From Candidatus Gastranaerophilales bacterium (GTDB lineage Bacteria; Cyanobacteriota; Vampirovibrionia; Gastranaerophilales; Gastranaerophilaceae), in NCBI GenBank assembly GCA_944323475.1, contig CALUSQ010000001.1, positions 62,001 through 126,000 on the forward strand: a stretch of DNA of 64,000 nucleotides. The letters run 5' to 3'. The first letter of the stretch is position 1, and every line of letters starts with the position of its first letter. This document shows, piece after piece, positions 1-64,000 of this stretch. Made by a program: the position numbers and the translations under genes. The notes below the pieces were generated by a model. The model was not told where the DNA came from, searched no databases, and saw only the letters and a list, made by a program, of their open reading frames with translations.

Positions 1-199
1 CTTGAGGCGCTGTACCAATACTCGCAAATGGTGAAATAATTGTACCATCACCTATTTCACAATATTCAAGGTATGCATTTGGCATAATTGTAACATTATT
101 GCCAATTTTTACGCAATTACCAATCACCGCATTTGCACCTATTGTTACATTTTCACCAACAATAGCGTCGTCTGCAATTATCGCTCTTTTATCAATCAT
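1..199 (-). CDS. lpxA: UDP-N-acetylglucosamine acyltransferase (LpxA), N-terminal part, cut by window edge
   Basis: LpxA transfers a 3-hydroxyacyl chain from ACP to UDP-GlcNAc, the first step of lipid A synthesis in the cytoplasm. The visible 66 residues are left-handed beta-helix hexapeptide repeats (AIVGENVTIGANAVIG, then IGNNVTI and IGDGTI), ending with the family's typical FASIGTAPQ segment. The ATG at 199 follows an AAAGG ribosome site, and fabZ ends 19 bases upstream, so it is the fourth gene of the lpxD-lpxC-fabZ-lpxA operon. The catalytic histidine lies beyond the window, so activity cannot be judged. Hexapeptide repeats alone are not specific; the FASIG-PQ block and the operon make LpxA the best reading. 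Confidence 0.9.
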   Translation of the reverse strand, partial: MIDKRAIIADDAIVGENVTIGANAVIGNCVKIGNNVTIMPNAYLEYCEIGDGTIISPFASIGTAPQ

Positions 200-218
200 T
201 TATCAACCTTTCATCAAG

Positions 219-674
219 CTATACAACAGAAAAGATCATGTCTGCTGACATTGCCAACTGTCCGTCAACCATTGCTTTACCTTGTGATTTGATAATAGGT
301 CCTTTAACTTTAACAAGTTCAACTTCCATATCAAGTCTGTCACCAGGACGAACAATTCTTTTAAATCTGCAATTATCAATACCTGCATACACCACCAATT
401 TACCTTTGTATTCAGGCATAGTCATTAATATACCAGCTCCAAGTTGAGCAAGAGCTTCTGCCTGTAACACTCCAGGCATAATAGGGTTACCTGGGAAATG
501 ACCTTGGAAAAATGGTTCATTAAATGTAAGGTTTTTATAACCTTTTGAATATTTACCAGGAACACATTCTGTAATTCTATCAACGAGAAGGAAAGGATAA
601 CGATGAGGAATCATGCTCATTATTTCCATCACATCAAATTTTAAAGCTTGTTCATTAGTATTTTGTTCAGTCAT
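219..674 (-). CDS. fabZ: 3-hydroxyacyl-ACP dehydratase FabZ
   Basis: FabZ dehydrates 3-hydroxyacyl-ACP to trans-2-enoyl-ACP in fatty acid elongation, and so competes with LpxA/LpxD for the same substrates. The 151-residue length is normal. The hotdog-fold signature is complete: HRYPFLLVDRI near residue 24, the catalytic His in GHFPGNPIMPGV near residue 58, and the catalytic Glu in AEALAQ about 14 residues later. The start follows a GAGGAG ribosome site. It sits 26 bases after lpxC and 19 before lpxA, so it is co-transcribed with the lipid A genes, a linkage common in Gram-negative bacteria. Confidence 0.97.
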   Translation of the reverse strand: MTEQNTNEQALKFDVMEIMSMIPHRYPFLLVDRITECVPGKYSKGYKNLTFNEPFFQGHFPGNPIMPGVLQAEALAQLGAGILMTMPEYKGKLVVYAGIDNCRFKRIVRPGDRLDMEVELVKVKGPIIKSQGKAMVDGQLAMSADMIFSVV

Positions 675-700
675 CTATAACTCCTCTTTATATCTTATTA

Positions 701-1516
701 CTAACTCTCTTTTATTATTTTATCTTTCAAAAGCTTAGCTACTTTTACATGCACAGCGTGACCTGCTTCTTTTACAATCACTTCTGCTTTCAAGTCCAAA
801 GGATTGAAACCTGTCAAATAAAAATCACCGATTAAATCTAAAATTTTATGTTTTACTGGCTCAAAATCACTTTTTAGCTCAGTAGTATAACCGGTATCTG
901 TCATACCAACAGTATTTTCAATACTTACACCTCTGGCATAACCTGCAGCCTGCAACATTTCCAATTCTTTTAAATAACCAAATGTTCTAGCTTCGATAAT
1001 CTCATTAAGTTTGTCTTTTTCTAAAGAAACCCATCTGTGATTTAGTTCCTGATGATTAAAGTTAACGCTATATGTAACTTTAAATTCATCAGATGGTAAA
1101 ACTATCAAATGAGTTTTTCCATTCACATAAGTAACCGGTTCTTCAAGAACATATGACTCATTTGGTTCATTTTTAGCTTCTTTAAAAATTTCAACCCACT
1201 CTGCTGAACCACCACCAAGAATTGGCATTTCAAAATGCGACAAATAAACATCTATCGCTTCAATATGACAAATTGCACAAGCAGCCATGAAATGCTCAAT
1301 CAACATAACCTTTATGTCTTGATTTCCGATAACTGTACAATGTTCGGTAGAAACAACATTATCAACTGATGCTTCAACTACTTTGTCACCAACATGAAAA
1401 CGTATACCTTTCTTGTCAGAAGGGACAAGTCTTGCAGTACAATCCATGCCTGTCATCAAACTTTTTGAAGACACTTCTGTTTCTTTGAGTATTGTATTTA
1501 ATAATGTCATATTCAT
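701..1516 (-). CDS. lpxC: UDP-3-O-acyl-N-acetylglucosamine deacetylase LpxC
   Basis: LpxC is the zinc amidase that catalyses the committed step of lipid A synthesis. Two zinc ligands sit in KHKILDLIGDFYLTG (His and Asp, near residues 223-227) and the third is the His of IEHFMAA near residue 74, which also carries the catalytic Glu. HVKVAK near the C-terminus holds the further conserved histidine. At 271 residues it is somewhat shorter than the E. coli enzyme (about 305). The N-terminal block normally reading like GLHTGK is replaced by SLMTGMD. The start ATG shares one base with the lpxD stop (TAATG), implying translational coupling; a second ATG lies two codons in. Confidence 0.95.
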   Translation of the reverse strand: MNMTLLNTILKETEVSSKSLMTGMDCTARLVPSDKKGIRFHVGDKVVEASVDNVVSTEHCTVIGNQDIKVMLIEHFMAACAICHIEAIDVYLSHFEMPILGGGSAEWVEIFKEAKNEPNESYVLEEPVTYVNGKTHLIVLPSDEFKVTYSVNFNHQELNHRWVSLEKDKLNEIIEARTFGYLKELEMLQAAGYARGVSIENTVGMTDTGYTTELKSDFEPVKHKILDLIGDFYLTGFNPLDLKAEVIVKEAGHAVHVKVAKLLKDKIIKES

Positions 1517-2604
1517 TAATTGTCTCCTTGCTCAAAAGAATCAAGCAAATGCTCATATTTTTTAAACTTAGCAACTGCTTCCTCAGCAGATTTAAGCATT
1601 TTTAATTGTTTAATAAAATCTTTTCTTGGAACAGCCGGTGCTCCAATGATAATTGATTTTTCAGGAAATGATTTTGTAACACCAGCTTGAGCCATGACAA
1701 TAGAATCTGAACCAATTTCCAAATGGTCAGCAAGACCAGCTTGTCCTGCAATAACAACTCTATCACCAATTTTGCAGCTTCCTGCAATACCTGCTTGAGA
1801 AACAATCATACAAGCACTGCCAATTTTACAGTTGTGACCAACTTGAACAAGATTGTCCAATTTAGTTTGAGAACCAATTACAGTATTTTCAATTGTACCT
1901 CTATCAATACAAGTATTTGCACCGATTTCTACATCATCTTCTATTACAACACCACCAATAGAAGGGATTTTATACACTTTTTGTTTTGTATTAGATTCTT
2001 TTATTGATCCTTCTTTTCTTGCTTGTTCAATAACATCAGGATTTTCTGTTACAAAGCTAAATCCGTCAGCACCAATACTTACACCATGTTGCAAAATTAC
2101 TCTGTTGCCAATTTGAGAACAATCACCAATATTTACACCCGGATGGAAAAGACAATTGTCTCCAATTTTACAATTTTTGCCAATATAAATATTAGCCAAA
2201 AGTTTTGTATTATTTCCAATTACAGAATTTCTTGAAACAACAACATTAGGACCAATTGAAACATTTTCCCCAATTTTTGCTTCAGGATGTATAACAGCAC
2301 TCGGGTGGATTCCGACAGGAGCATCCGGTGCATCATAAAAAAGATGAAGAAGTTTCATCATTGCCAATCTTGGTCTTTCAACTTCAATTGTTGATATATG
2401 TTCAAAATTTACACCAAGAGGAACCAAAGCAACTTTAGCCTGTGTTTTTGCCAAATTTTCTATTTCTTCTTCTGACAAAGCCAAAGCCAAAGAATTTTCA
2501 TCACTCAAAAGCGGTGGTCTTAATTTATCAATTGATGCATCCGAAACTTTTGTAAGAATACCGCCGACTATTTCTGTAATTTCCTCTATTTTGTAAGTTT
2601 TCAT
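1516..2604 (-). CDS. lpxD: UDP-3-O-acylglucosamine N-acyltransferase LpxD
   Basis: LpxD adds the second acyl chain to UDP-3-O-acyl-glucosamine. The 362 residues show the usual layout: an N-terminal uridine-binding domain (to about residue 100) followed by many left-handed beta-helix hexads ([15 protein letters not shown] onward) and a short helical tail. The hallmark IGADGFSF occurs near residue 180, and the catalytic histidine is expected in [11 protein letters not shown] near residue 255. It is the first gene of the operon reading leftward. The 180 bases upstream hold the promoters of lpxD and of the divergent small gene at 2786. Confidence 0.96.
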
Positions 2605-2713
2605 GTTTATACTCCTTAAACTGGTTAAGTCTTATTGTAATACCTTATAACAAAAATTACAAAAATTTTATATATATTTAATATCTTGCAATTGTAAACT
2701 TTTCTTAACAAAA

Positions 2714-2748
2714 TAAAAGTATATACGCAACTTTTTAAAAGTATATAC
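2714..2748. repeat. Two 13-bp direct repeats TAAAAGTATATAC in a divergent promoter region
   Basis: The sequence TAAAAGTATATAC occurs at 2714-2726 and again, identically, at 2736-2748. The start-to-start distance of 22 bp is about two helical turns. The pair lies between the divergent genes lpxD and the unknown gene at 2786, about 40 bases before the latter's start. The spacing would let two protein subunits bind one DNA face. It could instead be a repeated promoter element, since the motif is AT-rich. Confidence 0.5.
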
Positions 2749-2785
2749 CTTTATATATATAAGAGATATACAAGAGGACAAAAAT

Positions 2786-3061
2786 ATGGCAATCAATCCA
2801 GCAGGAAATACAAATAATAACAGAGGCGGCAACGGACAATTCAGACCATTATTAAGAAAAGCTCAACAAGAAAACAGACTTCAAGCAAATCTTGCAATTC
2901 TTGATCAAAAAGATATCAGAATGAGATTCAAAAATTCAAGAGATCCACTTTATATCGCATTTGATTATATCGATAACAGACCTGTACAAGAATTGGCTGT
3001 AGAATTTGTAAAAGATTCATTATTCGATATCGTAAACTTCATTTCTGGCGGTAAAAAATAA
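2786..3061 (+). CDS. Small conserved-looking protein of unknown function
   Basis: I do not recognise this 91-residue protein. It starts with a Gly/Asn-rich stretch (GNTNNNRGGNGQ), then a basic helix (RPLLRKAQQENRL), an acidic/aromatic segment (DPLYIAFDYIDNRP) and a hydrophobic C-terminal helix ending in GGKK. There is no signal peptide or membrane segment. The start has a good AGAGGA ribosome site and an unusually repeat-rich promoter region upstream, and the gene ends at a strong intrinsic terminator, so it is a single-gene unit and probably well expressed. The flexible basic N-terminus could suit nucleic-acid binding, but that is a guess. Confidence 0.8.
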   Translation: MAINPAGNTNNNRGGNGQFRPLLRKAQQENRLQANLAILDQKDIRMRFKNSRDPLYIAFDYIDNRPVQELAVEFVKDSLFDIVNFISGGKK

Positions 3062-3071
3062 CAAATAATAT

Positions 3072-3101
3072 AAAAAAAGACTGATAATATCAGTCTTTTT
3101 T
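3072..3101. terminator. Bidirectional intrinsic terminator
   Basis: GACTGATA and TATCAGTC form a near-perfect hairpin at 3079-3095, flanked by seven A on the left and six T on the right. It therefore ends both the forward gene at 2786 and nth on the reverse strand. The nth stop codon lies inside the right arm. Confidence 0.9.
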
Positions 3102-3752
3102 ATTACTATTTTTTTGAAAAGTTGCGCAATACTCATTGATAGGACAACTTTCACACATGGGTCTTTGAGGTTTACAGAGATTTTGCCCGAAAGTGACAAG
3201 AATAGTATTTATATCTAACCAATATTTTTGAGGCAAAATTTTTCTTAAAGCCATTTCAGTTTCATCCGGAGTATCTGTTTTTACCAAGCCCAGACGATTT
3301 GATATTCTATGAACATGAACATCAACACATATTGCAGGAGAATCAAATCCTTTTGCCATGACTAGATTTGCCGTTTTTCGTCCTACACCTTTAAATTTTA
3401 CCAACTCATCAATTGAATTTGGAACTTTACTGTTATATTTTTCAACAAGCTCTTTTGATATATCAAGAATTTGTTGAGCTTTATTTTTGTAAAAGCCAAC
3501 AGGATAAATTGCTTTTGCCAAAGTATCGACATCAACACTCAAAAAATCTTCCGGTTTTGTTCCAAGTTGCAACATTCTCAAAGAACAAGGATAAGTTGTT
3601 TTGTCGTTTGTTCTTAAACTTAATATACAGCATATCAAAACTTTAAAAGGATCATGAAACTCTTCCATCATTTTTACAAATTCTGTTTGAGGAAGATTTG
3701 CCTTTTTAATTCCATTTACAATTTTATCTATATTATCTATAGCTCTTTTCAT
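3090..3752 (-). CDS. nth: Endonuclease III (DNA glycosylase/AP lyase)
   Basis: Nth removes oxidised pyrimidines and nicks abasic sites. The helix-hairpin-helix is present with the catalytic Lys in VGRKTAN, and the catalytic Asp follows in CVDVHVHRISNRLG. The C-terminal [4Fe-4S] loop has the exact spacing C-x6-C-x2-C-x5-C. I start it at the ATG at 3752 (MKRAIDNIDK, 220 residues, close to the E. coli length). The longer reading to 3782 would run through the upstream ferredoxin terminator and has no ribosome site. The stop codon lies inside the downstream terminator hairpin. Confidence 0.95.
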   Translation of the reverse strand: MKRAIDNIDKIVNGIKKANLPQTEFVKMMEEFHDPFKVLICCILSLRTNDKTTYPCSLRMLQLGTKPEDFLSVDVDTLAKAIYPVGFYKNKAQQILDISKELVEKYNSKVPNSIDELVKFKGVGRKTANLVMAKGFDSPAICVDVHVHRISNRLGLVKTDTPDETEMALRKILPQKYWLDINTILVTFGQNLCKPQRPMCESCPINEYCATFQKNSNKKD

Positions 3753-3770
3753 AGTATATTTATAGCAAAA

Positions 3771-3800
3771 AACAGCCTCCATGAAAACATGAAGGCTGTT
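3771..3800 (-). terminator. Intrinsic terminator of the ferredoxin gene
   Basis: On the reverse strand AACAGCC pairs with GGCTGTT around a loop region containing CATG/CATG, followed by a run of T. It lies 28 bases after the ferredoxin stop and directly before nth, so the small ferredoxin message is monocistronic. Confidence 0.85.
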
Positions 3801-3827
3801 TTAACTTTTATTTATCGTTAGTAAAAA

Positions 3828-4007
3828 CTATTCTTCTACTTCGATAACACCTACTGGGCAAGATTCAGCAGCTTCTTTAACGCAATCTTCATTACCAGCA
3901 ACAGCAGCTTCGTTAACTACAGCTGTGTCTTCGATAGAAAATACTGCATCGCAAACTGATTCGCATGCGCCGCAAGCTATGCATCCGTCATTAATTTTTA
4001 CTTTCAT
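3828..4007 (-). CDS. [4Fe-4S] ferredoxin, single-cluster Thermotoga type
   Basis: This 59-residue acidic protein is a low-potential electron carrier. Cluster ligands are Cys9, Cys12 and Cys15 (CIACGAC) plus Cys50 in ESCPVGVIEVEE. Two further cysteines, Cys19 and Cys42, sit where the one-cluster Thermotoga maritima ferredoxin has a disulfide. The second CxxCxxC motif of two-cluster clostridial ferredoxins is absent. A strong AAGGAGA ribosome site precedes the ATG at 4007, and its own terminator follows. The partner oxidoreductase is not in the window. Confidence 0.93.
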   Translation of the reverse strand: MKVKINDGCIACGACESVCDAVFSIEDTAVVNEAAVAGNEDCVKEAAESCPVGVIEVEE

Positions 4008-4035
4008 TTCTTTCTCCTTTTAAATTAATTAATAA

Positions 4036-4051
4036 TAGGGGGGACACCCTA
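4036..4051. other. GC-rich hairpin in the ferredoxin leader
   Basis: TAGGG and CCCTA can pair around GGGACA, a local GC-rich patch in an otherwise AT-only spacer 30-45 bases upstream of the ferredoxin start. It may shape the 5' untranslated region. I know no family that fits it. Confidence 0.3.
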
Positions 4052-4105
4052 CGGTAATTTATTATACAAAAAAATTAAAAAAATACAAAAAATTTAATAC
4101 TATTT

Positions 4106-4768
4106 TTAGCAGTCAGTTTTAGCAGAAGTTGTAATATCTAACTTTTCTTTAATTTCTGCAACTTCATAAGTAAGTCTGTTTAATTGACATTTGATTGGGT
4201 CAGGCATCCTGTTATGCTGCAACTGTCCATCTACCATAACTCTTTGATGGACAACTCTACCAGGAATACCAACAACCGTACAATCAGCAGGGACATCATC
4301 AACAACAACCGAACCAGCACCGATTCTGGAATTTTTTCCTATAGTAAGATTACCAAGCACCTTTGCCCCAGCCCCGATTGTAACATTATTCTCTACAGTT
4401 GGATGTCTTTTACCATGTTCTTTACCGGTACCACCAAGAGTAACACCTTGATACAAAAGTACATCATCACCTATATATGTTGTTTCACCTATCACTACAC
4501 CCATCCCATGATCAATAAAAAATCTCCTGCCAATTCTTGCTCCGGGATGTATCTCTATGCCTGTAAATATTCTGCTCCAATAAGATATTAAACGAGGTAT
4601 AACAGGAATACCCCAATATCTGAGTTTGTGAGCAATTCTGTGTGCAATAAGTGCATGCAAACCAGGATAACAAAGAAAAACTTCAACTATATTGTTTGCT
4701 GCAGGGTCTTTGTCATAAATTGTTTGTATATCTTCTTTTATCTGTTTTATTGCACGAGCAAAAAGCAT
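4106..4768 (-). CDS. cysE: Serine O-acetyltransferase
   Basis: CysE makes O-acetylserine from serine and acetyl-CoA for cysteine synthesis. The N-terminal helical part (IKEDIQTIYDKDPAA) is followed by the left-handed beta-helix with the signature IHPGARIGRRFFIDHG, which holds the catalytic Asp-His, then YQGVTLGGTG and RHPTVENNVTIGAGA. I use the ATG at 4768, preceded by AAGGAG 13 bases upstream, giving 220 residues; the longer frame opens with TTG. It follows cysK by about 35 bases and forms a cysK-cysE unit. CysE usually binds CysK through its C-terminal Ile, but this tail ends TDC, so complex formation is uncertain. Confidence 0.94.
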   Translation of the reverse strand: MLFARAIKQIKEDIQTIYDKDPAANNIVEVFLCYPGLHALIAHRIAHKLRYWGIPVIPRLISYWSRIFTGIEIHPGARIGRRFFIDHGMGVVIGETTYIGDDVLLYQGVTLGGTGKEHGKRHPTVENNVTIGAGAKVLGNLTIGKNSRIGAGSVVVDDVPADCTVVGIPGRVVHQRVMVDGQLQHNRMPDPIKCQLNRLTYEVAEIKEKLDITTSAKTDC

Positions 4769-4802
4769 ATTATATTTTAAACTCCTTATATAATTATTCA
4801 AA

Positions 4803-5741
4803 TTATTTTATTTCGCATAATGGAGTAGACAAATATCTTTCTCCATAGTCACATGTAATAGCAACAATAAGTTTATCTGCATTTTCTGGTCTTTTGGCAA
4901 TATCCAATGCCGCTTTCACATTTGCACCTGAAGAAATACCGCAACAGATACCTTCTTGTTTAGACATCTTAATAGCAGTTTCAATAGAATCTTTTGTTGA
5001 TACAGTAACAATCTCATCTATTACATTAAGATTCAAATTTTGAGGAATAAAATTTGCACCTATACCTTGAATGCCATGTGGTGCGGATTTACCTTCAGAA
5101 ACCAAAGGGCTTTCAGACGGTTCTACTGCAATAATTTTTATATTAGGATTAAATTCTTTCAATGCTTTTCCTACACCTGATACAGTACCTCCAGTTCCAA
5201 AAGACGCAACAAAAATATCAACTTTCCCGTCTGTATCTTTAATAATTTCTTGAGCTGTAGTTGTTTCATGTATTTGAGAATTAGCAGGATTTGAAAACTG
5301 TGAAGGTATAAAACTTTTTTCAAAATGTTCAGCCGCCTGCATAGCAGCATTAACTGCCCCTTTCATTCCTTGTGCAGAAGGAGTAAGCACAAGATCTGCA
5401 CCATATGCAGAAAGCATTTTTCTTCTTTCAACACTCATACTTTCAGGCATTGTTAAAACAAGTTTATAACCTTTTACTGCACAAACTAGAGCTAATCCGA
5501 TGCCTGTATTACCGCTTGTAGGCTCAACTATCACAGTATCTTTATCAATTAATCCTTCTTTTTCTGCTTTTTCTATCATATTTAAAGCAGCCCTGTCTTT
5601 AACGGAATTTCCAGGATTAAAATATTCAAGTTTTACAACAACATCAGCATTTGTGTCATTTATTTTATTTAATCTCACTAATGGTGTATTACCAATCAAC
5701 TCTAAAATATTTTCATGTATATTTGCTTTAATTTTTTCCAT
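4803..5741 (-). CDS. cysK: Cysteine synthase A (O-acetylserine sulfhydrylase)
   Basis: CysK is a PLP enzyme joining O-acetylserine and sulfide to make cysteine. The PLP lysine sits in NSVKDRAA near residue 45. The substrate loop is EPTSGNTGIG, the phosphate-binding loop is GTGGTVSGVG, and GISSGAN and GERYLST close the fold. At 312 residues it matches the family. It is first in the cysK-cysE pair and lies just downstream of tyrS (21 bases), so all three may share a transcript that starts upstream of tyrS. Confidence 0.96.
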   Translation of the reverse strand: MEKIKANIHENILELIGNTPLVRLNKINDTNADVVVKLEYFNPGNSVKDRAALNMIEKAEKEGLIDKDTVIVEPTSGNTGIGLALVCAVKGYKLVLTMPESMSVERRKMLSAYGADLVLTPSAQGMKGAVNAAMQAAEHFEKSFIPSQFSNPANSQIHETTTAQEIIKDTDGKVDIFVASFGTGGTVSGVGKALKEFNPNIKIIAVEPSESPLVSEGKSAPHGIQGIGANFIPQNLNLNVIDEIVTVSTKDSIETAIKMSKQEGICCGISSGANVKAALDIAKRPENADKLIVAITCDYGERYLSTPLCEIK

Positions 5742-5762
5742 AGTAAAACCCTTATATTTTTA

Positions 5763-6992
5763 CTATTTTTCAAGTTTCATATATTTTCTCTTACCGGCTT
5801 GCAAAACTTTTGGTAATGAAGAAGTTTCAACAATATAAGCAATATCTGTAACTTTTTCATTATCAAGTTTTACACCGCCTTGAGCAATTAGTCTTTTGGC
5901 TTCACCTTTACTGGATACAAAGCCTAACTCAACAAGCAAGTCTAAAATATTTTTGTCAGTTTCTAATTTATATGAAGCAATATCCTCAGGAATTCCTTTA
6001 TTTTGAACAACATTGACAAACTCGTCTTGAGCTTTTTTAGTTTCTTCATCACTATGATATTCATTAGTGATTGTATAAGCCAATTCCATTTTTATATTTC
6101 TAGGATTTTCAGTTTTTAAACGATTTTCAATATTTTTTAGCTCTTCATCAGTAACATCAGTTAACAAAGAGTAATAACGCATAATTAAAGTATCAGGAAT
6201 AGACATCAATTTTCCATACATATCCTTTGCACTATCAGTCAAAGAAATACAATGTTCCGGATAGGTCTTTGACATCTTAACAAGCCCATCAGTCCCTTCC
6301 AACAGTGGCAATAACATTACCATTTGGGGATTTGGTTTTCCATAAGCTGTTTGTATTTCACGACCTAAAAGCACATTAAATCTCTGATCAGTACCGCCAA
6401 TTTCAATATCAGCATCAATAGCAACTGAATCATAAGCTTGCATAAGAGGATAGAAAAATTCATGAATTGCAATAGGTTTACCTTCAGCATAACGTTTGGC
6501 AAAATCATCACGAGTCATCATCTGCGCAACTGTAACGTTAGAAGCAAGTCTGAGCAAATCTGTCAATTTCATCGGATGCAGCCAATCAGCATTATTTACT
6601 ACCTCTGCTTTTGATGTATCAAGAACTTTTGACATTTGTTCAAAATAGGTTTTTGCATTCTCTTCAACTTGCTCTTTTGTTAAGGCAGGTCTTGTCTCAG
6701 ATTTACCTGAAGGGTCACCAACCATAGCAGTAGCACCACCAACTAAAAGAACAATTTTATGCCCCAATTCTTGGAACTTTTTGAGTTTTCTCATTACTAC
6801 AGTATGTCCCAAATGTAAATCAGGACGAGTAGGATCCATACCAAGTTTTACTCTAATAGGTTTACCGGATTCAGCAGATTTTTGCATTTTTATAGCAAGT
6901 TCTTTAATACCGCCAGGCAAAAGTTCAGCACCTCTTGATACAGACTCTGCCTGTTTTATAAATTCTTCTTTTAATTGAAATTTTTCTTCCAT
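5763..6992 (-). CDS. tyrS: Tyrosyl-tRNA synthetase
   Basis: This class I synthetase charges tRNA-Tyr. The HIGH motif appears as HLGH in MDPTRPDLHLGHTVV near residue 60, the tyrosine pocket includes QAYDSVAIDADIEIGGTDQR, and the second signature is VKMSKTYPEH. An S4-like RNA-binding domain ends the protein (EAKRLIAQGGVKLDN). The 409 residues and motif wording resemble the TyrZ-type rather than the E. coli type. A strong terminator upstream (7069-7099) isolates it from clpX, so it needs its own promoter in the AT-rich 75-base gap. Confidence 0.96.
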   Translation of the reverse strand: MEEKFQLKEEFIKQAESVSRGAELLPGGIKELAIKMQKSAESGKPIRVKLGMDPTRPDLHLGHTVVMRKLKKFQELGHKIVLLVGGATAMVGDPSGKSETRPALTKEQVEENAKTYFEQMSKVLDTSKAEVVNNADWLHPMKLTDLLRLASNVTVAQMMTRDDFAKRYAEGKPIAIHEFFYPLMQAYDSVAIDADIEIGGTDQRFNVLLGREIQTAYGKPNPQMVMLLPLLEGTDGLVKMSKTYPEHCISLTDSAKDMYGKLMSIPDTLIMRYYSLLTDVTDEELKNIENRLKTENPRNIKMELAYTITNEYHSDEETKKAQDEFVNVVQNKGIPEDIASYKLETDKNILDLLVELGFVSSKGEAKRLIAQGGVKLDNEKVTDIAYIVETSSLPKVLQAGKRKYMKLEK

Positions 6993-7068
6993 AAATATAT
7001 CCTCGATTAATTCTTTTTTAATATTGTAGCAAAAAAAATACTAACTAGTATTGAAAATATTTACAAAA

Positions 7069-7099
7069 TAAAAGACCTCTTAAAGTAAGAGGTCTTTTA
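7069..7099 (-). terminator. Intrinsic terminator after clpX
   Basis: A perfect 14-bp stem (TAAAAGACCTCTTA with its complement) around a 3-base loop lies 15 bases past the clpX stop and ends the tig-clpP-clpX unit. The A/T-rich arms give a tail in both directions, but no forward gene ends here. Confidence 0.92.
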
Positions 7100-7113
7100 T
7101 TAAAAAATTAGAA

Positions 7114-8433
7114 TTAAGCTATTTCCTCATGTTCATCAATTTCAGAAGTATGTTTTTGAGGGAGTTTTATTAACTCAGCAACTTTATCACGTTTTTTAAC
7201 CATCTCTGCGGTTACTGTAAATTCCTTAATATTCTCTTGAGAAGGAACTTCATACATGATATTGAGCATAAGTTCTTCCACTATTGAACGAAGAGCTCTA
7301 GCTCCAGTTTTACGTTTAATAGCTTCTTTAGCTATCAATTCAATAGCTTCAGGTTCAAATTTCAAATCAACATTATCCATTTTTAACAAGCATTGATATT
7401 GTTTAATAATAGCATTTTTAGGCTCTGTCAAAATCATCTTTAATGTAGCTTCATCCAATTGATCAAGTACAGCATAAATTGGAACACGACCAATAAATTC
7501 TGGAATAAGACCAAATTTAAGAAGATCTTCGGGTTGTAGCTTTTTAAGCATTTTTTGTGCAGCAATTTCTTTTTCTGCAGCAGTTGCAGGAGCTTTGGCC
7601 CCAAAGCCTAAAGAAGTACCTTCGCCTGCTCTTCTTTCAACAATTTTATCCAAACCTACAAAAGCACCGCCTACAATAAACAAGATATTTTTAGTATCAA
7701 TTTGTATAAATTCTTGATGAGGATGTTTTCTACCGCCTTGAGGTGGAACGTTGGCAACAGTACCTTCAATCATTTTTAAAAGAGCCTGTTGTACACCTTC
7801 ACCAGAAACGTCTCTTGTTATGCTAGGATTTTCTGATTTTCTTGCAATTTTATCAATTTCATCGATATAGATAATACCTCTTTCTGCTTTTTGAGCATCA
7901 AATTCAGCACTTTGATAAAGACGAAGAAGTATATTTTCTACATCATCACCAACATAACCTGCTTCAGTAAGTGTAGTCGCATCAGCTACTGCAAATGGAA
8001 CATCAAGCATTTTGGCCAACGTTTGAGCCAAAAGTGTTTTACCTGAACCAGTCGGACCAACTAAAAGTATATTACTTTTTTGTATTTCAATACCAGTATT
8101 ATCTTTTTCAGTTGTGTTATGAGCAATTCTCTTATAATGGTTATAAACAGCAACAGAAAGAACTTTTTTAGCATCATCTTGACCAACAATATGTTCGTCT
8201 AAGTATGCTTTGATTTCATGCGGCTTTGGAACTGAAGAAATATCAGCTTCTTTGTGTTCTTCTTTGTCGCCTTTTTCTTTATTTTCAAAAAATTCTTCGT
8301 CTAATATTTCATTACACAATTCTACACATTCATCGCAGATATAAACTTCAGGGCCGGCAATAAGTTTTTTTACTTGGTCCTGAGTCTTACCGCAAAATGA
8401 ACATTTTAAACGACTATCATCGTGTTTTGGCAT
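7114..8433 (-). CDS. clpX: ATP-dependent Clp protease unfoldase subunit ClpX
   Basis: ClpX is the hexameric AAA+ unfoldase that feeds ClpP. The N-terminal zinc domain has CSFCGK and CDECVELC (residues 11-40). Walker A is GPTGSGKT, the pore loop is GYVGDD, Walker B is IIYIDEIDK and the RKH loop is RKHPHQEF. The length of 439 is slightly above E. coli (424), with an acidic/lysine linker after the zinc domain. It follows clpP by 26 bases in the classic tig-clpP-clpX order and ends at a strong terminator. Confidence 0.98.
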
Positions 8434-8459
8434 TAGTAGCCTCCTGAATTATTATCTAA

Positions 8460-9059
8460 TTATTCGGATTTTTTAATCTTATCCATTGAAACAACTTTAT
8501 CAATCATACCGTATTCCAATGCTTCTTCCGGAGTCATGATATAATCTCTGTCAGTGTCTTTTTCAATCTTTTTAATAGATTGACCAGTATTTGAAGCAAG
8601 AATTTCGTTCAATGCTTTTTTAATTCTCAAAATTTCAGCAGCTTGAATTTCAATATCTGTAGCTTGACCTTGAGCGCCACCCAAAGGTTGGTGAATCAAT
8701 ACTCTGGAATGAGGTAAAGCAAGTCTCTTACCTTTAGTACCAGAAGAAAGAAGAAAAGCACCCATAGATGCTGCCTGACCAAGACAGATAGTAGAAACGT
8801 CAGAACGGATGTGCTGCATTGTATCATATATAGCAAAACCAGCAGTAACACTACCACCAGGTGAATTGATGTATAACATAATATCTTTTTCAGGATTTTC
8901 AGAATCCAAAAGAAGCATTTGTGCAACTACAAGGTTTGCAACCATATCATCTATAGGAGTACCAAGAAAAATAATTCTTTCTCTCAATAATCTTGAAAAT
9001 ATGTCAAATGCGCGTTCACCACGGCTTGATTGTTCTACTACTGTTGGTACAAAGCTCAT
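8460..9059 (-). CDS. clpP: ATP-dependent Clp protease proteolytic subunit ClpP
   Basis: ClpP is the tetradecameric serine protease of the Clp complexes. The triad is visible: Ser in [10 protein letters not shown] near residue 99, His in [11 protein letters not shown] near residue 124, and Asp in [13 protein letters not shown] near residue 173. At 199 residues the length is typical. It lies 55 bases after tig and 26 before clpX. Only this ClpP copy is seen, unlike the multi-clpP sets of many cyanobacteria. Confidence 0.98.
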
Positions 9060-9114
9060 AAATTTGCCCTTTCGATTTAATTATCTCTAACTGATTATTT
9101 ACTATTATTATAAT

Positions 9115-10422
9115 CTACTTTTTTGCTTCTGCAATGAATTTTATTTTATTGTTGTCAACAAGGAATTTTGTAACCTTTTGGCTCAATGCTTGTTGAGACA
9201 ATGACTGAATCAAAGCAGTGTTTTTTCTTATTTCTTTAAATATAGTATCTTTATCTGTTTGATATAAAGCTGCCATCTCGGCTATTTTTTGGTCTAAATC
9301 TTGAGCTGTAACTTGGATATTTTCAAGTTTAGCAATTTCTGACATCATTAAAGAATTTTTGATTCTGTTAAGTGCTTCAGCTTTAAGTTCTTCGTCGATT
9401 TTGTCAGCACCATCTCTTTTTAAAACTTCTTCCCAAGTTACACCTGATTGTGCAACTTTTTGTTTAAAATCAGCGACAAGTGCTTGTTTTTCTCTTTCAA
9501 TCATCGAGTCTTGAACATCTACTGTCATTTTTGAAAGAACTGCTTCAAAAACTTTGTTTGCACTTCTTTTTTCGTTTTCCATTTTTTCTGTATTTTCAAG
9601 ATATTTTTGAATATCAGCTTTTAATTCATCAACATTTTTGAAATTGCCGACTTTTTTAGCCAATTCATCATTTATTTCAGGTAAAACTTTTTCTTTTATT
9701 TCATTAATTTTAATTTTAAATTGAGCTGGTTTACCGTTAAGTTTTTCATCATGGTATTCTTCAGGGAAAGTAACATCAATAGTAAACTCTTCGCCTACTT
9801 TATGACCAACAAGTTGTTCAGCAAAACCAGGAATAAAATTACTATGTTCCAAATCAAGCAAATAATTTTTTGCTGCACCGCCTTGAATAGCTTCGCCATC
9901 GACAAACCCTTCAAAGTCCATAAGTACAACGTCTTTTGCTGTTGATTCTCTGCCTTCAACCTTATTTAAAGTTGTAAATTTCTCAGCCAACTCATCAAGT
10001 TCTTTTTGCATTGCATTATCGGCAGTTTTGTATTCTTCAACTTCAACTTCAATATCTTTGTACTGTTCGAATTTAACTTCAGGCTTGAGTTCCATTCTTG
10101 CTACTACTTTTACAGGTTTTCCAAGTTCAAAATCATAAGATTCTAAATATGGCTCTGTAATAATATTCAAATCATTTTCAGTTATTGCTTTTGAAAAAGC
10201 AGAAGGTAATATAGAATCCAAAACATCTCTTTTGATTGATTCAGAACCGATGTTTTTTTCCAAAATAGCTCTTGGTGCTTTGCCTTTTCTAAAACCAGGA
10301 ATATTAACTCTTTGAGCAAGTCTCTTACAAGCTTTTGAATATTCTTTTTCTGCTGTATCGGCATCAATCTCAATATCAACCTTAACCATATTGTTTTCTA
10401 ATTTTTCAATTTTTGTTTCCAT
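9115..10422 (-). CDS. tig: Trigger factor, ribosome-associated chaperone
   Basis: Trigger factor binds the ribosome exit tunnel and folds nascent chains. The ribosome-docking signature GFRKGKAPR lies near residue 43 and the central FKBP-type domain includes DFEGFVDGEAI and NFIPGFAEQLVGHKVGEEF. The long helical C-terminal domain follows to residue 435. I start at the ATG at 10422 (METKIEKLEN), which has an AAGGAT ribosome site; a 13-residue upstream extension is not family-like. It is first in tig-clpP-clpX, linking folding and proteolysis. Confidence 0.96.
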   Translation of the reverse strand: METKIEKLENNMVKVDIEIDADTAEKEYSKACKRLAQRVNIPGFRKGKAPRAILEKNIGSESIKRDVLDSILPSAFSKAITENDLNIITEPYLESYDFELGKPVKVVARMELKPEVKFEQYKDIEVEVEEYKTADNAMQKELDELAEKFTTLNKVEGRESTAKDVVLMDFEGFVDGEAIQGGAAKNYLLDLEHSNFIPGFAEQLVGHKVGEEFTIDVTFPEEYHDEKLNGKPAQFKIKINEIKEKVLPEINDELAKKVGNFKNVDELKADIQKYLENTEKMENEKRSANKVFEAVLSKMTVDVQDSMIEREKQALVADFKQKVAQSGVTWEEVLKRDGADKIDEELKAEALNRIKNSLMMSEIAKLENIQVTAQDLDQKIAEMAALYQTDKDTIFKEIRKNTALIQSLSQQALSQKVTKFLVDNNKIKFIAEAKK

Positions 10423-10568
10423 TTTTTTATCCTTATAACTCTTTTGTGACGACACTTTCAAGGGTATAATATATCCTCTTCCCTATTCTAGTAATAATTA
10501 TATTATAAAAGTTTTACAAATAAAGCATATTTAAAAAATTTAATAGATTTGGAGTAGAGAAATAAAAA

Positions 10569-11673
10569 TTATTGGATTTCTTGTTTGAGATATGCATCAA
10601 TAAAACCATCAATATCTCCATCCATTACAGAATCAACATTTCCTACTTCATAACCTGTTCTATGGTCTTTTACCATTTTGTATGGGTGAAAGACATATGA
10701 ACGAATTTGAGAACCAAAATTTATATCAAAAGTTTCACCTTTTAACTCAGCAAGTTTTTTATCATGTTCTGCTTGTTTTAATGCAAGCAATTTTGCAGCC
10801 AACATCTGCATAGCCGTCTCTCTATTTTGCAATTGGGAACGTTGCTGCTGACATTTAACCACTATACCTGTAGGTTTATGCAAAATTCTGACAGCGGTTT
10901 CCACTTTGTTAACATTTTGCCCTCCGGCACCACCGGAACGCATTGTTTCCAAAACTATATCATCAGGTGGGATATTAATTGCTTTTTCAAAATCATCAAT
11001 CACTGGACAAACTTCAAGAGAAGCAAAGCTTGTCTGACGTTTACCATTAGCATTAAATGGTGAAATTCTAACAAGCCTGTGCACACCTCTTTCTGCTTTT
11101 GCCAATCCGAAAGCATATTTGCCAGAAAGTTTTATAGTTGCAGATTTTATACCTGCTTCATCACCATCAGACTTGTCTAAAAGATCAACTTGCCAGCCTT
11201 TGGCTTCTGCCCAGCGTGTATACATCCTCAATAGCATTTGTGCCCAATCTTGAGCATCAGTACCTCCAGCACCGGCATTTACTGTTAAAATCGCATCGTA
11301 TGTATCATATTCTCCTGAAAGAGTCTTTTCTATTTCCCATTTATTCAATTCTTTATCAAGAAAATCTAAATTATTTTGTAATTCTTCCCATAAAGACTCA
11401 TCATCAGATTCGTTATAAAGTTCAATAAGTACTTTGCAATCATCAATAGTCTTTTGCCATTTTTCGAAACGTGAAAGTTCATTTTTATACTCGGTTACTT
11501 CTTGCGAAATACGAGCTGCAGCCTGAGGATCTTTCCAGATATCTTCTGATTGTAATTTTTCATCTAAGGCAAGAATCTTGACTCTTAACTTAGCTGGGTC
11601 AAAGACACTCCTTCGCTTTGAGAATTTTCAAAGCAAGTTCATCATATTTTTGTTTTTGTTCTACATCTATCAT
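10569..11673 (-). CDS. prfB: Peptide chain release factor 2, with programmed +1 frameshift
   Basis: RF2 releases peptides at UGA and UAA. The gene opens with ATG at 11673 and a 24-codon frame ending in CTT TGA (11604-11599). Reading resumes in the +1 frame as GAC CCA GCT, giving a 367-residue product. The main part holds the catalytic [14 protein letters not shown] and [14 protein letters not shown] regions. An internal AAGGAG sits three bases before the shifty CTT, as in the classic autoregulatory site. There is no good ribosome site before the start. A simple ORF call would miss the first third and begin at the internal ATG at 11348. Confidence 0.95.
11599..11613 (-). promoter_or_regulatory. 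prfB programmed +1 frameshift site
   Basis: The reverse strand reads AAGGAG-TGT-CTT-TGA-C: an internal Shine-Dalgarno-like stimulator, the slippery CUU and the in-frame UGA. This is the known RF2 autoregulation design, in which low RF2 leaves UGA undecoded and the ribosome slips +1. The stop is UGA and so also shows that UGA is a real stop codon in this genome. Confidence 0.93.
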
Positions 11674-11722
11674 TGTGTTGTTATTCTATCATAAATAGCA
11701 ATATGCTACAAAATCAAACCAA

Positions 11723-11750
11723 AAAAGGAAAACTGTATCGTTTTCCTTTT
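11723..11750 (-). terminator. Intrinsic terminator after metG
   Basis: AAAAGGAAAAC and GTTTTCCTTTT pair around a 6-base loop, with a six-T tail on the reverse strand. It lies 20 bases past the metG stop and 50 bases upstream of prfB. Confidence 0.85.
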
Positions 11751-11770
11751 CTGTATTAATAAATAAAAAT

Positions 11771-13345
11771 TTATGCTTTTTTAGCGGCACCTGCAATTTC
11801 TGAATCAAGTCTTAAAAATACAGGTTTAATTTTTTCTTTTTCAGTAATCTTTCCAGCAGGTATTTCACCCCATTTAAGATTGTCCAATTTTACATCTACA
11901 GCTTTTTCAGTTCTGTTTAACTGTTCATATATATCCTGAGAAATATTTGGAGTATAAGGAGCAAGCATAGCCGCAATAAATCTCATAGACTCTAAGACAT
12001 TGTATAGAACATTTGCACATTCTTGCATTTTTCCTTCTTTAGCAAGTCCCCAAGGTGCTGTATCATTTACATATTTGTTCACTATATTTGAAAAATTAAC
12101 AATCTCTTGAGCGGCTTCTGCAACTTCATACTTGTCAAATCTTTCTTTAACAAGTGTAACTGTTTGCATAGCAGCTTTTGCAATTTCATTATCTGAAGAA
12201 GTAATAAATTCGGGTTTTATTTCTCCATCAAAATATTTGACTTGCATATTCAATGTTCTGTTAAGCAAATTACCAATATTATTAGCCAAATCAGCATTTA
12301 CTCTTTCTTTAAAATCGAGGTCAGAGTAGTTGCCATCTTTGCCAGAAGGTGCAGTAACCATCATAAAATATCTAAATGCATCGGGTTGAGAAAGATTAAA
12401 AGTTTCCATTACATCTTTTGGAGCTATAACATTACCCAATGATTTTGACATTTTTGTCTGATCTATAGTAATCCATCCATGAGCAAGAATAGTTTTTGGC
12501 AATGGCAAATCGAGTGCCATCAAAAATGCCGGCCAGTATATTGCGTGGAATTTCATAATATCCTTACCGATAACTTGAACATCTGCAGGCCAATATCTTT
12601 TAAACATTTCAGAAGGATTTTCTGTGTCATAGCCTAAAGCTGTAATGTAATTTGATAAAGCATCAATCCATACATAAATAATCTGAGAATCATCATCTGC
12701 TACAGGTACACCCCAGTTCACAGACTCTTTTGAACGTGATACAGAAATATCTTCAATGTGTTCAAGCTGATTTAAAACTTCATTTGCCCTAAATTCAGGT
12801 TGAATAAATTCAGGGTTATTTTTTATATGTTCTATAATTCTGTCTTTATATTTTGAAAGTTTAAAGAAATAATTTTCTTCTTTAACTTCTTCCGGTTTTT
12901 TTAAATGATCAGGACAAAGTCCATCTTCTGTCAAATCTCTCGGGTTCAAGAAAGATTCACATCCTGAACAATACAAACCGGTATAAGAATGTTTGTAAAT
13001 ATCACCATTGTCTTTTAACTTTTGAAATATTTTTTGTACTATAGCTTCATGGTCTTTATCTGTAGTTCTAATTAACTTGTCATAAGAAATATCAAGACCA
13101 GCCCAAGCTTCTTTAAATTTTTGAGCATTTTCATCACAAAGTTCTTTTGGAGTGATACCTCTTGAAGCTGCTGTTTTTTGAATTTTTATTCCGTGTTCAT
13201 CTGTTCCTGTTAAAAAATAAACATCGTCTCTTCTTTGTCTAAAATGTCTAACAAGTACATCTGCTTGTATTTTTTCATATGCGTGTCCAATATGAGGAGC
13301 ACCGTTTACATAATCAATTGCCGTTGTTAAGTAAAATTTTGTCAT
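11771..13345 (-). CDS. metG: Methionyl-tRNA synthetase
   Basis: MetRS charges both initiator and elongator tRNA-Met. HIGH is in GAPHIGHAYEK near residue 18 and KMSKS is in TKMSKSLGN near residue 300. The zinc knuckle has CSGC and a later CPDH, so the fourth ligand is His, as in Bacillus/Thermus-type enzymes. At 524 residues it lacks the C-terminal EMAP-II-like tRNA-binding domain that some MetRS carry. The start at 13345 is standard (MTKFYLTTAIDYVNG). It is followed by a terminator and is probably a single-gene unit. Confidence 0.97.
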   Translation of the reverse strand: MTKFYLTTAIDYVNGAPHIGHAYEKIQADVLVRHFRQRRDDVYFLTGTDEHGIKIQKTAASRGITPKELCDENAQKFKEAWAGLDISYDKLIRTTDKDHEAIVQKIFQKLKDNGDIYKHSYTGLYCSGCESFLNPRDLTEDGLCPDHLKKPEEVKEENYFFKLSKYKDRIIEHIKNNPEFIQPEFRANEVLNQLEHIEDISVSRSKESVNWGVPVADDDSQIIYVWIDALSNYITALGYDTENPSEMFKRYWPADVQVIGKDIMKFHAIYWPAFLMALDLPLPKTILAHGWITIDQTKMSKSLGNVIAPKDVMETFNLSQPDAFRYFMMVTAPSGKDGNYSDLDFKERVNADLANNIGNLLNRTLNMQVKYFDGEIKPEFITSSDNEIAKAAMQTVTLVKERFDKYEVAEAAQEIVNFSNIVNKYVNDTAPWGLAKEGKMQECANVLYNVLESMRFIAAMLAPYTPNISQDIYEQLNRTEKAVDVKLDNLKWGEIPAGKITEKEKIKPVFLRLDSEIAGAAKKA

Positions 13346-13419
13346 AATCTATCCCATATCATTTATATTTGCTAAGATAAAATTACCACAAAAAAATATT
13401 GAAAAAAAGGGAGTTAATA

Positions 13420-14121
13420 ATGACAGAAAGATATAACAATAGAGGGAATAAAGAATTAAGAAGTATAAAATTTACAAAAGACTATACAAAACATGCACTG
13501 AGTTCAATATTAGTTGAATTTGGTGATACAAAAGTAATAGTAACAGCTTCAGTTGATGAAAAAGCTCCAAAATGGATGGAAAAAGATGATCCAAGAGGAT
13601 GGGTAACAGCTGAATATTCTTTGTTGCCAACATCTACACATACAAGATGCCAAAGAGAACGTTCAAAAATTTCAGGCAGAACTCAAGAAATACAAAGATT
13701 GATTGGAAGAAGCCTGCGTTCTTGTGTTGATTTAGAAAAGCTGACAGGACTAACATTAACTATTGATGCCGATGTTATCCAAGCAGACGGTGGCACAAGA
13801 TGTGCCAGCATTTGCGGAGGATATCTTGCACTAGAACAAGCAATTAAAAAATTGATGGAACAAGGTGTAATTAAAGAGAATCCGATTTTGGACAAAATTG
13901 CAGCTGTTTCGATTGGAATAATTGATGGAGAAGTAAAGCTGGACTTAGATTATTCAGAAGACTCTCATGCACAAGTCGACTCTAACGTTGTAATGACAAA
14001 GGGCGGGAAAATTATAGAGTTTCAAACTACTGCTGAAGGTAATCCATACGAAAAGTCACAACTTTATGAAATACTTGATACTGCAGAAAAAGCAATACAA
14101 GAAATAATCAGCCTGTATTAA
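13420..14121 (+). CDS. rph: Ribonuclease PH
   Basis: RNase PH is a phosphorolytic 3'-5' exonuclease trimming tRNA precursors. The family-specific RGNKELRSI opens the protein, followed by GDTKVIVTASV, RTQEIQRLIGRSLR and DADVIQADGGTRCASI. The ATG at 13420 has a strong AAAAAGGGAG site 7 bases away and yields 233 residues; a TTG seven codons upstream is unlikely. It diverges from metG across a 74-base gap. No rdgB follows, unlike in many bacteria. Confidence 0.96.
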   Translation: MTERYNNRGNKELRSIKFTKDYTKHALSSILVEFGDTKVIVTASVDEKAPKWMEKDDPRGWVTAEYSLLPTSTHTRCQRERSKISGRTQEIQRLIGRSLRSCVDLEKLTGLTLTIDADVIQADGGTRCASICGGYLALEQAIKKLMEQGVIKENPILDKIAAVSIGIIDGEVKLDLDYSEDSHAQVDSNVVMTKGGKIIEFQTTAEGNPYEKSQLYEILDTAEKAIQEIISLY

Positions 14122-14168
14122 ATACAGACTAATTATTCAAACATATTATTTTTTAATTTTTCAATAAA

Positions 14169-14792
14169 CTACAAGTAACTTAATTTCTTTTCTTTAATAA
14201 CTTTTGCTGCACAAGTTACACCAGCACCACCAGATATACAATCAGAAGAGCCATCATAACTTCCTGCAGGTAAAATACCTTCACCCCTAATCAAACCGAA
14301 GAAGAAAATGTCTTTACCATAAGCATTTGGCCCTTTTAAACCATTTACATCTACAGCAAAACTACCCAAACAAGCTGTTGAATCATCTGCTACGTAGCCT
14401 TTACCTGTACAATCATCTTTTGAAAAGTAATATATCATTCCATCTGCAGTTGTAAAAGACATCCCAGATAATGTTGATTCTTCCCCTTTAAGTGATTTTA
14501 CATCTGAACGTGTTGCTTCGTCTTCAGATTGATCTATAACATTAAGTTGTTCGACCATTGCTTTTGCAAGTTCTTTTTCATTTGTCCATAAAGAACCAAA
14601 ACCTATAGGTCCGTTAGCAACTTTCATTTTAGTAACCATCTGACTTAATACAGAGTAAGATTTTAAACAACCTGCAACATATTGGTTATTCTGTGAAGTC
14701 TGATTTAAATTAGGGATTGTAATCGCAGCAATTACACCAATAATGGTAAGTGTTGCTAAAATTTCTGCTAAAGTAAATGCTGTTTTTTTCAT
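14169..14792 (-). CDS. Type IV pilin / type II secretion pseudopilin-like protein
   Basis: The N-terminus KKTAFTLAEILATLTIIG is a class III signal: cleavage before Phe, Glu at mature position 5, then one hydrophobic helix. The rest (207 residues) is polar with cysteine pairs near the end (DCTGKGY, DCISGGAGVTC), and resembles the secreted pseudopilin-like proteins common in gut Melainabacteria. Its start overlaps the bioA stop by four bases (ATGA), so it is translationally coupled to an unrelated biotin gene. No prepilin peptidase or secretion ATPase is in the window. Whether it is a pilus subunit or a surface protein is unclear. Confidence 0.85.
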   Translation of the reverse strand: MKKTAFTLAEILATLTIIGVIAAITIPNLNQTSQNNQYVAGCLKSYSVLSQMVTKMKVANGPIGFGSLWTNEKELAKAMVEQLNVIDQSEDEATRSDVKSLKGEESTLSGMSFTTADGMIYYFSKDDCTGKGYVADDSTACLGSFAVDVNGLKGPNAYGKDIFFFGLIRGEGILPAGSYDGSSDCISGGAGVTCAAKVIKEKKLSYL

Positions 14793-16159
14793 AATACCTC
14801 TGTTTTTTCCGTAACAATTTTTATTGCATTATATGCTATTTCCGTAAGTTTTTCAATTTCTTTTTCAGTTATTATCAATGGAGGCATAAAATAAATAACA
14901 TTGCCGATTGGTCTTAGTATTGCACCCATTTTTAAAGCTTCTAAAAAAACTTTATGTCCCATTCTTTCACTAAAAGTATAAGGTTCTTTTGTCAATTTGT
15001 TTTTGACCATCTCTATAGCACCAATCATACCGATATGTCTTATATCACCTACATGTTTTAAAGTTTCAAATTTTTTAAGAGATTTTTTTAATGCTTCTAT
15101 TTTCTGTTGAAGAGATTCTATAATTTGCTCTTCTTCCATTATTTTTAAATTTTCAACAGCCAATGCACAGGCAATTGGGTTTCCTGTAAAGCTATGCCCG
15201 TGATAAAAAGTTTTTAACTTTGAAAAATCATCATAAAATTCTTTATAAATTTTTTCTGTTGCAATTGTTGCTGCAAGAGGTATATATCCTGCGGTAATTC
15301 CTTTTGCAACACAAAAAATATCAGGTTTTATTCCGGCATGTTCAAAAGCAAAATATTTTCCAGTTCTGCCAAAAGCCATAGCTACTTCATCATCTATAAG
15401 TAAAATATCGTATTTATCACACAATTTTCTAAGCCTGTTCAAATATTTAGCAGGATAAACTCGCATACCAGCAGCACCCTGAACCAAGGGTTCTACAATT
15501 ATTGCAGCTATTTCATTATGTCTTTGTTCAAAAAGATTTTCTACTTCATCTAAACATTTGATATTACAAGTATTTTTTTCTAAATTGTTAGGACATCTAT
15601 AACAATATGGCGCACAAACTTTCAAAGTTTCGAAAACTAATGGTTTAAAAATTTCCTTATAAATATCAATTCCACCAATAGAGACAGAGCCTAATGTATC
15701 ACCATGGTAAGAATCAGTCATAGATACAAAATATTTCTTTTCAGGTTTTCCTTTTTGATACCAGTATTGATAAGCCATTTTTATAGCTACTTCTACAGCA
15801 GTAGAGCCATCATCAGAATAAAAGACTTTTGAAAATGGTTCACCAGCAAGTTTCACAAGTCTTTCTGCCAATTCTATAGCCGGCTTGTGTGTAAAATCTG
15901 CAAGAAGAACATGTTCTATTTTTTGAGACTGTTCCAAAAGTACGTTGTTTAAACGCTTTACAGAGTGACCTAACGTATTAACCCACCAAGAAGCAACTGC
16001 ATCAATATATTTGTTACCATCTATATCATATACATATATCCCTTCACCGCGTTCTATTAATATTGGTTTAAAATTTTCACCTTCATACTGTTTGTGTTGA
16101 GTATCCGGATGCCACACATATTTTAAATCTTTTTCAATCCATTCTTCTTTTGAAAACAT
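14789..16159 (-). CDS. bioA: Adenosylmethionine-8-amino-7-oxononanoate aminotransferase
   Basis: This class III PLP aminotransferase makes 7,8-diaminononanoate in biotin synthesis. WHPDTQ near residue 17 and DAVASWWVNTLGH near residue 50 are typical of the BioA family. The active site includes YSDDGSTAVEVA and SYHGDTLG, and the PLP lysine is in CVAKGITAGY near residue 290. It is longer than E. coli BioA (456 versus 429) because of a cysteine-rich insert (PYCYRCPNNLEKNTC) near residue 190, where Bacillus-type BioA also has one. The amino donor, SAM or lysine, cannot be told from sequence alone. No other bio genes are nearby. Confidence 0.93.
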   Translation of the reverse strand: MFSKEEWIEKDLKYVWHPDTQHKQYEGENFKPILIERGEGIYVYDIDGNKYIDAVASWWVNTLGHSVKRLNNVLLEQSQKIEHVLLADFTHKPAIELAERLVKLAGEPFSKVFYSDDGSTAVEVAIKMAYQYWYQKGKPEKKYFVSMTDSYHGDTLGSVSIGGIDIYKEIFKPLVFETLKVCAPYCYRCPNNLEKNTCNIKCLDEVENLFEQRHNEIAAIIVEPLVQGAAGMRVYPAKYLNRLRKLCDKYDILLIDDEVAMAFGRTGKYFAFEHAGIKPDIFCVAKGITAGYIPLAATIATEKIYKEFYDDFSKLKTFYHGHSFTGNPIACALAVENLKIMEEEQIIESLQQKIEALKKSLKKFETLKHVGDIRHIGMIGAIEMVKNKLTKEPYTFSERMGHKVFLEALKMGAILRPIGNVIYFMPPLIITEKEIEKLTEIAYNAIKIVTEKTEVL

Positions 16160-16266
16160 ATTCTATCACTTTCTTTGATTCATTTTGGATTTTATAACAA
16201 ATAAAATATAATTTATAGAAATATTTAAAGACTTTACTTAAAAGAAAAAAACATTATCATATTAAT

Positions 16267-16848
16267 ATGAAAAAAATTAGTCTATTATTTTTAATAATTT
16301 TTTTTAGTGCATCTATTGTCCCTGCATATGCAGAGATAAGCGATGATTTTTGGGATGAGCCAATGAAAATTGACAGTGCAGCAAAAAGTCAACAAAAATC
16401 TGTAACTAATCAAGAATTTGAAAAAGTAATGCAGTTTTTTGAAAAGAAGAAAAAGAAAAAAGAAGAAAAAGACCGTCCTAAAGGTAATCCTGTATGGGAA
16501 AATAACTCCGGACAGGATTCACAAGACAGCATTTCAGGTGTTTTGAAAAATATGAAAGACGATTACCCGACTTTAATGATTCCTGTCACTCTTATTACTC
16601 CTGAGTTGACAGAAATTCCACCGGGATACTATAGAGTTCTTTCAGCAAAAAATGATTCCGGTTATTTTATAAACCTATATCAAGGAAACTCTCTTATAGC
16701 AAAAATAAAAGCAAAAAACACAGGCAACGACCACAATCAAAAATCTCTAAACTATGCAAAAATTATTCCAACAGAAGATAACTACATGAATTTAATATAT
16801 GGTGATATAGATTGTAATATAGAAGCAATTTTACCAATAAAAAAATAA
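16267..16848 (+). CDS. Exported protein of unknown function
   Basis: I do not recognise this 193-residue protein. It has a clear signal peptide (LLFLIIFFSASIVPAYA, cleavage near residue 22). Next comes an acidic segment and a lysine tract (FEKKKKKKEEKD near residue 60), then a compact-looking C-terminal part (MIPVTLITPELTEIPPGYYRV onward) that may be a beta-rich domain. No ribosome site is obvious before the ATG. It diverges from bioA and ends at a shared terminator with rpoD. Confidence 0.75.
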   Translation: MKKISLLFLIIFFSASIVPAYAEISDDFWDEPMKIDSAAKSQQKSVTNQEFEKVMQFFEKKKKKKEEKDRPKGNPVWENNSGQDSQDSISGVLKNMKDDYPTLMIPVTLITPELTEIPPGYYRVLSAKNDSGYFINLYQGNSLIAKIKAKNTGNDHNQKSLNYAKIIPTEDNYMNLIYGDIDCNIEAILPIKK

Positions 16849-16878
16849 GTTCCTTAAATTTAAGGAACTTATTTTTTT
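16845..16878. terminator. Bidirectional intrinsic terminator between the exported protein gene and rpoD
   Basis: A perfect palindrome centred at 16858/16859 (AATAAGTTCCTTAAA with its complement) is followed by a T run on the forward strand and by A-rich bases on the left. It ends transcription from both sides. Confidence 0.92.
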
Positions 16879-16883
16879 ATCAA

Positions 16884-17960
16884 TTAAACTTCTACATATT
16901 CTCTCAAACGTTTGCTTCTGTTTGGATGTCTAAGTTTTCTCAAAGCTTTTGCTTCAATTTGTCTGATACGTTCACGAGTAACACCAAACAATTGACCAAC
17001 CTCTTCAAGTGTTCTTTGGCGACCGTCATCCATACCGAAACGTAATCTCAAAACATCTCTTTCACGAGGAGAAAGTCCGCTCAATACCTCTGCAAGATCT
17101 TCTCTTAAAAGTTCATGAGCAACTGTTTTTACAGGAGCATCTGCATCTTTGTCTTCGATAAAATCACCTAAACGGGAATCTTCTTCTTTACCAATAGGAG
17201 TTTCAAGAGAAAGAGGTTCTTGAGCAACTTTGATAATTTCTCTAAGTTTTGAAATAGAAATATTCATTTCTTGAGCAAGTTCATCTTCTGTTGGTTTTCT
17301 TGAAAGCTCTTGAGCAAGTTTTCTTGTAACTTTTTTCAATTTATTAATTGTTTCAACCATGTGAACAGGTATACGTATTGTACGAGCCTGATCAGCAATT
17401 GCCCTTGTGATTGCCTGACGAATCCACCAAGTTGCATATGTGGAGAATTTGTATCCTCTTTCATGGTCAAATTTTTCAGCAGCACGAATAAGACCCAAGT
17501 TGCCTTCTTGTATAAGGTCTAAGAATAACATGCCTCTGCCTACATATTTTTTTGCAATAGAAACAACTAGCCTAAGGTTTGCTTGAACTAGCTTTCTTTT
17601 TGCAATAGCACCAACATTACCGCCTTGAATAATTTTTCTTGCTAAATCAATTTCTTCATCAGCAGTCAAAAGTTTTATACGTCCGATTTCTCTCAAATAC
17701 ATTCTAACAGGATCATCAAGAGAAACACCTCTTGGTACAGCAATTTGTTGCTCATCATCAGCATCTAAATCATCAGATGGCTGCATATATATTTCATCTT
17801 CTGCTGTTGAGCCGGATTTACCGATAATAACATCAATACTGTCTGTTGTAATTGTTTCGGGTTCGCTAAATAAATCATCACCAGTTGTATCATCAGTTTG
17901 AAGATCATCTTCATCTATAATACTAACGAGTGATTTGTCTGACATTCTTTTTCTGCTCAT
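16884..17960 (-). CDS. rpoD: Primary RNA polymerase sigma factor (sigma-70/SigA)
   Basis: All sigma-70 regions are present: an acidic region 1.1-like start, region 1.2 ([11 protein letters not shown] near residue 83), region 2 ([20 protein letters not shown] and [13 protein letters not shown]), region 3, and region 4 ending in [19 protein letters not shown]. At 358 residues it lacks the large non-conserved insert of E. coli RpoD, like SigA of Gram-positives and cyanobacteria. Its ATG shares one base with the dnaG stop (TAATG), so it forms the classic dnaG-rpoD macromolecular synthesis pair and is translationally coupled. Confidence 0.97.
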
Positions 17961-19864
17961 TAATTGTCTCCAGTTCTTAGCTTGTTTTTTATATTTTCTC
18001 TTAGTTGCATTTGTATTTGAATTGCTTCAATTTCGTCATCATTTAGCTGTTTATATTGAGACCTCAGATGACTTTGCCGTTCCTTTTCCTTAAAAGCTTC
18101 TATCTTGGCTATATTCTCATTAATAGCATTTTTAAAGTCTCTGTCCGATAAATTTTTAAAACTGTCGGATAAATATATCAAATCTGTAATTAAATCTTTG
18201 ACTTCATAGTCCTCGGCAAATTCTGTGTACAGGGTCTCTATCAATTCTTTAACATTATTTACCCGTTGAGACAATTTGTCAATTGTATTTTTTACAATTA
18301 TTAACGTATTGTTTGTATATTCTACATCCTTTAAAATACTGCTTAATGTTTGAATGCTATAAGCACTGTCTTCTATTAAATACATCGACAATAAATTTTT
18401 TTGCGCTTTTTCTGAAATATTTAAAGATTTCTTTACAATTAATGAATTTTCTTTTGCTTGCTGAGTTTTGACCGGTGGAGAAAAAGTGTCAAACGTACTT
18501 TTTTTAAGTTCTTTTTGTATAGAATTTTCAGAAATTTCCAATTGAGAAGCTACAATTTTAATATACTCATCTCTTACAATATCATTATTAATTTCTTTTA
18601 AATATGGCAAAACATCTTTTACCAAATTGCTTTTTTCTATCGGAGACATATCAGATTTTTTGTCTTTTAATATACTGTTAATCTGAAAATCCACAAGCAA
18701 AGGTGCTCTATCAAGTATAGACTGATAAGCTTCTGCTCCGTTTTCTCTAATAAACTCATCCGGATCTTTTCCTTCCGGTGGAACAACTACTCTTATTTCA
18801 CAAGAATATCTGTCATTGTTTTTTGATATTGACGAAAAACTTTCATCAAACTGTTTTATATTTCCTAAACCGACAAAAGCTTCTTTGATAACTTCTGCTC
18901 CACGTTTTGCAGCCATTTGTCCTGCTCTGTCAGTATCAAAAGCCAAGTAAATTTTTCTTGACTGAGTATAGCGAGAAATTAGTTTTATATGGCTGTCTGT
19001 AAGAGCTGTCCCGCAGGCACCAACAGCATTTTTTACACCATTGACCTGTGCAGATATTACATCAAAATATCCTTCCATTATTACTACAGAATCTTTTTCT
19101 TTTATAGCCTCTTTTGCATGGTATAAACCATATAAAATATTACTTTTATTATAAACAACTGTATCCGGAGAATTTAAATATTTCGGATTTTGACCTGATT
19201 CAATAGCTCTTGCACCAAAAGCAACAATATTCCCTTTATCATCAAAAATCGGAATAGTTATTCTGTTTCTAAATCTGTCAATATAGCCTTGAGACTTTTC
19301 TCTTTTAATTATAAGTCCGGCTTTTTCAATTATTTCTTCTGAATATTTATCTTTCAAAAATTTTTGCAATTCATCATATGAATTTGGAGCATAACCTAGT
19401 TTGTATGTTTCTATATGACTATCTGTTATGCCTCTGTTTTCAAGATATTTATATGCAACTGAATTTTTATCCTTTAAAAGATTATGCTTAAAAAATTCAG
19501 CTGTATCCTTCATACAGGAATAGATTTTGTCTTTAATATCTTTATTATTTTTTGCTTTATCAAAAGTAATAGGAAGTTCAATGCCAAGTAGTTCAGCTTG
19601 TTCTTTCACAACTTCATGAAAAGATTGGTTATTTATTTTCATCAAAAAGCTGAGAACATCGCCGCCTTCGCCACATCCAAAACATTTATATATTTGTTTA
19701 GCAGGACTCACACTAAATGAAGGCGTTTTTTCATTGTGAAACGGACAACATCCCCAATAATTTCCGCCTGATTTTTTGAGGATAACATACTTTGAAACGA
19801 CATCAACAATGTCCAAACGATCTTTTATTTGAGTAACAACATCTTGATAACTAACTTCATTCAT
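17960..19864 (-). CDS. dnaG: DNA primase
   Basis: DnaG lays RNA primers for replication. The CHC2 zinc motif is [11 protein letters not shown] and [10 protein letters not shown] (residues 39-68). The catalytic core has the TOPRIM motifs [10 protein letters not shown] near residue 262 and [14 protein letters not shown] near residue 305. The remaining C-terminal part to 634 is the helical DnaB-binding region. The full-length DnaB helicase is not in the window; only an unrelated stand-alone DnaB-type domain appears at 52731. Confidence 0.97.
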
Positions 19865-19897
19865 TCTGATAAGTATTATAACATGATAAAATAAGTA

Positions 19898-20608
19898 CTA
19901 TTGTATAAGTTCTTTCATGTCTTTAACTGCTTTTTCAAGCCCGTCAAAAACAGCATGTGCAATAATATTATGTCCGATATTAAGTTCAATCAACTCCGGA
20001 ATTTGATGCATTCTGTGAACATTTTCATATGTTAATCCGTGACCTGCATTTACTTTCAAACCTAATTTATTAGCAAGTGCAGCCGCATTTTTTAGATTAT
20101 CAAATTCAATTTGTTCATTTTCTGTGCCATAAGCTTCCGAGTACTTTCCTGTATGTAATTCTATAAACTGGGCACCTGTTTTGGCTGCAGCTTCTACTTG
20201 TGTTTTATCAGGATCAATAAAAAGGCTTACAACAATACCGGCATTAACTAATGGTGATACAAAATCTTTTACAAATTCAACTCTAGAGGCCACTTCTAAT
20301 CCGCCTTCGGTTGTCACTTCTTCTCTTTTTTCAGGAACAAGACAAACATTCTCAGGTAAAATATCAAGTGCTATTTTTTGCATTTCATCTGTCAATGCCA
20401 TTTCCAGATTCAAACGTGTTGTTAAAACAGCTTTAAGTTCTTTTACATCGTTGTCCTTTGTATGACGTCTATCTTCACGCAAATGAACTGTAATACCATC
20501 AGCTCCTGCTTTTTCACAAATTAATGCAGCTTGAATAAGGTTGGGTTCCAAACCACCCCTTGCATTTCTCAATGTAGCGACATGATCTATATTTACACCT
20601 AATAACAT
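19898..20608 (-). CDS. pdxJ: Pyridoxine 5'-phosphate synthase
   Basis: PdxJ condenses 1-deoxyxylulose-5-phosphate with 3-amino-2-oxopropyl phosphate to give vitamin B6 phosphate. Signatures are GVNIDHVATLRNARG at the N-terminus, HLREDRRHTKD, ELHTGKYS and NAGHGL. I start at the ATG at 20608, with a GAGGAT site, giving 236 residues; an in-frame TTG nine codons earlier is unlikely. It lies 33 bases upstream of dnaG on the same strand and may lead the dnaG-rpoD transcript. Confidence 0.95.
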   Translation of the reverse strand: MLLGVNIDHVATLRNARGGLEPNLIQAALICEKAGADGITVHLREDRRHTKDNDVKELKAVLTTRLNLEMALTDEMQKIALDILPENVCLVPEKREEVTTEGGLEVASRVEFVKDFVSPLVNAGIVVSLFIDPDKTQVEAAAKTGAQFIELHTGKYSEAYGTENEQIEFDNLKNAAALANKLGLKVNAGHGLTYENVHRMHQIPELIELNIGHNIIAHAVFDGLEKAVKDMKELIQ

Positions 20609-20736
20609 ATTTTTATCCTCATTGGCATTTGACAAAAGTAAGTATAACTCTAAAAAAGTACATTTAATATAAAGATTTTATTAAACTTATACAAATATTG
20701 TTTTTTGTTTTAAAATATTGTCAAAGGAATAGTGGT

Positions 20737-21105
20737 ATGCTTAACATTTTAGCTGTATTTTTAGGCGGCGGCATAGGTGCATCATGTCGTTATGCAATTA
20801 CAAAAATTTCAGAGAAGCTCTTTGGAATTGCACATTTTGGGACATTTAGCGCAAATATTATAGGTTGTTTCATTATTGGATACATTTTTGGATTATTAAT
20901 GCAAAAAACTGACTTATTTCATCCGGCAATTAAACTTTTTTTGACTGTTGGATTTCTTGGTGGTCTTACAACTTTTAGTACTTTTAGCTGTGAAGCTTTT
21001 TGTTTTATTAAAGATGGCAAAATTCTTCATTGTGCTTTATATGTTTTGGCAAGTTTTACCGTAGGTCTATTGGCAACACTAGCAGGTTATCTGCTTGCCA
21101 AATAA
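20737..21105 (+). CDS. crcB: Fluoride ion channel CrcB/Fluc
   Basis: CrcB exports fluoride as a dual-topology dimer. The 122 residues form four membrane helices. Signatures are FLGGGIGASCRYAI, FGTFSANIIGCFIIG (the pore Asn) and GGLTTFSTFSCEAF with the Phe-box. The ATG at 20737 has an AAAGGA site. I looked for a fluoride riboswitch in the 128 bases upstream and did not see the conserved pseudoknot motif. Confidence 0.93.
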   Translation: MLNILAVFLGGGIGASCRYAITKISEKLFGIAHFGTFSANIIGCFIIGYIFGLLMQKTDLFHPAIKLFLTVGFLGGLTTFSTFSCEAFCFIKDGKILHCALYVLASFTVGLLATLAGYLLAK

Positions 21106-21138
21106 AACATTACAAAACAAATTAAAGAACATATCTCC

Positions 21139-22482
21139 GTGAAAAAAACAAGAAATATTTTAACAAAATCTATAATTTTATTAGCAGCACTGATTGTAAC
21201 ATCTACAGACATCAGTGCTCAAGAAGCTATTACACTTGACACGGCGAATAAAAAGCCTATTTTTTCAGACACCGTTTTAGATTTGCAAGATGAAGATACA
21301 GACCCGGTTGAAACAATTGATGAAAATACAATATACGTTGAAGGAAATCAGCCCAAACCGCTTATTCAAGCACCCAAATATCCATCAGCCCAAGGTGGTA
21401 TTTCTGATTATGATTCATCAATTGAAGCATCTGCATCAAAGTTTTTATTTTTTGATCTCTTATACAAAACAGCCCAAGATGTGTACAATTTAGAAATAGA
21501 AAGAACTGATGTACCGTCACAACTTTTAAAAGACAAATTAACTTTCAACTTAGAAAAAGGTCCTGTTGAAACTCTTCATATATGGTCTGCATATCAATTA
21601 AATTTTTCAAATACAATACCGGAAAAAGGTGATACATTATCAAAATTTAATGTTGGAGTAATAAATGTATTGATAGATGGAAAATTCAAAGGAGGAAAAG
21701 AAGGCTTCAGAATTATGCTTGATCCGACAAGAAGCTACGCTCAATCAGGATTTATGCAGACATTTTTTCAAGACCTTTATATCGAATCAAGAAGAATCCC
21801 TCATCACAAAATTCTTATAGGAAATTCAAGACCTGGAGTAGGTATAGAAGGTGCACAATCACCTTATACACTTGCATTTATCAACCGTTCTCAAATTTCA
21901 AGAAACCTTGCAAACATTCGTAAATTCGGGGTGAGAGTACAAGGAGATTATTCACTAGTTGATTACGATTTAGGACTCTATAGCTCATCAACAAATTTTA
22001 CATCCTTTTTTCCTGGACACGAATTTGATGCTTGGATAAATATTAAACCACTAGGAAAAACTGACGGAAAATACGGAAAACTTGTCACAGGAGCAGGTAT
22101 TCAATCAGGTGAAAAACTTGGAATGAGTTACTATTTAACAGGTGCGTATGCAGGATATGAATACAAAAAGTTTTGGACAAAATTTGAATACGCTAGAGCT
22201 AATGGTTCTAACGGAGGTTCCGGATTGACAGACAAACGTTCTCAAGGTCTTTTTGCAACTATTGGATACAGATTAACTAAAAAGCTGGAACTACTAGCCA
22301 GATATGACCAATTTGATCCAGACAGAGATATAAACAATAATCTTCAAAGAGAATACACTTTGGGTTCAAATTACTATTTAAAAGGTCAAGCATTAAAGCT
22401 TATATTTAATTATATTTATTGTCAAAATGACAATAGACCCGACTCTCACAGACTAATGGTTGGTACACAAATTTTACTGTAA
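21139..22482 (+). CDS. Porin-like outer membrane beta-barrel protein
   Basis: The protein starts at GTG with a signal peptide (SIILLAALIVTSTDISAQ) and continues for 447 residues. The second half alternates polar and aromatic residues in short strands, and the end (LELLARYDQFDPD, QREYTLGSNYYL, KLIFNYIY) resembles phosphate-selective porin O/P family barrels. This implies a channel in the outer membrane, consistent with the lipid A genes. The acidic stretch after the signal (residues 25-75) is not typical of porins. The ion or solute is unknown. It follows crcB by 33 bases and may be co-transcribed. Confidence 0.8.
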   Translation: MKKTRNILTKSIILLAALIVTSTDISAQEAITLDTANKKPIFSDTVLDLQDEDTDPVETIDENTIYVEGNQPKPLIQAPKYPSAQGGISDYDSSIEASASKFLFFDLLYKTAQDVYNLEIERTDVPSQLLKDKLTFNLEKGPVETLHIWSAYQLNFSNTIPEKGDTLSKFNVGVINVLIDGKFKGGKEGFRIMLDPTRSYAQSGFMQTFFQDLYIESRRIPHHKILIGNSRPGVGIEGAQSPYTLAFINRSQISRNLANIRKFGVRVQGDYSLVDYDLGLYSSSTNFTSFFPGHEFDAWINIKPLGKTDGKYGKLVTGAGIQSGEKLGMSYYLTGAYAGYEYKKFWTKFEYARANGSNGGSGLTDKRSQGLFATIGYRLTKKLELLARYDQFDPDRDINNNLQREYTLGSNYYLKGQALKLIFNYIYCQNDNRPDSHRLMVGTQILL

Positions 22483-22491
22483 AAAAGAAAA

Positions 22492-23067
22492 TTACCAATT
22501 CGGATAAAAATACAATTCTACTGTATCGTTTTCTTTAAGTCTTGCATGCCCGCCTTTGATAAAGTTTGTCAAGGTCCCTGTTGGAGGCAAAATTGTTAAA
22601 GCCCATTTTAGCGGAAAAACTAAAAGGCTCCTATCTTGTCCGTAGACTTCATATGTAGAAGTAACTTTGTTGCTATCAATATTATCAAATTTAAAACTAC
22701 CCAAAATAATACTGGCAGGTATACCATTCATTCCACTTGTTATAATAGTTTCGACCTTTGCATAAACAAGCTCATTTTTTCTTAAAACTTTTCTTCCATG
22801 AGACCATACATCGTAGCAAGAGCGTAAGACAACAGTCTGTCCTTCTTTTACATCTTTTTCAGAATTTATATCTGCTATTACCTTTAACTCAATGAGTATT
22901 CTTTTGGTATCTTCAAAATTATATTTATATTGGACATAAGGATTTTTTATAGTCTTATCTTTTAAAGTTTCATTAACAAGCTCATCTTGTATCAAAGCAT
23001 TTGCAGCAAGCTGAAAACAAAAAAATGCGAACAAAAATATTATAAGATATTTTTTTAAACTACTCAT
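22492..23067 (-). CDS. Exported protein of unknown function
   Basis: The 191-residue product has a signal peptide (YLIIFLFAFFCFQLAANA). The mature part contains repeated beta-like stretches (TKRILIELKVIADI, GQTVVLRSCYDVW, LVYAKVETIITSG) and ends FYPNW. I infer a periplasmic or envelope role; the family is not recognised. The ATG at 23067 overlaps the end of the M48-like gene by eight bases, so the two are translationally coupled and probably work together. Confidence 0.75.
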   Translation of the reverse strand: MSSLKKYLIIFLFAFFCFQLAANALIQDELVNETLKDKTIKNPYVQYKYNFEDTKRILIELKVIADINSEKDVKEGQTVVLRSCYDVWSHGRKVLRKNELVYAKVETIITSGMNGIPASIILGSFKFDNIDSNKVTSTYEVYGQDRSLLVFPLKWALTILPPTGTLTNFIKGGHARLKENDTVELYFYPNW

Positions 23068-23770
23068 AATGTAAAGTTCCCTTTTTACCTGATTTAATCT
23101 TTTCATATAACATTTTTCTATTTTCTTGAGATGTTAACAAGAAGTTTTGATAATGTTCATTTTCTAGATAACTGTTGTTAGATAGAAAATATGGATATTT
23201 TGTATAAATATACTCATAAATTATAGCTAATCTTTTTGAAGTAAGGTTTTTAGTTGAAATTGTATCGTATCTTTTTTGAGGACAAGATTTTTGAATAAAG
23301 GTAATCAGTGCAATAGGATTGTAACCTGCAGCTACCATAAAATCTACAGCTCTTTTATCAGCAACAACCTCAAATTTTTTAGGAGCAGCTTTTAATTGTA
23401 ACGCGCTTAGATACCCCTTAAAAAATCCATGATATGATTTCATCGCAGCTAAAATTCCCCTTGACAAATATGCAGCAAGTTCATCATCATTTTGAATAAA
23501 CTTATATTCGCTACCATACAAAACTATCTCCCTACTGGTAACCGATTTATCTATTTTCAATAGAGAATCTTTACCTTTTTCATCATAAACAAACACTATT
23601 CTTTGTTCTATTCTGTTTGCATTCAAAAGCTTTGCACCAATATCATTTACTCTTGATTGAATTGATTGATTAAGAAGAATTTTTTCATCTGTAACATTTT
23701 GTTCTGTTTTAGCAAATACTTGCACAGGTATTAATAAGGCTAAAATCAATAAAATTATATTCTTTATCAT
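23060..23770 (-). CDS. Exported M48-like protein lacking the zinc-binding HExxH motif
   Basis: This protein has a signal peptide (LLILALLIPVQVFA) and a domain matching M48 metallopeptidase wording: NDDELAAYL near residue 94 and EVVADKRAVDFMVAAGYNP near residue 134. The HExxH expected right after ELAAYL is replaced by RGILA, so the two zinc histidines and the catalytic Glu are missing, while the downstream E..AD part remains. It is therefore probably a pseudo-peptidase. The ATG at 23770 with a GGAGAT site is used; the longer frame begins in a non-family hydrophobic stretch. It is coupled to the exported protein gene downstream. Confidence 0.72.
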   Translation of the reverse strand: MIKNIILLILALLIPVQVFAKTEQNVTDEKILLNQSIQSRVNDIGAKLLNANRIEQRIVFVYDEKGKDSLLKIDKSVTSREIVLYGSEYKFIQNDDELAAYLSRGILAAMKSYHGFFKGYLSALQLKAAPKKFEVVADKRAVDFMVAAGYNPIALITFIQKSCPQKRYDTISTKNLTSKRLAIIYEYIYTKYPYFLSNNSYLENEHYQNFLLTSQENRKMLYEKIKSGKKGTLHYE

Positions 23771-23891
23771 AAATACTAATCTCCAGACAAAAATTATTAA
23801 TACTAAATAATTATACTTGCTACAAAACAAATTGCATAATTTTTTGAATCGTTTATCTTTGTAGTAATATAAAAAAGAAAGGAGACGTATT

Positions 23892-24095
23892 ATGTTTCAT
23901 GTTTATACTCAGAAAAGAGGAGCATCATTAACTAAAACATTAATTAATGATTTTAAAGACCTTGAAGAAGCATTTGACTGTGCAGAAAAATCAATAGAAG
24001 GAAAACCGGATCTCAAATATATTATAGAAGAAACATCAGGTCACTTTAACAGCTATGGTGAACAGTTGGTTGATGTTGTTGCAGAAAGTGATTAA
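23892..24095 (+). CDS. Small soluble protein of unknown function
   Basis: This 67-residue acidic protein has a strong AAAGGAG ribosome site and no signal or membrane helix. Its sequence (FKDLEEAFDCAEKSIEG and YIIEETSGHFNSYGE) suggests a small alpha/beta fold; the family is not recognised. It lies 34 bases before pgi on the same strand, so it is likely co-transcribed with it. Confidence 0.75.
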   Translation: MFHVYTQKRGASLTKTLINDFKDLEEAFDCAEKSIEGKPDLKYIIEETSGHFNSYGEQLVDVVAESD

Positions 24096-24129
24096 CAATA
24101 AAGTATTACATTTTATAAGGAGAATTAAA

Positions 24130-25431
24130 GTGATTACAAAAAATTCCGACATTACTGTAAACTTTTCGGGTGTAGATTTTTCAAAATACACATCAAAAGT
24201 TTCAGAATTTGTAAATGAATTTTCAAAAAGAGCAAATCAAAAAGGTCAATTTTTGAACTGGGTAAATCTTCCTATGGAACAAGCAAAAAGAGTTGATGAA
24301 ATTTATGAAATGGCATCAAAACTTAAAGCAGCAACAGGTGCAAAAAAGCTCAGTGTTATGGGTATTGGCGGTTCAAAACACACTGTTGAACATATGCTTT
24401 CTATCAATGGATTAAATGTAAAAGGTGATGCTATTGAATTTTATTCTGACGTAGATTCTGCAAGTCTTGAAAGATTTTTGTATAGATTAAATGACAATGT
24501 ACTTGAATCAAACTTTATGATTGCATCAAAATCAGGATCAACTTTTGAAACAAAAGACGGCTTTTTAAGAGTTCTTGCAATGTTAGAAGATGCATACAAA
24601 GCAAAAGGCCAAAGTGCAGAAGAAGCAAAAAAATCAGCTAACAAACACTTTATAGCAGTTACAGACGGTAATGCAGAAAAAAGTGAACTTAGAAGAACAT
24701 CAAATGAAAATAACTGGATTGGCGACTTATTTATTCATGACGACGTAGGCGGAAGATTTTCTGCTTTTGATGATCATGCATTGTTTGCTTTAGCTTGGGC
24801 TGGTATGAAAAAAGAAGATATGGTTCAAATGTTAAATTCTGCTCAAGAAATGTCAACAATTGCATTGACAGCTGATTTAGAACTTAATGATGCATTAAAA
24901 GAAGGTATTTTCTGGGCTGATGCAAAATTAAACGGAATAGAAGCTTCTGTTCATCAATATATGGGCTCAATATTTGAAAACACTGTATACTGGCATGCCC
25001 AAATGCAAAACGAATCAGTTAAAGACACTTTAAAACAAGTTGCAAAAGTTCCGGATGCAATGCACCACAGTGCAGAAGCTCACTTTAATCCTGCAAACAA
25101 ACTCGTTTTTGCTTTGACTGTACCTGTTGATAATGGTGTATGCAAAGAAAATGCAGAAGCTTATATCGGTGCGTTAACAAAATCTTACGAAGTAACAGGA
25201 GCAACTTTTGTTGAAAGAATTGCGACAAAAGATATGGGTCTGACTCCTTCTGCTGCAGGTGCAATGTCTATGCTTAGAGCATATGCAACAGTTTACCAGG
25301 AAATTGTTGAAAAAATTATGACAAACACAGCATTTCCTGAAGTACTGGACAGCGTTCTTCAACCGCACGTTGAATTCTACAAAAAGAATCTTAAAGGCGG
25401 TGTAGTTGTTCCGGGAAGAATTTCAAAATAA
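24130..25431 (+). CDS. pgi: Glucose-6-phosphate isomerase
   Basis: Pgi interconverts glucose-6-phosphate and fructose-6-phosphate. Signatures are GIGGSKHT, SKSGSTFETK, GGRFSAFDDHA, and QYMGSIFENTVYWHAQMQ with the catalytic Glu/His region. I start at the GTG at 24130, seven bases after AAGGAG, giving 433 residues, near the length of compact bacterial Pgi. A longer ATG frame from 24055 overlaps the preceding small gene and has no ribosome site. A strong terminator follows. Confidence 0.95.
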   Translation: MITKNSDITVNFSGVDFSKYTSKVSEFVNEFSKRANQKGQFLNWVNLPMEQAKRVDEIYEMASKLKAATGAKKLSVMGIGGSKHTVEHMLSINGLNVKGDAIEFYSDVDSASLERFLYRLNDNVLESNFMIASKSGSTFETKDGFLRVLAMLEDAYKAKGQSAEEAKKSANKHFIAVTDGNAEKSELRRTSNENNWIGDLFIHDDVGGRFSAFDDHALFALAWAGMKKEDMVQMLNSAQEMSTIALTADLELNDALKEGIFWADAKLNGIEASVHQYMGSIFENTVYWHAQMQNESVKDTLKQVAKVPDAMHHSAEAHFNPANKLVFALTVPVDNGVCKENAEAYIGALTKSYEVTGATFVERIATKDMGLTPSAAGAMSMLRAYATVYQEIVEKIMTNTAFPEVLDSVLQPHVEFYKKNLKGGVVVPGRISK

Positions 25432-25450
25432 TTCTTAAACAAACAAAATT

Positions 25451-25483
25451 AAAAAATCCGACTTTAATTAAGTCGGATTTTTT
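25451..25483. terminator. Bidirectional intrinsic terminator after pgi
   Basis: AAAAAATCCGACTT and AAGTCGGATTTTTT pair perfectly around TAATT. It serves both pgi and the convergent cupin gene, which ends at 25489. Confidence 0.93.
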
Positions 25484-25488
25484 ATTAA

Positions 25489-25848
25489 TTAAATTCTTAC
25501 CACCAACATTTTGGTATCTTTTTTAGCAAGCACAGAATGTTTTACATCTGAAGCAAATCTAAAAATCTCACCTTTTCTTATTTTAAAAACATTATCATCA
25601 GCCTCAACAACATTGCAAAAAAATTCATCACAATTAACTTCAATATCCATATTAATCTTAAAATCAACTTCTCCATCTAAAATATAAATAAAAGCATCAA
25701 CCGGAGATTTATGTTCAGGTATTTCTTGACCTTTTTTTAAGGCAAAAAGTATTGCCATATGTTCACCATTTTCTTCAATAATTTCTTTCGCAAAATTATC
25801 TTTTTGAAAATCAACTATATCTTCAAGTTTCTGAGGATTTTTTTCCAT
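25489..25848 (-). CDS. Small cupin-domain protein
   Basis: The 119-residue product is a single beta-barrel cupin. PEHKSPVDAFIYILDGEVDF carries the first motif and KGEIFRFASDVKHSVLAKKD the second, with a retained His in each but not the full metal set. Its role is not defined; such cupins often bind small acids or act as sensors. The start is preceded by an exact AAGGAGGT ribosome site, the best in the window, suggesting high expression. It diverges from the CoA-transferase genes. Confidence 0.85.
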   Translation of the reverse strand: MEKNPQKLEDIVDFQKDNFAKEIIEENGEHMAILFALKKGQEIPEHKSPVDAFIYILDGEVDFKINMDIEVNCDEFFCNVVEADDNVFKIRKGEIFRFASDVKHSVLAKKDTKMLVVRI

Positions 25849-25931
25849 TAGAACCTCCTTTATTAGTAATAACAATAAAAGATTAACTCCTAATAAAATT
25901 GTTTACATTGCACAAAATAATTAAAAATTTG

Positions 25932-25959
25932 TTGACTATATTAATAAAAAATTTATATT
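25932..25959 (+). promoter_or_regulatory. Probable sigma-70 promoter of the CoA-transferase operon
   Basis: TTGACT (25932-25937) and TATATT (25954-25959) are spaced by 16 bases, close to consensus, and point to the CoA-transferase genes. The predicted leader is about 80 bases. Confidence 0.6.
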
Positions 25960-25992
25960 CCGTAATAAATTAGCAAAATTTGTGATTTACGG
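25960..25992. promoter_or_regulatory. Inverted repeat CCGTAA-N21-TTACGG at the transcription start
   Basis: CCGTAA at 25960-25965 and TTACGG at 25987-25992 lie just downstream of the predicted -10. The wide spacing suggests a regulator site or an RNA hairpin rather than a terminator, since no T run follows. Confidence 0.4.
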
Positions 25993-26047
25993 TTATTTAT
26001 AATAAAATCGAAAGTATATAATGATAACTGGAGATATTTTCAGGAAG

Positions 26048-26698
26048 ATGAAAGAAATAGTTTCAGCTCAAAAAGCAATAAATCTAATCAATGACGGAGC
26101 AACTGTAATGGTCGGAGGTTTTCTGGATTGCGGTGCACCTGATAAGTTAATAGATGAACTTGTAAAACAAAATAAAAAAAATCTTACAATGATTTCAAAT
26201 GACACAACTTATCCTCATTTGGATAAAGGAAAATTAATAGTAAATAAACAAATAAAAAAACTTATCACATCTCATATAGGTACAAATCCTGAAACAGGAA
26301 AACAAATGCACGATGGTGATTTGGATGTTGAATTGGTACCAATGGGAACATTGATTGAAAGAATAAGAGCGAAAGGTACCGGTTTGGGTGGCGTTTTGAC
26401 ACCAACCGGAGTTGGAACTGTTCTTGAAAAAGATAAAAAAACCATGGAAATAGACGGTAAAAAATTCATATTTGAAAAGCCATTAGGTGCTGATTTTGCA
26501 CTTATATACGGAACAAAAGTTGATAAATTTGGAAATGTTTCTTTCTATGGAACAACCAGAAATTTAAACACTATAATGGCAACAGCAGCAGAAACTGTTA
26601 TTGTGCAAGCAGATGAGCTAGTTGATTGTCTTGACCCAAACGAGGTTGTCATACCGGGTCTTTTTGTTGATTATATTGTTTTAAAAGGGGAGAATTAA
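26048..26698 (+). CDS. 3-oxoacid (acetoacetate/butyrate-type) CoA-transferase, subunit A
   Basis: Subunit A of a heterodimeric family I CoA-transferase moves CoA between short-chain acids such as acetate and acetoacetate or butyrate. Typical blocks are INDGATVMVGGF, LGGVLTPTGVGT and EKPLGADFALIYG. I use the ATG at 26048 (MKEIVSAQKA, 216 residues), which aligns with the usual family start; an ATG at 26021 adds nine residues and cannot be excluded. The subunit B start follows directly after this stop. In a fermenter this enzyme would serve acid production or uptake. Confidence 0.88.
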   Translation: MKEIVSAQKAINLINDGATVMVGGFLDCGAPDKLIDELVKQNKKNLTMISNDTTYPHLDKGKLIVNKQIKKLITSHIGTNPETGKQMHDGDLDVELVPMGTLIERIRAKGTGLGGVLTPTGVGTVLEKDKKTMEIDGKKFIFEKPLGADFALIYGTKVDKFGNVSFYGTTRNLNTIMATAAETVIVQADELVDCLDPNEVVIPGLFVDYIVLKGEN

Positions 26699-27448
26699 AT
26701 GAACACTACCCAGATAAAAGATACACAAAATACTTTAAAAAAATCATTAGCAACTAATCCTATTTCTAGCAAAGCAGGACATGAAATATTATCTAAAGAA
26801 AAAATCAGAGAAATCATTGCCAAAAGAGCAGCAAAAGAATTTAAAAACGGAGATGTTGTAACACTTGGTATTGGATTACCAACAGCTGTTGCTGATTATG
26901 TTCCTGCTGATATAAATATAATTTTTCAATCAGAAAATGGTTTATTAGGGGTTGGAAAATCTCAACAAGGTGAAAAGAAAGACCCCAGAGTCATCAACGC
27001 AGGCGGAGGGCTTGTTGAAACAATCAAAGGTGCTTGTTTTTATGACTCTCAAATGGCATTCACAATGATGCGGGGCGGTCATATTGATGCAACAGTACTT
27101 GGTGCACTTCAAGTTGACGAAGAAGGTAGCCTTGCCAGCTGGATGATACCCGGAAAATTTGTTCCAGGTATGGGTGGTTCAATGGACCTTGTTGTCGGTG
27201 CTCAAAAAGTTATAATTGCAATGGAGCACACATCAAAAGGTCAAGTAAAAATAGTAAAAAAATGTAATCTTCCATTAACAGCATACAAAGAAGTTGATCT
27301 CATTATCACAGAAAGATGTGTTTTTGAAGTAACACATAAAGGTTTATTACTTATAGAAATAAATCCTATGTTTTCTCTAGAGGACATAAAATCATCTACT
27401 GATGCGGATTTTAAAATTGCTCAAAACTTAAAGCATATGGAAATATAG
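26699..27448 (+). CDS. 3-oxoacid CoA-transferase, subunit B
   Basis: Subunit B carries the catalytic Glu in SENGLLGVG, which forms the CoA thioester. GIGLPTAVADYVP and RGGHIDATVLGALQVDEEG are family signatures. It has an N-terminal extension of about 35 polar residues before the family start (KEKIREIIAKRAAKEF), so an internal start is possible, but no internal ATG with a ribosome site is seen. The ATG is immediately after the subunit A stop and both are clearly co-translated. Confidence 0.9.
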   Translation: MNTTQIKDTQNTLKKSLATNPISSKAGHEILSKEKIREIIAKRAAKEFKNGDVVTLGIGLPTAVADYVPADINIIFQSENGLLGVGKSQQGEKKDPRVINAGGGLVETIKGACFYDSQMAFTMMRGGHIDATVLGALQVDEEGSLASWMIPGKFVPGMGGSMDLVVGAQKVIIAMEHTSKGQVKIVKKCNLPLTAYKEVDLIITERCVFEVTHKGLLLIEINPMFSLEDIKSSTDADFKIAQNLKHMEI

Positions 27449-27490
27449 AAATAGCAAATTTTTTTATTTTCACATTTTAAAATTATTACT

Positions 27491-29311
27491 ATGATAATTT
27501 TAAATTCATTTTTAAACAACTATTTCAATAAAAATAAAACTGAAAATAACAACAAGATATCTTTTCAAGCAAATATAAACAAAATTTCAAAAGAAATTAT
27601 GTTGCAAAAATCCGAATACGAAAAGATATCAGAACTTGCTACTTTGCATCAAAATATATCAGACGCCTGCGCTTTATTAAGGAAAAAACTTAAAACAGCG
27701 ATAAAACAATCTTATCCTGGGCTTATTTCAAACAAAAAAAGAAAAGGTTTTATTTTTGACTCATTGTCTAAAGACAAAAGCACATTGATTCAAATGGTAA
27801 AATACAATATAGCAAAGGAAAAAGATGAACTTATTACGCTAAACATATTAGATAAAGCTTTAGAACCACTAATCAGTTTTAGATTTGATAAAGAAGGTAA
27901 AGTTTTAATAACTTCAGATGAAAATAGCATTAAGAATATAGCGAAACAGCCATTTGAAAATGTACTAAAAACATTATTCAAAAAATATTTTGAGCCATTA
28001 GTACAAGAAACTAAAATATTACAAGTATTTTGCGAAAATTTTAAAGCAATAAAAAAAACACATCCTGAAGCAAAAACAAAAAACAAACTAATAGAGGTAA
28101 CAAAAAATTTTTCATCTTTAGCAAGCAGTGTTGGTATAAAACCGGAAATAGAAGAAACTGTAAGAAATTTTAAATCATTACATGAACTTTTAAATCAAAA
28201 TATAAAAAAAGCTTATAACTTAAAACTATCTTACCTTGGAGCGGATGAAAGCATGAAAAATTTTCAAAGTTTCACCTTCAAAAATGTTGGCAAAAACGGA
28301 GAAACATACAGCTTTTGTCTAAACAAATCTAAAGACAAATCTAGAGCATTTAGAGTATTTGTTATAGACCAAAATAGCAAAATAAAACAAGCCTTTGTAT
28401 TTTTTAACGACGGAAGAATTGCAAAACTCAGAAATACAGCAAAAACCCCATACGATTTACGACCAAGCTATATTGAATTTATTTCTGACAGAGAAATAGA
28501 AAATTTTCAAATAAAGGAAATACTGAAAATACTTAACGAAAAATTTGCTGATTTTGAAAAATACATAAACACAAAAAGAGAAAATAAAATAGAAAGAAAA
28601 ATACTAACAGAACAAGAAAAACGTGAAAGAGCTAAAATAAGAGCTAAAATAAAAGCTGAAAAAATTGCCGAAGCAAAAGCAAAAATAAAAGAACAAAGAC
28701 AGCAAGAAAGATTACTAAACAAAAAACGTAGAGAACAAGAACTTTCAATGTTGAAAGAAAAACATAAAGCAGAAAAAACAGAAAGATTAAAAGAACCCAA
28801 AAAAGCAAAAGAAAAAGCAATAAAAGCTGAAGAAAAATTAAAAATAAAAGAAAAAGATATACAAGCTATAAAAATAAAAGCACAAAATGAATTTAAAAAT
28901 ATACCATTGTATAAACTTTCAGAAAAATTCAAAAAACTTTTTGATACCCCGATTGAAAAAAGAAGCTCTCATCTTATTTATCAAAAACTTGCTAACGGAG
29001 AATACTTTAATGCTAAATTCAGTTTAAAATCATCAGATGGTGCAATGATTACAGTTGCCAAAATAAAATCTCAAAAATACATGGACTTTTGTTACTATTC
29101 AATAACAGCAGAAAAAAATGGTGAAAAATTAGTTTTAAATTTTGACCCTTTTTCAAATAAAATTATAAAAAGTACAAAAGATGGAAAACCATTCATTGAT
29201 GATAAAAACAACTTGCATTTTATAAGTAAGGAAAAATTTTTAGCAAAAACACCTTATTCCGAAAATATTGGTTTATACATAAAAGAAATATTTGAATCAA
29301 AACCTTTATAA
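27491..29311 (+). CDS. Large lysine-rich protein of unknown function with N-terminal F-x-A motif
   Basis: I do not recognise this 606-residue protein. A polar leader ends in KISFQANINKISKE, similar to the F-x-G/A motifs seen in other unknown proteins of this window. A central part has globular wording (NFQSFTFKNVGKNGETYSF). A long charged coiled-coil follows (about residues 365-460, rich in KKREQE-like heptads), then a second globular domain (SSHLIYQKLANGEYFNAKF) whose wording echoes the central one. There is no signal peptide or membrane helix. No clear ribosome site precedes the ATG. The base composition is even more A-rich than its neighbours. Confidence 0.7.
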   Translation: MIILNSFLNNYFNKNKTENNNKISFQANINKISKEIMLQKSEYEKISELATLHQNISDACALLRKKLKTAIKQSYPGLISNKKRKGFIFDSLSKDKSTLIQMVKYNIAKEKDELITLNILDKALEPLISFRFDKEGKVLITSDENSIKNIAKQPFENVLKTLFKKYFEPLVQETKILQVFCENFKAIKKTHPEAKTKNKLIEVTKNFSSLASSVGIKPEIEETVRNFKSLHELLNQNIKKAYNLKLSYLGADESMKNFQSFTFKNVGKNGETYSFCLNKSKDKSRAFRVFVIDQNSKIKQAFVFFNDGRIAKLRNTAKTPYDLRPSYIEFISDREIENFQIKEILKILNEKFADFEKYINTKRENKIERKILTEQEKRERAKIRAKIKAEKIAEAKAKIKEQRQQERLLNKKRREQELSMLKEKHKAEKTERLKEPKKAKEKAIKAEEKLKIKEKDIQAIKIKAQNEFKNIPLYKLSEKFKKLFDTPIEKRSSHLIYQKLANGEYFNAKFSLKSSDGAMITVAKIKSQKYMDFCYYSITAEKNGEKLVLNFDPFSNKIIKSTKDGKPFIDDKNNLHFISKEKFLAKTPYSENIGLYIKEIFESKPL

Positions 29312-29334
29312 AATTATATTTGAAAAATTTAATA

Positions 29335-29413
29335 TTTATACAACTTTTTATACAAATTAATGTAAAATAGACTTACTAATTCTAAAAACAATTTGTTTTA
29401 TACTTTGTATAAA
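29335..29413. promoter_or_regulatory. Cluster of TTTATACAA sites upstream of the aldolase operon
   Basis: TTTATACAA occurs at 29335-29343 and 29347-29355 in direct orientation, and inverted (TTGTATAAA) at 29405-29413. The last copy forms a perfect inverted repeat, TTTTATAC-TTT-GTATAAAA (29396-29414), just before the ribosome site. This arrangement looks like an operator. Part of it may also act as -10 elements. Confidence 0.5.
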
Positions 29414-29434
29414 AATAAAAAGAAGGGATAATTC

Positions 29435-30232
29435 ATGAATCACCTGGAAAAACAAATGATTGAAAAGCTCATTGATTTAAAAAAAAATCATAATGTTCTT
29501 GGTGTTAAAGCTGAATTTGAATCAGAAGGTTCAACAATTGAAGAAGTTGTCAAACTTAAGGAATTAGCAACAAAAGCAGACCTTGATTTAACAATAAAAA
29601 TAGGTGGTTGTGAAGCGATAAAAGACATCTATGATGCAAAAAAAATAGGAATAGAAACATTGGTTGCTCCAATGATTGAATCACCATATGCAATGAAAAA
29701 ATATATTGAAGCAACCAAAAGAATATTTACAGAACAAGAAAGAAAAAAAAAGAAATTTTTAATTAATATTGAAACAATATATGGTTTTAATTACTTAAAA
29801 GATATTATGAATAGTCCATATTCAAATGATATTGCAGGAATTGTTTTTGGGAGAACGGATATGACAGGCTCGCTTGGGATGGATATAAATGATGTAAACA
29901 GCCCTGAAATACTTAAATATGCCCAAATCATTGGAGAAACTGCAATAAAATACAAAAAAGAATTTGTAATAGGTGGTGGAATTTCCACAGATTCTATAGC
30001 TTTTTTAAAAAATATACCTAAAAATTCATTAACAAAATTTGAAACAAGAAAAATAATTTTCGATGCACCAAAGGCACTTTGCGAACCTAATATAGAATCA
30101 GGTATACTAAAAGCTATCAAATTTGAACTATTATGGATAAAAAACAAACAAAATATTTATAACAAAATAACAAACGAAGATATAAAAAGAATAAATATTC
30201 TTGAAAAAAGATATAAATTCCAATCAATATAA
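29435..30232 (+). CDS. HpcH/HpaI aldolase / citrate lyase beta-like protein
   Basis: The 265 residues fit a PEP-mutase-type TIM barrel of the HpcH/HpaI-CitE family. VLGVKAEFESEGST opens the barrel, TIKIGGCEAI and VAPMIESPYAMKKY carry the metal/acid residues, and NIETIYGF and GRTDMTGSLGM match later motifs. Members cleave or form C-C bonds with pyruvate or acetyl units. The substrate here is unknown, and the position at the head of a lipid and envelope gene run hints at a surface-molecule precursor. The ribosome site AGAAGGGA is good. Confidence 0.78.
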   Translation: MNHLEKQMIEKLIDLKKNHNVLGVKAEFESEGSTIEEVVKLKELATKADLDLTIKIGGCEAIKDIYDAKKIGIETLVAPMIESPYAMKKYIEATKRIFTEQERKKKKFLINIETIYGFNYLKDIMNSPYSNDIAGIVFGRTDMTGSLGMDINDVNSPEILKYAQIIGETAIKYKKEFVIGGGISTDSIAFLKNIPKNSLTKFETRKIIFDAPKALCEPNIESGILKAIKFELLWIKNKQNIYNKITNEDIKRINILEKRYKFQSI

Positions 30233-30357
30233 ATAGAATTTTAACAGTTCTAAAAACTAGAAGTAGTAAACTAAAACTACATTCAATATATGATTACAAT
30301 AATCAGCATTTTTAGTATTTTATTAATAATTATTGGATAAAAAAGAATAGAGGGCAA

Positions 30358-31023
30358 ATGGACAGAAGAATAATCAAGCTTGGAATAGTTTTAGTTCTAG
30401 GTCTTGTTGTTATCATTCTACTAATAAATGTCTTAAAAAACATAAAAATTGATGAATTTCACCCTGCATCAGTAATTTTTGTAATTGATGCATCTGCATC
30501 TAACCAAGCAAAATTAGATGAACAAAAAAGCTATCTAAAACAATTGTGCAAAAGATTGGACCCAGAAGATAAAGTTAAAATAATAAGAGTTTCTGAAGAT
30601 GCTTATATGATTTATGAAGGTAATTCTCATAATTCAGCAGGTATTTCCAAATCGCTTGACAGTTTTACCCAATATAACAATAAAGAATATGGAACAGCAT
30701 ATGGAGATGGATTAAAAAAAGCATTATCTTTTGCTATTGATGCAAAAGGAAAATATATTCCAGCTATTGTTGTTATTGGAGACTTAGAGAACGAAGGTAG
30801 CCAAGAAAAGCAAATCGATTGGAACAATTTTCCAAATGAAATAAAAAAAGTCAAAGAACAAATTCCTGAATTAGCTATGATGTTTGTATTTGCACATCCA
30901 CAAAAATTAGATCTAGTAAAAACAAAATTAGGAAAAATATTTGGTGAAGAAAAACTTATATTATCCCCAGAAGAAAATGCTGACAAAGCAATTAAATCAT
31001 TTATATATGCATTAGGACGTTAA
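30358..31023 (+). CDS. Membrane-anchored von Willebrand factor A domain protein
   Basis: An N-terminal membrane helix (LGIVLVLGLVVIILLINVL) anchors a VWA domain. The metal-ion-dependent adhesion site looks complete: DASAS (Asp44, Ser46, Ser48), Thr113 in YGTAYGDG, and Asp142 in VVIGDLENEG. VWA domains bind partner proteins through a Mg ion, so this is probably an assembly or sensing partner in the envelope. It leads a tightly spaced set with an FHA-like membrane protein, a pairing often seen in multiprotein complexes. The partner is not known. Confidence 0.82.
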   Translation: MDRRIIKLGIVLVLGLVVIILLINVLKNIKIDEFHPASVIFVIDASASNQAKLDEQKSYLKQLCKRLDPEDKVKIIRVSEDAYMIYEGNSHNSAGISKSLDSFTQYNNKEYGTAYGDGLKKALSFAIDAKGKYIPAIVVIGDLENEGSQEKQIDWNNFPNEIKKVKEQIPELAMMFVFAHPQKLDLVKTKLGKIFGEEKLILSPEENADKAIKSFIYALGR

Positions 31024-31048
31024 AGAATAACAAAAGGAAGGTATTTTA

Positions 31049-32680
31049 ATGGCTCTTATTGTTGCAAGTAAAAATAATAAAAGAATATTTAATCAAGAAC
31101 AAATAACAATAGGTTCGGATTTATCATGCGATTATGTAATGAGTATTGGTGAAAAATTTTTAATAACACTGCATTATCGTGAAGAAGAAAAAAAATGTAT
31201 AATAATAAATAACACAGGAACCAAAAAATTTTTACACAAAAACACTTCTTTAGGTGAAAAAGCAGCAATTATAAATGCTGTAAAATTTTCTATTGAAGGA
31301 AGTGATGATTTTTTAATTATAAAAATTGATGACAGAATTATAAAAGATCCACAAAAAGAACCCAAAGCTCCAAAACCTGCACAAAATTTTTCAGATAAAG
31401 ATATAAATATAAACCAAAATAAAGTCGAAATTGAACCAGTTATTCAACCTGAAAAACTTGATCCTAAAGAAAAATTAGAATTGGAAAAAAGAAATATTGA
31501 AAAAGCAAGAACAGCAATAATAAAAGAAACTGGTTTTGCAATAAACGATTTAAAAAAGAGAATTTCAGTTAACAATAAAGGATTTGGTTTTGTTCATATT
31601 GCAATGTTTGTAAGTTCATTTATAAGCGCATTTGGACTTTCAAATTATTTAACAGGATTAAAGATAGAAGAAACAGCCAATTTTATCCAATTGCCAACAA
31701 ATATAAAAATTTTCTTTTTATTTGGCATAATAGTTTCAGCTCTTTGTTTAGTATTGAAACAAGGTGTATTTCTTTTCTATCAAAACAAAACACATTCTAC
31801 AAAACAAAATATCCATGCACAAAATAGTATGATTATGTTATCAAGTGTTTTCTTTGTTGCAATTTATATTATAAATCTTATCTACTATATTAATATAAAT
31901 CCTGTTTTTGCAATATTTATTTCATTATTCTTTGTTGCATTAAATATAGCTTTATCATGTGCTGCAGGCTATTTTAAATACTCAAGCCATGCAATGGCAT
32001 ATGTATTAGATCAATATGAATATAGAGAAGATTTTGAAGCTGTAATGAATAAATACAGAAACTGGATAGAAAAATTTATTAATAATATTAGTAATACTAA
32101 AATTAGCAATATAAAAAATAAATTATTTGACTTACAACTAAAGTCTGCAGGAGAAATGATTTTAGGCATTATAACATCACCCTTTTTGGCCTATGGTGTA
32201 TCAAATACTCTTGCACAATGTTTCCCTGATGCAGCAGGTTGGATAAGAATTTCAGGGTTAAGATTTAGTCCTGTATTTTTAATTTTAGCAACATTTTTAA
32301 TTATTTTTGCATTTTTGGCATTTACAATGGCTTTCACATGTATAAAAAAAATACAAGGATCAAATGTAATTAAACAAGATGGTTTTAGTAATTATTTAAC
32401 ACATGGTGTTGATATATTAGGTATTCAAGCTATAAGCAAACTTGAAGGCGATAAAACAAAAGCACTCATTATTGGATGTTCAATTATATTTATTGAGTTC
32501 ACAATGAACACATCCTATTTCTTTACAGAGATAGGCGGTGATTTGCAAGGCGTTCTATTAAGTGTAATTGCTGCATTAGTACCTACAGCATTATTAATCG
32601 CAGAAACTTTTATGTTAAGTAATACACGTTATGAAATACACGCAAGTGAATCTTTATTGTTACAACTTGATAGAGATTAA
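31049..32680 (+). CDS. FHA-like domain plus multi-pass membrane protein
   Basis: Residues 1-95 read like a degenerate forkhead-associated beta-sandwich (QITIGSDLSCDYVMS, where FHA usually has GR/GS..S.). A Pro/Lys linker follows, then at least eight membrane helices, in two groups separated by a soluble loop with DQYEYREDFEAVMNKYRNWIE. The key Arg of FHA phosphothreonine binding is not visible, so phosphopeptide binding is doubtful. The start has an AAGGAAGG site. I infer a membrane scaffold for the VWA protein encoded just upstream. Confidence 0.65.
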   Translation: MALIVASKNNKRIFNQEQITIGSDLSCDYVMSIGEKFLITLHYREEEKKCIIINNTGTKKFLHKNTSLGEKAAIINAVKFSIEGSDDFLIIKIDDRIIKDPQKEPKAPKPAQNFSDKDININQNKVEIEPVIQPEKLDPKEKLELEKRNIEKARTAIIKETGFAINDLKKRISVNNKGFGFVHIAMFVSSFISAFGLSNYLTGLKIEETANFIQLPTNIKIFFLFGIIVSALCLVLKQGVFLFYQNKTHSTKQNIHAQNSMIMLSSVFFVAIYIINLIYYININPVFAIFISLFFVALNIALSCAAGYFKYSSHAMAYVLDQYEYREDFEAVMNKYRNWIEKFINNISNTKISNIKNKLFDLQLKSAGEMILGIITSPFLAYGVSNTLAQCFPDAAGWIRISGLRFSPVFLILATFLIIFAFLAFTMAFTCIKKIQGSNVIKQDGFSNYLTHGVDILGIQAISKLEGDKTKALIIGCSIIFIEFTMNTSYFFTEIGGDLQGVLLSVIAALVPTALLIAETFMLSNTRYEIHASESLLLQLDRD

Positions 32681-32701
32681 AATTAAAAATTATAAAAAGA
32701 T

Positions 32702-33544
32702 ATGTCAAAAATACATTTAACAATAACAACCATTATTCTTGTTTTAACTACTATATTTATATGTATAAGTAGTCCTAAGTTACATAAAAAATTTGTAATT
32801 ACAGATTCTAATGTAAAAATTGTTGATGCGCCATTAAAATCAGAAGAAACAGTCCCAATCCAACCGGCAGAAGTGCCTATAGTAAGAGAAGTCTCTAATA
32901 AAGATTTACAAGCACTTAATGTCCCAGAAAAAACGAAAAAAAGTAATTCTCAAATAGTTAATACACAAAATATAAAAACAACATCACAAAAAGTGTCTGT
33001 TACTCCACAGACACAACAAAAAGTTACAACAACAAAGCAAAAAGCTGTACAAACACAAACCAAACCTAAAACGACACAATCAAAACCTTCAACGCAAACC
33101 AAACCTTCAACACAAACAAAATCAATAACAACAACTAAAAAAATACAAACTAAGCCTCAAACAACACAATCAAAATCTTCAACAACACAAACAGCTCAAA
33201 AAGCCAAAACTACTCAGCAAAAAATTGAAATTGATTGGGAAAAATGGCGTAACAATATTAATGCAAAAATTGTTGCCAATTCAACAGCACAAATAAAAAA
33301 GAGTGTACCTATCGGCACAAAATATGAATATAGTTTCAATGTAGATAATAAAAAGAAAATATCTGATATAAGAGTAGCAATTATTTCAAAAAATGAAACA
33401 AAAGAAGTCCAAAATGGTGTAAACATAATAATTTTAGCAATAATGAATTTAGAAAATAATTCTATTCTAACCTATCCAGAAGGTGCTGAAGGTATTACTT
33501 CAAGAAAAGTTGCTGCTTATATAACAATTAAGGAACAAAACTAA
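32702..33544 (+). CDS. TonB-like protein: membrane anchor, Thr/Gln/Lys/Pro linker, C-terminal domain
   Basis: An N-terminal helix (IHLTITTIILVLTTIFICI) is followed by a 110-residue low-complexity linker with near-tandem KPSTQT/TKPSTQ repeats and then a compact C-terminal domain (from IDWEKWRNNINAKI, with YEYSFNVDNKKKISDIRV and LTYPEGAEG). This is the architecture of TonB/TolA energy-coupling proteins, though I see no ExbB/ExbD partners. The C-terminal domain recurs in the next gene. The stop overlaps the next ATG (TAATG). Confidence 0.68.
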   Translation: MSKIHLTITTIILVLTTIFICISSPKLHKKFVITDSNVKIVDAPLKSEETVPIQPAEVPIVREVSNKDLQALNVPEKTKKSNSQIVNTQNIKTTSQKVSVTPQTQQKVTTTKQKAVQTQTKPKTTQSKPSTQTKPSTQTKSITTTKKIQTKPQTTQSKSSTTQTAQKAKTTQQKIEIDWEKWRNNINAKIVANSTAQIKKSVPIGTKYEYSFNVDNKKKISDIRVAIISKNETKEVQNGVNIIILAIMNLENNSILTYPEGAEGITSRKVAAYITIKEQN

Positions 33545-34224
33545 TGAAAAGAATTATAATAATAGCTTTAATACTTAATTTTATATTTCCTCTTACTGTG
33601 TGTTGTGAAGAAAACTTTAAAATACCGGAATACACTATCGAAATTCCAGCTGTTTTTCAAAATTTGGAAGACAACATAGAAGAAAGTTGGCTTGATATAG
33701 AATGGAATACATGGCATGCAAATGCAAGAAATCCATTACTAAAATTTATTAATGATTTAAAATTTAAAGATTTTTATCTTGGATTTACTTTTTATGTAAA
33801 TAAAAATAGACAAATTACAGATATTGTCGTTTATTTTTTACCAGGCAACTCATTTAATAAGTGGTTTGCATATATGAAAAAAGACGGTGTTTATTATGCA
33901 TATGTATATAGTACTAACGAATTTTACAAGTTCAAAACAGATAAAAAAATACCCGTTAACAATGGCTTCTTTATATACAAACAAGATATAATAGAAAAAA
34001 TGACAATTACCAAAACTAAAAAAGAATATGTACCAGAATGTGATAAAATAATATCTTTTGCAAAAGATATAAATAGTCTAAGCGGTATTGATTATTTAAA
34101 ATATCCAAAAGGTTCAAAACGCTATAAAGTTAGAGTAGAAGGCGGTTGGCAAGATTTAATACATAGTGGCAAAAAATATTATTCATCTTCAGATTTTGAT
34201 GATACAGAAAGGATAAAAAATTAA
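33544..34224 (+). CDS. Exported protein sharing the TonB-C-like domain of its neighbour
   Basis: It has a signal peptide (IIIIALILNFIFPLTVCC; a lipobox is not clear). The mature part repeats the wording of the previous gene's C-terminal domain: IEWNTWHANARNP against IDWEKWRNNINA, FYVNKNRQITDIVV against FNVDNKKKISDIRV, and LKYPKGSKR against LTYPEGAEG. It is therefore a linker-less paralogue located in the envelope. It is coupled to both neighbours by one-base overlaps. Confidence 0.7.
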   Translation: MKRIIIIALILNFIFPLTVCCEENFKIPEYTIEIPAVFQNLEDNIEESWLDIEWNTWHANARNPLLKFINDLKFKDFYLGFTFYVNKNRQITDIVVYFLPGNSFNKWFAYMKKDGVYYAYVYSTNEFYKFKTDKKIPVNNGFFIYKQDIIEKMTITKTKKEYVPECDKIISFAKDINSLSGIDYLKYPKGSKRYKVRVEGGWQDLIHSGKKYYSSSDFDDTERIKN

Positions 34225-34625
34225 TGCTAAAGCTAAAATATGCTAAATTATTTACATATTTACTTTTAACAATATTTATATTTACACCGCAAACAACATT
34301 TGCAGCAAAACAAATAATACGCGGCGATGATGGAGCATTTTATGTGATTGACACAGAAGATCCGAATGATACTGATTTTGCTGATAGCGTAAACGGCGAA
34401 GAAATCATAAATCAAGAAAATGATAATGTTCCAATACCACAAAAAAATATACAACAAAACAATGAAGAATCTTTGACTCAACAAGATATAGAAGATGCAG
34501 AAGATTATCAAAAATATGAAAATGCAGCTAAAAAAAATAAAATAACAGGATTTTTAGGTGCAACATTAGGTACTTTAGTAGTAGCAGGAGCACTAATTTG
34601 GATAATAATAGCTGGCATTGATTAG
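34224..34625 (+). CDS. Small exported protein with C-terminal membrane helix
   Basis: The 133-residue product has a signal peptide (LFTYLLLTIFIFTPQTTFAA), an acidic Asn/Gln-rich middle and a C-terminal membrane helix (TLGTLVVAGALIWIIIAG). The family is not recognised. Its start shares one base with the previous stop and its end lies seven bases before the fusion gene's ATG, so it belongs to the same operon and probably to the same envelope complex. Confidence 0.65.
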   Translation: MLKLKYAKLFTYLLLTIFIFTPQTTFAAKQIIRGDDGAFYVIDTEDPNDTDFADSVNGEEIINQENDNVPIPQKNIQQNNEESLTQQDIEDAEDYQKYENAAKKNKITGFLGATLGTLVVAGALIWIIIAGID

Positions 34626-34632
34626 AGGTATT

Positions 34633-37600
34633 ATGAATATTTTAAAAGAACTATGGAATAAAAATTTTATAAGCTTATTTTTAGGTCAATTAGCAACACA
34701 TTTTAGTGATGCAATAATCCAAATTGTATTGATAGCATCAATATTGAATAACACAGACAAACCAGGTGGACTAATTGCATTAATGTTATTCTGTTTTATA
34801 TTTCCATCATTGATTATAAGTATGATAGCAGGTAGCATTGTAGACCGTTTTTCCAGAAAAAAAGTTATGATTTATAGTGCCTTGTACAGAGGTATAGTTC
34901 TTTTATTTGCATTTGGAATATTTATTATACTCCACGACAAAGTAGAAACTATTCTTATGATAAAAACTTATGGTATTGTACTAAGTATTTTAATTGGATG
35001 CGGCACAGCATTCTTTTACCCAGCAAAAATGGCAGCAGTACCTAATGTAGTTAGCATTCAAGCATTAAAACCCGCCAACGCACTAATTTCCGGATCTGGG
35101 ACTTGGGCATTAACTTTTGGCGCATTGATTGCAAGTTTCATATTATTAAAAGTCGGAAATTTCAATACATTTTTAATATCAATAACAATTTATTTTATAG
35201 CAAGCGTTATTCTTTTAGCAGTAAATTTAAAAAATGATGAATATACTAATAATAAATATTTTAACCTACAAGATGATATAAAAGATACCTTTTCATTTTT
35301 AATGAAACACAAAAAAGCATTAAATATGATATTGTTGGCAGTCATTATTTCTTTAATATCTGCAACTTTTTATAATGCAATGAATGCAATTGCAACCGAT
35401 TTTTATCAGGTAAGTGTTCAAGGACTTGCTCAATTGAAATGTATGCTTGGATGCGGAACTTGCTATGGCGCAATTATAATGATTCTTTTTGGCAAAAGAC
35501 TCAAAACAAATAAAACTCTTGTAACGTCATTTTTAGGGTTATTCTTGTGCTTAATAACAGCATCACTATGTACAACATTTATGAAAGCAAGAATATGGTT
35601 GGGTGCAATCGGATTATTTGCAACTATATTAAAAGTAACTATAGACACTATTTTGCAAAAAGTTTCACCAAACTTTATAAGAGGTAAAGTATTTGCATTT
35701 GCATCAATGCTAGAAACACTTGCTTCATTAGTAGGTATAGGGTTTGTTGCCCTATTTACGGGCATAATCCATCCAATAACAATTTTTCATTCAATAGCAA
35801 TTTTATCGGCATTTATGGCACTCACTTTGTTGCTGCTAAACAAAGTTTTCAGATATTTTGTTCTTAGAATTACAGTTGGACAACTTTTTAAAATATTTTT
35901 TAATTATCAATTTGAAGGTATAGATAACATTCCTAAAAAAGGTAAAGTTATACTTGCAGGAAATCACACTGGACAATTGGATCCTCTTATTTTGCAAATG
36001 GCAACAGGAAGAAATTTATGGTTTATTACTGGACCTGCCGCATTTAAAGTACCAATAATAAGACATATATTAAAATGGTTTAATGTGTTACCTTTAAAAT
36101 TTGGAGCAGGTCTTGAAGCAATTGAAACAGGCGTAGTAAAACTTAAGCACGGGGAAGCTGTAATAATTTTTCCAGAAGGTAAGTTTACAACCGATGGAGA
36201 TTTATGCAGATTTCATAAAGGTGTTGCCATTATGGCGAAAGAAGCAAATTGTCCAATAGTACCATTTGCTATAAAAGGCGGATTTGAAGCTTGGGGAAAA
36301 ATTAGAAAAAATCCCAAACTATTTACAAAAATTATTATTCAATTTGGACAACCTATAAGAGATTTATCAGGAACAGAAAAAGATATTTCAAAAGAACTTG
36401 AACAAAGAGTAAGATTTATGAAAACGTCTCTTGAAAGAAGAGCATTTTATAAAATTAAAGATACAGAATACACTAATTTTTTAGATATTATGAAACAGTA
36501 TAGTGATACCTATGGTCAAACCAAAGCTGTTTCAATAAAAACAAAAAATGGATATGAAGAAATAAGCTATATAGATTTAAAAAGAAGAGCTAAAAAATTT
36601 GCAAACTACCTCATGGAAAATGCAGATGTCCAAAGAAACGACAGAATAGCAATTTTATGTGAATCAAGACCAGAATTTGCAGTTGGAATATTTGCATCAA
36701 TTCAAACAGGGGCAATTACTGTTCCTCTAGATGTTAAATTAACAGTACCAGAGCATACTCATATCCTTTCTGACTGCAACCCCAAAATTTTGTTGTGTTC
36801 GAGTCATTATTTGAAACATGCAATTGAACTCAAAAACAATGTTAAATCAATACAAGAAATATTTGTACTCGATGATGAACAAAGAGAACATCCGGAATTC
36901 TTATCTATTTCAAAATTAGATGCTGACATAGAAAAAAGTTTTAAAAGAGCACGTTCTATGGATGAAACAGCTCTTATTGTTTACACATCAGGAACAACAG
37001 GAAATCCCAAAGGTGTAATGATAAGTTTTGGAAATATTTACTCACAAATGAAAGATTTTGAAAAAGTTTTAAAACTATCAAAAGATAATACATTATTATC
37101 AATACTTCCATTAAACCACCTTTTGGAACTCAATGTTGGATTTTTTGGAATGCTCTTTATGGGTGCAAAAATAGTCTATATCAAAACACTAAACCCTAAA
37201 GAACTAACTTCAGCTATGAAAGAAAAACAAATTACCAATATGATAGTTGTGCCTCTAGTAGCAAAGATGCTTAAAAATAGTATCGATAAACAAATAAAAA
37301 AACAACCACAATACAAACAAAAAATCTTTGGATTAATGTTTAATATAGCAAAATATATGCCAATGAAAATCAGAAGATTAATGTTCAAATCGATAATAGA
37401 TGGTTTTGGCGGTAAATTTGAATGTTTTATATCTGGTGGCGCACCATTAGAATCAGATATTGCAGAATTTTTTGAAAGAATTGGTATTCCTGCATTTGAA
37501 GGCTATGGTCTAACTGAAACAAGCCCTGTAATTTCGACAAATCATTATAAAGCACATAAAATTGGTACAGTTGGAACTCCTTTACCGTCAGTAAAAGTTA

Positions 37601-38139
37601 AGCTTTCTGATCAAGGAGAAATTTTAGTTTATGGACCAAATGTAATGCAAGGATATTATAACAAACCAGATATGACAGCTGAAGTTATAGATGAAAATGG
37701 CTGGTTCCATACAGGTGATATAGGGGAAATTGATAAAAATGGTTTCATAAAAATTACTGGAAGAATTAAAAATATGATTGTTTTAGGTGGAGGTAAAAAG
37801 ATTTTTCCAGAAGAAGTTGAAGCTGTTTTAGAACAATCTGAATTTATAAAAGAGCTTTGTGTTCTTTCACTGAAAATAAAAGCAGGAAATAAAGCAGGTA
37901 CAGAAGAAGTTGGTGTAATCATTGTACCTTCTGATTCACTTGTAGAAAAAAGTGATGAAGAAATACAAAAAACACTAGAAGCTGAAGTCAAAAAGCTTTC
38001 AGAAGCAAATCTCGCACCATACAAAATGCCAACTGTCGTAATATTTAGACGAGAAGATTTACCTAAAACATCAACACAAAAAGTAAAAAGAAAAGATTTG
38101 CTTCAATGGTATGAAAATATGCAAGCACATAAAGTTTAA
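34633..38139 (+). CDS. LplT-PlsC-Aas type triple fusion: lysophospholipid transporter, acyltransferase and acyl-ACP synthetase
   Basis: This 1168-residue protein joins three activities. Residues 1-405 are an MFS transporter (NKNFISLFLGQ, GSIVDRFSRKK). Residues 425-610 are a PlsC acyltransferase with NHTGQLDP (HX4D, near 445) and FPEGKFT near 513. Residues 640-1168 are an AMP-forming acyl ligase with YTSGTTGNPKG near 784, YGLTETSP and a C-terminal catalytic-type Lys in STQKVKRKD. E. coli encodes LplT and Aas separately for lysophospholipid salvage; here all are one chain. It starts at the ATG at 34633 with an AGAGGT site. Substrate specificity is inferred only. Confidence 0.92.
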   Translation: MNILKELWNKNFISLFLGQLATHFSDAIIQIVLIASILNNTDKPGGLIALMLFCFIFPSLIISMIAGSIVDRFSRKKVMIYSALYRGIVLLFAFGIFIILHDKVETILMIKTYGIVLSILIGCGTAFFYPAKMAAVPNVVSIQALKPANALISGSGTWALTFGALIASFILLKVGNFNTFLISITIYFIASVILLAVNLKNDEYTNNKYFNLQDDIKDTFSFLMKHKKALNMILLAVIISLISATFYNAMNAIATDFYQVSVQGLAQLKCMLGCGTCYGAIIMILFGKRLKTNKTLVTSFLGLFLCLITASLCTTFMKARIWLGAIGLFATILKVTIDTILQKVSPNFIRGKVFAFASMLETLASLVGIGFVALFTGIIHPITIFHSIAILSAFMALTLLLLNKVFRYFVLRITVGQLFKIFFNYQFEGIDNIPKKGKVILAGNHTGQLDPLILQMATGRNLWFITGPAAFKVPIIRHILKWFNVLPLKFGAGLEAIETGVVKLKHGEAVIIFPEGKFTTDGDLCRFHKGVAIMAKEANCPIVPFAIKGGFEAWGKIRKNPKLFTKIIIQFGQPIRDLSGTEKDISKELEQRVRFMKTSLERRAFYKIKDTEYTNFLDIMKQYSDTYGQTKAVSIKTKNGYEEISYIDLKRRAKKFANYLMENADVQRNDRIAILCESRPEFAVGIFASIQTGAITVPLDVKLTVPEHTHILSDCNPKILLCSSHYLKHAIELKNNVKSIQEIFVLDDEQREHPEFLSISKLDADIEKSFKRARSMDETALIVYTSGTTGNPKGVMISFGNIYSQMKDFEKVLKLSKDNTLLSILPLNHLLELNVGFFGMLFMGAKIVYIKTLNPKELTSAMKEKQITNMIVVPLVAKMLKNSIDKQIKKQPQYKQKIFGLMFNIAKYMPMKIRRLMFKSIIDGFGGKFECFISGGAPLESDIAEFFERIGIPAFEGYGLTETSPVISTNHYKAHKIGTVGTPLPSVKVKLSDQGEILVYGPNVMQGYYNKPDMTAEVIDENGWFHTGDIGEIDKNGFIKITGRIKNMIVLGGGKKIFPEEVEAVLEQSEFIKELCVLSLKIKAGNKAGTEEVGVIIVPSDSLVEKSDEEIQKTLEAEVKKLSEANLAPYKMPTVVIFRREDLPKTSTQKVKRKDLLQWYENMQAHKV

Positions 38140-38157
38140 TGAAAAAGGGACTAAAAA

Positions 38158-38420
38158 ATGATAAAATATTTAATCTTTATTTTTACAATAGTCTCACTTA
38201 CTACAGGTACTTGCTTTGCACAAAATATTGCAAATAAGCAAGCAGATTATAAAACATTAAATTTGAACAAAACAACAGAGAACTTCATCATAAGAGTCCA
38301 AAAAGATTTTAAATACGTATTCTAAAAAAATATAGTTATAATCAAATAGTTGAAAAAGATATGAAAAAGTTATACATTGAATTCCAATACAAGTACTTTG
38401 ATCAAAAAATAAAGTTTTAA
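38158..38420 (+). pseudogene. Small exported protein, apparently frameshifted
   Basis: An ATG at 38158 opens a 55-residue frame with a signal peptide (FIFTIVSLTTGTCFA) ending at TAA 38323-38325. Beyond the stop a shifted frame continues without interruption (LKKYSYNQIVEKDMKKLYIE, then FQYKYFDQKIKF) to a TAA at 38418. The shift lies near the A/T-rich bases around 38308-38330. Either the gene is a short 55-residue exported protein, or it once encoded about 88 residues and lost frame. It lies in the lipid operon between the fusion and cdsA-like genes and is otherwise unrecognised. Confidence 0.45.
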
Positions 38421-38452
38421 TAGATAGCACATAACAAAAACGGAGAAAAAAA

Positions 38453-39412
38453 ATGGAACACTTTATATTTACACCAAATGTAAAAATTGCTATTTTTATT
38501 TTGTATTCTTTTATATTTATACTTATGACAATAATAAAAGTTATACAAATAACAACAAAAAAAGATTTAGATAATATTTGGATAAGAATGAAATCTTTTC
38601 TGCTTATTTGTGTATTTTTTACAGCAGCATTTTGCTTTAATAAAATAGTTGCATTTATATTTTTGACACTAATAAGCTATTTATGTTTAAAAGAATTTTT
38701 GTCTCTCATTCCAATAAGGAAAACTGATAGAAATGTATTGTTATGGGCATATTGGTCGATACCTATTACATTTTATATTGTTTATATACAATGGTTAACA
38801 CTTTTTTATTTATTTATACCTTTGTACATGTTTATTCTTATATCTGTAAGAATGGTTTTGGCTAGCAATACAGATGGCTTTTTGAAAAACCTTGCAGTTT
38901 TACAATATGGTTTAATGACAACAGTATATGCATTAGGTTATCTTGGTTTACTTGCAATAATTCCTTTACAATATAATCCTAAAGGTGGTGCAATAGGTCT
39001 GTTATTTTACATTCTTGTATTGACTGTATCAAATGATTTTATGCAAATGTTTTGTGGTAAAGCTTTTGGAAAACACAAAATTATTCCTAAAGTAAGTCCA
39101 AATAAGACATGGGAAGGTTTTATAGGTGGAATAATAGGAACAACTATTTTATCAGTTATAATGGCACATTACTTAACACCATTTACATTAAGTCAATCAA
39201 TATTCGCAGGTGCTGTACTAGCAATGTTTGGTTTCTTTGGAGACGTCACAATGTCAGCAATAAAAAGAGATTTAGGCGTAAAAGATACAAGTTCTCTTAT
39301 TCCTGGACATGGAGGTATTCTTGACAGATTAGACAGCTTGTTGTTTACTGCACCATTATTCTTCCATTATTTTGCATTTCTTAATACAATAGTAATATCT
39401 AGAGGTAATTAA
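38453..39412 (+). CDS. Phosphatidate cytidylyltransferase (CdsA/YnbB-like)
   Basis: The enzyme makes CDP-diacylglycerol from phosphatidate and CTP. Multiple membrane helices are followed by the full CDS signature: SPNKTWEGFIGG, then SAIKRDLGVKD and SLIPGHGGILDRLD with the catalytic Asp residues. The 319 residues match the YnbB-type length. A CGGAGA ribosome site precedes the start. Its company (PlsC, methyltransferase, CDP-alcohol phosphatidyltransferase) suggests a dedicated CDP-diacylglycerol pool and not the housekeeping CdsA, which I cannot see here. Confidence 0.92.
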   Translation: MEHFIFTPNVKIAIFILYSFIFILMTIIKVIQITTKKDLDNIWIRMKSFLLICVFFTAAFCFNKIVAFIFLTLISYLCLKEFLSLIPIRKTDRNVLLWAYWSIPITFYIVYIQWLTLFYLFIPLYMFILISVRMVLASNTDGFLKNLAVLQYGLMTTVYALGYLGLLAIIPLQYNPKGGAIGLLFYILVLTVSNDFMQMFCGKAFGKHKIIPKVSPNKTWEGFIGGIIGTTILSVIMAHYLTPFTLSQSIFAGAVLAMFGFFGDVTMSAIKRDLGVKDTSSLIPGHGGILDRLDSLLFTAPLFFHYFAFLNTIVISRGN

Positions 39413-39414
39413 TT

Positions 39415-40071
39415 ATGATATACAATTTTTTAAAATATATATTGTTTTGTTTTATAATCAAACCTTTCATATACTTGATTTTTGGAGTTAATGTGTCAGG
39501 CATAGACAATCTTCCTAAAATCGCAAAAGGTGCATCAATAATAGTCGCAAATCATAATAGTCATATTGATACATTGCTTTTAATGAGTTTGTTTTCAAGT
39601 TTTCAAACCATAAAAATTCACCCAGTTGCAGCAGCTGATTATTTTTGTAATACAAAATTAAAAGAATTTATTTTTACAAAAATACTTGGAATAATTCCTA
39701 TCTCAAGAAAAGTAAAAAAAGCATCAAAAGAAGAAATTTTTAAAGATATAAACGAAAAATTAAGAGCAGGAGAGACTATCATTATTTATCCTGAAGGAAC
39801 AAGAGGTGAAACAAGTGAGCTTACAAAATTTAAAACAGGAGTAGCTCATATTGCTAAAATGAATCCTCAAATTCCAGTTATACCTTGTTATATCAATGGT
39901 CCTGACAGGATTTTACCTAAAGGTACATTTTTATGGGTACCTTTTATAGCTGATGTGTATATTTCAGAACCTATATATTATGATAATACATCTACAAAAG
40001 ATTTTACGGAAAAAATTCAATATGCAGTTGAAGCATTAAAAGAAGAACACAAAAAAAGAGAGGAATTATAA
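39415..40071 (+). CDS. 1-acyl-sn-glycerol-3-phosphate acyltransferase (PlsC family)
   Basis: This membrane-associated acyltransferase of 218 residues has an N-terminal hydrophobic helix. It carries the HX4D motif in ANHNSHIDT near residue 45, the substrate motif IYPEGTRGE near residue 123 and the C-terminal VIPCYINGPD. It would form phosphatidate for the adjacent CdsA-like enzyme. It is a second PlsC next to the fusion protein's PlsC domain, and the two share only core motifs. It starts two bases after the preceding stop and is surely co-translated. Confidence 0.9.
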   Translation: MIYNFLKYILFCFIIKPFIYLIFGVNVSGIDNLPKIAKGASIIVANHNSHIDTLLLMSLFSSFQTIKIHPVAAADYFCNTKLKEFIFTKILGIIPISRKVKKASKEEIFKDINEKLRAGETIIIYPEGTRGETSELTKFKTGVAHIAKMNPQIPVIPCYINGPDRILPKGTFLWVPFIADVYISEPIYYDNTSTKDFTEKIQYAVEALKEEHKKREEL

Positions 40072-40072
40072 A

Positions 40073-40927
40073 ATGTATAGCAAATTATTGTACAGATTTT
40101 TAGCAGAGACCTTTGGACCACAAAGCAAAGGCTATCAATTATGTGAAAAATACGGTATAAATTCTGCAGAAGTTATGGATTATGTATATAAAAATGAACC
40201 TCAAGGCAATGGTTTTACTAAATTAATCGACTCCATATTCTTAAATTATCCTACTTGGAAATCAATAAGAGAAAGAAAATCAAATTTGGAAGAAATATTA
40301 AAAAATTTTATAGTAAAAATAGCAAAAGAGAATAAACAAATAGAAATATTGGATTTAGCTTCAGGTTATGGACAATACATTTTTTCTGTTCTTGAAGATT
40401 TAAAAAATATTAAACATCTTGTTAACATAGAAATGAGAGATAAAGACAATTCCTGTAAAATAGCAATTGAAACAAAAGCCAAAATTAATAAAATCAATGC
40501 AAGTTTTGTTCAAGCAGATATTCTTGACAAAAAAGCATATGACCAAAATAAAAAATATGACATAATAATTTTATCAGGTTTCTATGACTCATTGCGTAAC
40601 GATATACAAGTTATTCCAGATACTATGTATATTGTTAACAATTTACTTAAAGATAATGGTATTTTTATTTTCACAAATCAAGTAACACATCAAGATTTAG
40701 CCCTTGTTAATAAATTGTTTAATGACACAGAGCAATGTCCTGTTGATATGATTGAAAGAGAAAATGAAATTATGGAATATTTTGCAAAAAGATCAAATTT
40801 TAAAACACTTGCCGTCAAAATTGATTCTCAAAACAGATATAGCGTAATATCAGTACAAAAACTAAATAAAAATAATATTGAAAATACCGAAAATAAGCCG
40901 TATGAAACTTTAGTCGAAAAAAAATAA
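40073..40927 (+). CDS. Class I SAM-dependent methyltransferase (YnbC C-terminal-like)
   Basis: The Rossmann-type SAM motif is EILDLASGYGQYIF near residue 94, followed by an acidic residue after the second strand (NIEMRDK) and KYDIIILSGFYDSL near residue 160. The first 80 residues are helical and not diagnostic. YnbC of E. coli carries such a methyltransferase next to an alpha/beta hydrolase; the hydrolase half is missing here. I infer that it methylates the lipid head group or its precursor. It starts one base after the PlsC stop. Confidence 0.75.
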   Translation: MYSKLLYRFLAETFGPQSKGYQLCEKYGINSAEVMDYVYKNEPQGNGFTKLIDSIFLNYPTWKSIRERKSNLEEILKNFIVKIAKENKQIEILDLASGYGQYIFSVLEDLKNIKHLVNIEMRDKDNSCKIAIETKAKINKINASFVQADILDKKAYDQNKKYDIIILSGFYDSLRNDIQVIPDTMYIVNNLLKDNGIFIFTNQVTHQDLALVNKLFNDTEQCPVDMIERENEIMEYFAKRSNFKTLAVKIDSQNRYSVISVQKLNKNNIENTENKPYETLVEKK

Positions 40928-40974
40928 AATAACAACAAAATCTAAAAAATATAAAACTCAGAAAGGATATATAT

Positions 40975-41637
40975 ATGAACTCACCAAGAAGAGAAATCAA
41001 AACAAGAGATACAAAGTGGGCACAAAGTTTAGCAAAATTTGTTGCAACAAAAACAGATATTACACCCAATACAATATCTGTTATGAGTATTTTTTGTAGT
41101 TTTATCGCATTTTTAGGCTATTGTTGTTATGCATTACCGCAATATCCTGAAAAATTCTATTTTATTCTTCCAATCGTAATAATTATAGGAATACAAAGCC
41201 GATTAATTTGTAACCTAATCGATGGAATGGTTGCAATAGAAGGTGGTAAACATTCTATAATTGGTGGTATATACAATGAATTTCCAGATAGAATTTCAGA
41301 CACATTTATTATTGTTGGTGCAGGTATTGCTGGTTTGAGCACATATTCTTTAATATTGGGGCTGGTTGCTGCTTTACTCGCTATTTTGACAGCATACACA
41401 AGACTATTGGGTGGTACTATTGGTGCAGATCAATATTTTATAGGACCAATGGCAAAACAACACAGAATGGCACTTTTGACATTTGCAGCTATTATCTGTT
41501 TCTTTCAACCTTTTTGCAATAATATAAATACAATTCTTTATCCAGCTGTTTTAGCTGTAATTTCATTAGGCTGTATCATAACTGTTTGGAGAAGGCTTGA
41601 ACATATAAAAAAAGAACTTGAAACTGCTAATGAATAA
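40975..41637 (+). CDS. CDP-alcohol phosphatidyltransferase (YnbA-like)
   Basis: The enzyme swaps CMP from CDP-diacylglycerol for an alcohol head group. The metal-binding motif appears as LIDGMVAIEGG with downstream YNEFPDRISD; the canonical Arg after Ala is Ile and the spacing of the second Asp pair is shifted by an NEFPD block, as in the non-PgsA/PssA branch of the family. Several membrane helices follow. The head-group alcohol is not known. A good AAAGGAT site precedes the start. This gene ends the lipid operon. Confidence 0.85.
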   Translation: MNSPRREIKTRDTKWAQSLAKFVATKTDITPNTISVMSIFCSFIAFLGYCCYALPQYPEKFYFILPIVIIIGIQSRLICNLIDGMVAIEGGKHSIIGGIYNEFPDRISDTFIIVGAGIAGLSTYSLILGLVAALLAILTAYTRLLGGTIGADQYFIGPMAKQHRMALLTFAAIICFFQPFCNNINTILYPAVLAVISLGCIITVWRRLEHIKKELETANE

Positions 41638-41679
41638 AAACATTATTTTAGAATAGAAATAAATAAAATTATTAATTAA

Positions 41680-42336
41680 ATGATTAATAAAAAATTTAAA
41701 TATAAATTCACCTTTAACAATGTAAAGGAAAACGCTAAAATATTTGTTTCCTTAAGTATAATTGTAATAGTAATATTTACTATTATATTATTCAATTTAC
41801 CTATAAATGAAAAAATAACTTGTAATTCAAATTATAAATGCATAGTTGAAAAAACATATTATTTGAACAGAAAAAGATACAAAACTTTTTATATAACATC
41901 TCAAAGTTCAATAATAATGAAAAAAGTACTAAGAAAGATTTTACTTAATAAAAAATCGTTTATTAGAGGATATAGATACTATGCAATAATAGAAACAGAA
42001 TCAGATTCTATAAACCTTTTTTATTTCCCTATATGCCCTATTGCTAAGATATATGATAATGATTCTTTTGAAAAAGCTTGTAATCCTTATGCAAACTATG
42101 TTATTCAAAATTTCAGTAACTATAAAGAAAATATAAACAATACGGATTTTACATTAACAAGCCTTGCAAACAGTAATTATTATAGAAATGATATAATTTT
42201 TTTAATTGTAATTTTCTTATTTATTTTTTTATGGTGTTATTTAACAGAAATAGGTTTTTGGGAGAATTTACATACTTTGCACAAGAAATATAAAAATTTC
42301 CAAAAAAGACAAAAAAGAAAAAACAAAATAAATTAA
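41680..42336 (+). CDS. Two-helix membrane protein of unknown function
   Basis: The 218-residue protein has one membrane helix near residues 20-42 and another near 170-190, with a cysteine-containing loop between them (CNSNYKCIVEKTY, FPICPIAKI) and a lysine-rich tail. The family is not recognised. No ribosome site is visible. Its stop overlaps the convergent LysR stop (42333-42336). It may extend the lipid operon, from which it is separated by 42 bases. Confidence 0.6.
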   Translation: MINKKFKYKFTFNNVKENAKIFVSLSIIVIVIFTIILFNLPINEKITCNSNYKCIVEKTYYLNRKRYKTFYITSQSSIIMKKVLRKILLNKKSFIRGYRYYAIIETESDSINLFYFPICPIAKIYDNDSFEKACNPYANYVIQNFSNYKENINNTDFTLTSLANSNYYRNDIIFLIVIFLFIFLWCYLTEIGFWENLHTLHKKYKNFQKRQKRKNKIN

Positions 42337-43241
42337 ATATTTTTAAACTTTTGGCATAACTCATCTAAAAAAAGCTTTGCAGGCTTTGAAAACAACTGAT
42401 TCTTTTTCCAAGCAATATTAACTTCAACTTCCAATTTTGGTTTCAAAGGCCTAAAACAAAGAGAACTATCAACTGTATCTTTTATTAACCTGTCTAAACC
42501 TAATGTATAGCCAATTTTGTTTTCAGTCATTATTGCAGCATTGTAAATAAGATTGTAAGTGCCTGCAATATTAAGATTATCAAAATCTTTACCAAACCAC
42601 TTTAAAATAGGATTATTTTCAAATGTTTTTTTTATAGCTTGTCTGGAAATCAAAATAGGTAAATCTCTTAAATCATTTATATTGATACATCGTTTTTCAG
42701 CAAGAGGATCATCTTTTCTTAACAAAATCCCCCAAACATCTTTTTCTCCTAAATTTATGTAATCATATTTTTGAGGATATTTTTCAACATCAAAAGGTTG
42801 AATGAATATACAAAAGTCCAATAAGCCTTTGTCCAGTTTTTCTGATAAATCTTCACTATCACCAGATACAATATGAAATTTAATTTTAGGATAATCTTTT
42901 TTCAAAGAAAACATAATATCAGATATCAATCTTATGGATTTTGTTTCTCCCGCACCAATATATATATCTCCGGATATTTCATCTTTTATAACAGAAAATT
43001 CATGCTCCGTTTTCTCAACCAAATCAATAATTTCTTGTGCACGTTTTCTCAAGACCATACCTTCTGCCGTCAGAGAAACACTATGATTGCCTCTAACAAA
43101 CAATTTTTGCCCTAATTCTTTTTCTAAATCCTGCAACTGTCTTGACAAAGTTGGCTGTGTAAGATGCATAGAATTTGCTGCTTTAGTAATATTACCAATC
43201 TCAGCAACAGTTAAAAAATATTTTAAAACTCTAATTTCCAT
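42333..43241 (-). CDS. LysR-family transcriptional regulator
   Basis: The N-terminal winged helix-turn-helix is clear (LKYFLTVAEIGNITKAA and LTQPTLSRQLQDLEKELG). A periplasmic-binding-protein-like effector domain follows to residue 302. LysR regulators usually control the divergent neighbour: here the acetyltransferase and CMD/cupin genes starting at 43361, across a 119-base gap. The effector is unknown. Its end overlaps the convergent membrane-protein gene by four bases. Confidence 0.92.
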   Translation of the reverse strand: MEIRVLKYFLTVAEIGNITKAANSMHLTQPTLSRQLQDLEKELGQKLFVRGNHSVSLTAEGMVLRKRAQEIIDLVEKTEHEFSVIKDEISGDIYIGAGETKSIRLISDIMFSLKKDYPKIKFHIVSGDSEDLSEKLDKGLLDFCIFIQPFDVEKYPQKYDYINLGEKDVWGILLRKDDPLAEKRCININDLRDLPILISRQAIKKTFENNPILKWFGKDFDNLNIAGTYNLIYNAAIMTENKIGYTLGLDRLIKDTVDSSLCFRPLKPKLEVEVNIAWKKNQLFSKPAKLFLDELCQKFKNI

Positions 43242-43360
43242 AAAAAAAATTATATTTTATTCCTGAAATACCTGTCAAGCATTTCTAACTATACTATATA
43301 AGTATTTGCTATTTTTAGAAGCAGGGTAAATAATAAATTTATATTCAAGGAGAGTCTAAA

Positions 43361-43945
43361 ATGAATAACAAAGAATTTTTAGAATACATGAATACAAACA
43401 ATTATATCGATGAACAATCACCAGTTCTTCAAAAGTTTTACGAATTGTCAGAAAATGCCAGAAAAATAACAATGGAGTTAAACAACAAATATCATAATCA
43501 AGAGAAAATTCGAGAATTATTTTCAAAATTGATTAACAAAAAAGTTGATAAAAATTTTAAAATGTTTCCACCTTTTTATACAGAATGCGGAATAAATATA
43601 AAAGTTGGTAAAAATGTATTTATAAATGCTTGTTGCAAATTTCAAGATCAAGCAGGTATTGAAATAGGTGACAATGTACTAATAGGACACAGTGTTGTAA
43701 TAGCTACATTAAATCACGATACAAATCCACAAAAAAGAGTTTCAATGATAGCTAAAAAAGTTAAAATTGGTTCAAATGTATGGATAGGCTCCAATGTGAC
43801 TATATTGCCAGGAATAGAGATAGGGAATAATTCAATCATAGGTGCCGGTTCTGTAGTAACAAAAAAAGTTCCTGATAATGCAATAATTGCAGGCAATCCT
43901 GCTAAAATCATTAAATATATAAAAACACAAGGAGAAAAAATATGA
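43361..43945 (+). CDS. Sugar O-acetyltransferase, maltose/galactoside acetyltransferase family
   Basis: The left-handed beta-helix includes GKNVFINACCKFQDQAG and GDNVLIGHSVVIATLNHD; the His of LNHD is the expected catalytic base. Residues SNVWIGSNVTILPG and IGAGSVVTKKVPDNA complete the family. At 194 residues it matches Maa/LacA. The substrate is not defined. It lies opposite LysR with an AAGGAGAG site and overlaps the next gene's start by four bases, so the two are co-translated. Confidence 0.88.
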   Translation: MNNKEFLEYMNTNNYIDEQSPVLQKFYELSENARKITMELNNKYHNQEKIRELFSKLINKKVDKNFKMFPPFYTECGINIKVGKNVFINACCKFQDQAGIEIGDNVLIGHSVVIATLNHDTNPQKRVSMIAKKVKIGSNVWIGSNVTILPGIEIGNNSIIGAGSVVTKKVPDNAIIAGNPAKIIKYIKTQGEKI

Positions 43946-44796
43946 ACTACAATGCAAAACTAATATTGACATTAAGTTTAATAACTTGTTTTTTATTTAA
44001 TCCTTGTTTAGCAAAAAATAATAATACAAAGGAGTTAAATATGAAAAAAATCACACAAACAGCAGGAAGAACTCAGCTTGGCTCATTTTCACCAGAATTT
44101 GCTCATTTCAATGATGATATTTTATTTGGTGAAAATTGGAATAATCAAGATATTGATTTAAAAACAAGAAGCATTATTACCGTGGTTTCTTTAATATCAA
44201 TGGGAATTACAGATAATTCCTTAATCTACCATTTGCAAAATGCAAAAAATAATGGAGTAACAAAAGAAGAAATAGCTGCAATTATTACACACAATGCTTT
44301 TTATGCAGGTTGGCCAAAGGCTTGGGCAGCTTTTAATCTAGCAAAACAAGTATGGACAGATAACTCCATAGCAATTTCATCAAAAGAGCAATACGAAAAA
44401 ACGATTTTCTTTCCTATCGGAGAAGAAAACAAAGCTTATGAAAAATACTTTATAGGCAAAAGCTACCTAGCACCAATTTCAACAGAACAAGTCAAAATAT
44501 ATAATGTAACTTTTGAACCAAAATGTAGAAACAACTGGCATATACACAAAGCAAAATCAGGCGGGGGACAAATGCTCATTGGCATAGGTGGCAGAGGTTA
44601 TTATCAAGAATGGGGAAAAGCTCCTATTGAAATTAAAGAAGGTACAGTAATTAATATCCCTGCTAATATAAAACACTGGCACGGGGCTGCACCAGATTCT
44701 TGGTTTTCTCACTTAGCAATTGAAATAGATGGAGAAGAAACCTCAAATGAATGGCTTGAGCCTGTCTGTGATGAAATCTACAACAAATTAAAATAA
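43942..44796 (+). CDS. Carboxymuconolactone decarboxylase-like plus cupin protein, with two possible starts
   Basis: Residues 45-130 match the CMD/AhpD-like fold (KTRSIITVVSLISMG and HNAFYAGWPKAWAA); the CxxC of AhpD peroxidases is absent. Residues 150-284 form a cupin (NNWHIHKAKSGGGQMLIG, NIPANIKHWHGAAPDSW) with a metal-type His set. The first ATG gives a signal peptide (LILTLSLITCFLFNPCLA). A second in-frame ATG at 44041, right where the family normally begins, has its own AAAGGAG site six bases away. Both exported and cytoplasmic forms are therefore possible. Confidence 0.85.
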   Translation: MNYNAKLILTLSLITCFLFNPCLAKNNNTKELNMKKITQTAGRTQLGSFSPEFAHFNDDILFGENWNNQDIDLKTRSIITVVSLISMGITDNSLIYHLQNAKNNGVTKEEIAAIITHNAFYAGWPKAWAAFNLAKQVWTDNSIAISSKEQYEKTIFFPIGEENKAYEKYFIGKSYLAPISTEQVKIYNVTFEPKCRNNWHIHKAKSGGGQMLIGIGGRGYYQEWGKAPIEIKEGTVINIPANIKHWHGAAPDSWFSHLAIEIDGEETSNEWLEPVCDEIYNKLK

Positions 44797-44812
44797 AATT
44801 ATAACTTTTAAC

Positions 44813-44998
44813 TTAGCGTTTTGAGATTGTCAAATATTCGACAATCTCATCAACATGCCCTTTTACTTTAACCTTTCTCCATTCTTTTTCGATATTACCT
44901 TTTTCATCAATAATAAACGTTGAACGTTCAATACCCTTGTATTTCTTTTCGTACATTAATTTTTCTTTACTTACTAAATTCAGTAATAAGTAATATCT
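44813..44998 (-). pseudogene. 5'-truncated remnant of bcp (thiol peroxidase of the AhpC/TSA family)
   Basis: The reverse strand encodes MYEKKYKGIERSTFIIDEKG, then WRKVKVKGHVDEIVEYL to a TAA at 44813, which is the C-terminal third of a Bcp-type peroxiredoxin. In frame upstream only a degraded stretch (LVSKEKLM) matches before a stop near 44999. The N-terminal thioredoxin fold with the peroxidatic Cys is gone. A 9-bp hairpin inside (GAGATTGTC/GACAATCTC at about 44823-44849) has no T run and is coding sequence, not a terminator. This scar marks the left side of the AAA+ cluster. Confidence 0.8.
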
Positions 44999-45166
44999 TT
45001 ATTTATATAAGCAAAATAAATCATTTTTAGGTCTAAAATAAAGGAATAACATACATTACATAAAAAACAGACCAAACTACGTTTATTTATGTAAATAATT
45101 TAGCATACTTTTTAAACCAAATAACAAAAATTTTTTTTATAAGATTTATTCTGTAAAGAGGTATTT
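44999..45166. other. AT-rich spacer before the AAA+ operon
   Basis: Together with the bcp remnant this makes a 370-base stretch without an intact gene. It is almost pure A/T, with a poly-T run at about 45130-45137 and a weak AGAGGT ribosome site (45158-45163) before the next ATG. I see no hairpin with a T tail and no RNA gene. Confidence 0.4.
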
Positions 45167-46630
45167 ATGAAAATTATTTTTGAACAACGTTATATATCAT
45201 ATAATAAAAATGAAAACAAAAAGAAAAAAGATCTATCTGTTTTTAAATCTGACGTTATATCTAACAGACTGCATTATAAAGTAAATTTTACAGGCTCTAA
45301 TGACATATGGGAAAAAACTAAGAATTTAGGAAAAAATATTGTTAACAAAACTAAAGAAGTATTTTTCGATTTTTCATCTCTTTTTCAGAATACAGATATA
45401 AATATATCAGAAGAAGAAGTTGCTTTTTTGGAAAGTTATATGGAGATAGAAGAAAGCATAAAGGCCAAGTATGATAAGAAAATCGCAGATATAAAGGATA
45501 ATTTTTGGGACTGTTTTACAAATAATTCTGAAAAAAAACGACAAAAACTACGAGAAGAAAAAGAAAATGCATTAAAAGTTGCATACCAATATCAAGATAC
45601 TTTTGAGCAAAGGGAAAAAGAATCAATCAACAATAAAATTAAATTTTATGAACTCGCAAAACAATTAAATATGAGCAAAGAAATTTTATTAGCATTTGAA
45701 AATGCTCAATTAACCAGTAAAAAAAGACTTGAGATTATAGCAAGAAGAAAAGAAATTCTGGATAAAAAAGGATTTAGTCAAATTGCGGGTTATATTGAAG
45801 AGAAAAGCAAACTCCAAGAAGACTTTCTTGATAAGTTAGATGACGAAAAATCAGGGAAGTATATAAAAAGAGAAATCCCAAACGCAATTTTATTTTACGG
45901 ACCCACAGGGTGTGGAAAAACAACTTTTGTAAAAGCACTTGCAGAAGAAGCAGATTGTAATTTTATAGCTATTCAATGCAGAGGAACACAAAAAGATAAA
46001 GAACAAAAGCTATATGAAACTTTAATAGGATATAACAGCACTGATGAATTTGGTGATAAAATCGAAATTTCAGGATTGTTAGATAAAGCACAGAAAAAAT
46101 ATTTAGAAACAGGGAAAAGAACAATTATACTTATAGATGAGTTTGATAGATTTTTCGGTAAAGATGTTTCAAATAATTTTATAAATGCAATGAAAGGTAT
46201 ACTTGAATCTTGTTCAGAAGATAACCACGTAACATTTTTCTTAACCACCAATAAACCACAGAAAATTCCATATGAATTAAGGAATTCACACAGAATTGAA
46301 CCTATCTATCCATTAGACCCTCCAAACAAAACAAATACCGTTGCAGTAATTGAACATTATCTTCAAGGTTATAATATTGAAAATTTAGATTATAATGCTA
46401 TACTGGATGAATTGTTTAAATATGCACCTAATGAAATATATAGCAATACACATTTAAAAGCCATATGTGAAATTGCCACAGATGAAATAAAATCAGATAA
46501 TACTCCTATAACAACAGATTTGTTTATTCAGGCAATAAAACAATATAATGAATCAAGTGAAGATCACAATCTTCTGAGAATTACCGAAGAATTTCTAAAA
46601 CAATATGAAAATGATAAAGCAACAATATAA
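45167..46630 (+). CDS. AAA+ ATPase with N-terminal F-x-G motif, first of a clustered set
   Basis: The 487-residue protein has a polar leader ending in HYKVNFTGSNDIWEK, a helical middle (residues 90-230, coiled-coil-like with KKRQKLREEKENA), and a single AAA+ domain. Walker A is GPTGCGKTT near residue 245, Walker B is ILIDEFDRF near 321, sensor 1 is LTTNKP near 357, and an Arg-containing block (RNSHRIEPIYPLD) follows near 367. It should hydrolyse ATP, probably as a hexamer. The substrate and any link to protein remodelling are unknown. The stop shares one base with the next start (TAATG). Confidence 0.85.
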   Translation: MKIIFEQRYISYNKNENKKKKDLSVFKSDVISNRLHYKVNFTGSNDIWEKTKNLGKNIVNKTKEVFFDFSSLFQNTDINISEEEVAFLESYMEIEESIKAKYDKKIADIKDNFWDCFTNNSEKKRQKLREEKENALKVAYQYQDTFEQREKESINNKIKFYELAKQLNMSKEILLAFENAQLTSKKRLEIIARRKEILDKKGFSQIAGYIEEKSKLQEDFLDKLDDEKSGKYIKREIPNAILFYGPTGCGKTTFVKALAEEADCNFIAIQCRGTQKDKEQKLYETLIGYNSTDEFGDKIEISGLLDKAQKKYLETGKRTIILIDEFDRFFGKDVSNNFINAMKGILESCSEDNHVTFFLTTNKPQKIPYELRNSHRIEPIYPLDPPNKTNTVAVIEHYLQGYNIENLDYNAILDELFKYAPNEIYSNTHLKAICEIATDEIKSDNTPITTDLFIQAIKQYNESSEDHNLLRITEEFLKQYENDKATI

Positions 46631-48456
46631 TGGATGTAATAATGAAAATTTCTAAAATAAATACACCTAAAAAAAACACAAATAAAACTAAAAATCAAAA
46701 TAGGAAAGTAATAGAAACTACCACTATATTGGTAGGCTCAACGGCAATAGTTCCTACAATCTTTTTATTTGCAGACCAATTTAGCAATAACAAAAAAAGA
46801 TATATTGAATCAATAAAAAAAGAAAAGGATTTATTTGAAAAAACTGTTCAAGACAGTACTAATGTAGGCATTGGTTTATTGAAAAAAATGAATAAACCAA
46901 TTAATGATAAAATAATAAAAATAATACATGATGGTGTTGAAATTCAAGAAAAATTTAAATTAGATGAAAAACTAGAATTATTGAAAAAACTTCGAAAAAT
47001 ACATATCAAAGAAGGATTAAAAATTTCTGCAGGAATAGGAATAAGTTTGGGTGCAATCATTCTTGCAATAAAAAATTCATATGAAAATAGAAAAAAAACA
47101 TCTGTTCAAGTAAATGATAATACTCAAGTCTTTAATAAATTTATAACAAACAGTAATTCATCTTTTAGTAAAAAAAAAAGACAAATTTCATTTGGCGGAA
47201 TTATAGATAAAATTGCAAATCTATTAAGTCCCGAAGACTTAAAGAAATATCAGGATTATGTAAATGGATTGCAACCAACACCAACAGAAACTAACGAAGC
47301 ACGTAAAATTGCGAAATTTCGTCTGAAAGATTGGCCTAAAGGAATAATAAACCCTTTTGATATAAGCAAAAAGCCAACTACAGATAAAGAATATCATCAT
47401 TTACTTCTTTCTCAGATTATTATTGTTCCAAAGCAACCACCAATGTATTACAGAAACAAAGACAAATGGTTTAATACACAAACCTGGAAAGATTTTCAAA
47501 CATGGCCTGAATACATAAAAACAGCAACACTGTTTGAAAGAATGGAAAGTATTATAAAAAAAGAGAGAATAAAAAGTTATGCAGAAGAAAAAGCTTTACT
47601 TGAAATAGCATCGAAAAAAGAATTATCTGCAGCCTGTTTGAAATATGAAATATATGAAGAGTTTTTGTCCGCATTTAATTCTGATAATAAAAAAGTGAAA
47701 ATACCTGATGCAATTATGATAAAAAGTAAAAATAAAAGCGAAGAACTAGATACTTTAAAATGGATTGTTGCTAAATCAAATTCGAATTACTGCTATATTG
47801 AAGATAAAAATGAAACTAACATTACAAGACTGAACCAAATTTTAACAGTTCTTGAAGAAGCAGAAGAAAATTATAAAAAAAATGGATTACGAACTCTTAT
47901 TTGGGTTGAGAATTTTGATAAACTTCTTTCAAATGCTTCTGACAATGAAGAAATTATTGGTGATATAAAAGACATGTTAGATAAAATAAGCAAGAAATAT
48001 AAATCAACAATTATTTTTGGCTGTAGTGATACAAGCAACCTTGACCCTATCGCATTGCAGCCACATAGAGTAAAAATATACAATATAGACAAAGAAGCAC
48101 CGCTTGAAGAAATACAAAAAATTCAGAATAATTTTATTTTATCTAATATACAAAAAATCAAAAATAGTGATGGATATAGATTTAAATATATACCGTATGA
48201 ACAAAATTTTGTTGATTTATATTTAGGTAATTTCTCATATCGCCCTGATATTTTATGGGTAAACTCTCAAAATACTTTGGCAATAAAATCTGTAATTAAG
48301 AATTTTGAAATAATAAAAAATATACCTTATTTTCAGAAAATCAGATCAATAGAATTTCCAAAACCTGACGATATTATAGAATTTGATACTAATAAATTAA
48401 GATGTACAAACAAAACAACATTAGACGGTAAAGCTATATATGAATATAATTTATAG
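46630..48456 (+). CDS. Degenerate AAA+ paralogue (pseudo-ATPase) with two N-terminal membrane helices
   Basis: Two hydrophobic helices lie near residues 33-48 and 135-150, followed by QISFGGII (F-G-G motif near 187). The C-terminal domain follows the neighbour's AAA+ fold segment by segment: IPDAIMIKSKNKSEELDTLK (about 358) where the neighbour has IPNAILFYGPTGCGKTTF, TLIWVENFDKLL (about 422) for TIILIDEFDRFF, and TIIFGCSDTSNL for the sensor strand. The Walker A lysine is lost and the Walker B Asp-Glu is now Glu-Asn, so it cannot bind or hydrolyse ATP normally. It is co-translated with the active ATPase. Confidence 0.78.
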   Translation: MDVIMKISKINTPKKNTNKTKNQNRKVIETTTILVGSTAIVPTIFLFADQFSNNKKRYIESIKKEKDLFEKTVQDSTNVGIGLLKKMNKPINDKIIKIIHDGVEIQEKFKLDEKLELLKKLRKIHIKEGLKISAGIGISLGAIILAIKNSYENRKKTSVQVNDNTQVFNKFITNSNSSFSKKKRQISFGGIIDKIANLLSPEDLKKYQDYVNGLQPTPTETNEARKIAKFRLKDWPKGIINPFDISKKPTTDKEYHHLLLSQIIIVPKQPPMYYRNKDKWFNTQTWKDFQTWPEYIKTATLFERMESIIKKERIKSYAEEKALLEIASKKELSAACLKYEIYEEFLSAFNSDNKKVKIPDAIMIKSKNKSEELDTLKWIVAKSNSNYCYIEDKNETNITRLNQILTVLEEAEENYKKNGLRTLIWVENFDKLLSNASDNEEIIGDIKDMLDKISKKYKSTIIFGCSDTSNLDPIALQPHRVKIYNIDKEAPLEEIQKIQNNFILSNIQKIKNSDGYRFKYIPYEQNFVDLYLGNFSYRPDILWVNSQNTLAIKSVIKNFEIIKNIPYFQKIRSIEFPKPDDIIEFDTNKLRCTNKTTLDGKAIYEYNL

Positions 48457-48460
48457 AATT

Positions 48461-48826
48461 TTAAATTATTGCATTAATTCCATTTTGTTTGTATAGAGTA
48501 AGTTTCTTATTGCTATCATTTAACTCACTGTTTTTGTTTTTCTGATTACTAAGCATCAAAGCAATTCCTACTATATTGGCAATGCACAACATAAAAACAG
48601 ATTCTCCAAATGTTGATTTATTTTTGGCTTTAAAAAAGAAACAACTAAACAATAGATCAATTGCTGCCAATAATCCTAAAATTTTTATATTATTAAAATG
48701 ATGTTCTTTGTTATATATGTATTCATCCAAATTTTTAGAAGTATTATTTATATTTACTTCTTTTTGTGAAGTTTTTAAATATTTGTATTCTTTTATTGTT
48801 GCTTTATTAGGAATACTAATTAACAT
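48461..48826 (-). CDS. Small two-helix membrane protein of unknown function
   Basis: The 121-residue product has hydrophobic helices near residues 50-67 (ILGLLAAIDLLFSCFFF) and 78-94 (SVFMLCIANIVGIALML) between polar ends. The family is not recognised, and it lacks the F-x-G motif. Its start overlaps the end of the upstream AAA+ gene by seven bases, so it is translated with it and probably sits in the same membrane complex. It converges with the pseudo-ATPase gene. Confidence 0.6.
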   Translation of the reverse strand: MLISIPNKATIKEYKYLKTSQKEVNINNTSKNLDEYIYNKEHHFNNIKILGLLAAIDLLFSCFFFKAKNKSTFGESVFMLCIANIVGIALMLSNQKNKNSELNDSNKKLTLYKQNGINAII

Positions 48827-51192
48827 TTAATACACTCCTTTTCCAAAAATTTTTTTTCATTTTCAAATTTTTCATTGACTTCTTTAGTTATACAAGGTTT
48901 GACTGAACGAATTATATTTATAAAATCATTTTGACTGCACTTATTTTTAGGTAATTTTTTATCTATAATATTCTCTATCTGCGCATTACTATACATATAA
49001 TCTGGTTTTAATCTATCAAATTCATTTATAATTTCGTCCAAATTATATTCTTCTATTTCTCTATCATTTACATAATATTTTACAATATCTCTTATATCAT
49101 TTTTTGATGCAACACCTATAGGAATTGTTAAATCAACTTTTTTTAAAATCTTAGGATTTATTAATAGGGGATTGTTTGTTGTTAAAAATATTGTTGTATG
49201 ATATGTTTTCGAACAATCATCAATTAATTTTAAAAATTCATTTAACAATTTCTCATTATTATTCAAAAAATCCTCAAATTCATTTAATTGAATAATTGAA
49301 AAACGTTTACTAGTTTTATAAGTTTCTTTTCCTTCTATCAATTTTTGTTTTATCCAATCTAGCATTCTTGTTTCATCATATAGACCAAGAGTTTTGTTCT
49401 TAAATTTAGTTCCTGCATCTTCTGCTAATGCAGAACCCAGAACAGTTTTTCCAACACCACTTGGTCCATAAAACAGCAACAAGTTTGGAATAGCATTTTC
49501 ATCTTTATTTTTTACAGGAGAGAGATAAATTGTGTTCAGCAATGTTTTGATAGAATCATAACCTGCTATCCTTGATAATGCATGATTAGCTCTAGTTTTG
49601 TTCAACATATATTCTTTTGTTTGAGATATTATAATATTTAATTCTTTATCAAGTTCTTTTTTTTGTTCAGATGTTATTTGGGAATTTAATAAAACACTTC
49701 TAATTTTTTCCTTTTCAAGTTTTTCTTTAGTTCTGGCATTAGACTCTTTTAGTGTAGCAAAATTTCGTTTTCTCCATTTATCGGCAATAATATTTATTGT
49801 TTCTCCTGTTGTGTATGCAAGATTAGTAACAAATTCTTTGTTTTTAAATTGTTTAACAAAATCTCTTGTATTTATATTATCTATATTAAGCTTACAAACA
49901 ATATCCTGCTGAATTTTCTGAAACTCTTGAAAAACCTCGGGTGAATTTTCTATATCTTGTTTTATTTTTTCAATTGCAGCCATTGCCTCTTCTTTTATAA
50001 GACTTTCTTCTGGAATATTAAGAACTTCGTAAAATATAGTATTTAAAAGTGATACTTTTATCAAATTTTTAAAGTATTCTTTTTTTTCATCTTCATTCAA
50101 ATTTTTTGTCAAAAGAATACTTTGTAGAAAACTTGATGTAAACATTACACCTGCTCTGGGTAAATTTATTATATTCGACAAAGTATGTATTGCTTGTCCA
50201 AATGTGGTAACATTTTCTTCAGGAATCTTAGACAGTACAGTTTGTATATCAGAAATATTTGAGGAATCCAATAGACTTTGATCTTGAAAATGAAGAATTC
50301 CCATGGTTGCCAGATAAATTGTCGATAATAAAAACTGATTTTTTGCATTCATTGTATCTTGTTCATACGATTTTACATACCCCCATCCCATTTTTTCAGT
50401 TATTAACGTACTCAACAAAGAGTTTACGCCTCTAACAGCACCTGTTATTGGACCAGAAGCACTCCCTCCGCTAGTTGCATGCCCGCCAAGCCCAAGCCAA
50501 CCCAAAAGAATTTGCGCACCACGAACACCGAGATAAGACCCCATTACATACTGTCGTCCAATATACATGAGATTTGCTACTACATCAACATCCAGCAAAT
50601 CTTTTAAATAAAAAAACATAAGTGCTTGAACCCCTCGCAGAAACCAAGTATCTGCTCCAATTGCAGCACCTTCACCGGCCGCAGCAGATATACCCGCACA
50701 AACAGCACTAGCACCGTGAATTGTAAGATGACATAATTTCTTTTTCTCTGAATCAATTTCTCCTTTAAAAGATATTCTATCATTTTGTTTTGCATAATCA
50801 TCTATATCAGAAAATACAGCTGTTATTTCTTTTAGCCCTTCCAATCTGTCTTTTTCTTGTTCAGTAAGTTTATATTTCTTATTTAGTTCAAAAATCTCGT
50901 TACGAGCCCTTTGACCAATAAATAAATATAAATTTTTTGAAGCTTTAGGGTCTTGAAGTATCTTATTAAGAAGTTGGATATGATTAACTACACGTTTATT
51001 TTGATTTAAATTATCGTTGTAATATTTTATTGCAAAATCATATTGCTTTAATGCCGCAAACAACTCTTTTTGATTTAAATCGCAAAAACAAATTTCATCA
51101 GTATTATTTTCATCTGTATTTTTTAAATTAAAATTATTAGATGACTTGTTTATATGGTAAGTATGTATTTTTTGTATAGGAAAAGATATCAT
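48820..51192 (-). CDS. Large membrane-associated AAA+ ATPase with altered Walker B
   Basis: This 790-residue protein has a helical N-terminus, an F-x-G motif (RISFKGEID near residue 143), and a Gly/Ala-rich hydrophobic segment (HGASAVCAGISAAAGEGAA and GLGGHATSGGSASGP, residues 155-260) that may insert in membranes. Its C-terminal AAA+ domain has Walker A GPSGVGKT near 575, and sensor 1 LTTNNP near 667. Walker B reads IIQLNEFEDF, with Asn for the metal-binding Asp but the catalytic Glu kept. ATP binding is likely and hydrolysis may be slow. It shares AAA+ wording with the two ATPase-like genes on the other strand. Confidence 0.75.
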   Translation of the reverse strand: MISFPIQKIHTYHINKSSNNFNLKNTDENNTDEICFCDLNQKELFAALKQYDFAIKYYNDNLNQNKRVVNHIQLLNKILQDPKASKNLYLFIGQRARNEIFELNKKYKLTEQEKDRLEGLKEITAVFSDIDDYAKQNDRISFKGEIDSEKKKLCHLTIHGASAVCAGISAAAGEGAAIGADTWFLRGVQALMFFYLKDLLDVDVVANLMYIGRQYVMGSYLGVRGAQILLGWLGLGGHATSGGSASGPITGAVRGVNSLLSTLITEKMGWGYVKSYEQDTMNAKNQFLLSTIYLATMGILHFQDQSLLDSSNISDIQTVLSKIPEENVTTFGQAIHTLSNIINLPRAGVMFTSSFLQSILLTKNLNEDEKKEYFKNLIKVSLLNTIFYEVLNIPEESLIKEEAMAAIEKIKQDIENSPEVFQEFQKIQQDIVCKLNIDNINTRDFVKQFKNKEFVTNLAYTTGETINIIADKWRKRNFATLKESNARTKEKLEKEKIRSVLLNSQITSEQKKELDKELNIIISQTKEYMLNKTRANHALSRIAGYDSIKTLLNTIYLSPVKNKDENAIPNLLLFYGPSGVGKTVLGSALAEDAGTKFKNKTLGLYDETRMLDWIKQKLIEGKETYKTSKRFSIIQLNEFEDFLNNNEKLLNEFLKLIDDCSKTYHTTIFLTTNNPLLINPKILKKVDLTIPIGVASKNDIRDIVKYYVNDREIEEYNLDEIINEFDRLKPDYMYSNAQIENIIDKKLPKNKCSQNDFINIIRSVKPCITKEVNEKFENEKKFLEKECIKC

Positions 51193-51202
51193 CTTTTAGC
51201 CT

Positions 51203-52468
51203 TTAATCAAACAACCCTTTAAATATAGATTTTATAATTGTAATTGTATTATCATGATTAACAAGTGTATCATCTTCAAAACAAGCTTGCGTAGTTGCAT
51301 TAATAGGAAATTCGGGATCGGATGCATTTATAACATCATTTATTTTGTCTGAATCATTTGATAAAGAATGTAAAAATTCATTAATATTAGAAAATTCAGG
51401 TTTAATCAATGCTTTAAAATCAGGATATGACTGATTAATATAGTTTTCTAATTTATGATCATTCATAAACTGTGCAATTTTTGCTATTGATTCATCATCA
51501 ATATGCTTTTCTCGAAACAATTTTGTTATTTCGTCATTCAAAGACAAATTATGTATATTCCCTGAGTGATCTACAACTTTTATTATTTGATTTCCAAAAA
51601 TATCATACATTTTTGTTTTATCATAACCATTATCTAAACTATCATTAGTAAAAAAATCTTTTAATTTTTGAAATATAGAACGATAATCATCTGGCTTGAT
51701 TTTTCCGTACCCGAGAACGTTAGCGATATCCGATTGTTCTGCATTTTCTCCAAAAAATTCTTCAGGGGTTTTTCCGTCATGTGTCTTTATAAACTCACTT
51801 CTTGTTTGTGCATACCAAGGATATTCGCGATTAGGAGGAAATACGTAACCAATACCTCCACCTGGATTCCAATCTGGAAATCCCGAGCCAAAAGATGGCA
51901 GAACTATTTGTTCTAAATGCCCATCTATCTGAATAGCAGAAATTTTATGTTCAGGATCAATAAATATTCCATTTTGGGTATCTATGTATTTATTGTGCAA
52001 TAAATCTATATCAACACTACCATCATAGTTTTTATATACACCATGTTCTATATCTGCAATATCATACTTATCTGCGTCAATATTAATACCAGTTCCTTTA
52101 ACTTTGAAAACTCCATCGTCACCGTCTGCTGTAATTTTATCACTATTTAATTTAAATTCATCTGTATTCATAAAGTAGGTCCCATCAGGTAAGAATATAT
52201 CTTTAGGACTTTCATTTTTTGCCAATTTTGTTGCTGCAGCAATTGATAACAACAAAGGAACACCAACAACACCTATTGCAACCAAGTCTTGAACAATATT
52301 ACTTTCTGTTTTTTGGTTAGAATTTGATTTAAAAGCTATTTTATTACTTTTAACAAATAAATCATTCTGTATATCTGATAAATAGTTGCTATTATTACGT
52401 ACTTTGGTTTTATTCATTTTATTATTGAAACTAAAACGTGAAATATTATTTAAAAAATAGACTTGCAT
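51203..52468 (-). CDS. Unknown protein with F-x-S motif and one hydrophobic helix
   Basis: Residues 45-52 read NKIAFKSNSN, a variant of the F-x-G motif, and are followed by a membrane-like helix (LVAIGVVGVPLLLSIAAATKLA). A beta-rich, Asp-rich segment (residues 90-190, GDDGVFKVKGTGINIDADKY) follows, then a Gly/Trp patch (FPDWNPGGGIGYVFPPN) and a helical end. The family is not recognised. It lies 10 bases upstream of the large AAA+ gene on the same strand, so it is the first gene of that operon and a likely partner or substrate. Confidence 0.65.
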   Translation of the reverse strand: MQVYFLNNISRFSFNNKMNKTKVRNNSNYLSDIQNDLFVKSNKIAFKSNSNQKTESNIVQDLVAIGVVGVPLLLSIAAATKLAKNESPKDIFLPDGTYFMNTDEFKLNSDKITADGDDGVFKVKGTGINIDADKYDIADIEHGVYKNYDGSVDIDLLHNKYIDTQNGIFIDPEHKISAIQIDGHLEQIVLPSFGSGFPDWNPGGGIGYVFPPNREYPWYAQTRSEFIKTHDGKTPEEFFGENAEQSDIANVLGYGKIKPDDYRSIFQKLKDFFTNDSLDNGYDKTKMYDIFGNQIIKVVDHSGNIHNLSLNDEITKLFREKHIDDESIAKIAQFMNDHKLENYINQSYPDFKALIKPEFSNINEFLHSLSNDSDKINDVINASDPEFPINATTQACFEDDTLVNHDNTITIIKSIFKGLFD

Positions 52469-52730
52469 ATACTCTCCTTAGACTTTTTTGTTCTAAAAAA
52501 ACAATAAAAATTTTTTTGTTAATTTAATAATATATCTTTTACATATCTTAAACTTAATATATTAATAATTCTAATACATTTTATAAATTGGATTGTAAGA
52601 TTATATGATATTCTTGCATTACAAATTGAAAAATTTAACAATTAATTATAGTATTGCTAACAAGTTGAAATGCATTAAATTCATTAACTGATAAGTCAGG
52701 ATAATAAGTTTTGTGTATATTATTTAAATC
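52469..52730. other. AT-rich spacer at the left edge of the mobile island
   Basis: This 262-base stretch separates the AAA+ operon from the DnaB-type gene. It holds long A and T runs and no ORF of note, no tRNA fragment and no hairpin with a T tail. It contains the promoter of the gene at 52468. Confidence 0.35.
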
Positions 52731-53510
52731 TTAATTAATTTCTATTTTGTTTTTGTCAACATCCTCATCTTTGTAATAATAACTTTCTCGATAAATCAGC
52801 ATTACAACGTCAGCAACTTGCTCAAGAATTGGATTTTTTATATCAGAAAGCCTTGGATGTTTATCTCGTCTTTGTGCCAGACCTCGATATAATTGACACG
52901 TAACAATGATAACGATATCAAGTTCTTTTTCCAGTTCTTTTAAAATGTAAGCAGGTGAACAGTAAAATTTTATATCCGTTGTTGGAGCATATTGTGCTAC
53001 CTGTTCAAAACCATCAATTAAAACTAAACTCAAAGCAGGCATTTCTTTTTTTAACTTTCTGCACTCCTCACACAATTCCAAAACTGATAAGTTCACAGAA
53101 TCATTGATGTATATAGGCGCATCTGATAACTTGTCCAGCGTTTCAGCAATTACTTTCCATTCATAGTATTCTAAATCTCCACAGCGCAGCTTTATGCTGT
53201 TAACTTTAGTTTGAGAACATAGCAAACGTTTTATTATTATTTCTTTTGACATTTCGAAAGAAAATATTGCTGCTGTTGTGTGGTATTTTGAAACAGTATT
53301 TTCAATTATGTTGAGAGCAAACGAAGTTTTTCCCATAGATGGACATCCGCTTATAACAACAAGATTGCTTTTTTGCAGACCACATAAAAGGGTGTCTATA
53401 TAATAAAAACCTGTATGAAGCCCCGTTATTTTACCTTTGTTGTAGTAACTTTTTTCTATAGAATCGTAAACATTAGAGATTTCATTCTTTATTAAATCAA
53501 AACCGCTCAT
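52731..53510 (-). CDS. Stand-alone DnaB-type helicase ATPase domain, C-terminally short
   Basis: The RecA-like DnaB core is evident: GLHTGFYYIDTLLCGL, Walker A GCPSMGKTSFALN near residue 56, FSFEMSKE, LVLIDGFEQ, VTCQLYRGLAQRRDKHP and DIKNPILEQVADVVMLIYR near 225. The N-terminal DnaG-interacting domain of DnaB is absent, and the protein stops at 259 residues soon after the RESYY block, before the usual final strands. It may be a mobile-element replication factor or a decayed one. Its start has an AAAGGA site. Confidence 0.82.
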   Translation of the reverse strand: MSGFDLIKNEISNVYDSIEKSYYNKGKITGLHTGFYYIDTLLCGLQKSNLVVISGCPSMGKTSFALNIIENTVSKYHTTAAIFSFEMSKEIIIKRLLCSQTKVNSIKLRCGDLEYYEWKVIAETLDKLSDAPIYINDSVNLSVLELCEECRKLKKEMPALSLVLIDGFEQVAQYAPTTDIKFYCSPAYILKELEKELDIVIIVTCQLYRGLAQRRDKHPRLSDIKNPILEQVADVVMLIYRESYYYKDEDVDKNKIEIN

Positions 53511-53683
53511 AGTGTATCCTTTCTTTTTTAAATTAGCAAATCAATATGTCAAAAACGGACGTTGTGTTGTATTGACGCTCTGTTATAACACTAAGTCAAG
53601 ACGGTTATTTTTAGTTTTGCAAAATTATTTTAAATAGCAGGGACAAACTGCCCATGCATTCCATATATTTCTGTTTGTGTCGA

Positions 53684-53985
53684 TTATATCTGTTTTAGAT
53701 CGGTTAATCTGCTCAGGCTTGAATTTTCAAGCTGTATTATTTGAATTTGAAGAGCGTTTAGCTGTTTCATCGCTTCATACCGAGCGTGACCAGCAACAAT
53801 ATTCAGTTCGTTGTCAACAAGAATTGGTGCGGTAAAGCTAAATTGCTGAATGCTTTTTTTATTTTTTCAATTTGTTTTACGCTATGCACACGTGGATTTT
53901 CTGCATAAGGTTTAAGCATTCTAATCTCAACCATACGTACAACTCTGCTTGAGATCTGAATTTGAGAGAGCTTTGTATTTTCCAT
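53684..53985 (-). pseudogene. ParB-like nuclease-domain gene broken by a frameshift in an A7 run
   Basis: From the ATG at 53985 (TTGGAG site) the frame reads VEIRMLKPYAENPRVHS and QIEKIKK, the start of a ParB/sulfiredoxin domain. It then goes off frame after AAAAAAA (near 53850-53856). The true continuation is intact in the shifted frame: QQFSFTAPILVDNELN, IVAGHARYEAMKQLNALQI and so on to a TAA at 53684. One extra A in the run (A8) would restore a protein of about 100 residues. This is a recent deletion, a phase-variable tract, or a base-calling error. Confidence 0.8.
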
Positions 53986-54242
53986 GATATTCTCCAAAAG
54001 AGACCTAACTACTATCAAAAAAATTCCTCTTTTTTTAATATAAAGAAAACGTTTTATACCCCCGAAAAATATTATGAATATTTTTTAGGCATTTTTAGAC
54101 TTTATAAAAAATTGCTTTATATTAAATGAACGGCCTTTTTTGTAGCTTGATTTTTCTCAAAAAAAGAGCGGTTAATGTACTCAAAAACCTTTAAAATCAA
54201 GGGAAATTCTAAAAACAAGTTTGGAATGGAACGCAAGAACAC

Positions 54243-54256
54243 CGCTTTTAAAAGCG
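54243..54256. repeat. Perfect 14-bp palindrome CGCTTTTAAAAGCG
   Basis: This palindrome lies 37-50 bases before the start of the secreted nuclease gene, in a 274-base spacer that also carries long T and A runs. It has no T tail, so an operator is more likely than a terminator. Confidence 0.4.
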
Positions 54257-54292
54257 TAGTAAGCAGTTTGATTTTTATATATAATAAAGCTG

Positions 54293-56254
54293 ATGAAAAA
54301 CAAAATCGTTATTTTTATAATATTTGCAACTATACTGTGTTTTAATCATTCAAATGCACAAACGCTTTCTCATAAGGTAATCAAAATTATAGACGGTGAC
54401 ACAGTGTATGTTGATTTTAATGATAATGGAATTGCCGAGCAAAACGAAAAAGTAAGAATCAACGGTATTGATACGTTTGAAACCAAAACAGGTGCTTTTT
54501 TAGATTATCAAATTAAAAACTATAACCTGACTCAAGATGAAGCTTTAGCACTTGGGTATAATGGGAAAGAGTTTGCTAAAAAAGAATTATTGAATAAATA
54601 CGTAAAAGCAGAATATACTGCAAAAGAAAAGTTTGATAAAAATAACAGACATTTGATGTCGATTTATTATGACTGCAACAAAAATGGCAAATGTAGAAAC
54701 TATGAGCAAGAGGTTTTGAAAGCAGGTCTTGCAACTGTTTACCAACAATCAAATATTGCTGACCAATTAAAGCCTTACGAGAATATAGATAAAATAAAAG
54801 CCTGTGCAAAAAAATCACACAGGCTCAATTTGGTTGTATTAAACAAAAAAACAGGCAAGTATCACAAAACTTCTTGTAAATATGGATGGATGGCAAGTCA
54901 ACAAGAATTGATTAAAAAACCTATGGTGAAATATTCACCTGCAAGTTGTTGTTACAACAATAATGTCAATAATAATTATGATGCTGAAAAATTATATATT
55001 AAACCAGAAAATTTAATATCAAGAACAAAACAACACGAAAAAAATATTCAAAATTTGATAAGCACAAATTATATAGAACCAAATAGTAATCTAAAACTTT
55101 ATTTTGTTTATCCTTCACAAAAATATGATAATAGTGGTAAAACCACTGCTGCCGGCAAAGCGTTAGCAAAAATGATTAATGAAACAAAATATACTTTAGA
55201 TTTAGCATTATTTGGTTTTGATAATCAACCAGAAATCTTTAAAGCACTTATTAATGCACAAAAAAGAGGAGTACAAATCCGAGTTGTTTTTGATATGAAT
55301 TACAAAGGTAGAAATACATATTATAGAACAATTGAGGTTATAAATGCACTTGAAAAAGGAACGGTAAGAACTGATTATAGTATTGATTTATCATCTTTTA
55401 ATGCAAAATTATCGGGTAAAGATAGCAATATTGTGCCAGGCGCTTTAATGCATAACAAGTACGTTATTTCTGATATGCAAAAAGTTTGGACAGGTTCAGC
55501 TAATGTTAGTGATACATGTACTGGTGGATATAATGCTAATATTTCAGGTGTAATAACATCTAAAATAGTAGCCTGGCTTTATACTAAAGATTTTGAATAT
55601 ATGTATATAGAAAATAAGTTCCATAAAGATAAACCTGAAACATATTTACAAGGAATAAAGTTAGCTGATGGTAGTGAATTACAGGTTTATTTTTTACCTG
55701 GTAAATCAGCAAATACTTTGGGAATCATTCCAATGATGAATGAAGCACAAAAGTATCTTTATGGACTTACTTTCTTTTACACAAACAATAAATTAATAGA
55801 CTTTGCAATAGCTGCCCACAAAAGAGGGGTTGATGTAAGAGTTATTTTGGATGCTGTAGAAGCTAATGCAATTCATAGAAAAAAGCACTATCTACTTCGT
55901 AAAGCGGGCATTCCTGTGAAAGCGGAAAATTTTGGTGGCAAAATGCATTGTAAAACATTTTTTGCTGATGATGAAATGTTTAGTCTTGGTTCAATGAATG
56001 CAACAACAACAGCAGAATATTATAATGACGAAAATCTCGTTATTGTCAAAAATCCAGAACTTACAAAATCTATAAAAAAATATTTTGAACAATTATGGAC
56101 TCAAATACCTGAAAAATGGCTATATGCAGACCCACAACCTGAAGGGCCTGATTCGCCTGGTTCGTGTCTTGATGGGATAGACAATGACCACAATGGATTA
56201 ATTGACGAAGAAGATCCCAAATGCAATTATACAGTATCGCCACATTATAAATAG
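54293..56254 (+). CDS. Secreted fusion of a thermonuclease domain and two phospholipase D (HKD) domains
   Basis: A signal peptide (IVIFIIFATILCFNHSNA) is followed by an SNase-like domain (HKVIKIIDGDTVYVDF, VRINGIDTFE) with conserved Asp/Arg wording, then a cysteine-containing linker. The PLD superfamily repeats follow: HNKYVISDMQKVWTGSANVS (HKD near residue 387) and HCKTFFADDEMFSLGSMNAT (near 551). The C-terminus has a calcium-loop-like DGIDNDHNGLIDEEDPKC. Both halves cleave phosphodiesters, so it is probably an exported nuclease. Its stop abuts the convergent PAPS-type gene exactly. Confidence 0.85.
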   Translation: MKNKIVIFIIFATILCFNHSNAQTLSHKVIKIIDGDTVYVDFNDNGIAEQNEKVRINGIDTFETKTGAFLDYQIKNYNLTQDEALALGYNGKEFAKKELLNKYVKAEYTAKEKFDKNNRHLMSIYYDCNKNGKCRNYEQEVLKAGLATVYQQSNIADQLKPYENIDKIKACAKKSHRLNLVVLNKKTGKYHKTSCKYGWMASQQELIKKPMVKYSPASCCYNNNVNNNYDAEKLYIKPENLISRTKQHEKNIQNLISTNYIEPNSNLKLYFVYPSQKYDNSGKTTAAGKALAKMINETKYTLDLALFGFDNQPEIFKALINAQKRGVQIRVVFDMNYKGRNTYYRTIEVINALEKGTVRTDYSIDLSSFNAKLSGKDSNIVPGALMHNKYVISDMQKVWTGSANVSDTCTGGYNANISGVITSKIVAWLYTKDFEYMYIENKFHKDKPETYLQGIKLADGSELQVYFLPGKSANTLGIIPMMNEAQKYLYGLTFFYTNNKLIDFAIAAHKRGVDVRVILDAVEANAIHRKKHYLLRKAGIPVKAENFGGKMHCKTFFADDEMFSLGSMNATTTAEYYNDENLVIVKNPELTKSIKKYFEQLWTQIPEKWLYADPQPEGPDSPGSCLDGIDNDHNGLIDEEDPKCNYTVSPHYK

Positions 56255-57061
56255 TTAAAGCAAATCTATTAGTTTTGTTGAACAAATTGTAAAATGATTA
56301 GATTTTCTTTTTTTTAGTTTATTATATTCTTCTTCAACTATTTTAATATTTTTAGGCTTAATTAAATCTTTGAGAGATATTTCTGAATTCCAGCCAAATC
56401 TTTTTCTTTTGCCATAATCAGTTTGAGCATATTCATAAGACATTGCTTTTTTGTATAGTTGAGGATGATTGTAGTATAAATTTAACCAATCTTTTTTTGA
56501 TTGAAACATACAAAAATAACAACCTGAACGTTTTCTCCACTTGTAATAATCTGAATACCCAATACCACATTTTTCTAAAATATTCTCAACGTCATTTTTT
56601 GTAATGTTATATTCAACAAAAGGAAAATGCTCAACTATTGATTTATTGGAAAATTTGTCTCGGTTATAAGTTCTAAAAGATTCATCAGCTCTTATTCCTA
56701 TATAAAGAATTACTTTAGAACCCTGTTGATTTTTGAGAAGATTATGGACAAATAGATTAAAAGGTCTGGTTTTTAGTTCTACTGTACACCATCTTCTATT
56801 TATTGAAGGTAGAATTTTTCTTGTTTGGAAAATTTGCTCAAAACCAACTCTAGGTTTTAATTGTGTTATTTTTTTATTCAAAAACACCTCTATTTTTCTT
56901 AAATAATCATAAGTTTCAGGAATTTCTTGCTCTGTGTCACAAAAAACCAGCTCGAGTTTTTCAAAGATTTCAGGCATGTTTTCTTTCATAAAAAATGCTA
57001 AAGCGGTGGAATCTTTCCCACCGCTCAAGCTCAATATATGATATTCTTTTTTATTTTCCAT
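56255..57061 (-). CDS. PAPS-reductase-family (DndC/phage-type) adenylating protein
   Basis: The PP-loop is SLSGGKDSTALAFF near residue 13. Downstream are INRRWCTVELKTRP, GIRADESFRTY and a cysteine pair in RSGCYFCMFQSKKDW near residue 180. These match phage and DndC-like members rather than assimilatory CysH, which has a C-terminal ECGLH. Such proteins activate a substrate by adenylation, and some work in DNA phosphorothioation or defence. There is no DndB/D/E nearby, so the role is open. It follows the winged-helix gene by 25 bases, as one unit. Confidence 0.82.
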   Translation of the reverse strand: MENKKEYHILSLSGGKDSTALAFFMKENMPEIFEKLELVFCDTEQEIPETYDYLRKIEVFLNKKITQLKPRVGFEQIFQTRKILPSINRRWCTVELKTRPFNLFVHNLLKNQQGSKVILYIGIRADESFRTYNRDKFSNKSIVEHFPFVEYNITKNDVENILEKCGIGYSDYYKWRKRSGCYFCMFQSKKDWLNLYYNHPQLYKKAMSYEYAQTDYGKRKRFGWNSEISLKDLIKPKNIKIVEEEYNKLKKRKSNHFTICSTKLIDLL

Positions 57062-57086
57062 TTCTACAAATCTCCTCTAACAATAA

Positions 57087-58454
57087 TTAACAGTTAACAA
57101 CTTTTCTTAAAATCACGCTTTGCTCAGCTTTTGTCAGTGATAAAAGCTGCGTAATCAGCTTATCAAAACTTTTGCTTTGTCCAAGGTTTGAAGTTCCAAC
57201 AGTAGCCTCTAAAGTGTAGAATCTCAAAGCTAAGTCTTTTACTTTAACCTTAAAATCAGCAACATCTTCATCAGACCAATCTTTTGGCACTCTTGATTTA
57301 TTAATGAACGTAGCAATTCTATTAATCCACAAGGTGTCATCAGCTTCTTTTTCTACAACATTGTTGAACAAGATTTTTAGCTCTTTTTCGCCAATGTATT
57401 CTTCTATTGCTTCAAAACGACAGGTAAGCTCTTGTCTGTTTTTGCTTTTAAAGCTTTCAAAAAAGAAGTTATTAATTTCTGCCACCATATTTTTAGTTGC
57501 GTTTTTAAGTTCATCAATAGAATTTATGTAGCTTTGCAAAAATTCACTATCGCATTCAGAAAGCATTTTACCCGTCAGAACCTTTGGAATATCTCTATTA
57601 AAAAGGCTTATCGGGTCTTTAGCGTTCATTATTACATTACGAAATCTCAGTGTCTTTTTAGAAAGTCTTTCTGTGTTTAGAGTATATTTTTCTAAGTCTC
57701 TAATAAAATATATAAGAGCTTTTGTAATATCTAAAATATTTTTAGTCGGCTTATCTGATAAAACGAGAGAAATATCTTCAAGTATAGGCAAGTCTTCCAT
57801 TATTGTCTTTTGAATTTCGAAGTTTTGAGGGCAGAATATCATCCTATCAAACATAAGCTGATTGAGTTTTAATTGGAACTGTAATTTTTCATAAATTGCA
57901 AGAATATCTTTGTTTTTTGCTAATACATCAAGTAACAAAACAGCCACGATAGATTTTGTCAGACCATAAGACATAAACTTATCAAACAGGTCTGTTAATT
58001 TAACTTTTTTGCCTTGTAAGATATATTCTTCAATTTCGTTTTTTATTTCTTTGCAACTAGAATCGTCAGACAATAGCTCTTTTACTAAATACGCTTCTGT
58101 CGAGTTTTGTTTTAACTCTTCGCCCTCAAGCAAGTGTCTTGCCAGACATCTTATTGCTTTCGTCAAAGTCGGTGGCATTTTATCAAGTTTTAAATACTCA
58201 AGATTAATCTCTGGTCGTTTAGGAAATTCATCACTACACCAAGATTCAAATGGGTTATCTTTTAAATAATCTCGACCTTTTTCGGTCAAAAAGTATTCTT
58301 TTTTATCTTCTTTAATCAGCTCATTTGTAATTGCGTGTTTTTTAAGGTCTTTGATTTGAGTATTAGTGAGACCGACGATAAAATTCAAATCTTGGTTTTT
58401 AAAGATAGTTGAATCTTTTTCAACACACAAAAGTAGTTTGTTTAAGTATTGCAT
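57087..58454 (-). CDS. Winged-helix-like protein of unknown function paired with the PAPS-type gene
   Basis: The 455-residue protein opens with a helix-turn-helix-like region (TNTQIKDLKKHAITNELI, then YFLTEKGRDYL). The rest is helical, with no visible catalytic motif and no membrane segment. The C-terminal part (VPKDWSDEDVADFKVKVKDL and LALRFYTLEATV) has wording I associate loosely with large helical proteins of BREX/Dnd-like defence loci, but I cannot name the family. I use the ATG at 58454 with an AAAGGA site; a longer TTG frame runs into an attenuator-like hairpin. It is co-transcribed with the PAPS-type gene. Confidence 0.7.
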   Translation of the reverse strand: MQYLNKLLLCVEKDSTIFKNQDLNFIVGLTNTQIKDLKKHAITNELIKEDKKEYFLTEKGRDYLKDNPFESWCSDEFPKRPEINLEYLKLDKMPPTLTKAIRCLARHLLEGEELKQNSTEAYLVKELLSDDSSCKEIKNEIEEYILQGKKVKLTDLFDKFMSYGLTKSIVAVLLLDVLAKNKDILAIYEKLQFQLKLNQLMFDRMIFCPQNFEIQKTIMEDLPILEDISLVLSDKPTKNILDITKALIYFIRDLEKYTLNTERLSKKTLRFRNVIMNAKDPISLFNRDIPKVLTGKMLSECDSEFLQSYINSIDELKNATKNMVAEINNFFFESFKSKNRQELTCRFEAIEEYIGEKELKILFNNVVEKEADDTLWINRIATFINKSRVPKDWSDEDVADFKVKVKDLALRFYTLEATVGTSNLGQSKSFDKLITQLLSLTKAEQSVILRKVVNC

Positions 58455-58481
58455 AAATAGTCCTTTCCATTGTTTTTCAAC

Positions 58482-58507
58482 AAAAAACAGACTCAAAATT
58501 GAGTCTG
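58482..58507 (-). terminator. Attenuator-like hairpin just before the winged-helix gene
   Basis: On the reverse strand CAGACTC pairs with GAGTCTG around AATTTT, followed by a run of six T, which is a standard intrinsic terminator. It lies between a short leader ORF and the ribosome site of the winged-helix gene, with no other upstream gene, so it looks like an attenuator and not an end-of-gene signal. Confidence 0.7.
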
Positions 58508-58528
58508 ACGAAAAACAAATATTTAAAA

Positions 58529-58585
58529 TTAATACGGATACAGCGGTGCTACTGCTTCGCTTTTGCTACTCCCTGCAGTAGGCAT
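58529..58585 (-). CDS. Possible 18-residue leader peptide
   Basis: A short frame on the reverse strand reads MPTAGSSKSEAVAPLYPY and stops 22 bases before the attenuator-like hairpin. A TATAAT box lies at 58595-58600, so the message would be nearly leaderless. The patch is more GC-rich than its surroundings and contains the inverted repeat CTACTGC/GCAGTAG. It may instead be a small RNA or an att site. Codon content shows no run of one amino acid, so classic amino-acid attenuation is unlikely. Confidence 0.35.
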   Translation of the reverse strand: MPTAGSSKSEAVAPLYPY

Positions 58586-58716
58586 AATTCTTAAATTATA
58601 CCTTGTCAGGAGGTGTGTAACACCAACTATATTATTATTTGAAATTTTATTAAATATTCAAAAATTAATTATTTTTTAATATTTTTATATGCCAATTAGA
58701 TGCTAAAATAGATTAC

Positions 58717-59103
58717 ATGAGGTTTTACACATTATTACTGACATTATTAATATCTGCTACTTGTGCTTTTGCTCAAACATCAAAAAGCCATCTTTATTTT
58801 GAAAAAGATTATCAAAAAGTTTGGTGCGATGCACACTGTGGAACAATGGAAGTAGTTTTGCAAGACAAGGCCAGAGTGGATTGTGTTACAAACACTCATG
58901 CAATAGAATTTGACTTTGCACCAAAGTGGGCAGAATCTATTGGACAAGCACTTTACTATGGAGAAGTGCTAAAAAAGAAACCCGGCATTGTTTTAATTGT
59001 AGAGAATCCTGAAAAAAGTGAAAAATACAAGAGTCTTTCTGCAATTGCAAATAAGATTACAGGAACTAGATGGAATGGTAAGAAATTTTTTGGAGTAGCC
59101 TAA
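58717..59103 (+). CDS. Exported PD-(D/E)XK-like protein of unknown function
   Basis: A signal peptide (TLLLTLLISATCAFA) precedes a 110-residue domain with cysteines (VWCDAHCGTMEVV) and the block RVDCVTNTHAIEFDFAPKW followed by GQALYYGEVLKKKPGIVLIV. The D..(x)..E-x-D arrangement with the later YYG and Lys resembles restriction-endonuclease-like folds, but export makes a defence role unclear. The stop shares one base with the recombinase start (TAATG), so it is translated together with it. Confidence 0.65.
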   Translation: MRFYTLLLTLLISATCAFAQTSKSHLYFEKDYQKVWCDAHCGTMEVVLQDKARVDCVTNTHAIEFDFAPKWAESIGQALYYGEVLKKKPGIVLIVENPEKSEKYKSLSAIANKITGTRWNGKKFFGVA

Positions 59104-60683
59104 TGAAAAAACAAATAAGATGTGCAATTTATACCAGAAAATCAACAGAAGAAGGACTAGAACAAGATTTCAATTCACTTGATGCACAAAGAGAGGCTTG
59201 TGAATCATACATAAAATCACAAAAGCACGAAGGTTGGGTTCTATCAAAAAACAGATATGACGATGGCGGTTACTCTGGCGGAACAATGGATAGACCTGCA
59301 TTTAAGCAGTTGCTTCAAGATATAGAAAATGACGAAATAGATATAGTCGTTGTGTACAAGGTTGATAGGCTCACTCGTTCATTAATGGATTTTTCAAAAA
59401 TTATTGAAGTTTTTGAAAAGCATAACGCCTCATTTGTATCTATTACACAGCATTTCAACACAACGACATCAATGGGCAGGCTCACCTTGAACATTCTTTT
59501 ATCATTTGCACAGTTCGAAAGAGAAGTTACAGGCGAAAGAATAAGAGACAAATTTGAAGCATCAAGACAAAAAGGGCTCTGGTTATGCGGAGCTCCGCCT
59601 TACGGATACGTTAAAGATAAACAACATATGCTACACCCCGAAAAACCATTCTGTGATAATATCCCTATTATCTTTGAAGAATATTTAAAAGTTAAAAATG
59701 TTAGCAACCTTATACAGGTTTTAAAATCAAAGAACATCCTTTCAAGAGCAGGTAAACCCATCTCTAAAGCAAATTTATATCGCATACTTGGTAATAAGGT
59801 ATATTTAGGTAAAATTACGCATAAAAACAAAGTCTATGATGCACAACATATGCCGCTTATTTCAGAAGAATTATTTAATGATGCACAAAATTTATTGCAA
59901 TTAAATGCTGTTGCCAGAAAACACTCAACAAACGCCAAAACAGGAACTCTTTTAGCCGGATTACTGCGTGATGACAAAGGGAACAAAATGTGTCCAAGTT
60001 ATAGCAAAAGCAGCAATAAGCTATACAGATATTACATAAGCCCTGCATTAAAAGACTCTAGCAAATATGAACGTGGAGAAATAACTAAAGTCTCAGCAGG
60101 CGAAATAGAACAGTATGTAAGAGATGAATTAGATAAGCTATTATCCGACACTCTATTTATTCAAAAATATTTAGAAAATTATTCTATAGAGCAACAAAAT
60201 CTGATACTTAAAGAAATACAAAACTATAATCCTGACAAAGTTTTTATCCGAACTGTAGTAAAAAGCGTTGATTTAAAGTTGAATTCAATCAATATAAGCT
60301 ACGATATAAACTATATAATTCAGCATTTCGCGACAATAGCGTTTAATGCTAGTTTTAAATATTCCCCTGAAGATGAATTTATTATATCCAGAGAACAAAA
60401 TGTGCAAATATCTGTAACCCCACAACGACAAAATAAAATAATCATTTCTGGCAAAGCCAATTATGACATAAAGCTTATTCAAGCTGTTATAAAAAGTTTT
60501 TGGTACAACAAACTCGGTGCAGAAAGACGCTTGCCCAAAGAAGCAAGAAATGGAAACAATAAAAGATTACGCAAACTAAGATTTCTGCCACCTGAAATTA
60601 TAGAAAGCATAATGAACGGAACTCAAGATCCTGAATTGAACGTGAAAAAGCTTATTGCAATGGCTGATAAGTGTTGTAAGTAA
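59103..60683 (+). CDS. Large serine recombinase/integrase
   Basis: The N-terminal resolvase domain has the catalytic Ser in YTRKSTEEG near residue 15, YDDGGYSGGTMDRPAF, VYKVDRLTRSLMDF and FAQFEREVTGERIRDKF. A recombinase domain and a zinc-ribbon-like region (TGTLLAGLLRDDKGNKMCPS) follow, then a C-terminal DNA-binding part with a lysine/arginine end. At 526 residues it is full length and appears intact. Such enzymes integrate and excise mobile DNA at att sites. It is the last gene of the island, about 260 bases before tRNA-Ala; a weak hairpin (60783-60798) may end it. Confidence 0.93.
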   Translation: MKKQIRCAIYTRKSTEEGLEQDFNSLDAQREACESYIKSQKHEGWVLSKNRYDDGGYSGGTMDRPAFKQLLQDIENDEIDIVVVYKVDRLTRSLMDFSKIIEVFEKHNASFVSITQHFNTTTSMGRLTLNILLSFAQFEREVTGERIRDKFEASRQKGLWLCGAPPYGYVKDKQHMLHPEKPFCDNIPIIFEEYLKVKNVSNLIQVLKSKNILSRAGKPISKANLYRILGNKVYLGKITHKNKVYDAQHMPLISEELFNDAQNLLQLNAVARKHSTNAKTGTLLAGLLRDDKGNKMCPSYSKSSNKLYRYYISPALKDSSKYERGEITKVSAGEIEQYVRDELDKLLSDTLFIQKYLENYSIEQQNLILKEIQNYNPDKVFIRTVVKSVDLKLNSINISYDINYIIQHFATIAFNASFKYSPEDEFIISREQNVQISVTPQRQNKIIISGKANYDIKLIQAVIKSFWYNKLGAERRLPKEARNGNNKRLRKLRFLPPEIIESIMNGTQDPELNVKKLIAMADKCCK

Positions 60684-60941
60684 TATTTTGAGGCTATTTA
60701 ATAGAATGAAGAACAGAATCAATTACTATGTCATATTTCAACTATTTCTTTATATTATTGATATGAATTTTAATAATATAGTAAAAAGGACCTTTTTTAT
60801 TAGCCAAAAGAGAATTTTGATTAAGTTTATAAAAAATCTTCGAAAAATCGAAACAAGAGATTCTCTAATATTTGGTAAAACGCGCAAACAGCAGGGATCT
60901 TGGCATAAAAAAAGAGACCTTTTTAGGTCTCTTATATTTAT
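60684..60941. other. Spacer between recombinase and tRNA-Ala, possible attachment region
   Basis: No gene is supported here. A 99-residue frame (60655-60954) overlaps both the recombinase and the tRNA and is not real. It contains the tRNA terminator on the right and the 8-mer AGCAGGGA (60890-60897), which recurs at 53636. It is the natural place to look for an att site. Confidence 0.35.
60912..60933 (-). terminator. Intrinsic terminator after tRNA-Ala
   Basis: AAGAGACCT and AGGTCTCTT pair around TTTT. On the reverse strand a seven-T run follows, nine bases past the tRNA 3' end. Confidence 0.85.
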
Positions 60942-61017
60942 TGGTGGAGGATAGGAGATTCGAACTCCTGACCCCCTGCGTGCAAAGCAGGTGCTCTACC
61001 AGCTGAGCTAATCCCCC
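60942..61017 (-). tRNA. tRNA-Ala (UGC)
   Basis: The reverse strand folds as a standard 76-base cloverleaf. The acceptor is GGGGGAT with ATCCTCC (one mismatch), the D arm GCTC..GAGC, the anticodon stem CCTGC/GCAGG around TTTGCAC (anticodon TGC), the T arm AGGAG-TTCGAAT-CTCCT, discriminator A and an encoded CCA. UGC decodes alanine codons. An intrinsic terminator follows. It borders the mobile island on the right. Confidence 0.97.
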
Positions 61018-61186
61018 AAGGGTTTTTGCCAAAACTCAATTTCGACAATTATTATAATACATGCTGATTTTTTTTTGTAAAGTAGTGATTTTTAAATTAT
61101 TGTAAAATAATAGATCTCCATTAGCAAAATTTATTATATTCAACTGTTAAATATAATCATTAATGCAACAATTATGGTGAAAGTAT

Positions 61187-61993
61187 ATGAGAATAAATTG
61201 CATAACAACAAATCAATATTATTCAAATAAAACAATAAAACCTGCTATTACAACTTTTGGAAAAGACACAAATACAGTTTTTACTGATATCAGAAAAGTA
61301 ATTAAAGATAATAATTTTAAGATAAATAATATTGCAGAATGGGATTACAATGTACTCACAGACTTTGTTAACAATACAACACTTCAAAACATTTCTAAAA
61401 AAAAACCAATAAAAGCTTATTACAGTGAGTTTAATGATGAATATAACGAATATGCACAAATAGAAATCAAATTTGGTAAAAATGAGTTTATTTTTGTAGG
61501 AGCAGGAGACAATAATTTAGAATCTACTTGGGATTTAAAAAGTGATATTAAAAAATATACAAAAGAAGGTGAATTAACTTTCTTAAAGCATGTCCAAAAA
61601 TATATGGAAGAAAATCTTATTCCATTAAAAAATTTAGAAAAACTAAAAAATAATAAGATCAAATTAATTACTAAAACACCAATACCAGATTCATTATTAG
61701 ATGTTATTGCAAATTCTGAAGTTTTAAAAGAAATTGCAAAAGATAATAATGGAATGAAAATCAAATACAAAAAAGATACATATCAAGAAACAGCTTATTT
61801 ATATTTTAAGTTTGGAAATAAAGAATATAAAATTTCTGGAGTAGAAATAATGGCTGAAACAGCTGATGATGAGCTTTTATCAATCGCCAATGAAATCAAA
61901 GAAAAAGGAAAACAAGATTTTTTAGATAAAGCTGAAACATACACCAAAGAAAGAGCCAAACTTTCATTTTGGGAAAAGTTATTTGGCTTCTAG
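61187..61993 (+). CDS. Unknown protein with an F-G motif near the N-terminus
   Basis: The 268-residue product is mainly alpha/beta, with a polar leader ending in ITTFGKDTN (residues 23-31), a variant of the F-x-G motif of other proteins in the window. Two similar halves are suggested by NEYAQIEIKFGKNEFIFVGA and TAYLYFKFGNKEYKISGVE, so it may contain a duplicated small domain. There is no signal peptide or membrane helix. A GGTGA ribosome site lies just upstream. Confidence 0.65.
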   Translation: MRINCITTNQYYSNKTIKPAITTFGKDTNTVFTDIRKVIKDNNFKINNIAEWDYNVLTDFVNNTTLQNISKKKPIKAYYSEFNDEYNEYAQIEIKFGKNEFIFVGAGDNNLESTWDLKSDIKKYTKEGELTFLKHVQKYMEENLIPLKNLEKLKNNKIKLITKTPIPDSLLDVIANSEVLKEIAKDNNGMKIKYKKDTYQETAYLYFKFGNKEYKISGVEIMAETADDELLSIANEIKEKGKQDFLDKAETYTKERAKLSFWEKLFGF

Positions 61994-61997
61994 GGTA

Positions 61998-62651
61998 TTA
62001 GATATCCAATCCAATAACTTCTATATCTTTATATTTTGCTTTTACCTTACAATCGTATTCTGTATTTTCTTGAGACATTATTATCCCAAGATATGCCCCC
62101 AAAATTGCTTCTAACTGTGAAACAGGAAGCATATTAGATGGAAGCTCCTTAAAGCCAAAGCGATATTTTAATGCACTTTGAAGAGCCTTGCAATCTACTG
62201 GTGAACGATCTTTGTATATTCCTGACAGAGACAATGATGATTTTAATTCATGAATATCATAACGAAAAACATCAATTCCTTTTGATTTCAAATCAGAAAA
62301 TACATCACACCCACGATGTGAATACCGCTGTATCCAATCACTATCATGATTTATCAAATCATTGCTTTGTATAAGCTGATATTCTCTTGAAATAAGTTTC
62401 CATTTTGCATTCAGCATCATAGGATTTTCAGGCAGTGCGATATTTATAATTGCATTTTGTTTACCAACAAAACGTTTCAAAAAGAAACGGACATCTTCCA
62501 TTGAAAAAAGTTTGTCTAATGTTATGATTTTTTTGTTTTTATCAATTATAGCAACACCAGTTTCATTAGTAGAATTTGACCCAAGTGATATTCCGGCAAA
62601 ATATAGTTTATTTGCAAAATGTTTTTTGCTTAATACGCTGTCTTTTATCAT
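61998..62651 (-). CDS. DUF429-like predicted RNase H-fold protein
   Basis: The first strand reads FAGISLGSNSTNETGVAIID near residue 19, typical of the DUF429 ribonuclease-H-like fold, with INIALPENPMML and FRYDIHELKSSLS later. The acidic catalytic residue of the first strand (usually Asp in GIDxxG) is Ser here, so activity is doubtful. At 217 residues it matches small DUF429 proteins. It has a good AAAGG site and lies 14 bases downstream of the next gene on this strand, probably as an operon. Confidence 0.6.
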   Translation of the reverse strand: MIKDSVLSKKHFANKLYFAGISLGSNSTNETGVAIIDKNKKIITLDKLFSMEDVRFFLKRFVGKQNAIINIALPENPMMLNAKWKLISREYQLIQSNDLINHDSDWIQRYSHRGCDVFSDLKSKGIDVFRYDIHELKSSLSLSGIYKDRSPVDCKALQSALKYRFGFKELPSNMLPVSQLEAILGAYLGIIMSQENTEYDCKVKAKYKDIEVIGLDI

Positions 62652-62665
62652 TAAAAACCTTTAAA

Positions 62666-63244
62666 TTAGTATATAGTTCTTTTAACTACATTAAATCTAC
62701 CTTGATTTCTGCTTTCATAAAGTTTTTCAAAATTATTTTGAACATCCTTATAGTTCTTTATTGTCAATTCGATAGATTTGTTTACTACAACAAACATAAT
62801 TGGCAAAGAAATCAATACAGTCATTATACCCACAAACATATGTTTTGAAAACTTTATTAAATGAGCTTTTTGTTTCGCAACATTTAATTGAGATCTGTGA
62901 TCAGATAAAAGCTTATTAAAAAGCTTTGTTCTCTCTTCCATTGGTATTTTGTCAAAATATTCAACATTTTCAGAATTAACCATAACAACAAATTTTTTAG
63001 CTCTAGGTCCTTTGTTCCTCACAACAGGTTTTTCTATTTCAGCATAAGGATCATAATCACTATCTTGAGAATCAGCACTAACACCATCCATAAGAGCTTT
63101 TGGACTTTGAGACAAAAAGCCTTCAGAATCATCAGTAAAATTACTCATGCTCCTAATAGTAGCTTGCAACTTTTCAATTTCGATTTTTTCATCAAAATCT
63201 AAATTATGAAAATCTTCATTATTGCCATCAAAAGATTCTGACAT
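62666..63244 (-). CDS. Single-helix membrane protein of unknown function
   Basis: The 192-residue product is acidic and polar to about residue 130, with a Ser/Asp-rich middle (ADSQDSDYDPYAEIEKP). One membrane helix (FVGIMTVLISLPIMFVVV, near 140-157) and a short basic tail follow. I start at the ATG at 63244 with an AGAGGA site; a longer frame to 63283 lacks one. It leads the DUF429-like gene. The family is not recognised. Confidence 0.65.
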   Translation of the reverse strand: MSESFDGNNEDFHNLDFDEKIEIEKLQATIRSMSNFTDDSEGFLSQSPKALMDGVSADSQDSDYDPYAEIEKPVVRNKGPRAKKFVVMVNSENVEYFDKIPMEERTKLFNKLLSDHRSQLNVAKQKAHLIKFSKHMFVGIMTVLISLPIMFVVVNKSIELTIKNYKDVQNNFEKLYESRNQGRFNVVKRTIY

Positions 63245-63367
63245 TTTTCCTCTGTACAATGTTTTCTGATTGATTTCGTACACTTTTTTTGTGTTAAACT
63301 AAATATATTATACTACATTATAAAAATTTTTTTACCTAAATTTGGAGTATTTTAAACGGAGAGAAAA

Positions 63368-64000
63368 ATGTTTGATTTTGACAAAGAAAAATTAGAAAAT
63401 TATATAAAAAAACTCAACACTCCTAAAGTTCTTATTGTTGGAGATATGGGCATAGACGAAATGGTATATGGTGAAACAGAAAGAATATCTAGAGAAGCAC
63501 CAGTATTAATACTCAGACACTCAAATACAAAAATCATTTTAGGACAAGCAGCAAACGCAGCCCACAACCTTGCAACAATCAATGGTGGCAAAGTTTCTGC
63601 AATCGGGCTATATGGAGATGACTATTATGGACCAATGCTTTTGGATGCTTTCAAAAAAGTCGGAATTAATACAGAGTATATGGTTCAGGATAATTCAAGA
63701 ATAACCACAGTAAAATCAAGAATTTCAGGCGCAAGTTTTCATTCTGTTGCACAACAAGTAGTTAGAATCGACAGGGTAGATGACAAAGCACCTTCAAAAG
63801 AAATTGAAGACAGACTTATTGAAAATATTGAAAAAGCAATGCCTTTACATGATGCTGTCATTCTCTCTGATTACAATATAGGGCTTTTAACAGATAGAGT
63901 AATCAAAGAAACAATATCAATTGCAAATAAATACAATAAAATTGTAGTTGCCGATGTTCAAAAAGATATGGCGAGATACAAAGGAGTAAATGCTCTTACA
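63368..64000 (+). CDS. D-glycero-beta-D-manno-heptose-7-phosphate kinase (HldE/RfaE-like), N-terminal part, cut by window edge
   Basis: The visible 211 residues are a PfkB-family kinase. VLIVGDMGIDEMVYGETERI and SREAPVLILR match the RfaE/HldE signature (GD.M.D.....ERISPEAPV), with GQAANAAHNLATING and GLYGDDYYGPML next. It would phosphorylate heptose for the LPS inner core, consistent with the lipid A genes. The C-terminal part, including the kinase catalytic Asp and any HldE adenylyltransferase half, is outside the window, so HldE versus single-domain HldA is open. It diverges from the membrane protein gene at 63244. Confidence 0.85.
   Translation, partial: MFDFDKEKLENYIKKLNTPKVLIVGDMGIDEMVYGETERISREAPVLILRHSNTKIILGQAANAAHNLATINGGKVSAIGLYGDDYYGPMLLDAFKKVGINTEYMVQDNSRITTVKSRISGASFHSVAQQVVRIDRVDDKAPSKEIEDRLIENIEKAMPLHDAVILSDYNIGLLTDRVIKETISIANKYNKIVVADVQKDMARYKGVNALT

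Follow-up and report, generated by a model that had tools for sequence, protein, structure and literature searches.

Does a long run of co-oriented genes, in which predicted envelope proteins are followed by enzymes of phospholipid synthesis, work as one system or as more than one? An earlier note on the window (the whole 64,000-nucleotide stretch of Gastranaerophilales DNA that was analysed) read the run as a single operon in which VWA, FHA-like and TolA-like proteins place or sense a lipid made by a ynb-like pathway. A check of the ORFs and sequence found all of the genes it had named, on the plus strand and at the positions listed here, within a co-oriented run that is wider than had been noted and extends on both sides (26021-42336).

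29435..30232, +, HpcH/HpaI-type aldolase (PF03328, 31.4 bits, cut-off 25)
30358..31023, +, VWA protein, module A (PF13519, 37.6 bits)
31049..32680, +, FHA-like/membrane protein, module A (AlphaFold2 model and structure comparison)
32702..33544, +, first TonB-C-like (TolA-like) exported protein, module A (model and structure comparison)
33544..34224, +, second TolA/TonB-like exported protein, module A (phmmer to relatives)
34224..34625, +, small exported protein with a C-terminal hydrophobic helix (ORF and domain scan)
34633..38139 (ORF from 34618), +, LplT-PlsC-Aas fusion, module B (PF07690, PF01553, PF00501)
38158..38336, +, remnant of a WG-repeat exported-protein gene (tblastn)
38453..39412, +, YnbB-type CDP-diacylglycerol synthase (CdsA-like), module B (PF01148, 211.5 bits)
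39415..40071, +, PlsC-type lysophospholipid acyltransferase, module B (PF01553, 88.7 bits)
40073..40927, +, Methyltransf_20 (PF12147) methyltransferase, module B (PF12147, 120.7 bits)
40975..41637, +, YnbA-type CDP-alcohol phosphatidyltransferase, module B (YnbA homology, motif)

Two modules joined in one genome

The intergenic spacings across 29435-41637 are, in order, 125, 25, 21, -1, -1, 7, 313, 2, 1 and 47 nt, and the one-base overlaps or short gaps previously described are present at 8 of the 10 junctions, but not between the aldolase and VWA genes (125 nt) or between the fusion and cdsA (313 nt). The aldolase probably belongs to neither module, since tblastn of the related lipid loci of relatives found no homolog of it beside their cassettes. 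For the remaining genes, the reading that we favor, with a probability of about 0.72, is that two independent systems stand head to tail in this genome: an envelope module (A) and an accessory lipid cassette (B).

The distribution of the two modules carries this reading. The FHA family occurs in 101 of the 146 genomes of the order, and among 80 named loci VWA lies beside FHA in 75 and the TolA-like family in 76, with the gene order of module A kept in at least 75; a lipid cassette beside FHA was found in none of the 80. Close orthologs of the transferase are present in only 4 of the 146 genomes and transferase relatives of all kinds in 15, and tblastn together with inspection of the loci found no module A genes beside the lipid cassettes of relatives. 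Within the genus, 19 of 23 genomes have FHA and 10 have a full-length LplT-PlsC-Aas fusion, yet the two are adjacent in this genome alone, and the proposed coupling of the modules is therefore a single-genome juxtaposition. A conserved operon of all ten genes, for which the earlier note had suggested a search among relatives, is thus rejected at both genus and order level, and its proposal that the VWA and FHA proteins serve the lipid pathway is not supported. Synteny confined to this strain, which that note had accepted in advance as evidence against itself, is what we see for the coupling, whereas the lipid set recurs in other lineages: Pseudanabaena and three other cyanobacterial genomes have a four-gene cassette of the same kind, in which the genes for transferase, CDP-diacylglycerol synthase, PlsC and methyltransferase lie side by side, and related sets occur in Fusobacterium, Roseateles and E. 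coli plasmids.

One functional operon, as originally proposed, would account for the shared orientation of the genes, for the spacing of 7 nt that separates the modules and for the prediction that both act at the envelope. We consider it unlikely, as no other examined genome joins the modules, module A is widespread without the cassette and the cassette occurs without module A. The junction could instead be an artefact of assembly, given that the genome is a draft, probably metagenome-assembled (45 contigs, 94% completeness), and that the adjacency was found once. This is very unlikely, however, as the genes at the junction are complete, they are separated by an overlap-scale gap with a ribosome site, and GC content shows no sharp shift there (about 27-31%). 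With two independent systems as the preferred reading, the very tight junction (7 nt, ribosome site) means that co-expression and recent functional recruitment across it may have taken place.

Module A, a candidate trans-envelope complex

Module A would span 30358-34224, possibly reaching to 34625, and form an inner-membrane/periplasm complex of a Gastranaerophilales type. The VWA protein is membrane-anchored and predicted to be periplasmic, and its MIDAS metal site is complete (D44-x-S46-x-S48, T113 and D142, invariant in 12 aligned sequences). The FHA and TonB-C-like domains fall below detection in Pfam and NCBIfam domain scans, but structure comparison bears out both labels given by the earlier note. 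The model of the FHA-like protein (AlphaFold2, mean pLDDT 81.6) has an N-terminal FHA fold (residues 1-95) followed by a multi-helix membrane domain; its best VIA match is 6ccd (Z 11.8, rmsd 2.3 over 92 residues), and the VIA matches listed are FHA-domain chains, while a PDB sequence search with the FHA profile found no relative. The phosphothreonine-binding Arg is absent from all 50 sequences compared, the position after the conserved Gly being Ser, Thr, Ala or Asn in every one.

The first TolA-like protein consists of a transmembrane helix, a disordered linker and a C-terminus (pLDDT about 93) with the TolA domain III/TonB-CTD fold. The top six VIA matches of this C-terminus are all TolA (Z 8.0-9.5), the best being 1lr0 (Z 9.5, 113 residues, 3.5 A), and TolA and TonB chains come next. 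In phmmer searches the second exported protein matches relatives in loci L104 (7e-22) and L124 (5e-18) as well as the conserved family beside FHA, and by these matches it is judged a divergent paralog of the first TolA-like family. Its match to Cmr5 (6e-6) looks spurious, given that it is an exported protein with kinship to the TolA-like family. The small exported protein (34224-34625) found only itself when phmmer was run over the related loci. An anti-phage defence role was rejected, PADLOC having returned no defence match for the VWA, FHA or first TolA-like protein. In one relative a ZorAB (MotA/TolQ-MotB)-like pair adjoins VWA-FHA.

Together these parts suggest a VWA protein that sits in the periplasm and keeps its metal site, a polytopic membrane protein whose FHA fold would be cytoplasmic and would have lost its phosphothreonine-binding residues, and TolA-like proteins that would cross the periplasm and end in a TolA-like domain. 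Such a complex may serve as a scaffold across the envelope or couple force across it, in the manner of Tol and TonB. As an undescribed VWA-FHA-TolA module with strongly conserved gene order in a large share of gut Gastranaerophilales, it gives cell biologists something definite to study in a lineage that has not been cultured.

Module B, a Ynb-type cassette with an altered transferase motif

Module B (34633-41637) begins with a chain in which LplT (MFS), PlsC and Aas (acyl-ACP/CoA ligase) domains are fused; a start at ATG 34633, which follows a GAGGT site, appears more likely than one at 34618. The 313-nt gap behind it holds the WG-repeat remnant (tblastn gives 55.8 and 43.1 bits, whereas 30 shuffles reached no more than 22.7 bits), and in relatives (L031, L089, L090) an intact WG-repeat gene lies between the fusion and cdsA. 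The likeness to ynbABC that the earlier note had seen is one of direct homology: the CdsA-like protein matches YnbB (40% over 274 aa, E 2e-65), the methyltransferase the C-terminus of YnbC (27%, E 2.5e-31) and the transferase YnbA (26%, E 1e-11), all within one cluster with gaps of 2, 1 and 47 nt. PlsC adjoins cds in the cassettes examined within the order. A housekeeping role for these genes, as PssA, PgsA or CdsA, was rejected: a separate CdsA is encoded elsewhere in the genome (G000:C2:116331-117134), which makes the module B copy a second one, and so is a PgsA-like transferase with the canonical motif. Module B is thus accessory; across the 146 genomes most list one PF01148 match and 23 list two.

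The canonical CDP-alcohol phosphatidyltransferase motif (PF01066) is D-x2-D-G-x2-A-R-x8-G-x3-D-x3-D, and D1 and D3 coordinate metals in characterised enzymes (PMC6506517). In the window transferase (NLIDGMVAIEGGKHSIIGGIYNEFPD; NLIDGMVA...GGIYNEFPD) both D1 and D3 are Asn and the Arg is Ile, which leaves two of the four Asp. Asn occupies D1 and D3 in all 24 cassette transferases read, from several phyla, and this is a new observation; the same 24 all retain D2, D4, G, A and the second G. The window transferase has no PF01066 match at E<1, yet E. coli YnbA, with the same Asn changes, does match. The nearest curated model for the window transferase is archaetidylinositol-P synthase (66 bits, cut-off 180), and a PDB search with this transferase returned nothing significant.

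From these homologies we infer the reactions and product of the cassette. PlsC would make phosphatidate, and the YnbB-type enzyme would supply a dedicated CDP-diacylglycerol pool, which fits reports that E. coli can do without YnbB and that YnbB does not make up for the loss of cdsA (PMC6362211). The YnbA-type transferase, whose metal site for the transfer carries two Asp to Asn changes, would move the phosphatidyl group to a polar, possibly phosphorylated, acceptor, and the PF12147 enzyme would methylate the product or a precursor; a methylated product is plausible because the cassette has a methyltransferase, by membership of that family. The fusion, usually adjacent to the cassette in the genus, may take up and re-acylate lysolipids. 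The order of these reactions is a guess. Our literature searches on PF12147, on ynbA as a CDP-alcohol phosphatidyltransferase and on the gene combination found nothing on function.

The Asn substitutions could mean a loss of transferase activity, in which case the protein might serve as a hydrolase, a regulator or a heterodimer partner. The metal-coordinating role of D1 and D3 speaks for such a change, as do cassettes that encode two different Asn/Asn transferases (L021-L023). We nevertheless regard it as doubtful, as the other motif residues are invariant in the 24 sequences, the gene usually travels with a CDP-diacylglycerol synthase and Asn is still able to ligate metal. Another possibility is that the product of the cassette is not a methylated phospholipid but a glycolipid precursor of the GlcNAc-PP-diacylglycerol type; such a role has been proposed for E. 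coli YnbB, whose overproduction raises MPIase (PMC6362211). However, a ynbB knockout did not significantly change the MPIase level (PMC6362211), and YnbA and the methyltransferase would be left unexplained, so that this route is highly improbable. With a phospholipid cassette as the preferred reading, we suggest, tentatively, that YnbA-type proteins form a branch of their own, with altered catalysis, among the CDP-alcohol phosphatidyltransferases and, with a dedicated set of YnbB, PlsC and the PF12147 enzyme, make an undescribed methylated phospholipid common to cyanobacteria, Gastranaerophilales, Fusobacteria and Proteobacteria, and that here its production might come under the control of the Gastranaerophilales-specific VWA-FHA-TolA complex. 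E. coli ynbABC, which has no known product, can now be defined as a cassette across phyla and recognised by a diagnostic change in the active site, and the question of its product is now testable by expressing the four genes and reading the lipids.

Comparison with known systems

The closest system is ynbABC(D) of E. coli K-12, which, like the window, groups genes of the YnbA, YnbB and YnbC-methyltransferase types in one cluster and has the same Asn/Asn motif in its transferase, but which lacks PlsC and differs in gene order. An E. coli plasmid version of the cassette does have PlsC. The window has neither the alpha/beta-hydrolase half of YnbC (its methyltransferase, of 284 aa, has no hydrolase domain) nor the YnbD phosphatase (no phosphatase gene among the ORFs of the run), and because cyanobacterial cassettes also lack both, these are optional parts. 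The plasmid cassette of Pseudanabaena sp. ABRG5-3 (L206) and those at L211-L213 encode the same four proteins in adjacent genes, though in a different order; L206 has no LplT-PlsC-Aas fusion alongside, and in motif the cyanobacterial transferase is nearer to E. coli YnbA than to the window transferase.

Archaetidylinositol-phosphate and phosphatidylinositol-phosphate synthases are the best curated match of the scanned Asn/Asn transferases, near full length, and the residue that follows D4 in the window transferase is still an Arg, a feature shared with enzymes that use inositol phosphate (PMC6506517). The scores, however, are 59-84 bits against a cut-off of 180, and D1 and D3 are Asn. Inositol-1-phosphate synthase (PF01658) is absent from all 146 genomes, which makes endogenously made inositol phosphate an unlikely acceptor. 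That the nearest curated models use this compound while its synthase is absent from the 146 genomes also stands against the reading of the cassette proposed above.

The LplT-PlsC-Aas fusion has the three domains of NF006386 and NF005291 in the same order, but its 358 bits fall short of the cut-off of 1221, and it is not the same equivalog. Module A resembles Tol-Pal/TonB in having TM-anchored proteins that carry a linker and end in a domain like TolA domain III, and in place of TolQ/ExbB or TolR/ExbD it generally has VWA and FHA subunits.

Two modules in one co-oriented run

An earlier note proposed that a single operon couples a VWA/FHA envelope complex to a ynbABC-like phospholipid pathway. 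Each of its genes was found in the window, in one orientation and tightly spaced apart from gaps of 125 and 313 nt.

29435-30232 (+), HpcH/HpaI-type aldolase
30358-31023 (+), VWA protein, module A
31049-32680 (+), FHA-like protein, module A
32702-33544 (+), first exported protein, module A
33544-34224 (+), second exported protein, module A
34224-34625 (+), small exported protein
34633-38139 (+), LplT-PlsC-Aas fusion, module B
38453-39412 (+), CdsA-like protein, module B
39415-40071 (+), PlsC, module B
40073-40927 (+), methyltransferase, module B
40975-41637 (+), CDP-alcohol transferase, module B
42333-43241 (-), LysR-type regulator

From aldolase to transferase the gaps are 125, 25, 21, -1, -1, 7, 313, 2, 1 and 47 nt. 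The co-oriented run is longer than first proposed (26021-42336) and is terminated by the LysR-type regulator; upstream of this gene, on the regulator's strand, a promoter-like site (43278-43249) matches the sigma-70 consensus perfectly. The 125 nt separate the aldolase from the VWA gene, and no aldolase homolog was found in the relatives' lipid-cassette loci. Within the 313 nt that separate the CdsA-like gene from the fusion lies a 5' remnant of a gene for a WG-repeat exported protein, scoring 55.8 bits against at most 22.7 for shuffles; relatives L031, L089 and L090 have this gene intact at the same position. For the fusion gene the most probable start is ATG 34633, preceded by GAGGT.

Distribution of the modules

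Separate searches were made for the FHA-like protein and for the lipid genes, with samples of 146 genomes from the order and 23 from the genus. The former occurs in 101 of the 146; the transferase has a close ortholog in four and any relative in 15. Within the genus, 10 genomes carry the full-length fusion and 19 the FHA gene, and the two adjoin only in the window's genome (in G100 they lie 4.4 kb apart and divergent). Eighty named FHA loci were compared, almost all of them in assemblies of Candidatus Gastranaerophilales or in gut assemblies with loose labels. In these the FHA gene is accompanied by VWA (75), a TM-anchored TolA/TonB-like protein (76), a zinc-ribbon one (59) or an exported glycine-zipper protein (50), and by a Ynb-type cassette in none; isolated ynbB matches at L141 and L168 have no adjoining cassette partner. 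Relatives of the second exported protein stand behind VWA-FHA in L104 and L124, without lipid genes. The usual core of the lipid genes in the genus is fusion, cds and plsC. The gene behind this core varies: it can be the methyltransferase, or a transferase that is of the window type, of a second type or YnbA-like.

Because the FHA and lipid genes differ in distribution and adjoin only here, the proposed envelope-lipid coupling is a juxtaposition in a single genome, a 45-contig draft, with the junction seen in one assembly of the species. As the junction is tight, a functional role in this strain is possible. We put our confidence at about 0.72, a figure that bears mainly on there being two separable modules, of which B is a Ynb-type accessory pathway.

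Two other arrangements were observed. At L104:364-4014, the closest FHA relative, Mu-type transposase A-like and AAA partner-like genes lie upstream of VWA-FHA. In one genus (G033, G054, G057, G113, G143; e.g. L084:8798-9097) a stand-alone FHA N-terminal gene of ~100 aa lacks the membrane domain, an apparent decay or splitting of module A.

Module A and the proposed mechanism

The FHA-like protein (model mean pLDDT 81.6) is predicted to form an FHA fold over residues 1-95 (Z 11.8 to Rv1747 FHA-1). The presumptive phosphothreonine-binding Arg position is never Arg in 50 FHA homologs, making phospho-recognition unlikely. The VWA protein has a complete set of MIDAS residues. The first exported protein had been called TonB-C-like, and TonB is indeed among the structural matches to its confident C-terminal domain; however, the top six are all TolA (domain III, Z 9.5), so that TolA-like is preferred. 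At one locus (L088:6342-7922; L105 is the same contig) a short pair of ZorA-like (MotA/TolQ) and ZorB-like (MotB) genes lies directly upstream of VWA-FHA, a hint that module A can be powered.

Module A may be pictured as a scaffold or force coupler that spans the envelope in the manner of Tol/TonB. Module B would proceed from PlsC through a YnbB-type CDP-DAG synthase and a YnbA-type transferase to the methyltransferase, with the fusion acting in lysolipid return. Homology, motif and fold are tool results; we infer every reaction, what the pathway makes and the part of module A in force coupling. The exact chemistry is tentative, at odds somewhat below even.

Transferase active site and known Ynb systems

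Those CDP-alcohol phosphotransferases that have been characterised use four Asp (D1-D4) to bind two metals, D4 being the presumed base (PMC6506517). Readable cassette-type transferases numbered 24 and came from Gastranaerophilales, cyanobacteria, Fusobacterium, Roseateles and E. coli. In every one of them D1 and D3 are Asn (N/N) and D2 and D4 are kept; since the pattern left D1 free and accepted Asp or Asn at D3, this counts members found by homology and is not a statistical sample. The PgsA-like protein of the window's genome has Asp at both, and distant homologs in one genus (L032:1931-2566, L033:9760-10401) have wholly lost the DG..A motif. The window transferase falls below PF01066 detection, and the nearest curated model of every transferase scanned is archaetidylinositol-phosphate synthase, far under cut-off. 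Like inositol-phosphate users (PMC6506517), the window type has Arg after D4, whereas E. coli YnbA does not. Inositol-1-phosphate synthase was found in none of the 146 genomes, and the acceptor is therefore probably another phosphorylated or polar alcohol. Some N/N transferases carry a C-terminal flavodoxin-like fusion (L025:9223-10311, L026:9761-10849, L034:8697-9809). In L021, L022 and L023 two different N/N transferases flank cds-plsC; they might work one after the other or pair up as a heterodimer.

A housekeeping role for the cassette is ruled out because the genome has another CdsA (contig C2) and the canonical PgsA-like transferase (C15). E. coli YnbB is non-essential and, even overproduced, failed to complement a cdsA knockout (PMC6362211), which fits a dedicated, low-flux CDP-DAG pool. 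The literature searched held no lipid data for the organisms of the window's order.

The likeness to ynbABC was borne out by direct comparison with E. coli MG1655: the CdsA-like protein matches YnbB (40%, E 2e-65), the methyltransferase the C-terminal half of YnbC (27%, E 2.5e-31) and the transferase YnbA (26%, E 1e-11). The Pseudanabaena cassette (L206, NZ_AP017564.1) adjoins a nif gene cluster on its plasmid, and the Fusobacterium vincentii record (L205, NZ_CP084075.1; 2.1 Mb, labelled plasmid, with hardly any annotation listed) looks like a chromosome under the wrong label. The window's four proteins (CdsA-like, PlsC, methyltransferase and transferase) are encoded side by side on the Pseudanabaena plasmid, as they are in three more genomes from the cyanobacterial phylum. 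Related sets occur in F. vincentii (hydrolase-methyltransferase, transferase, CdsA-like), in Roseateles, with an added PAP2/dual-specificity phosphatase, and on an E. coli plasmid, PlsC included.
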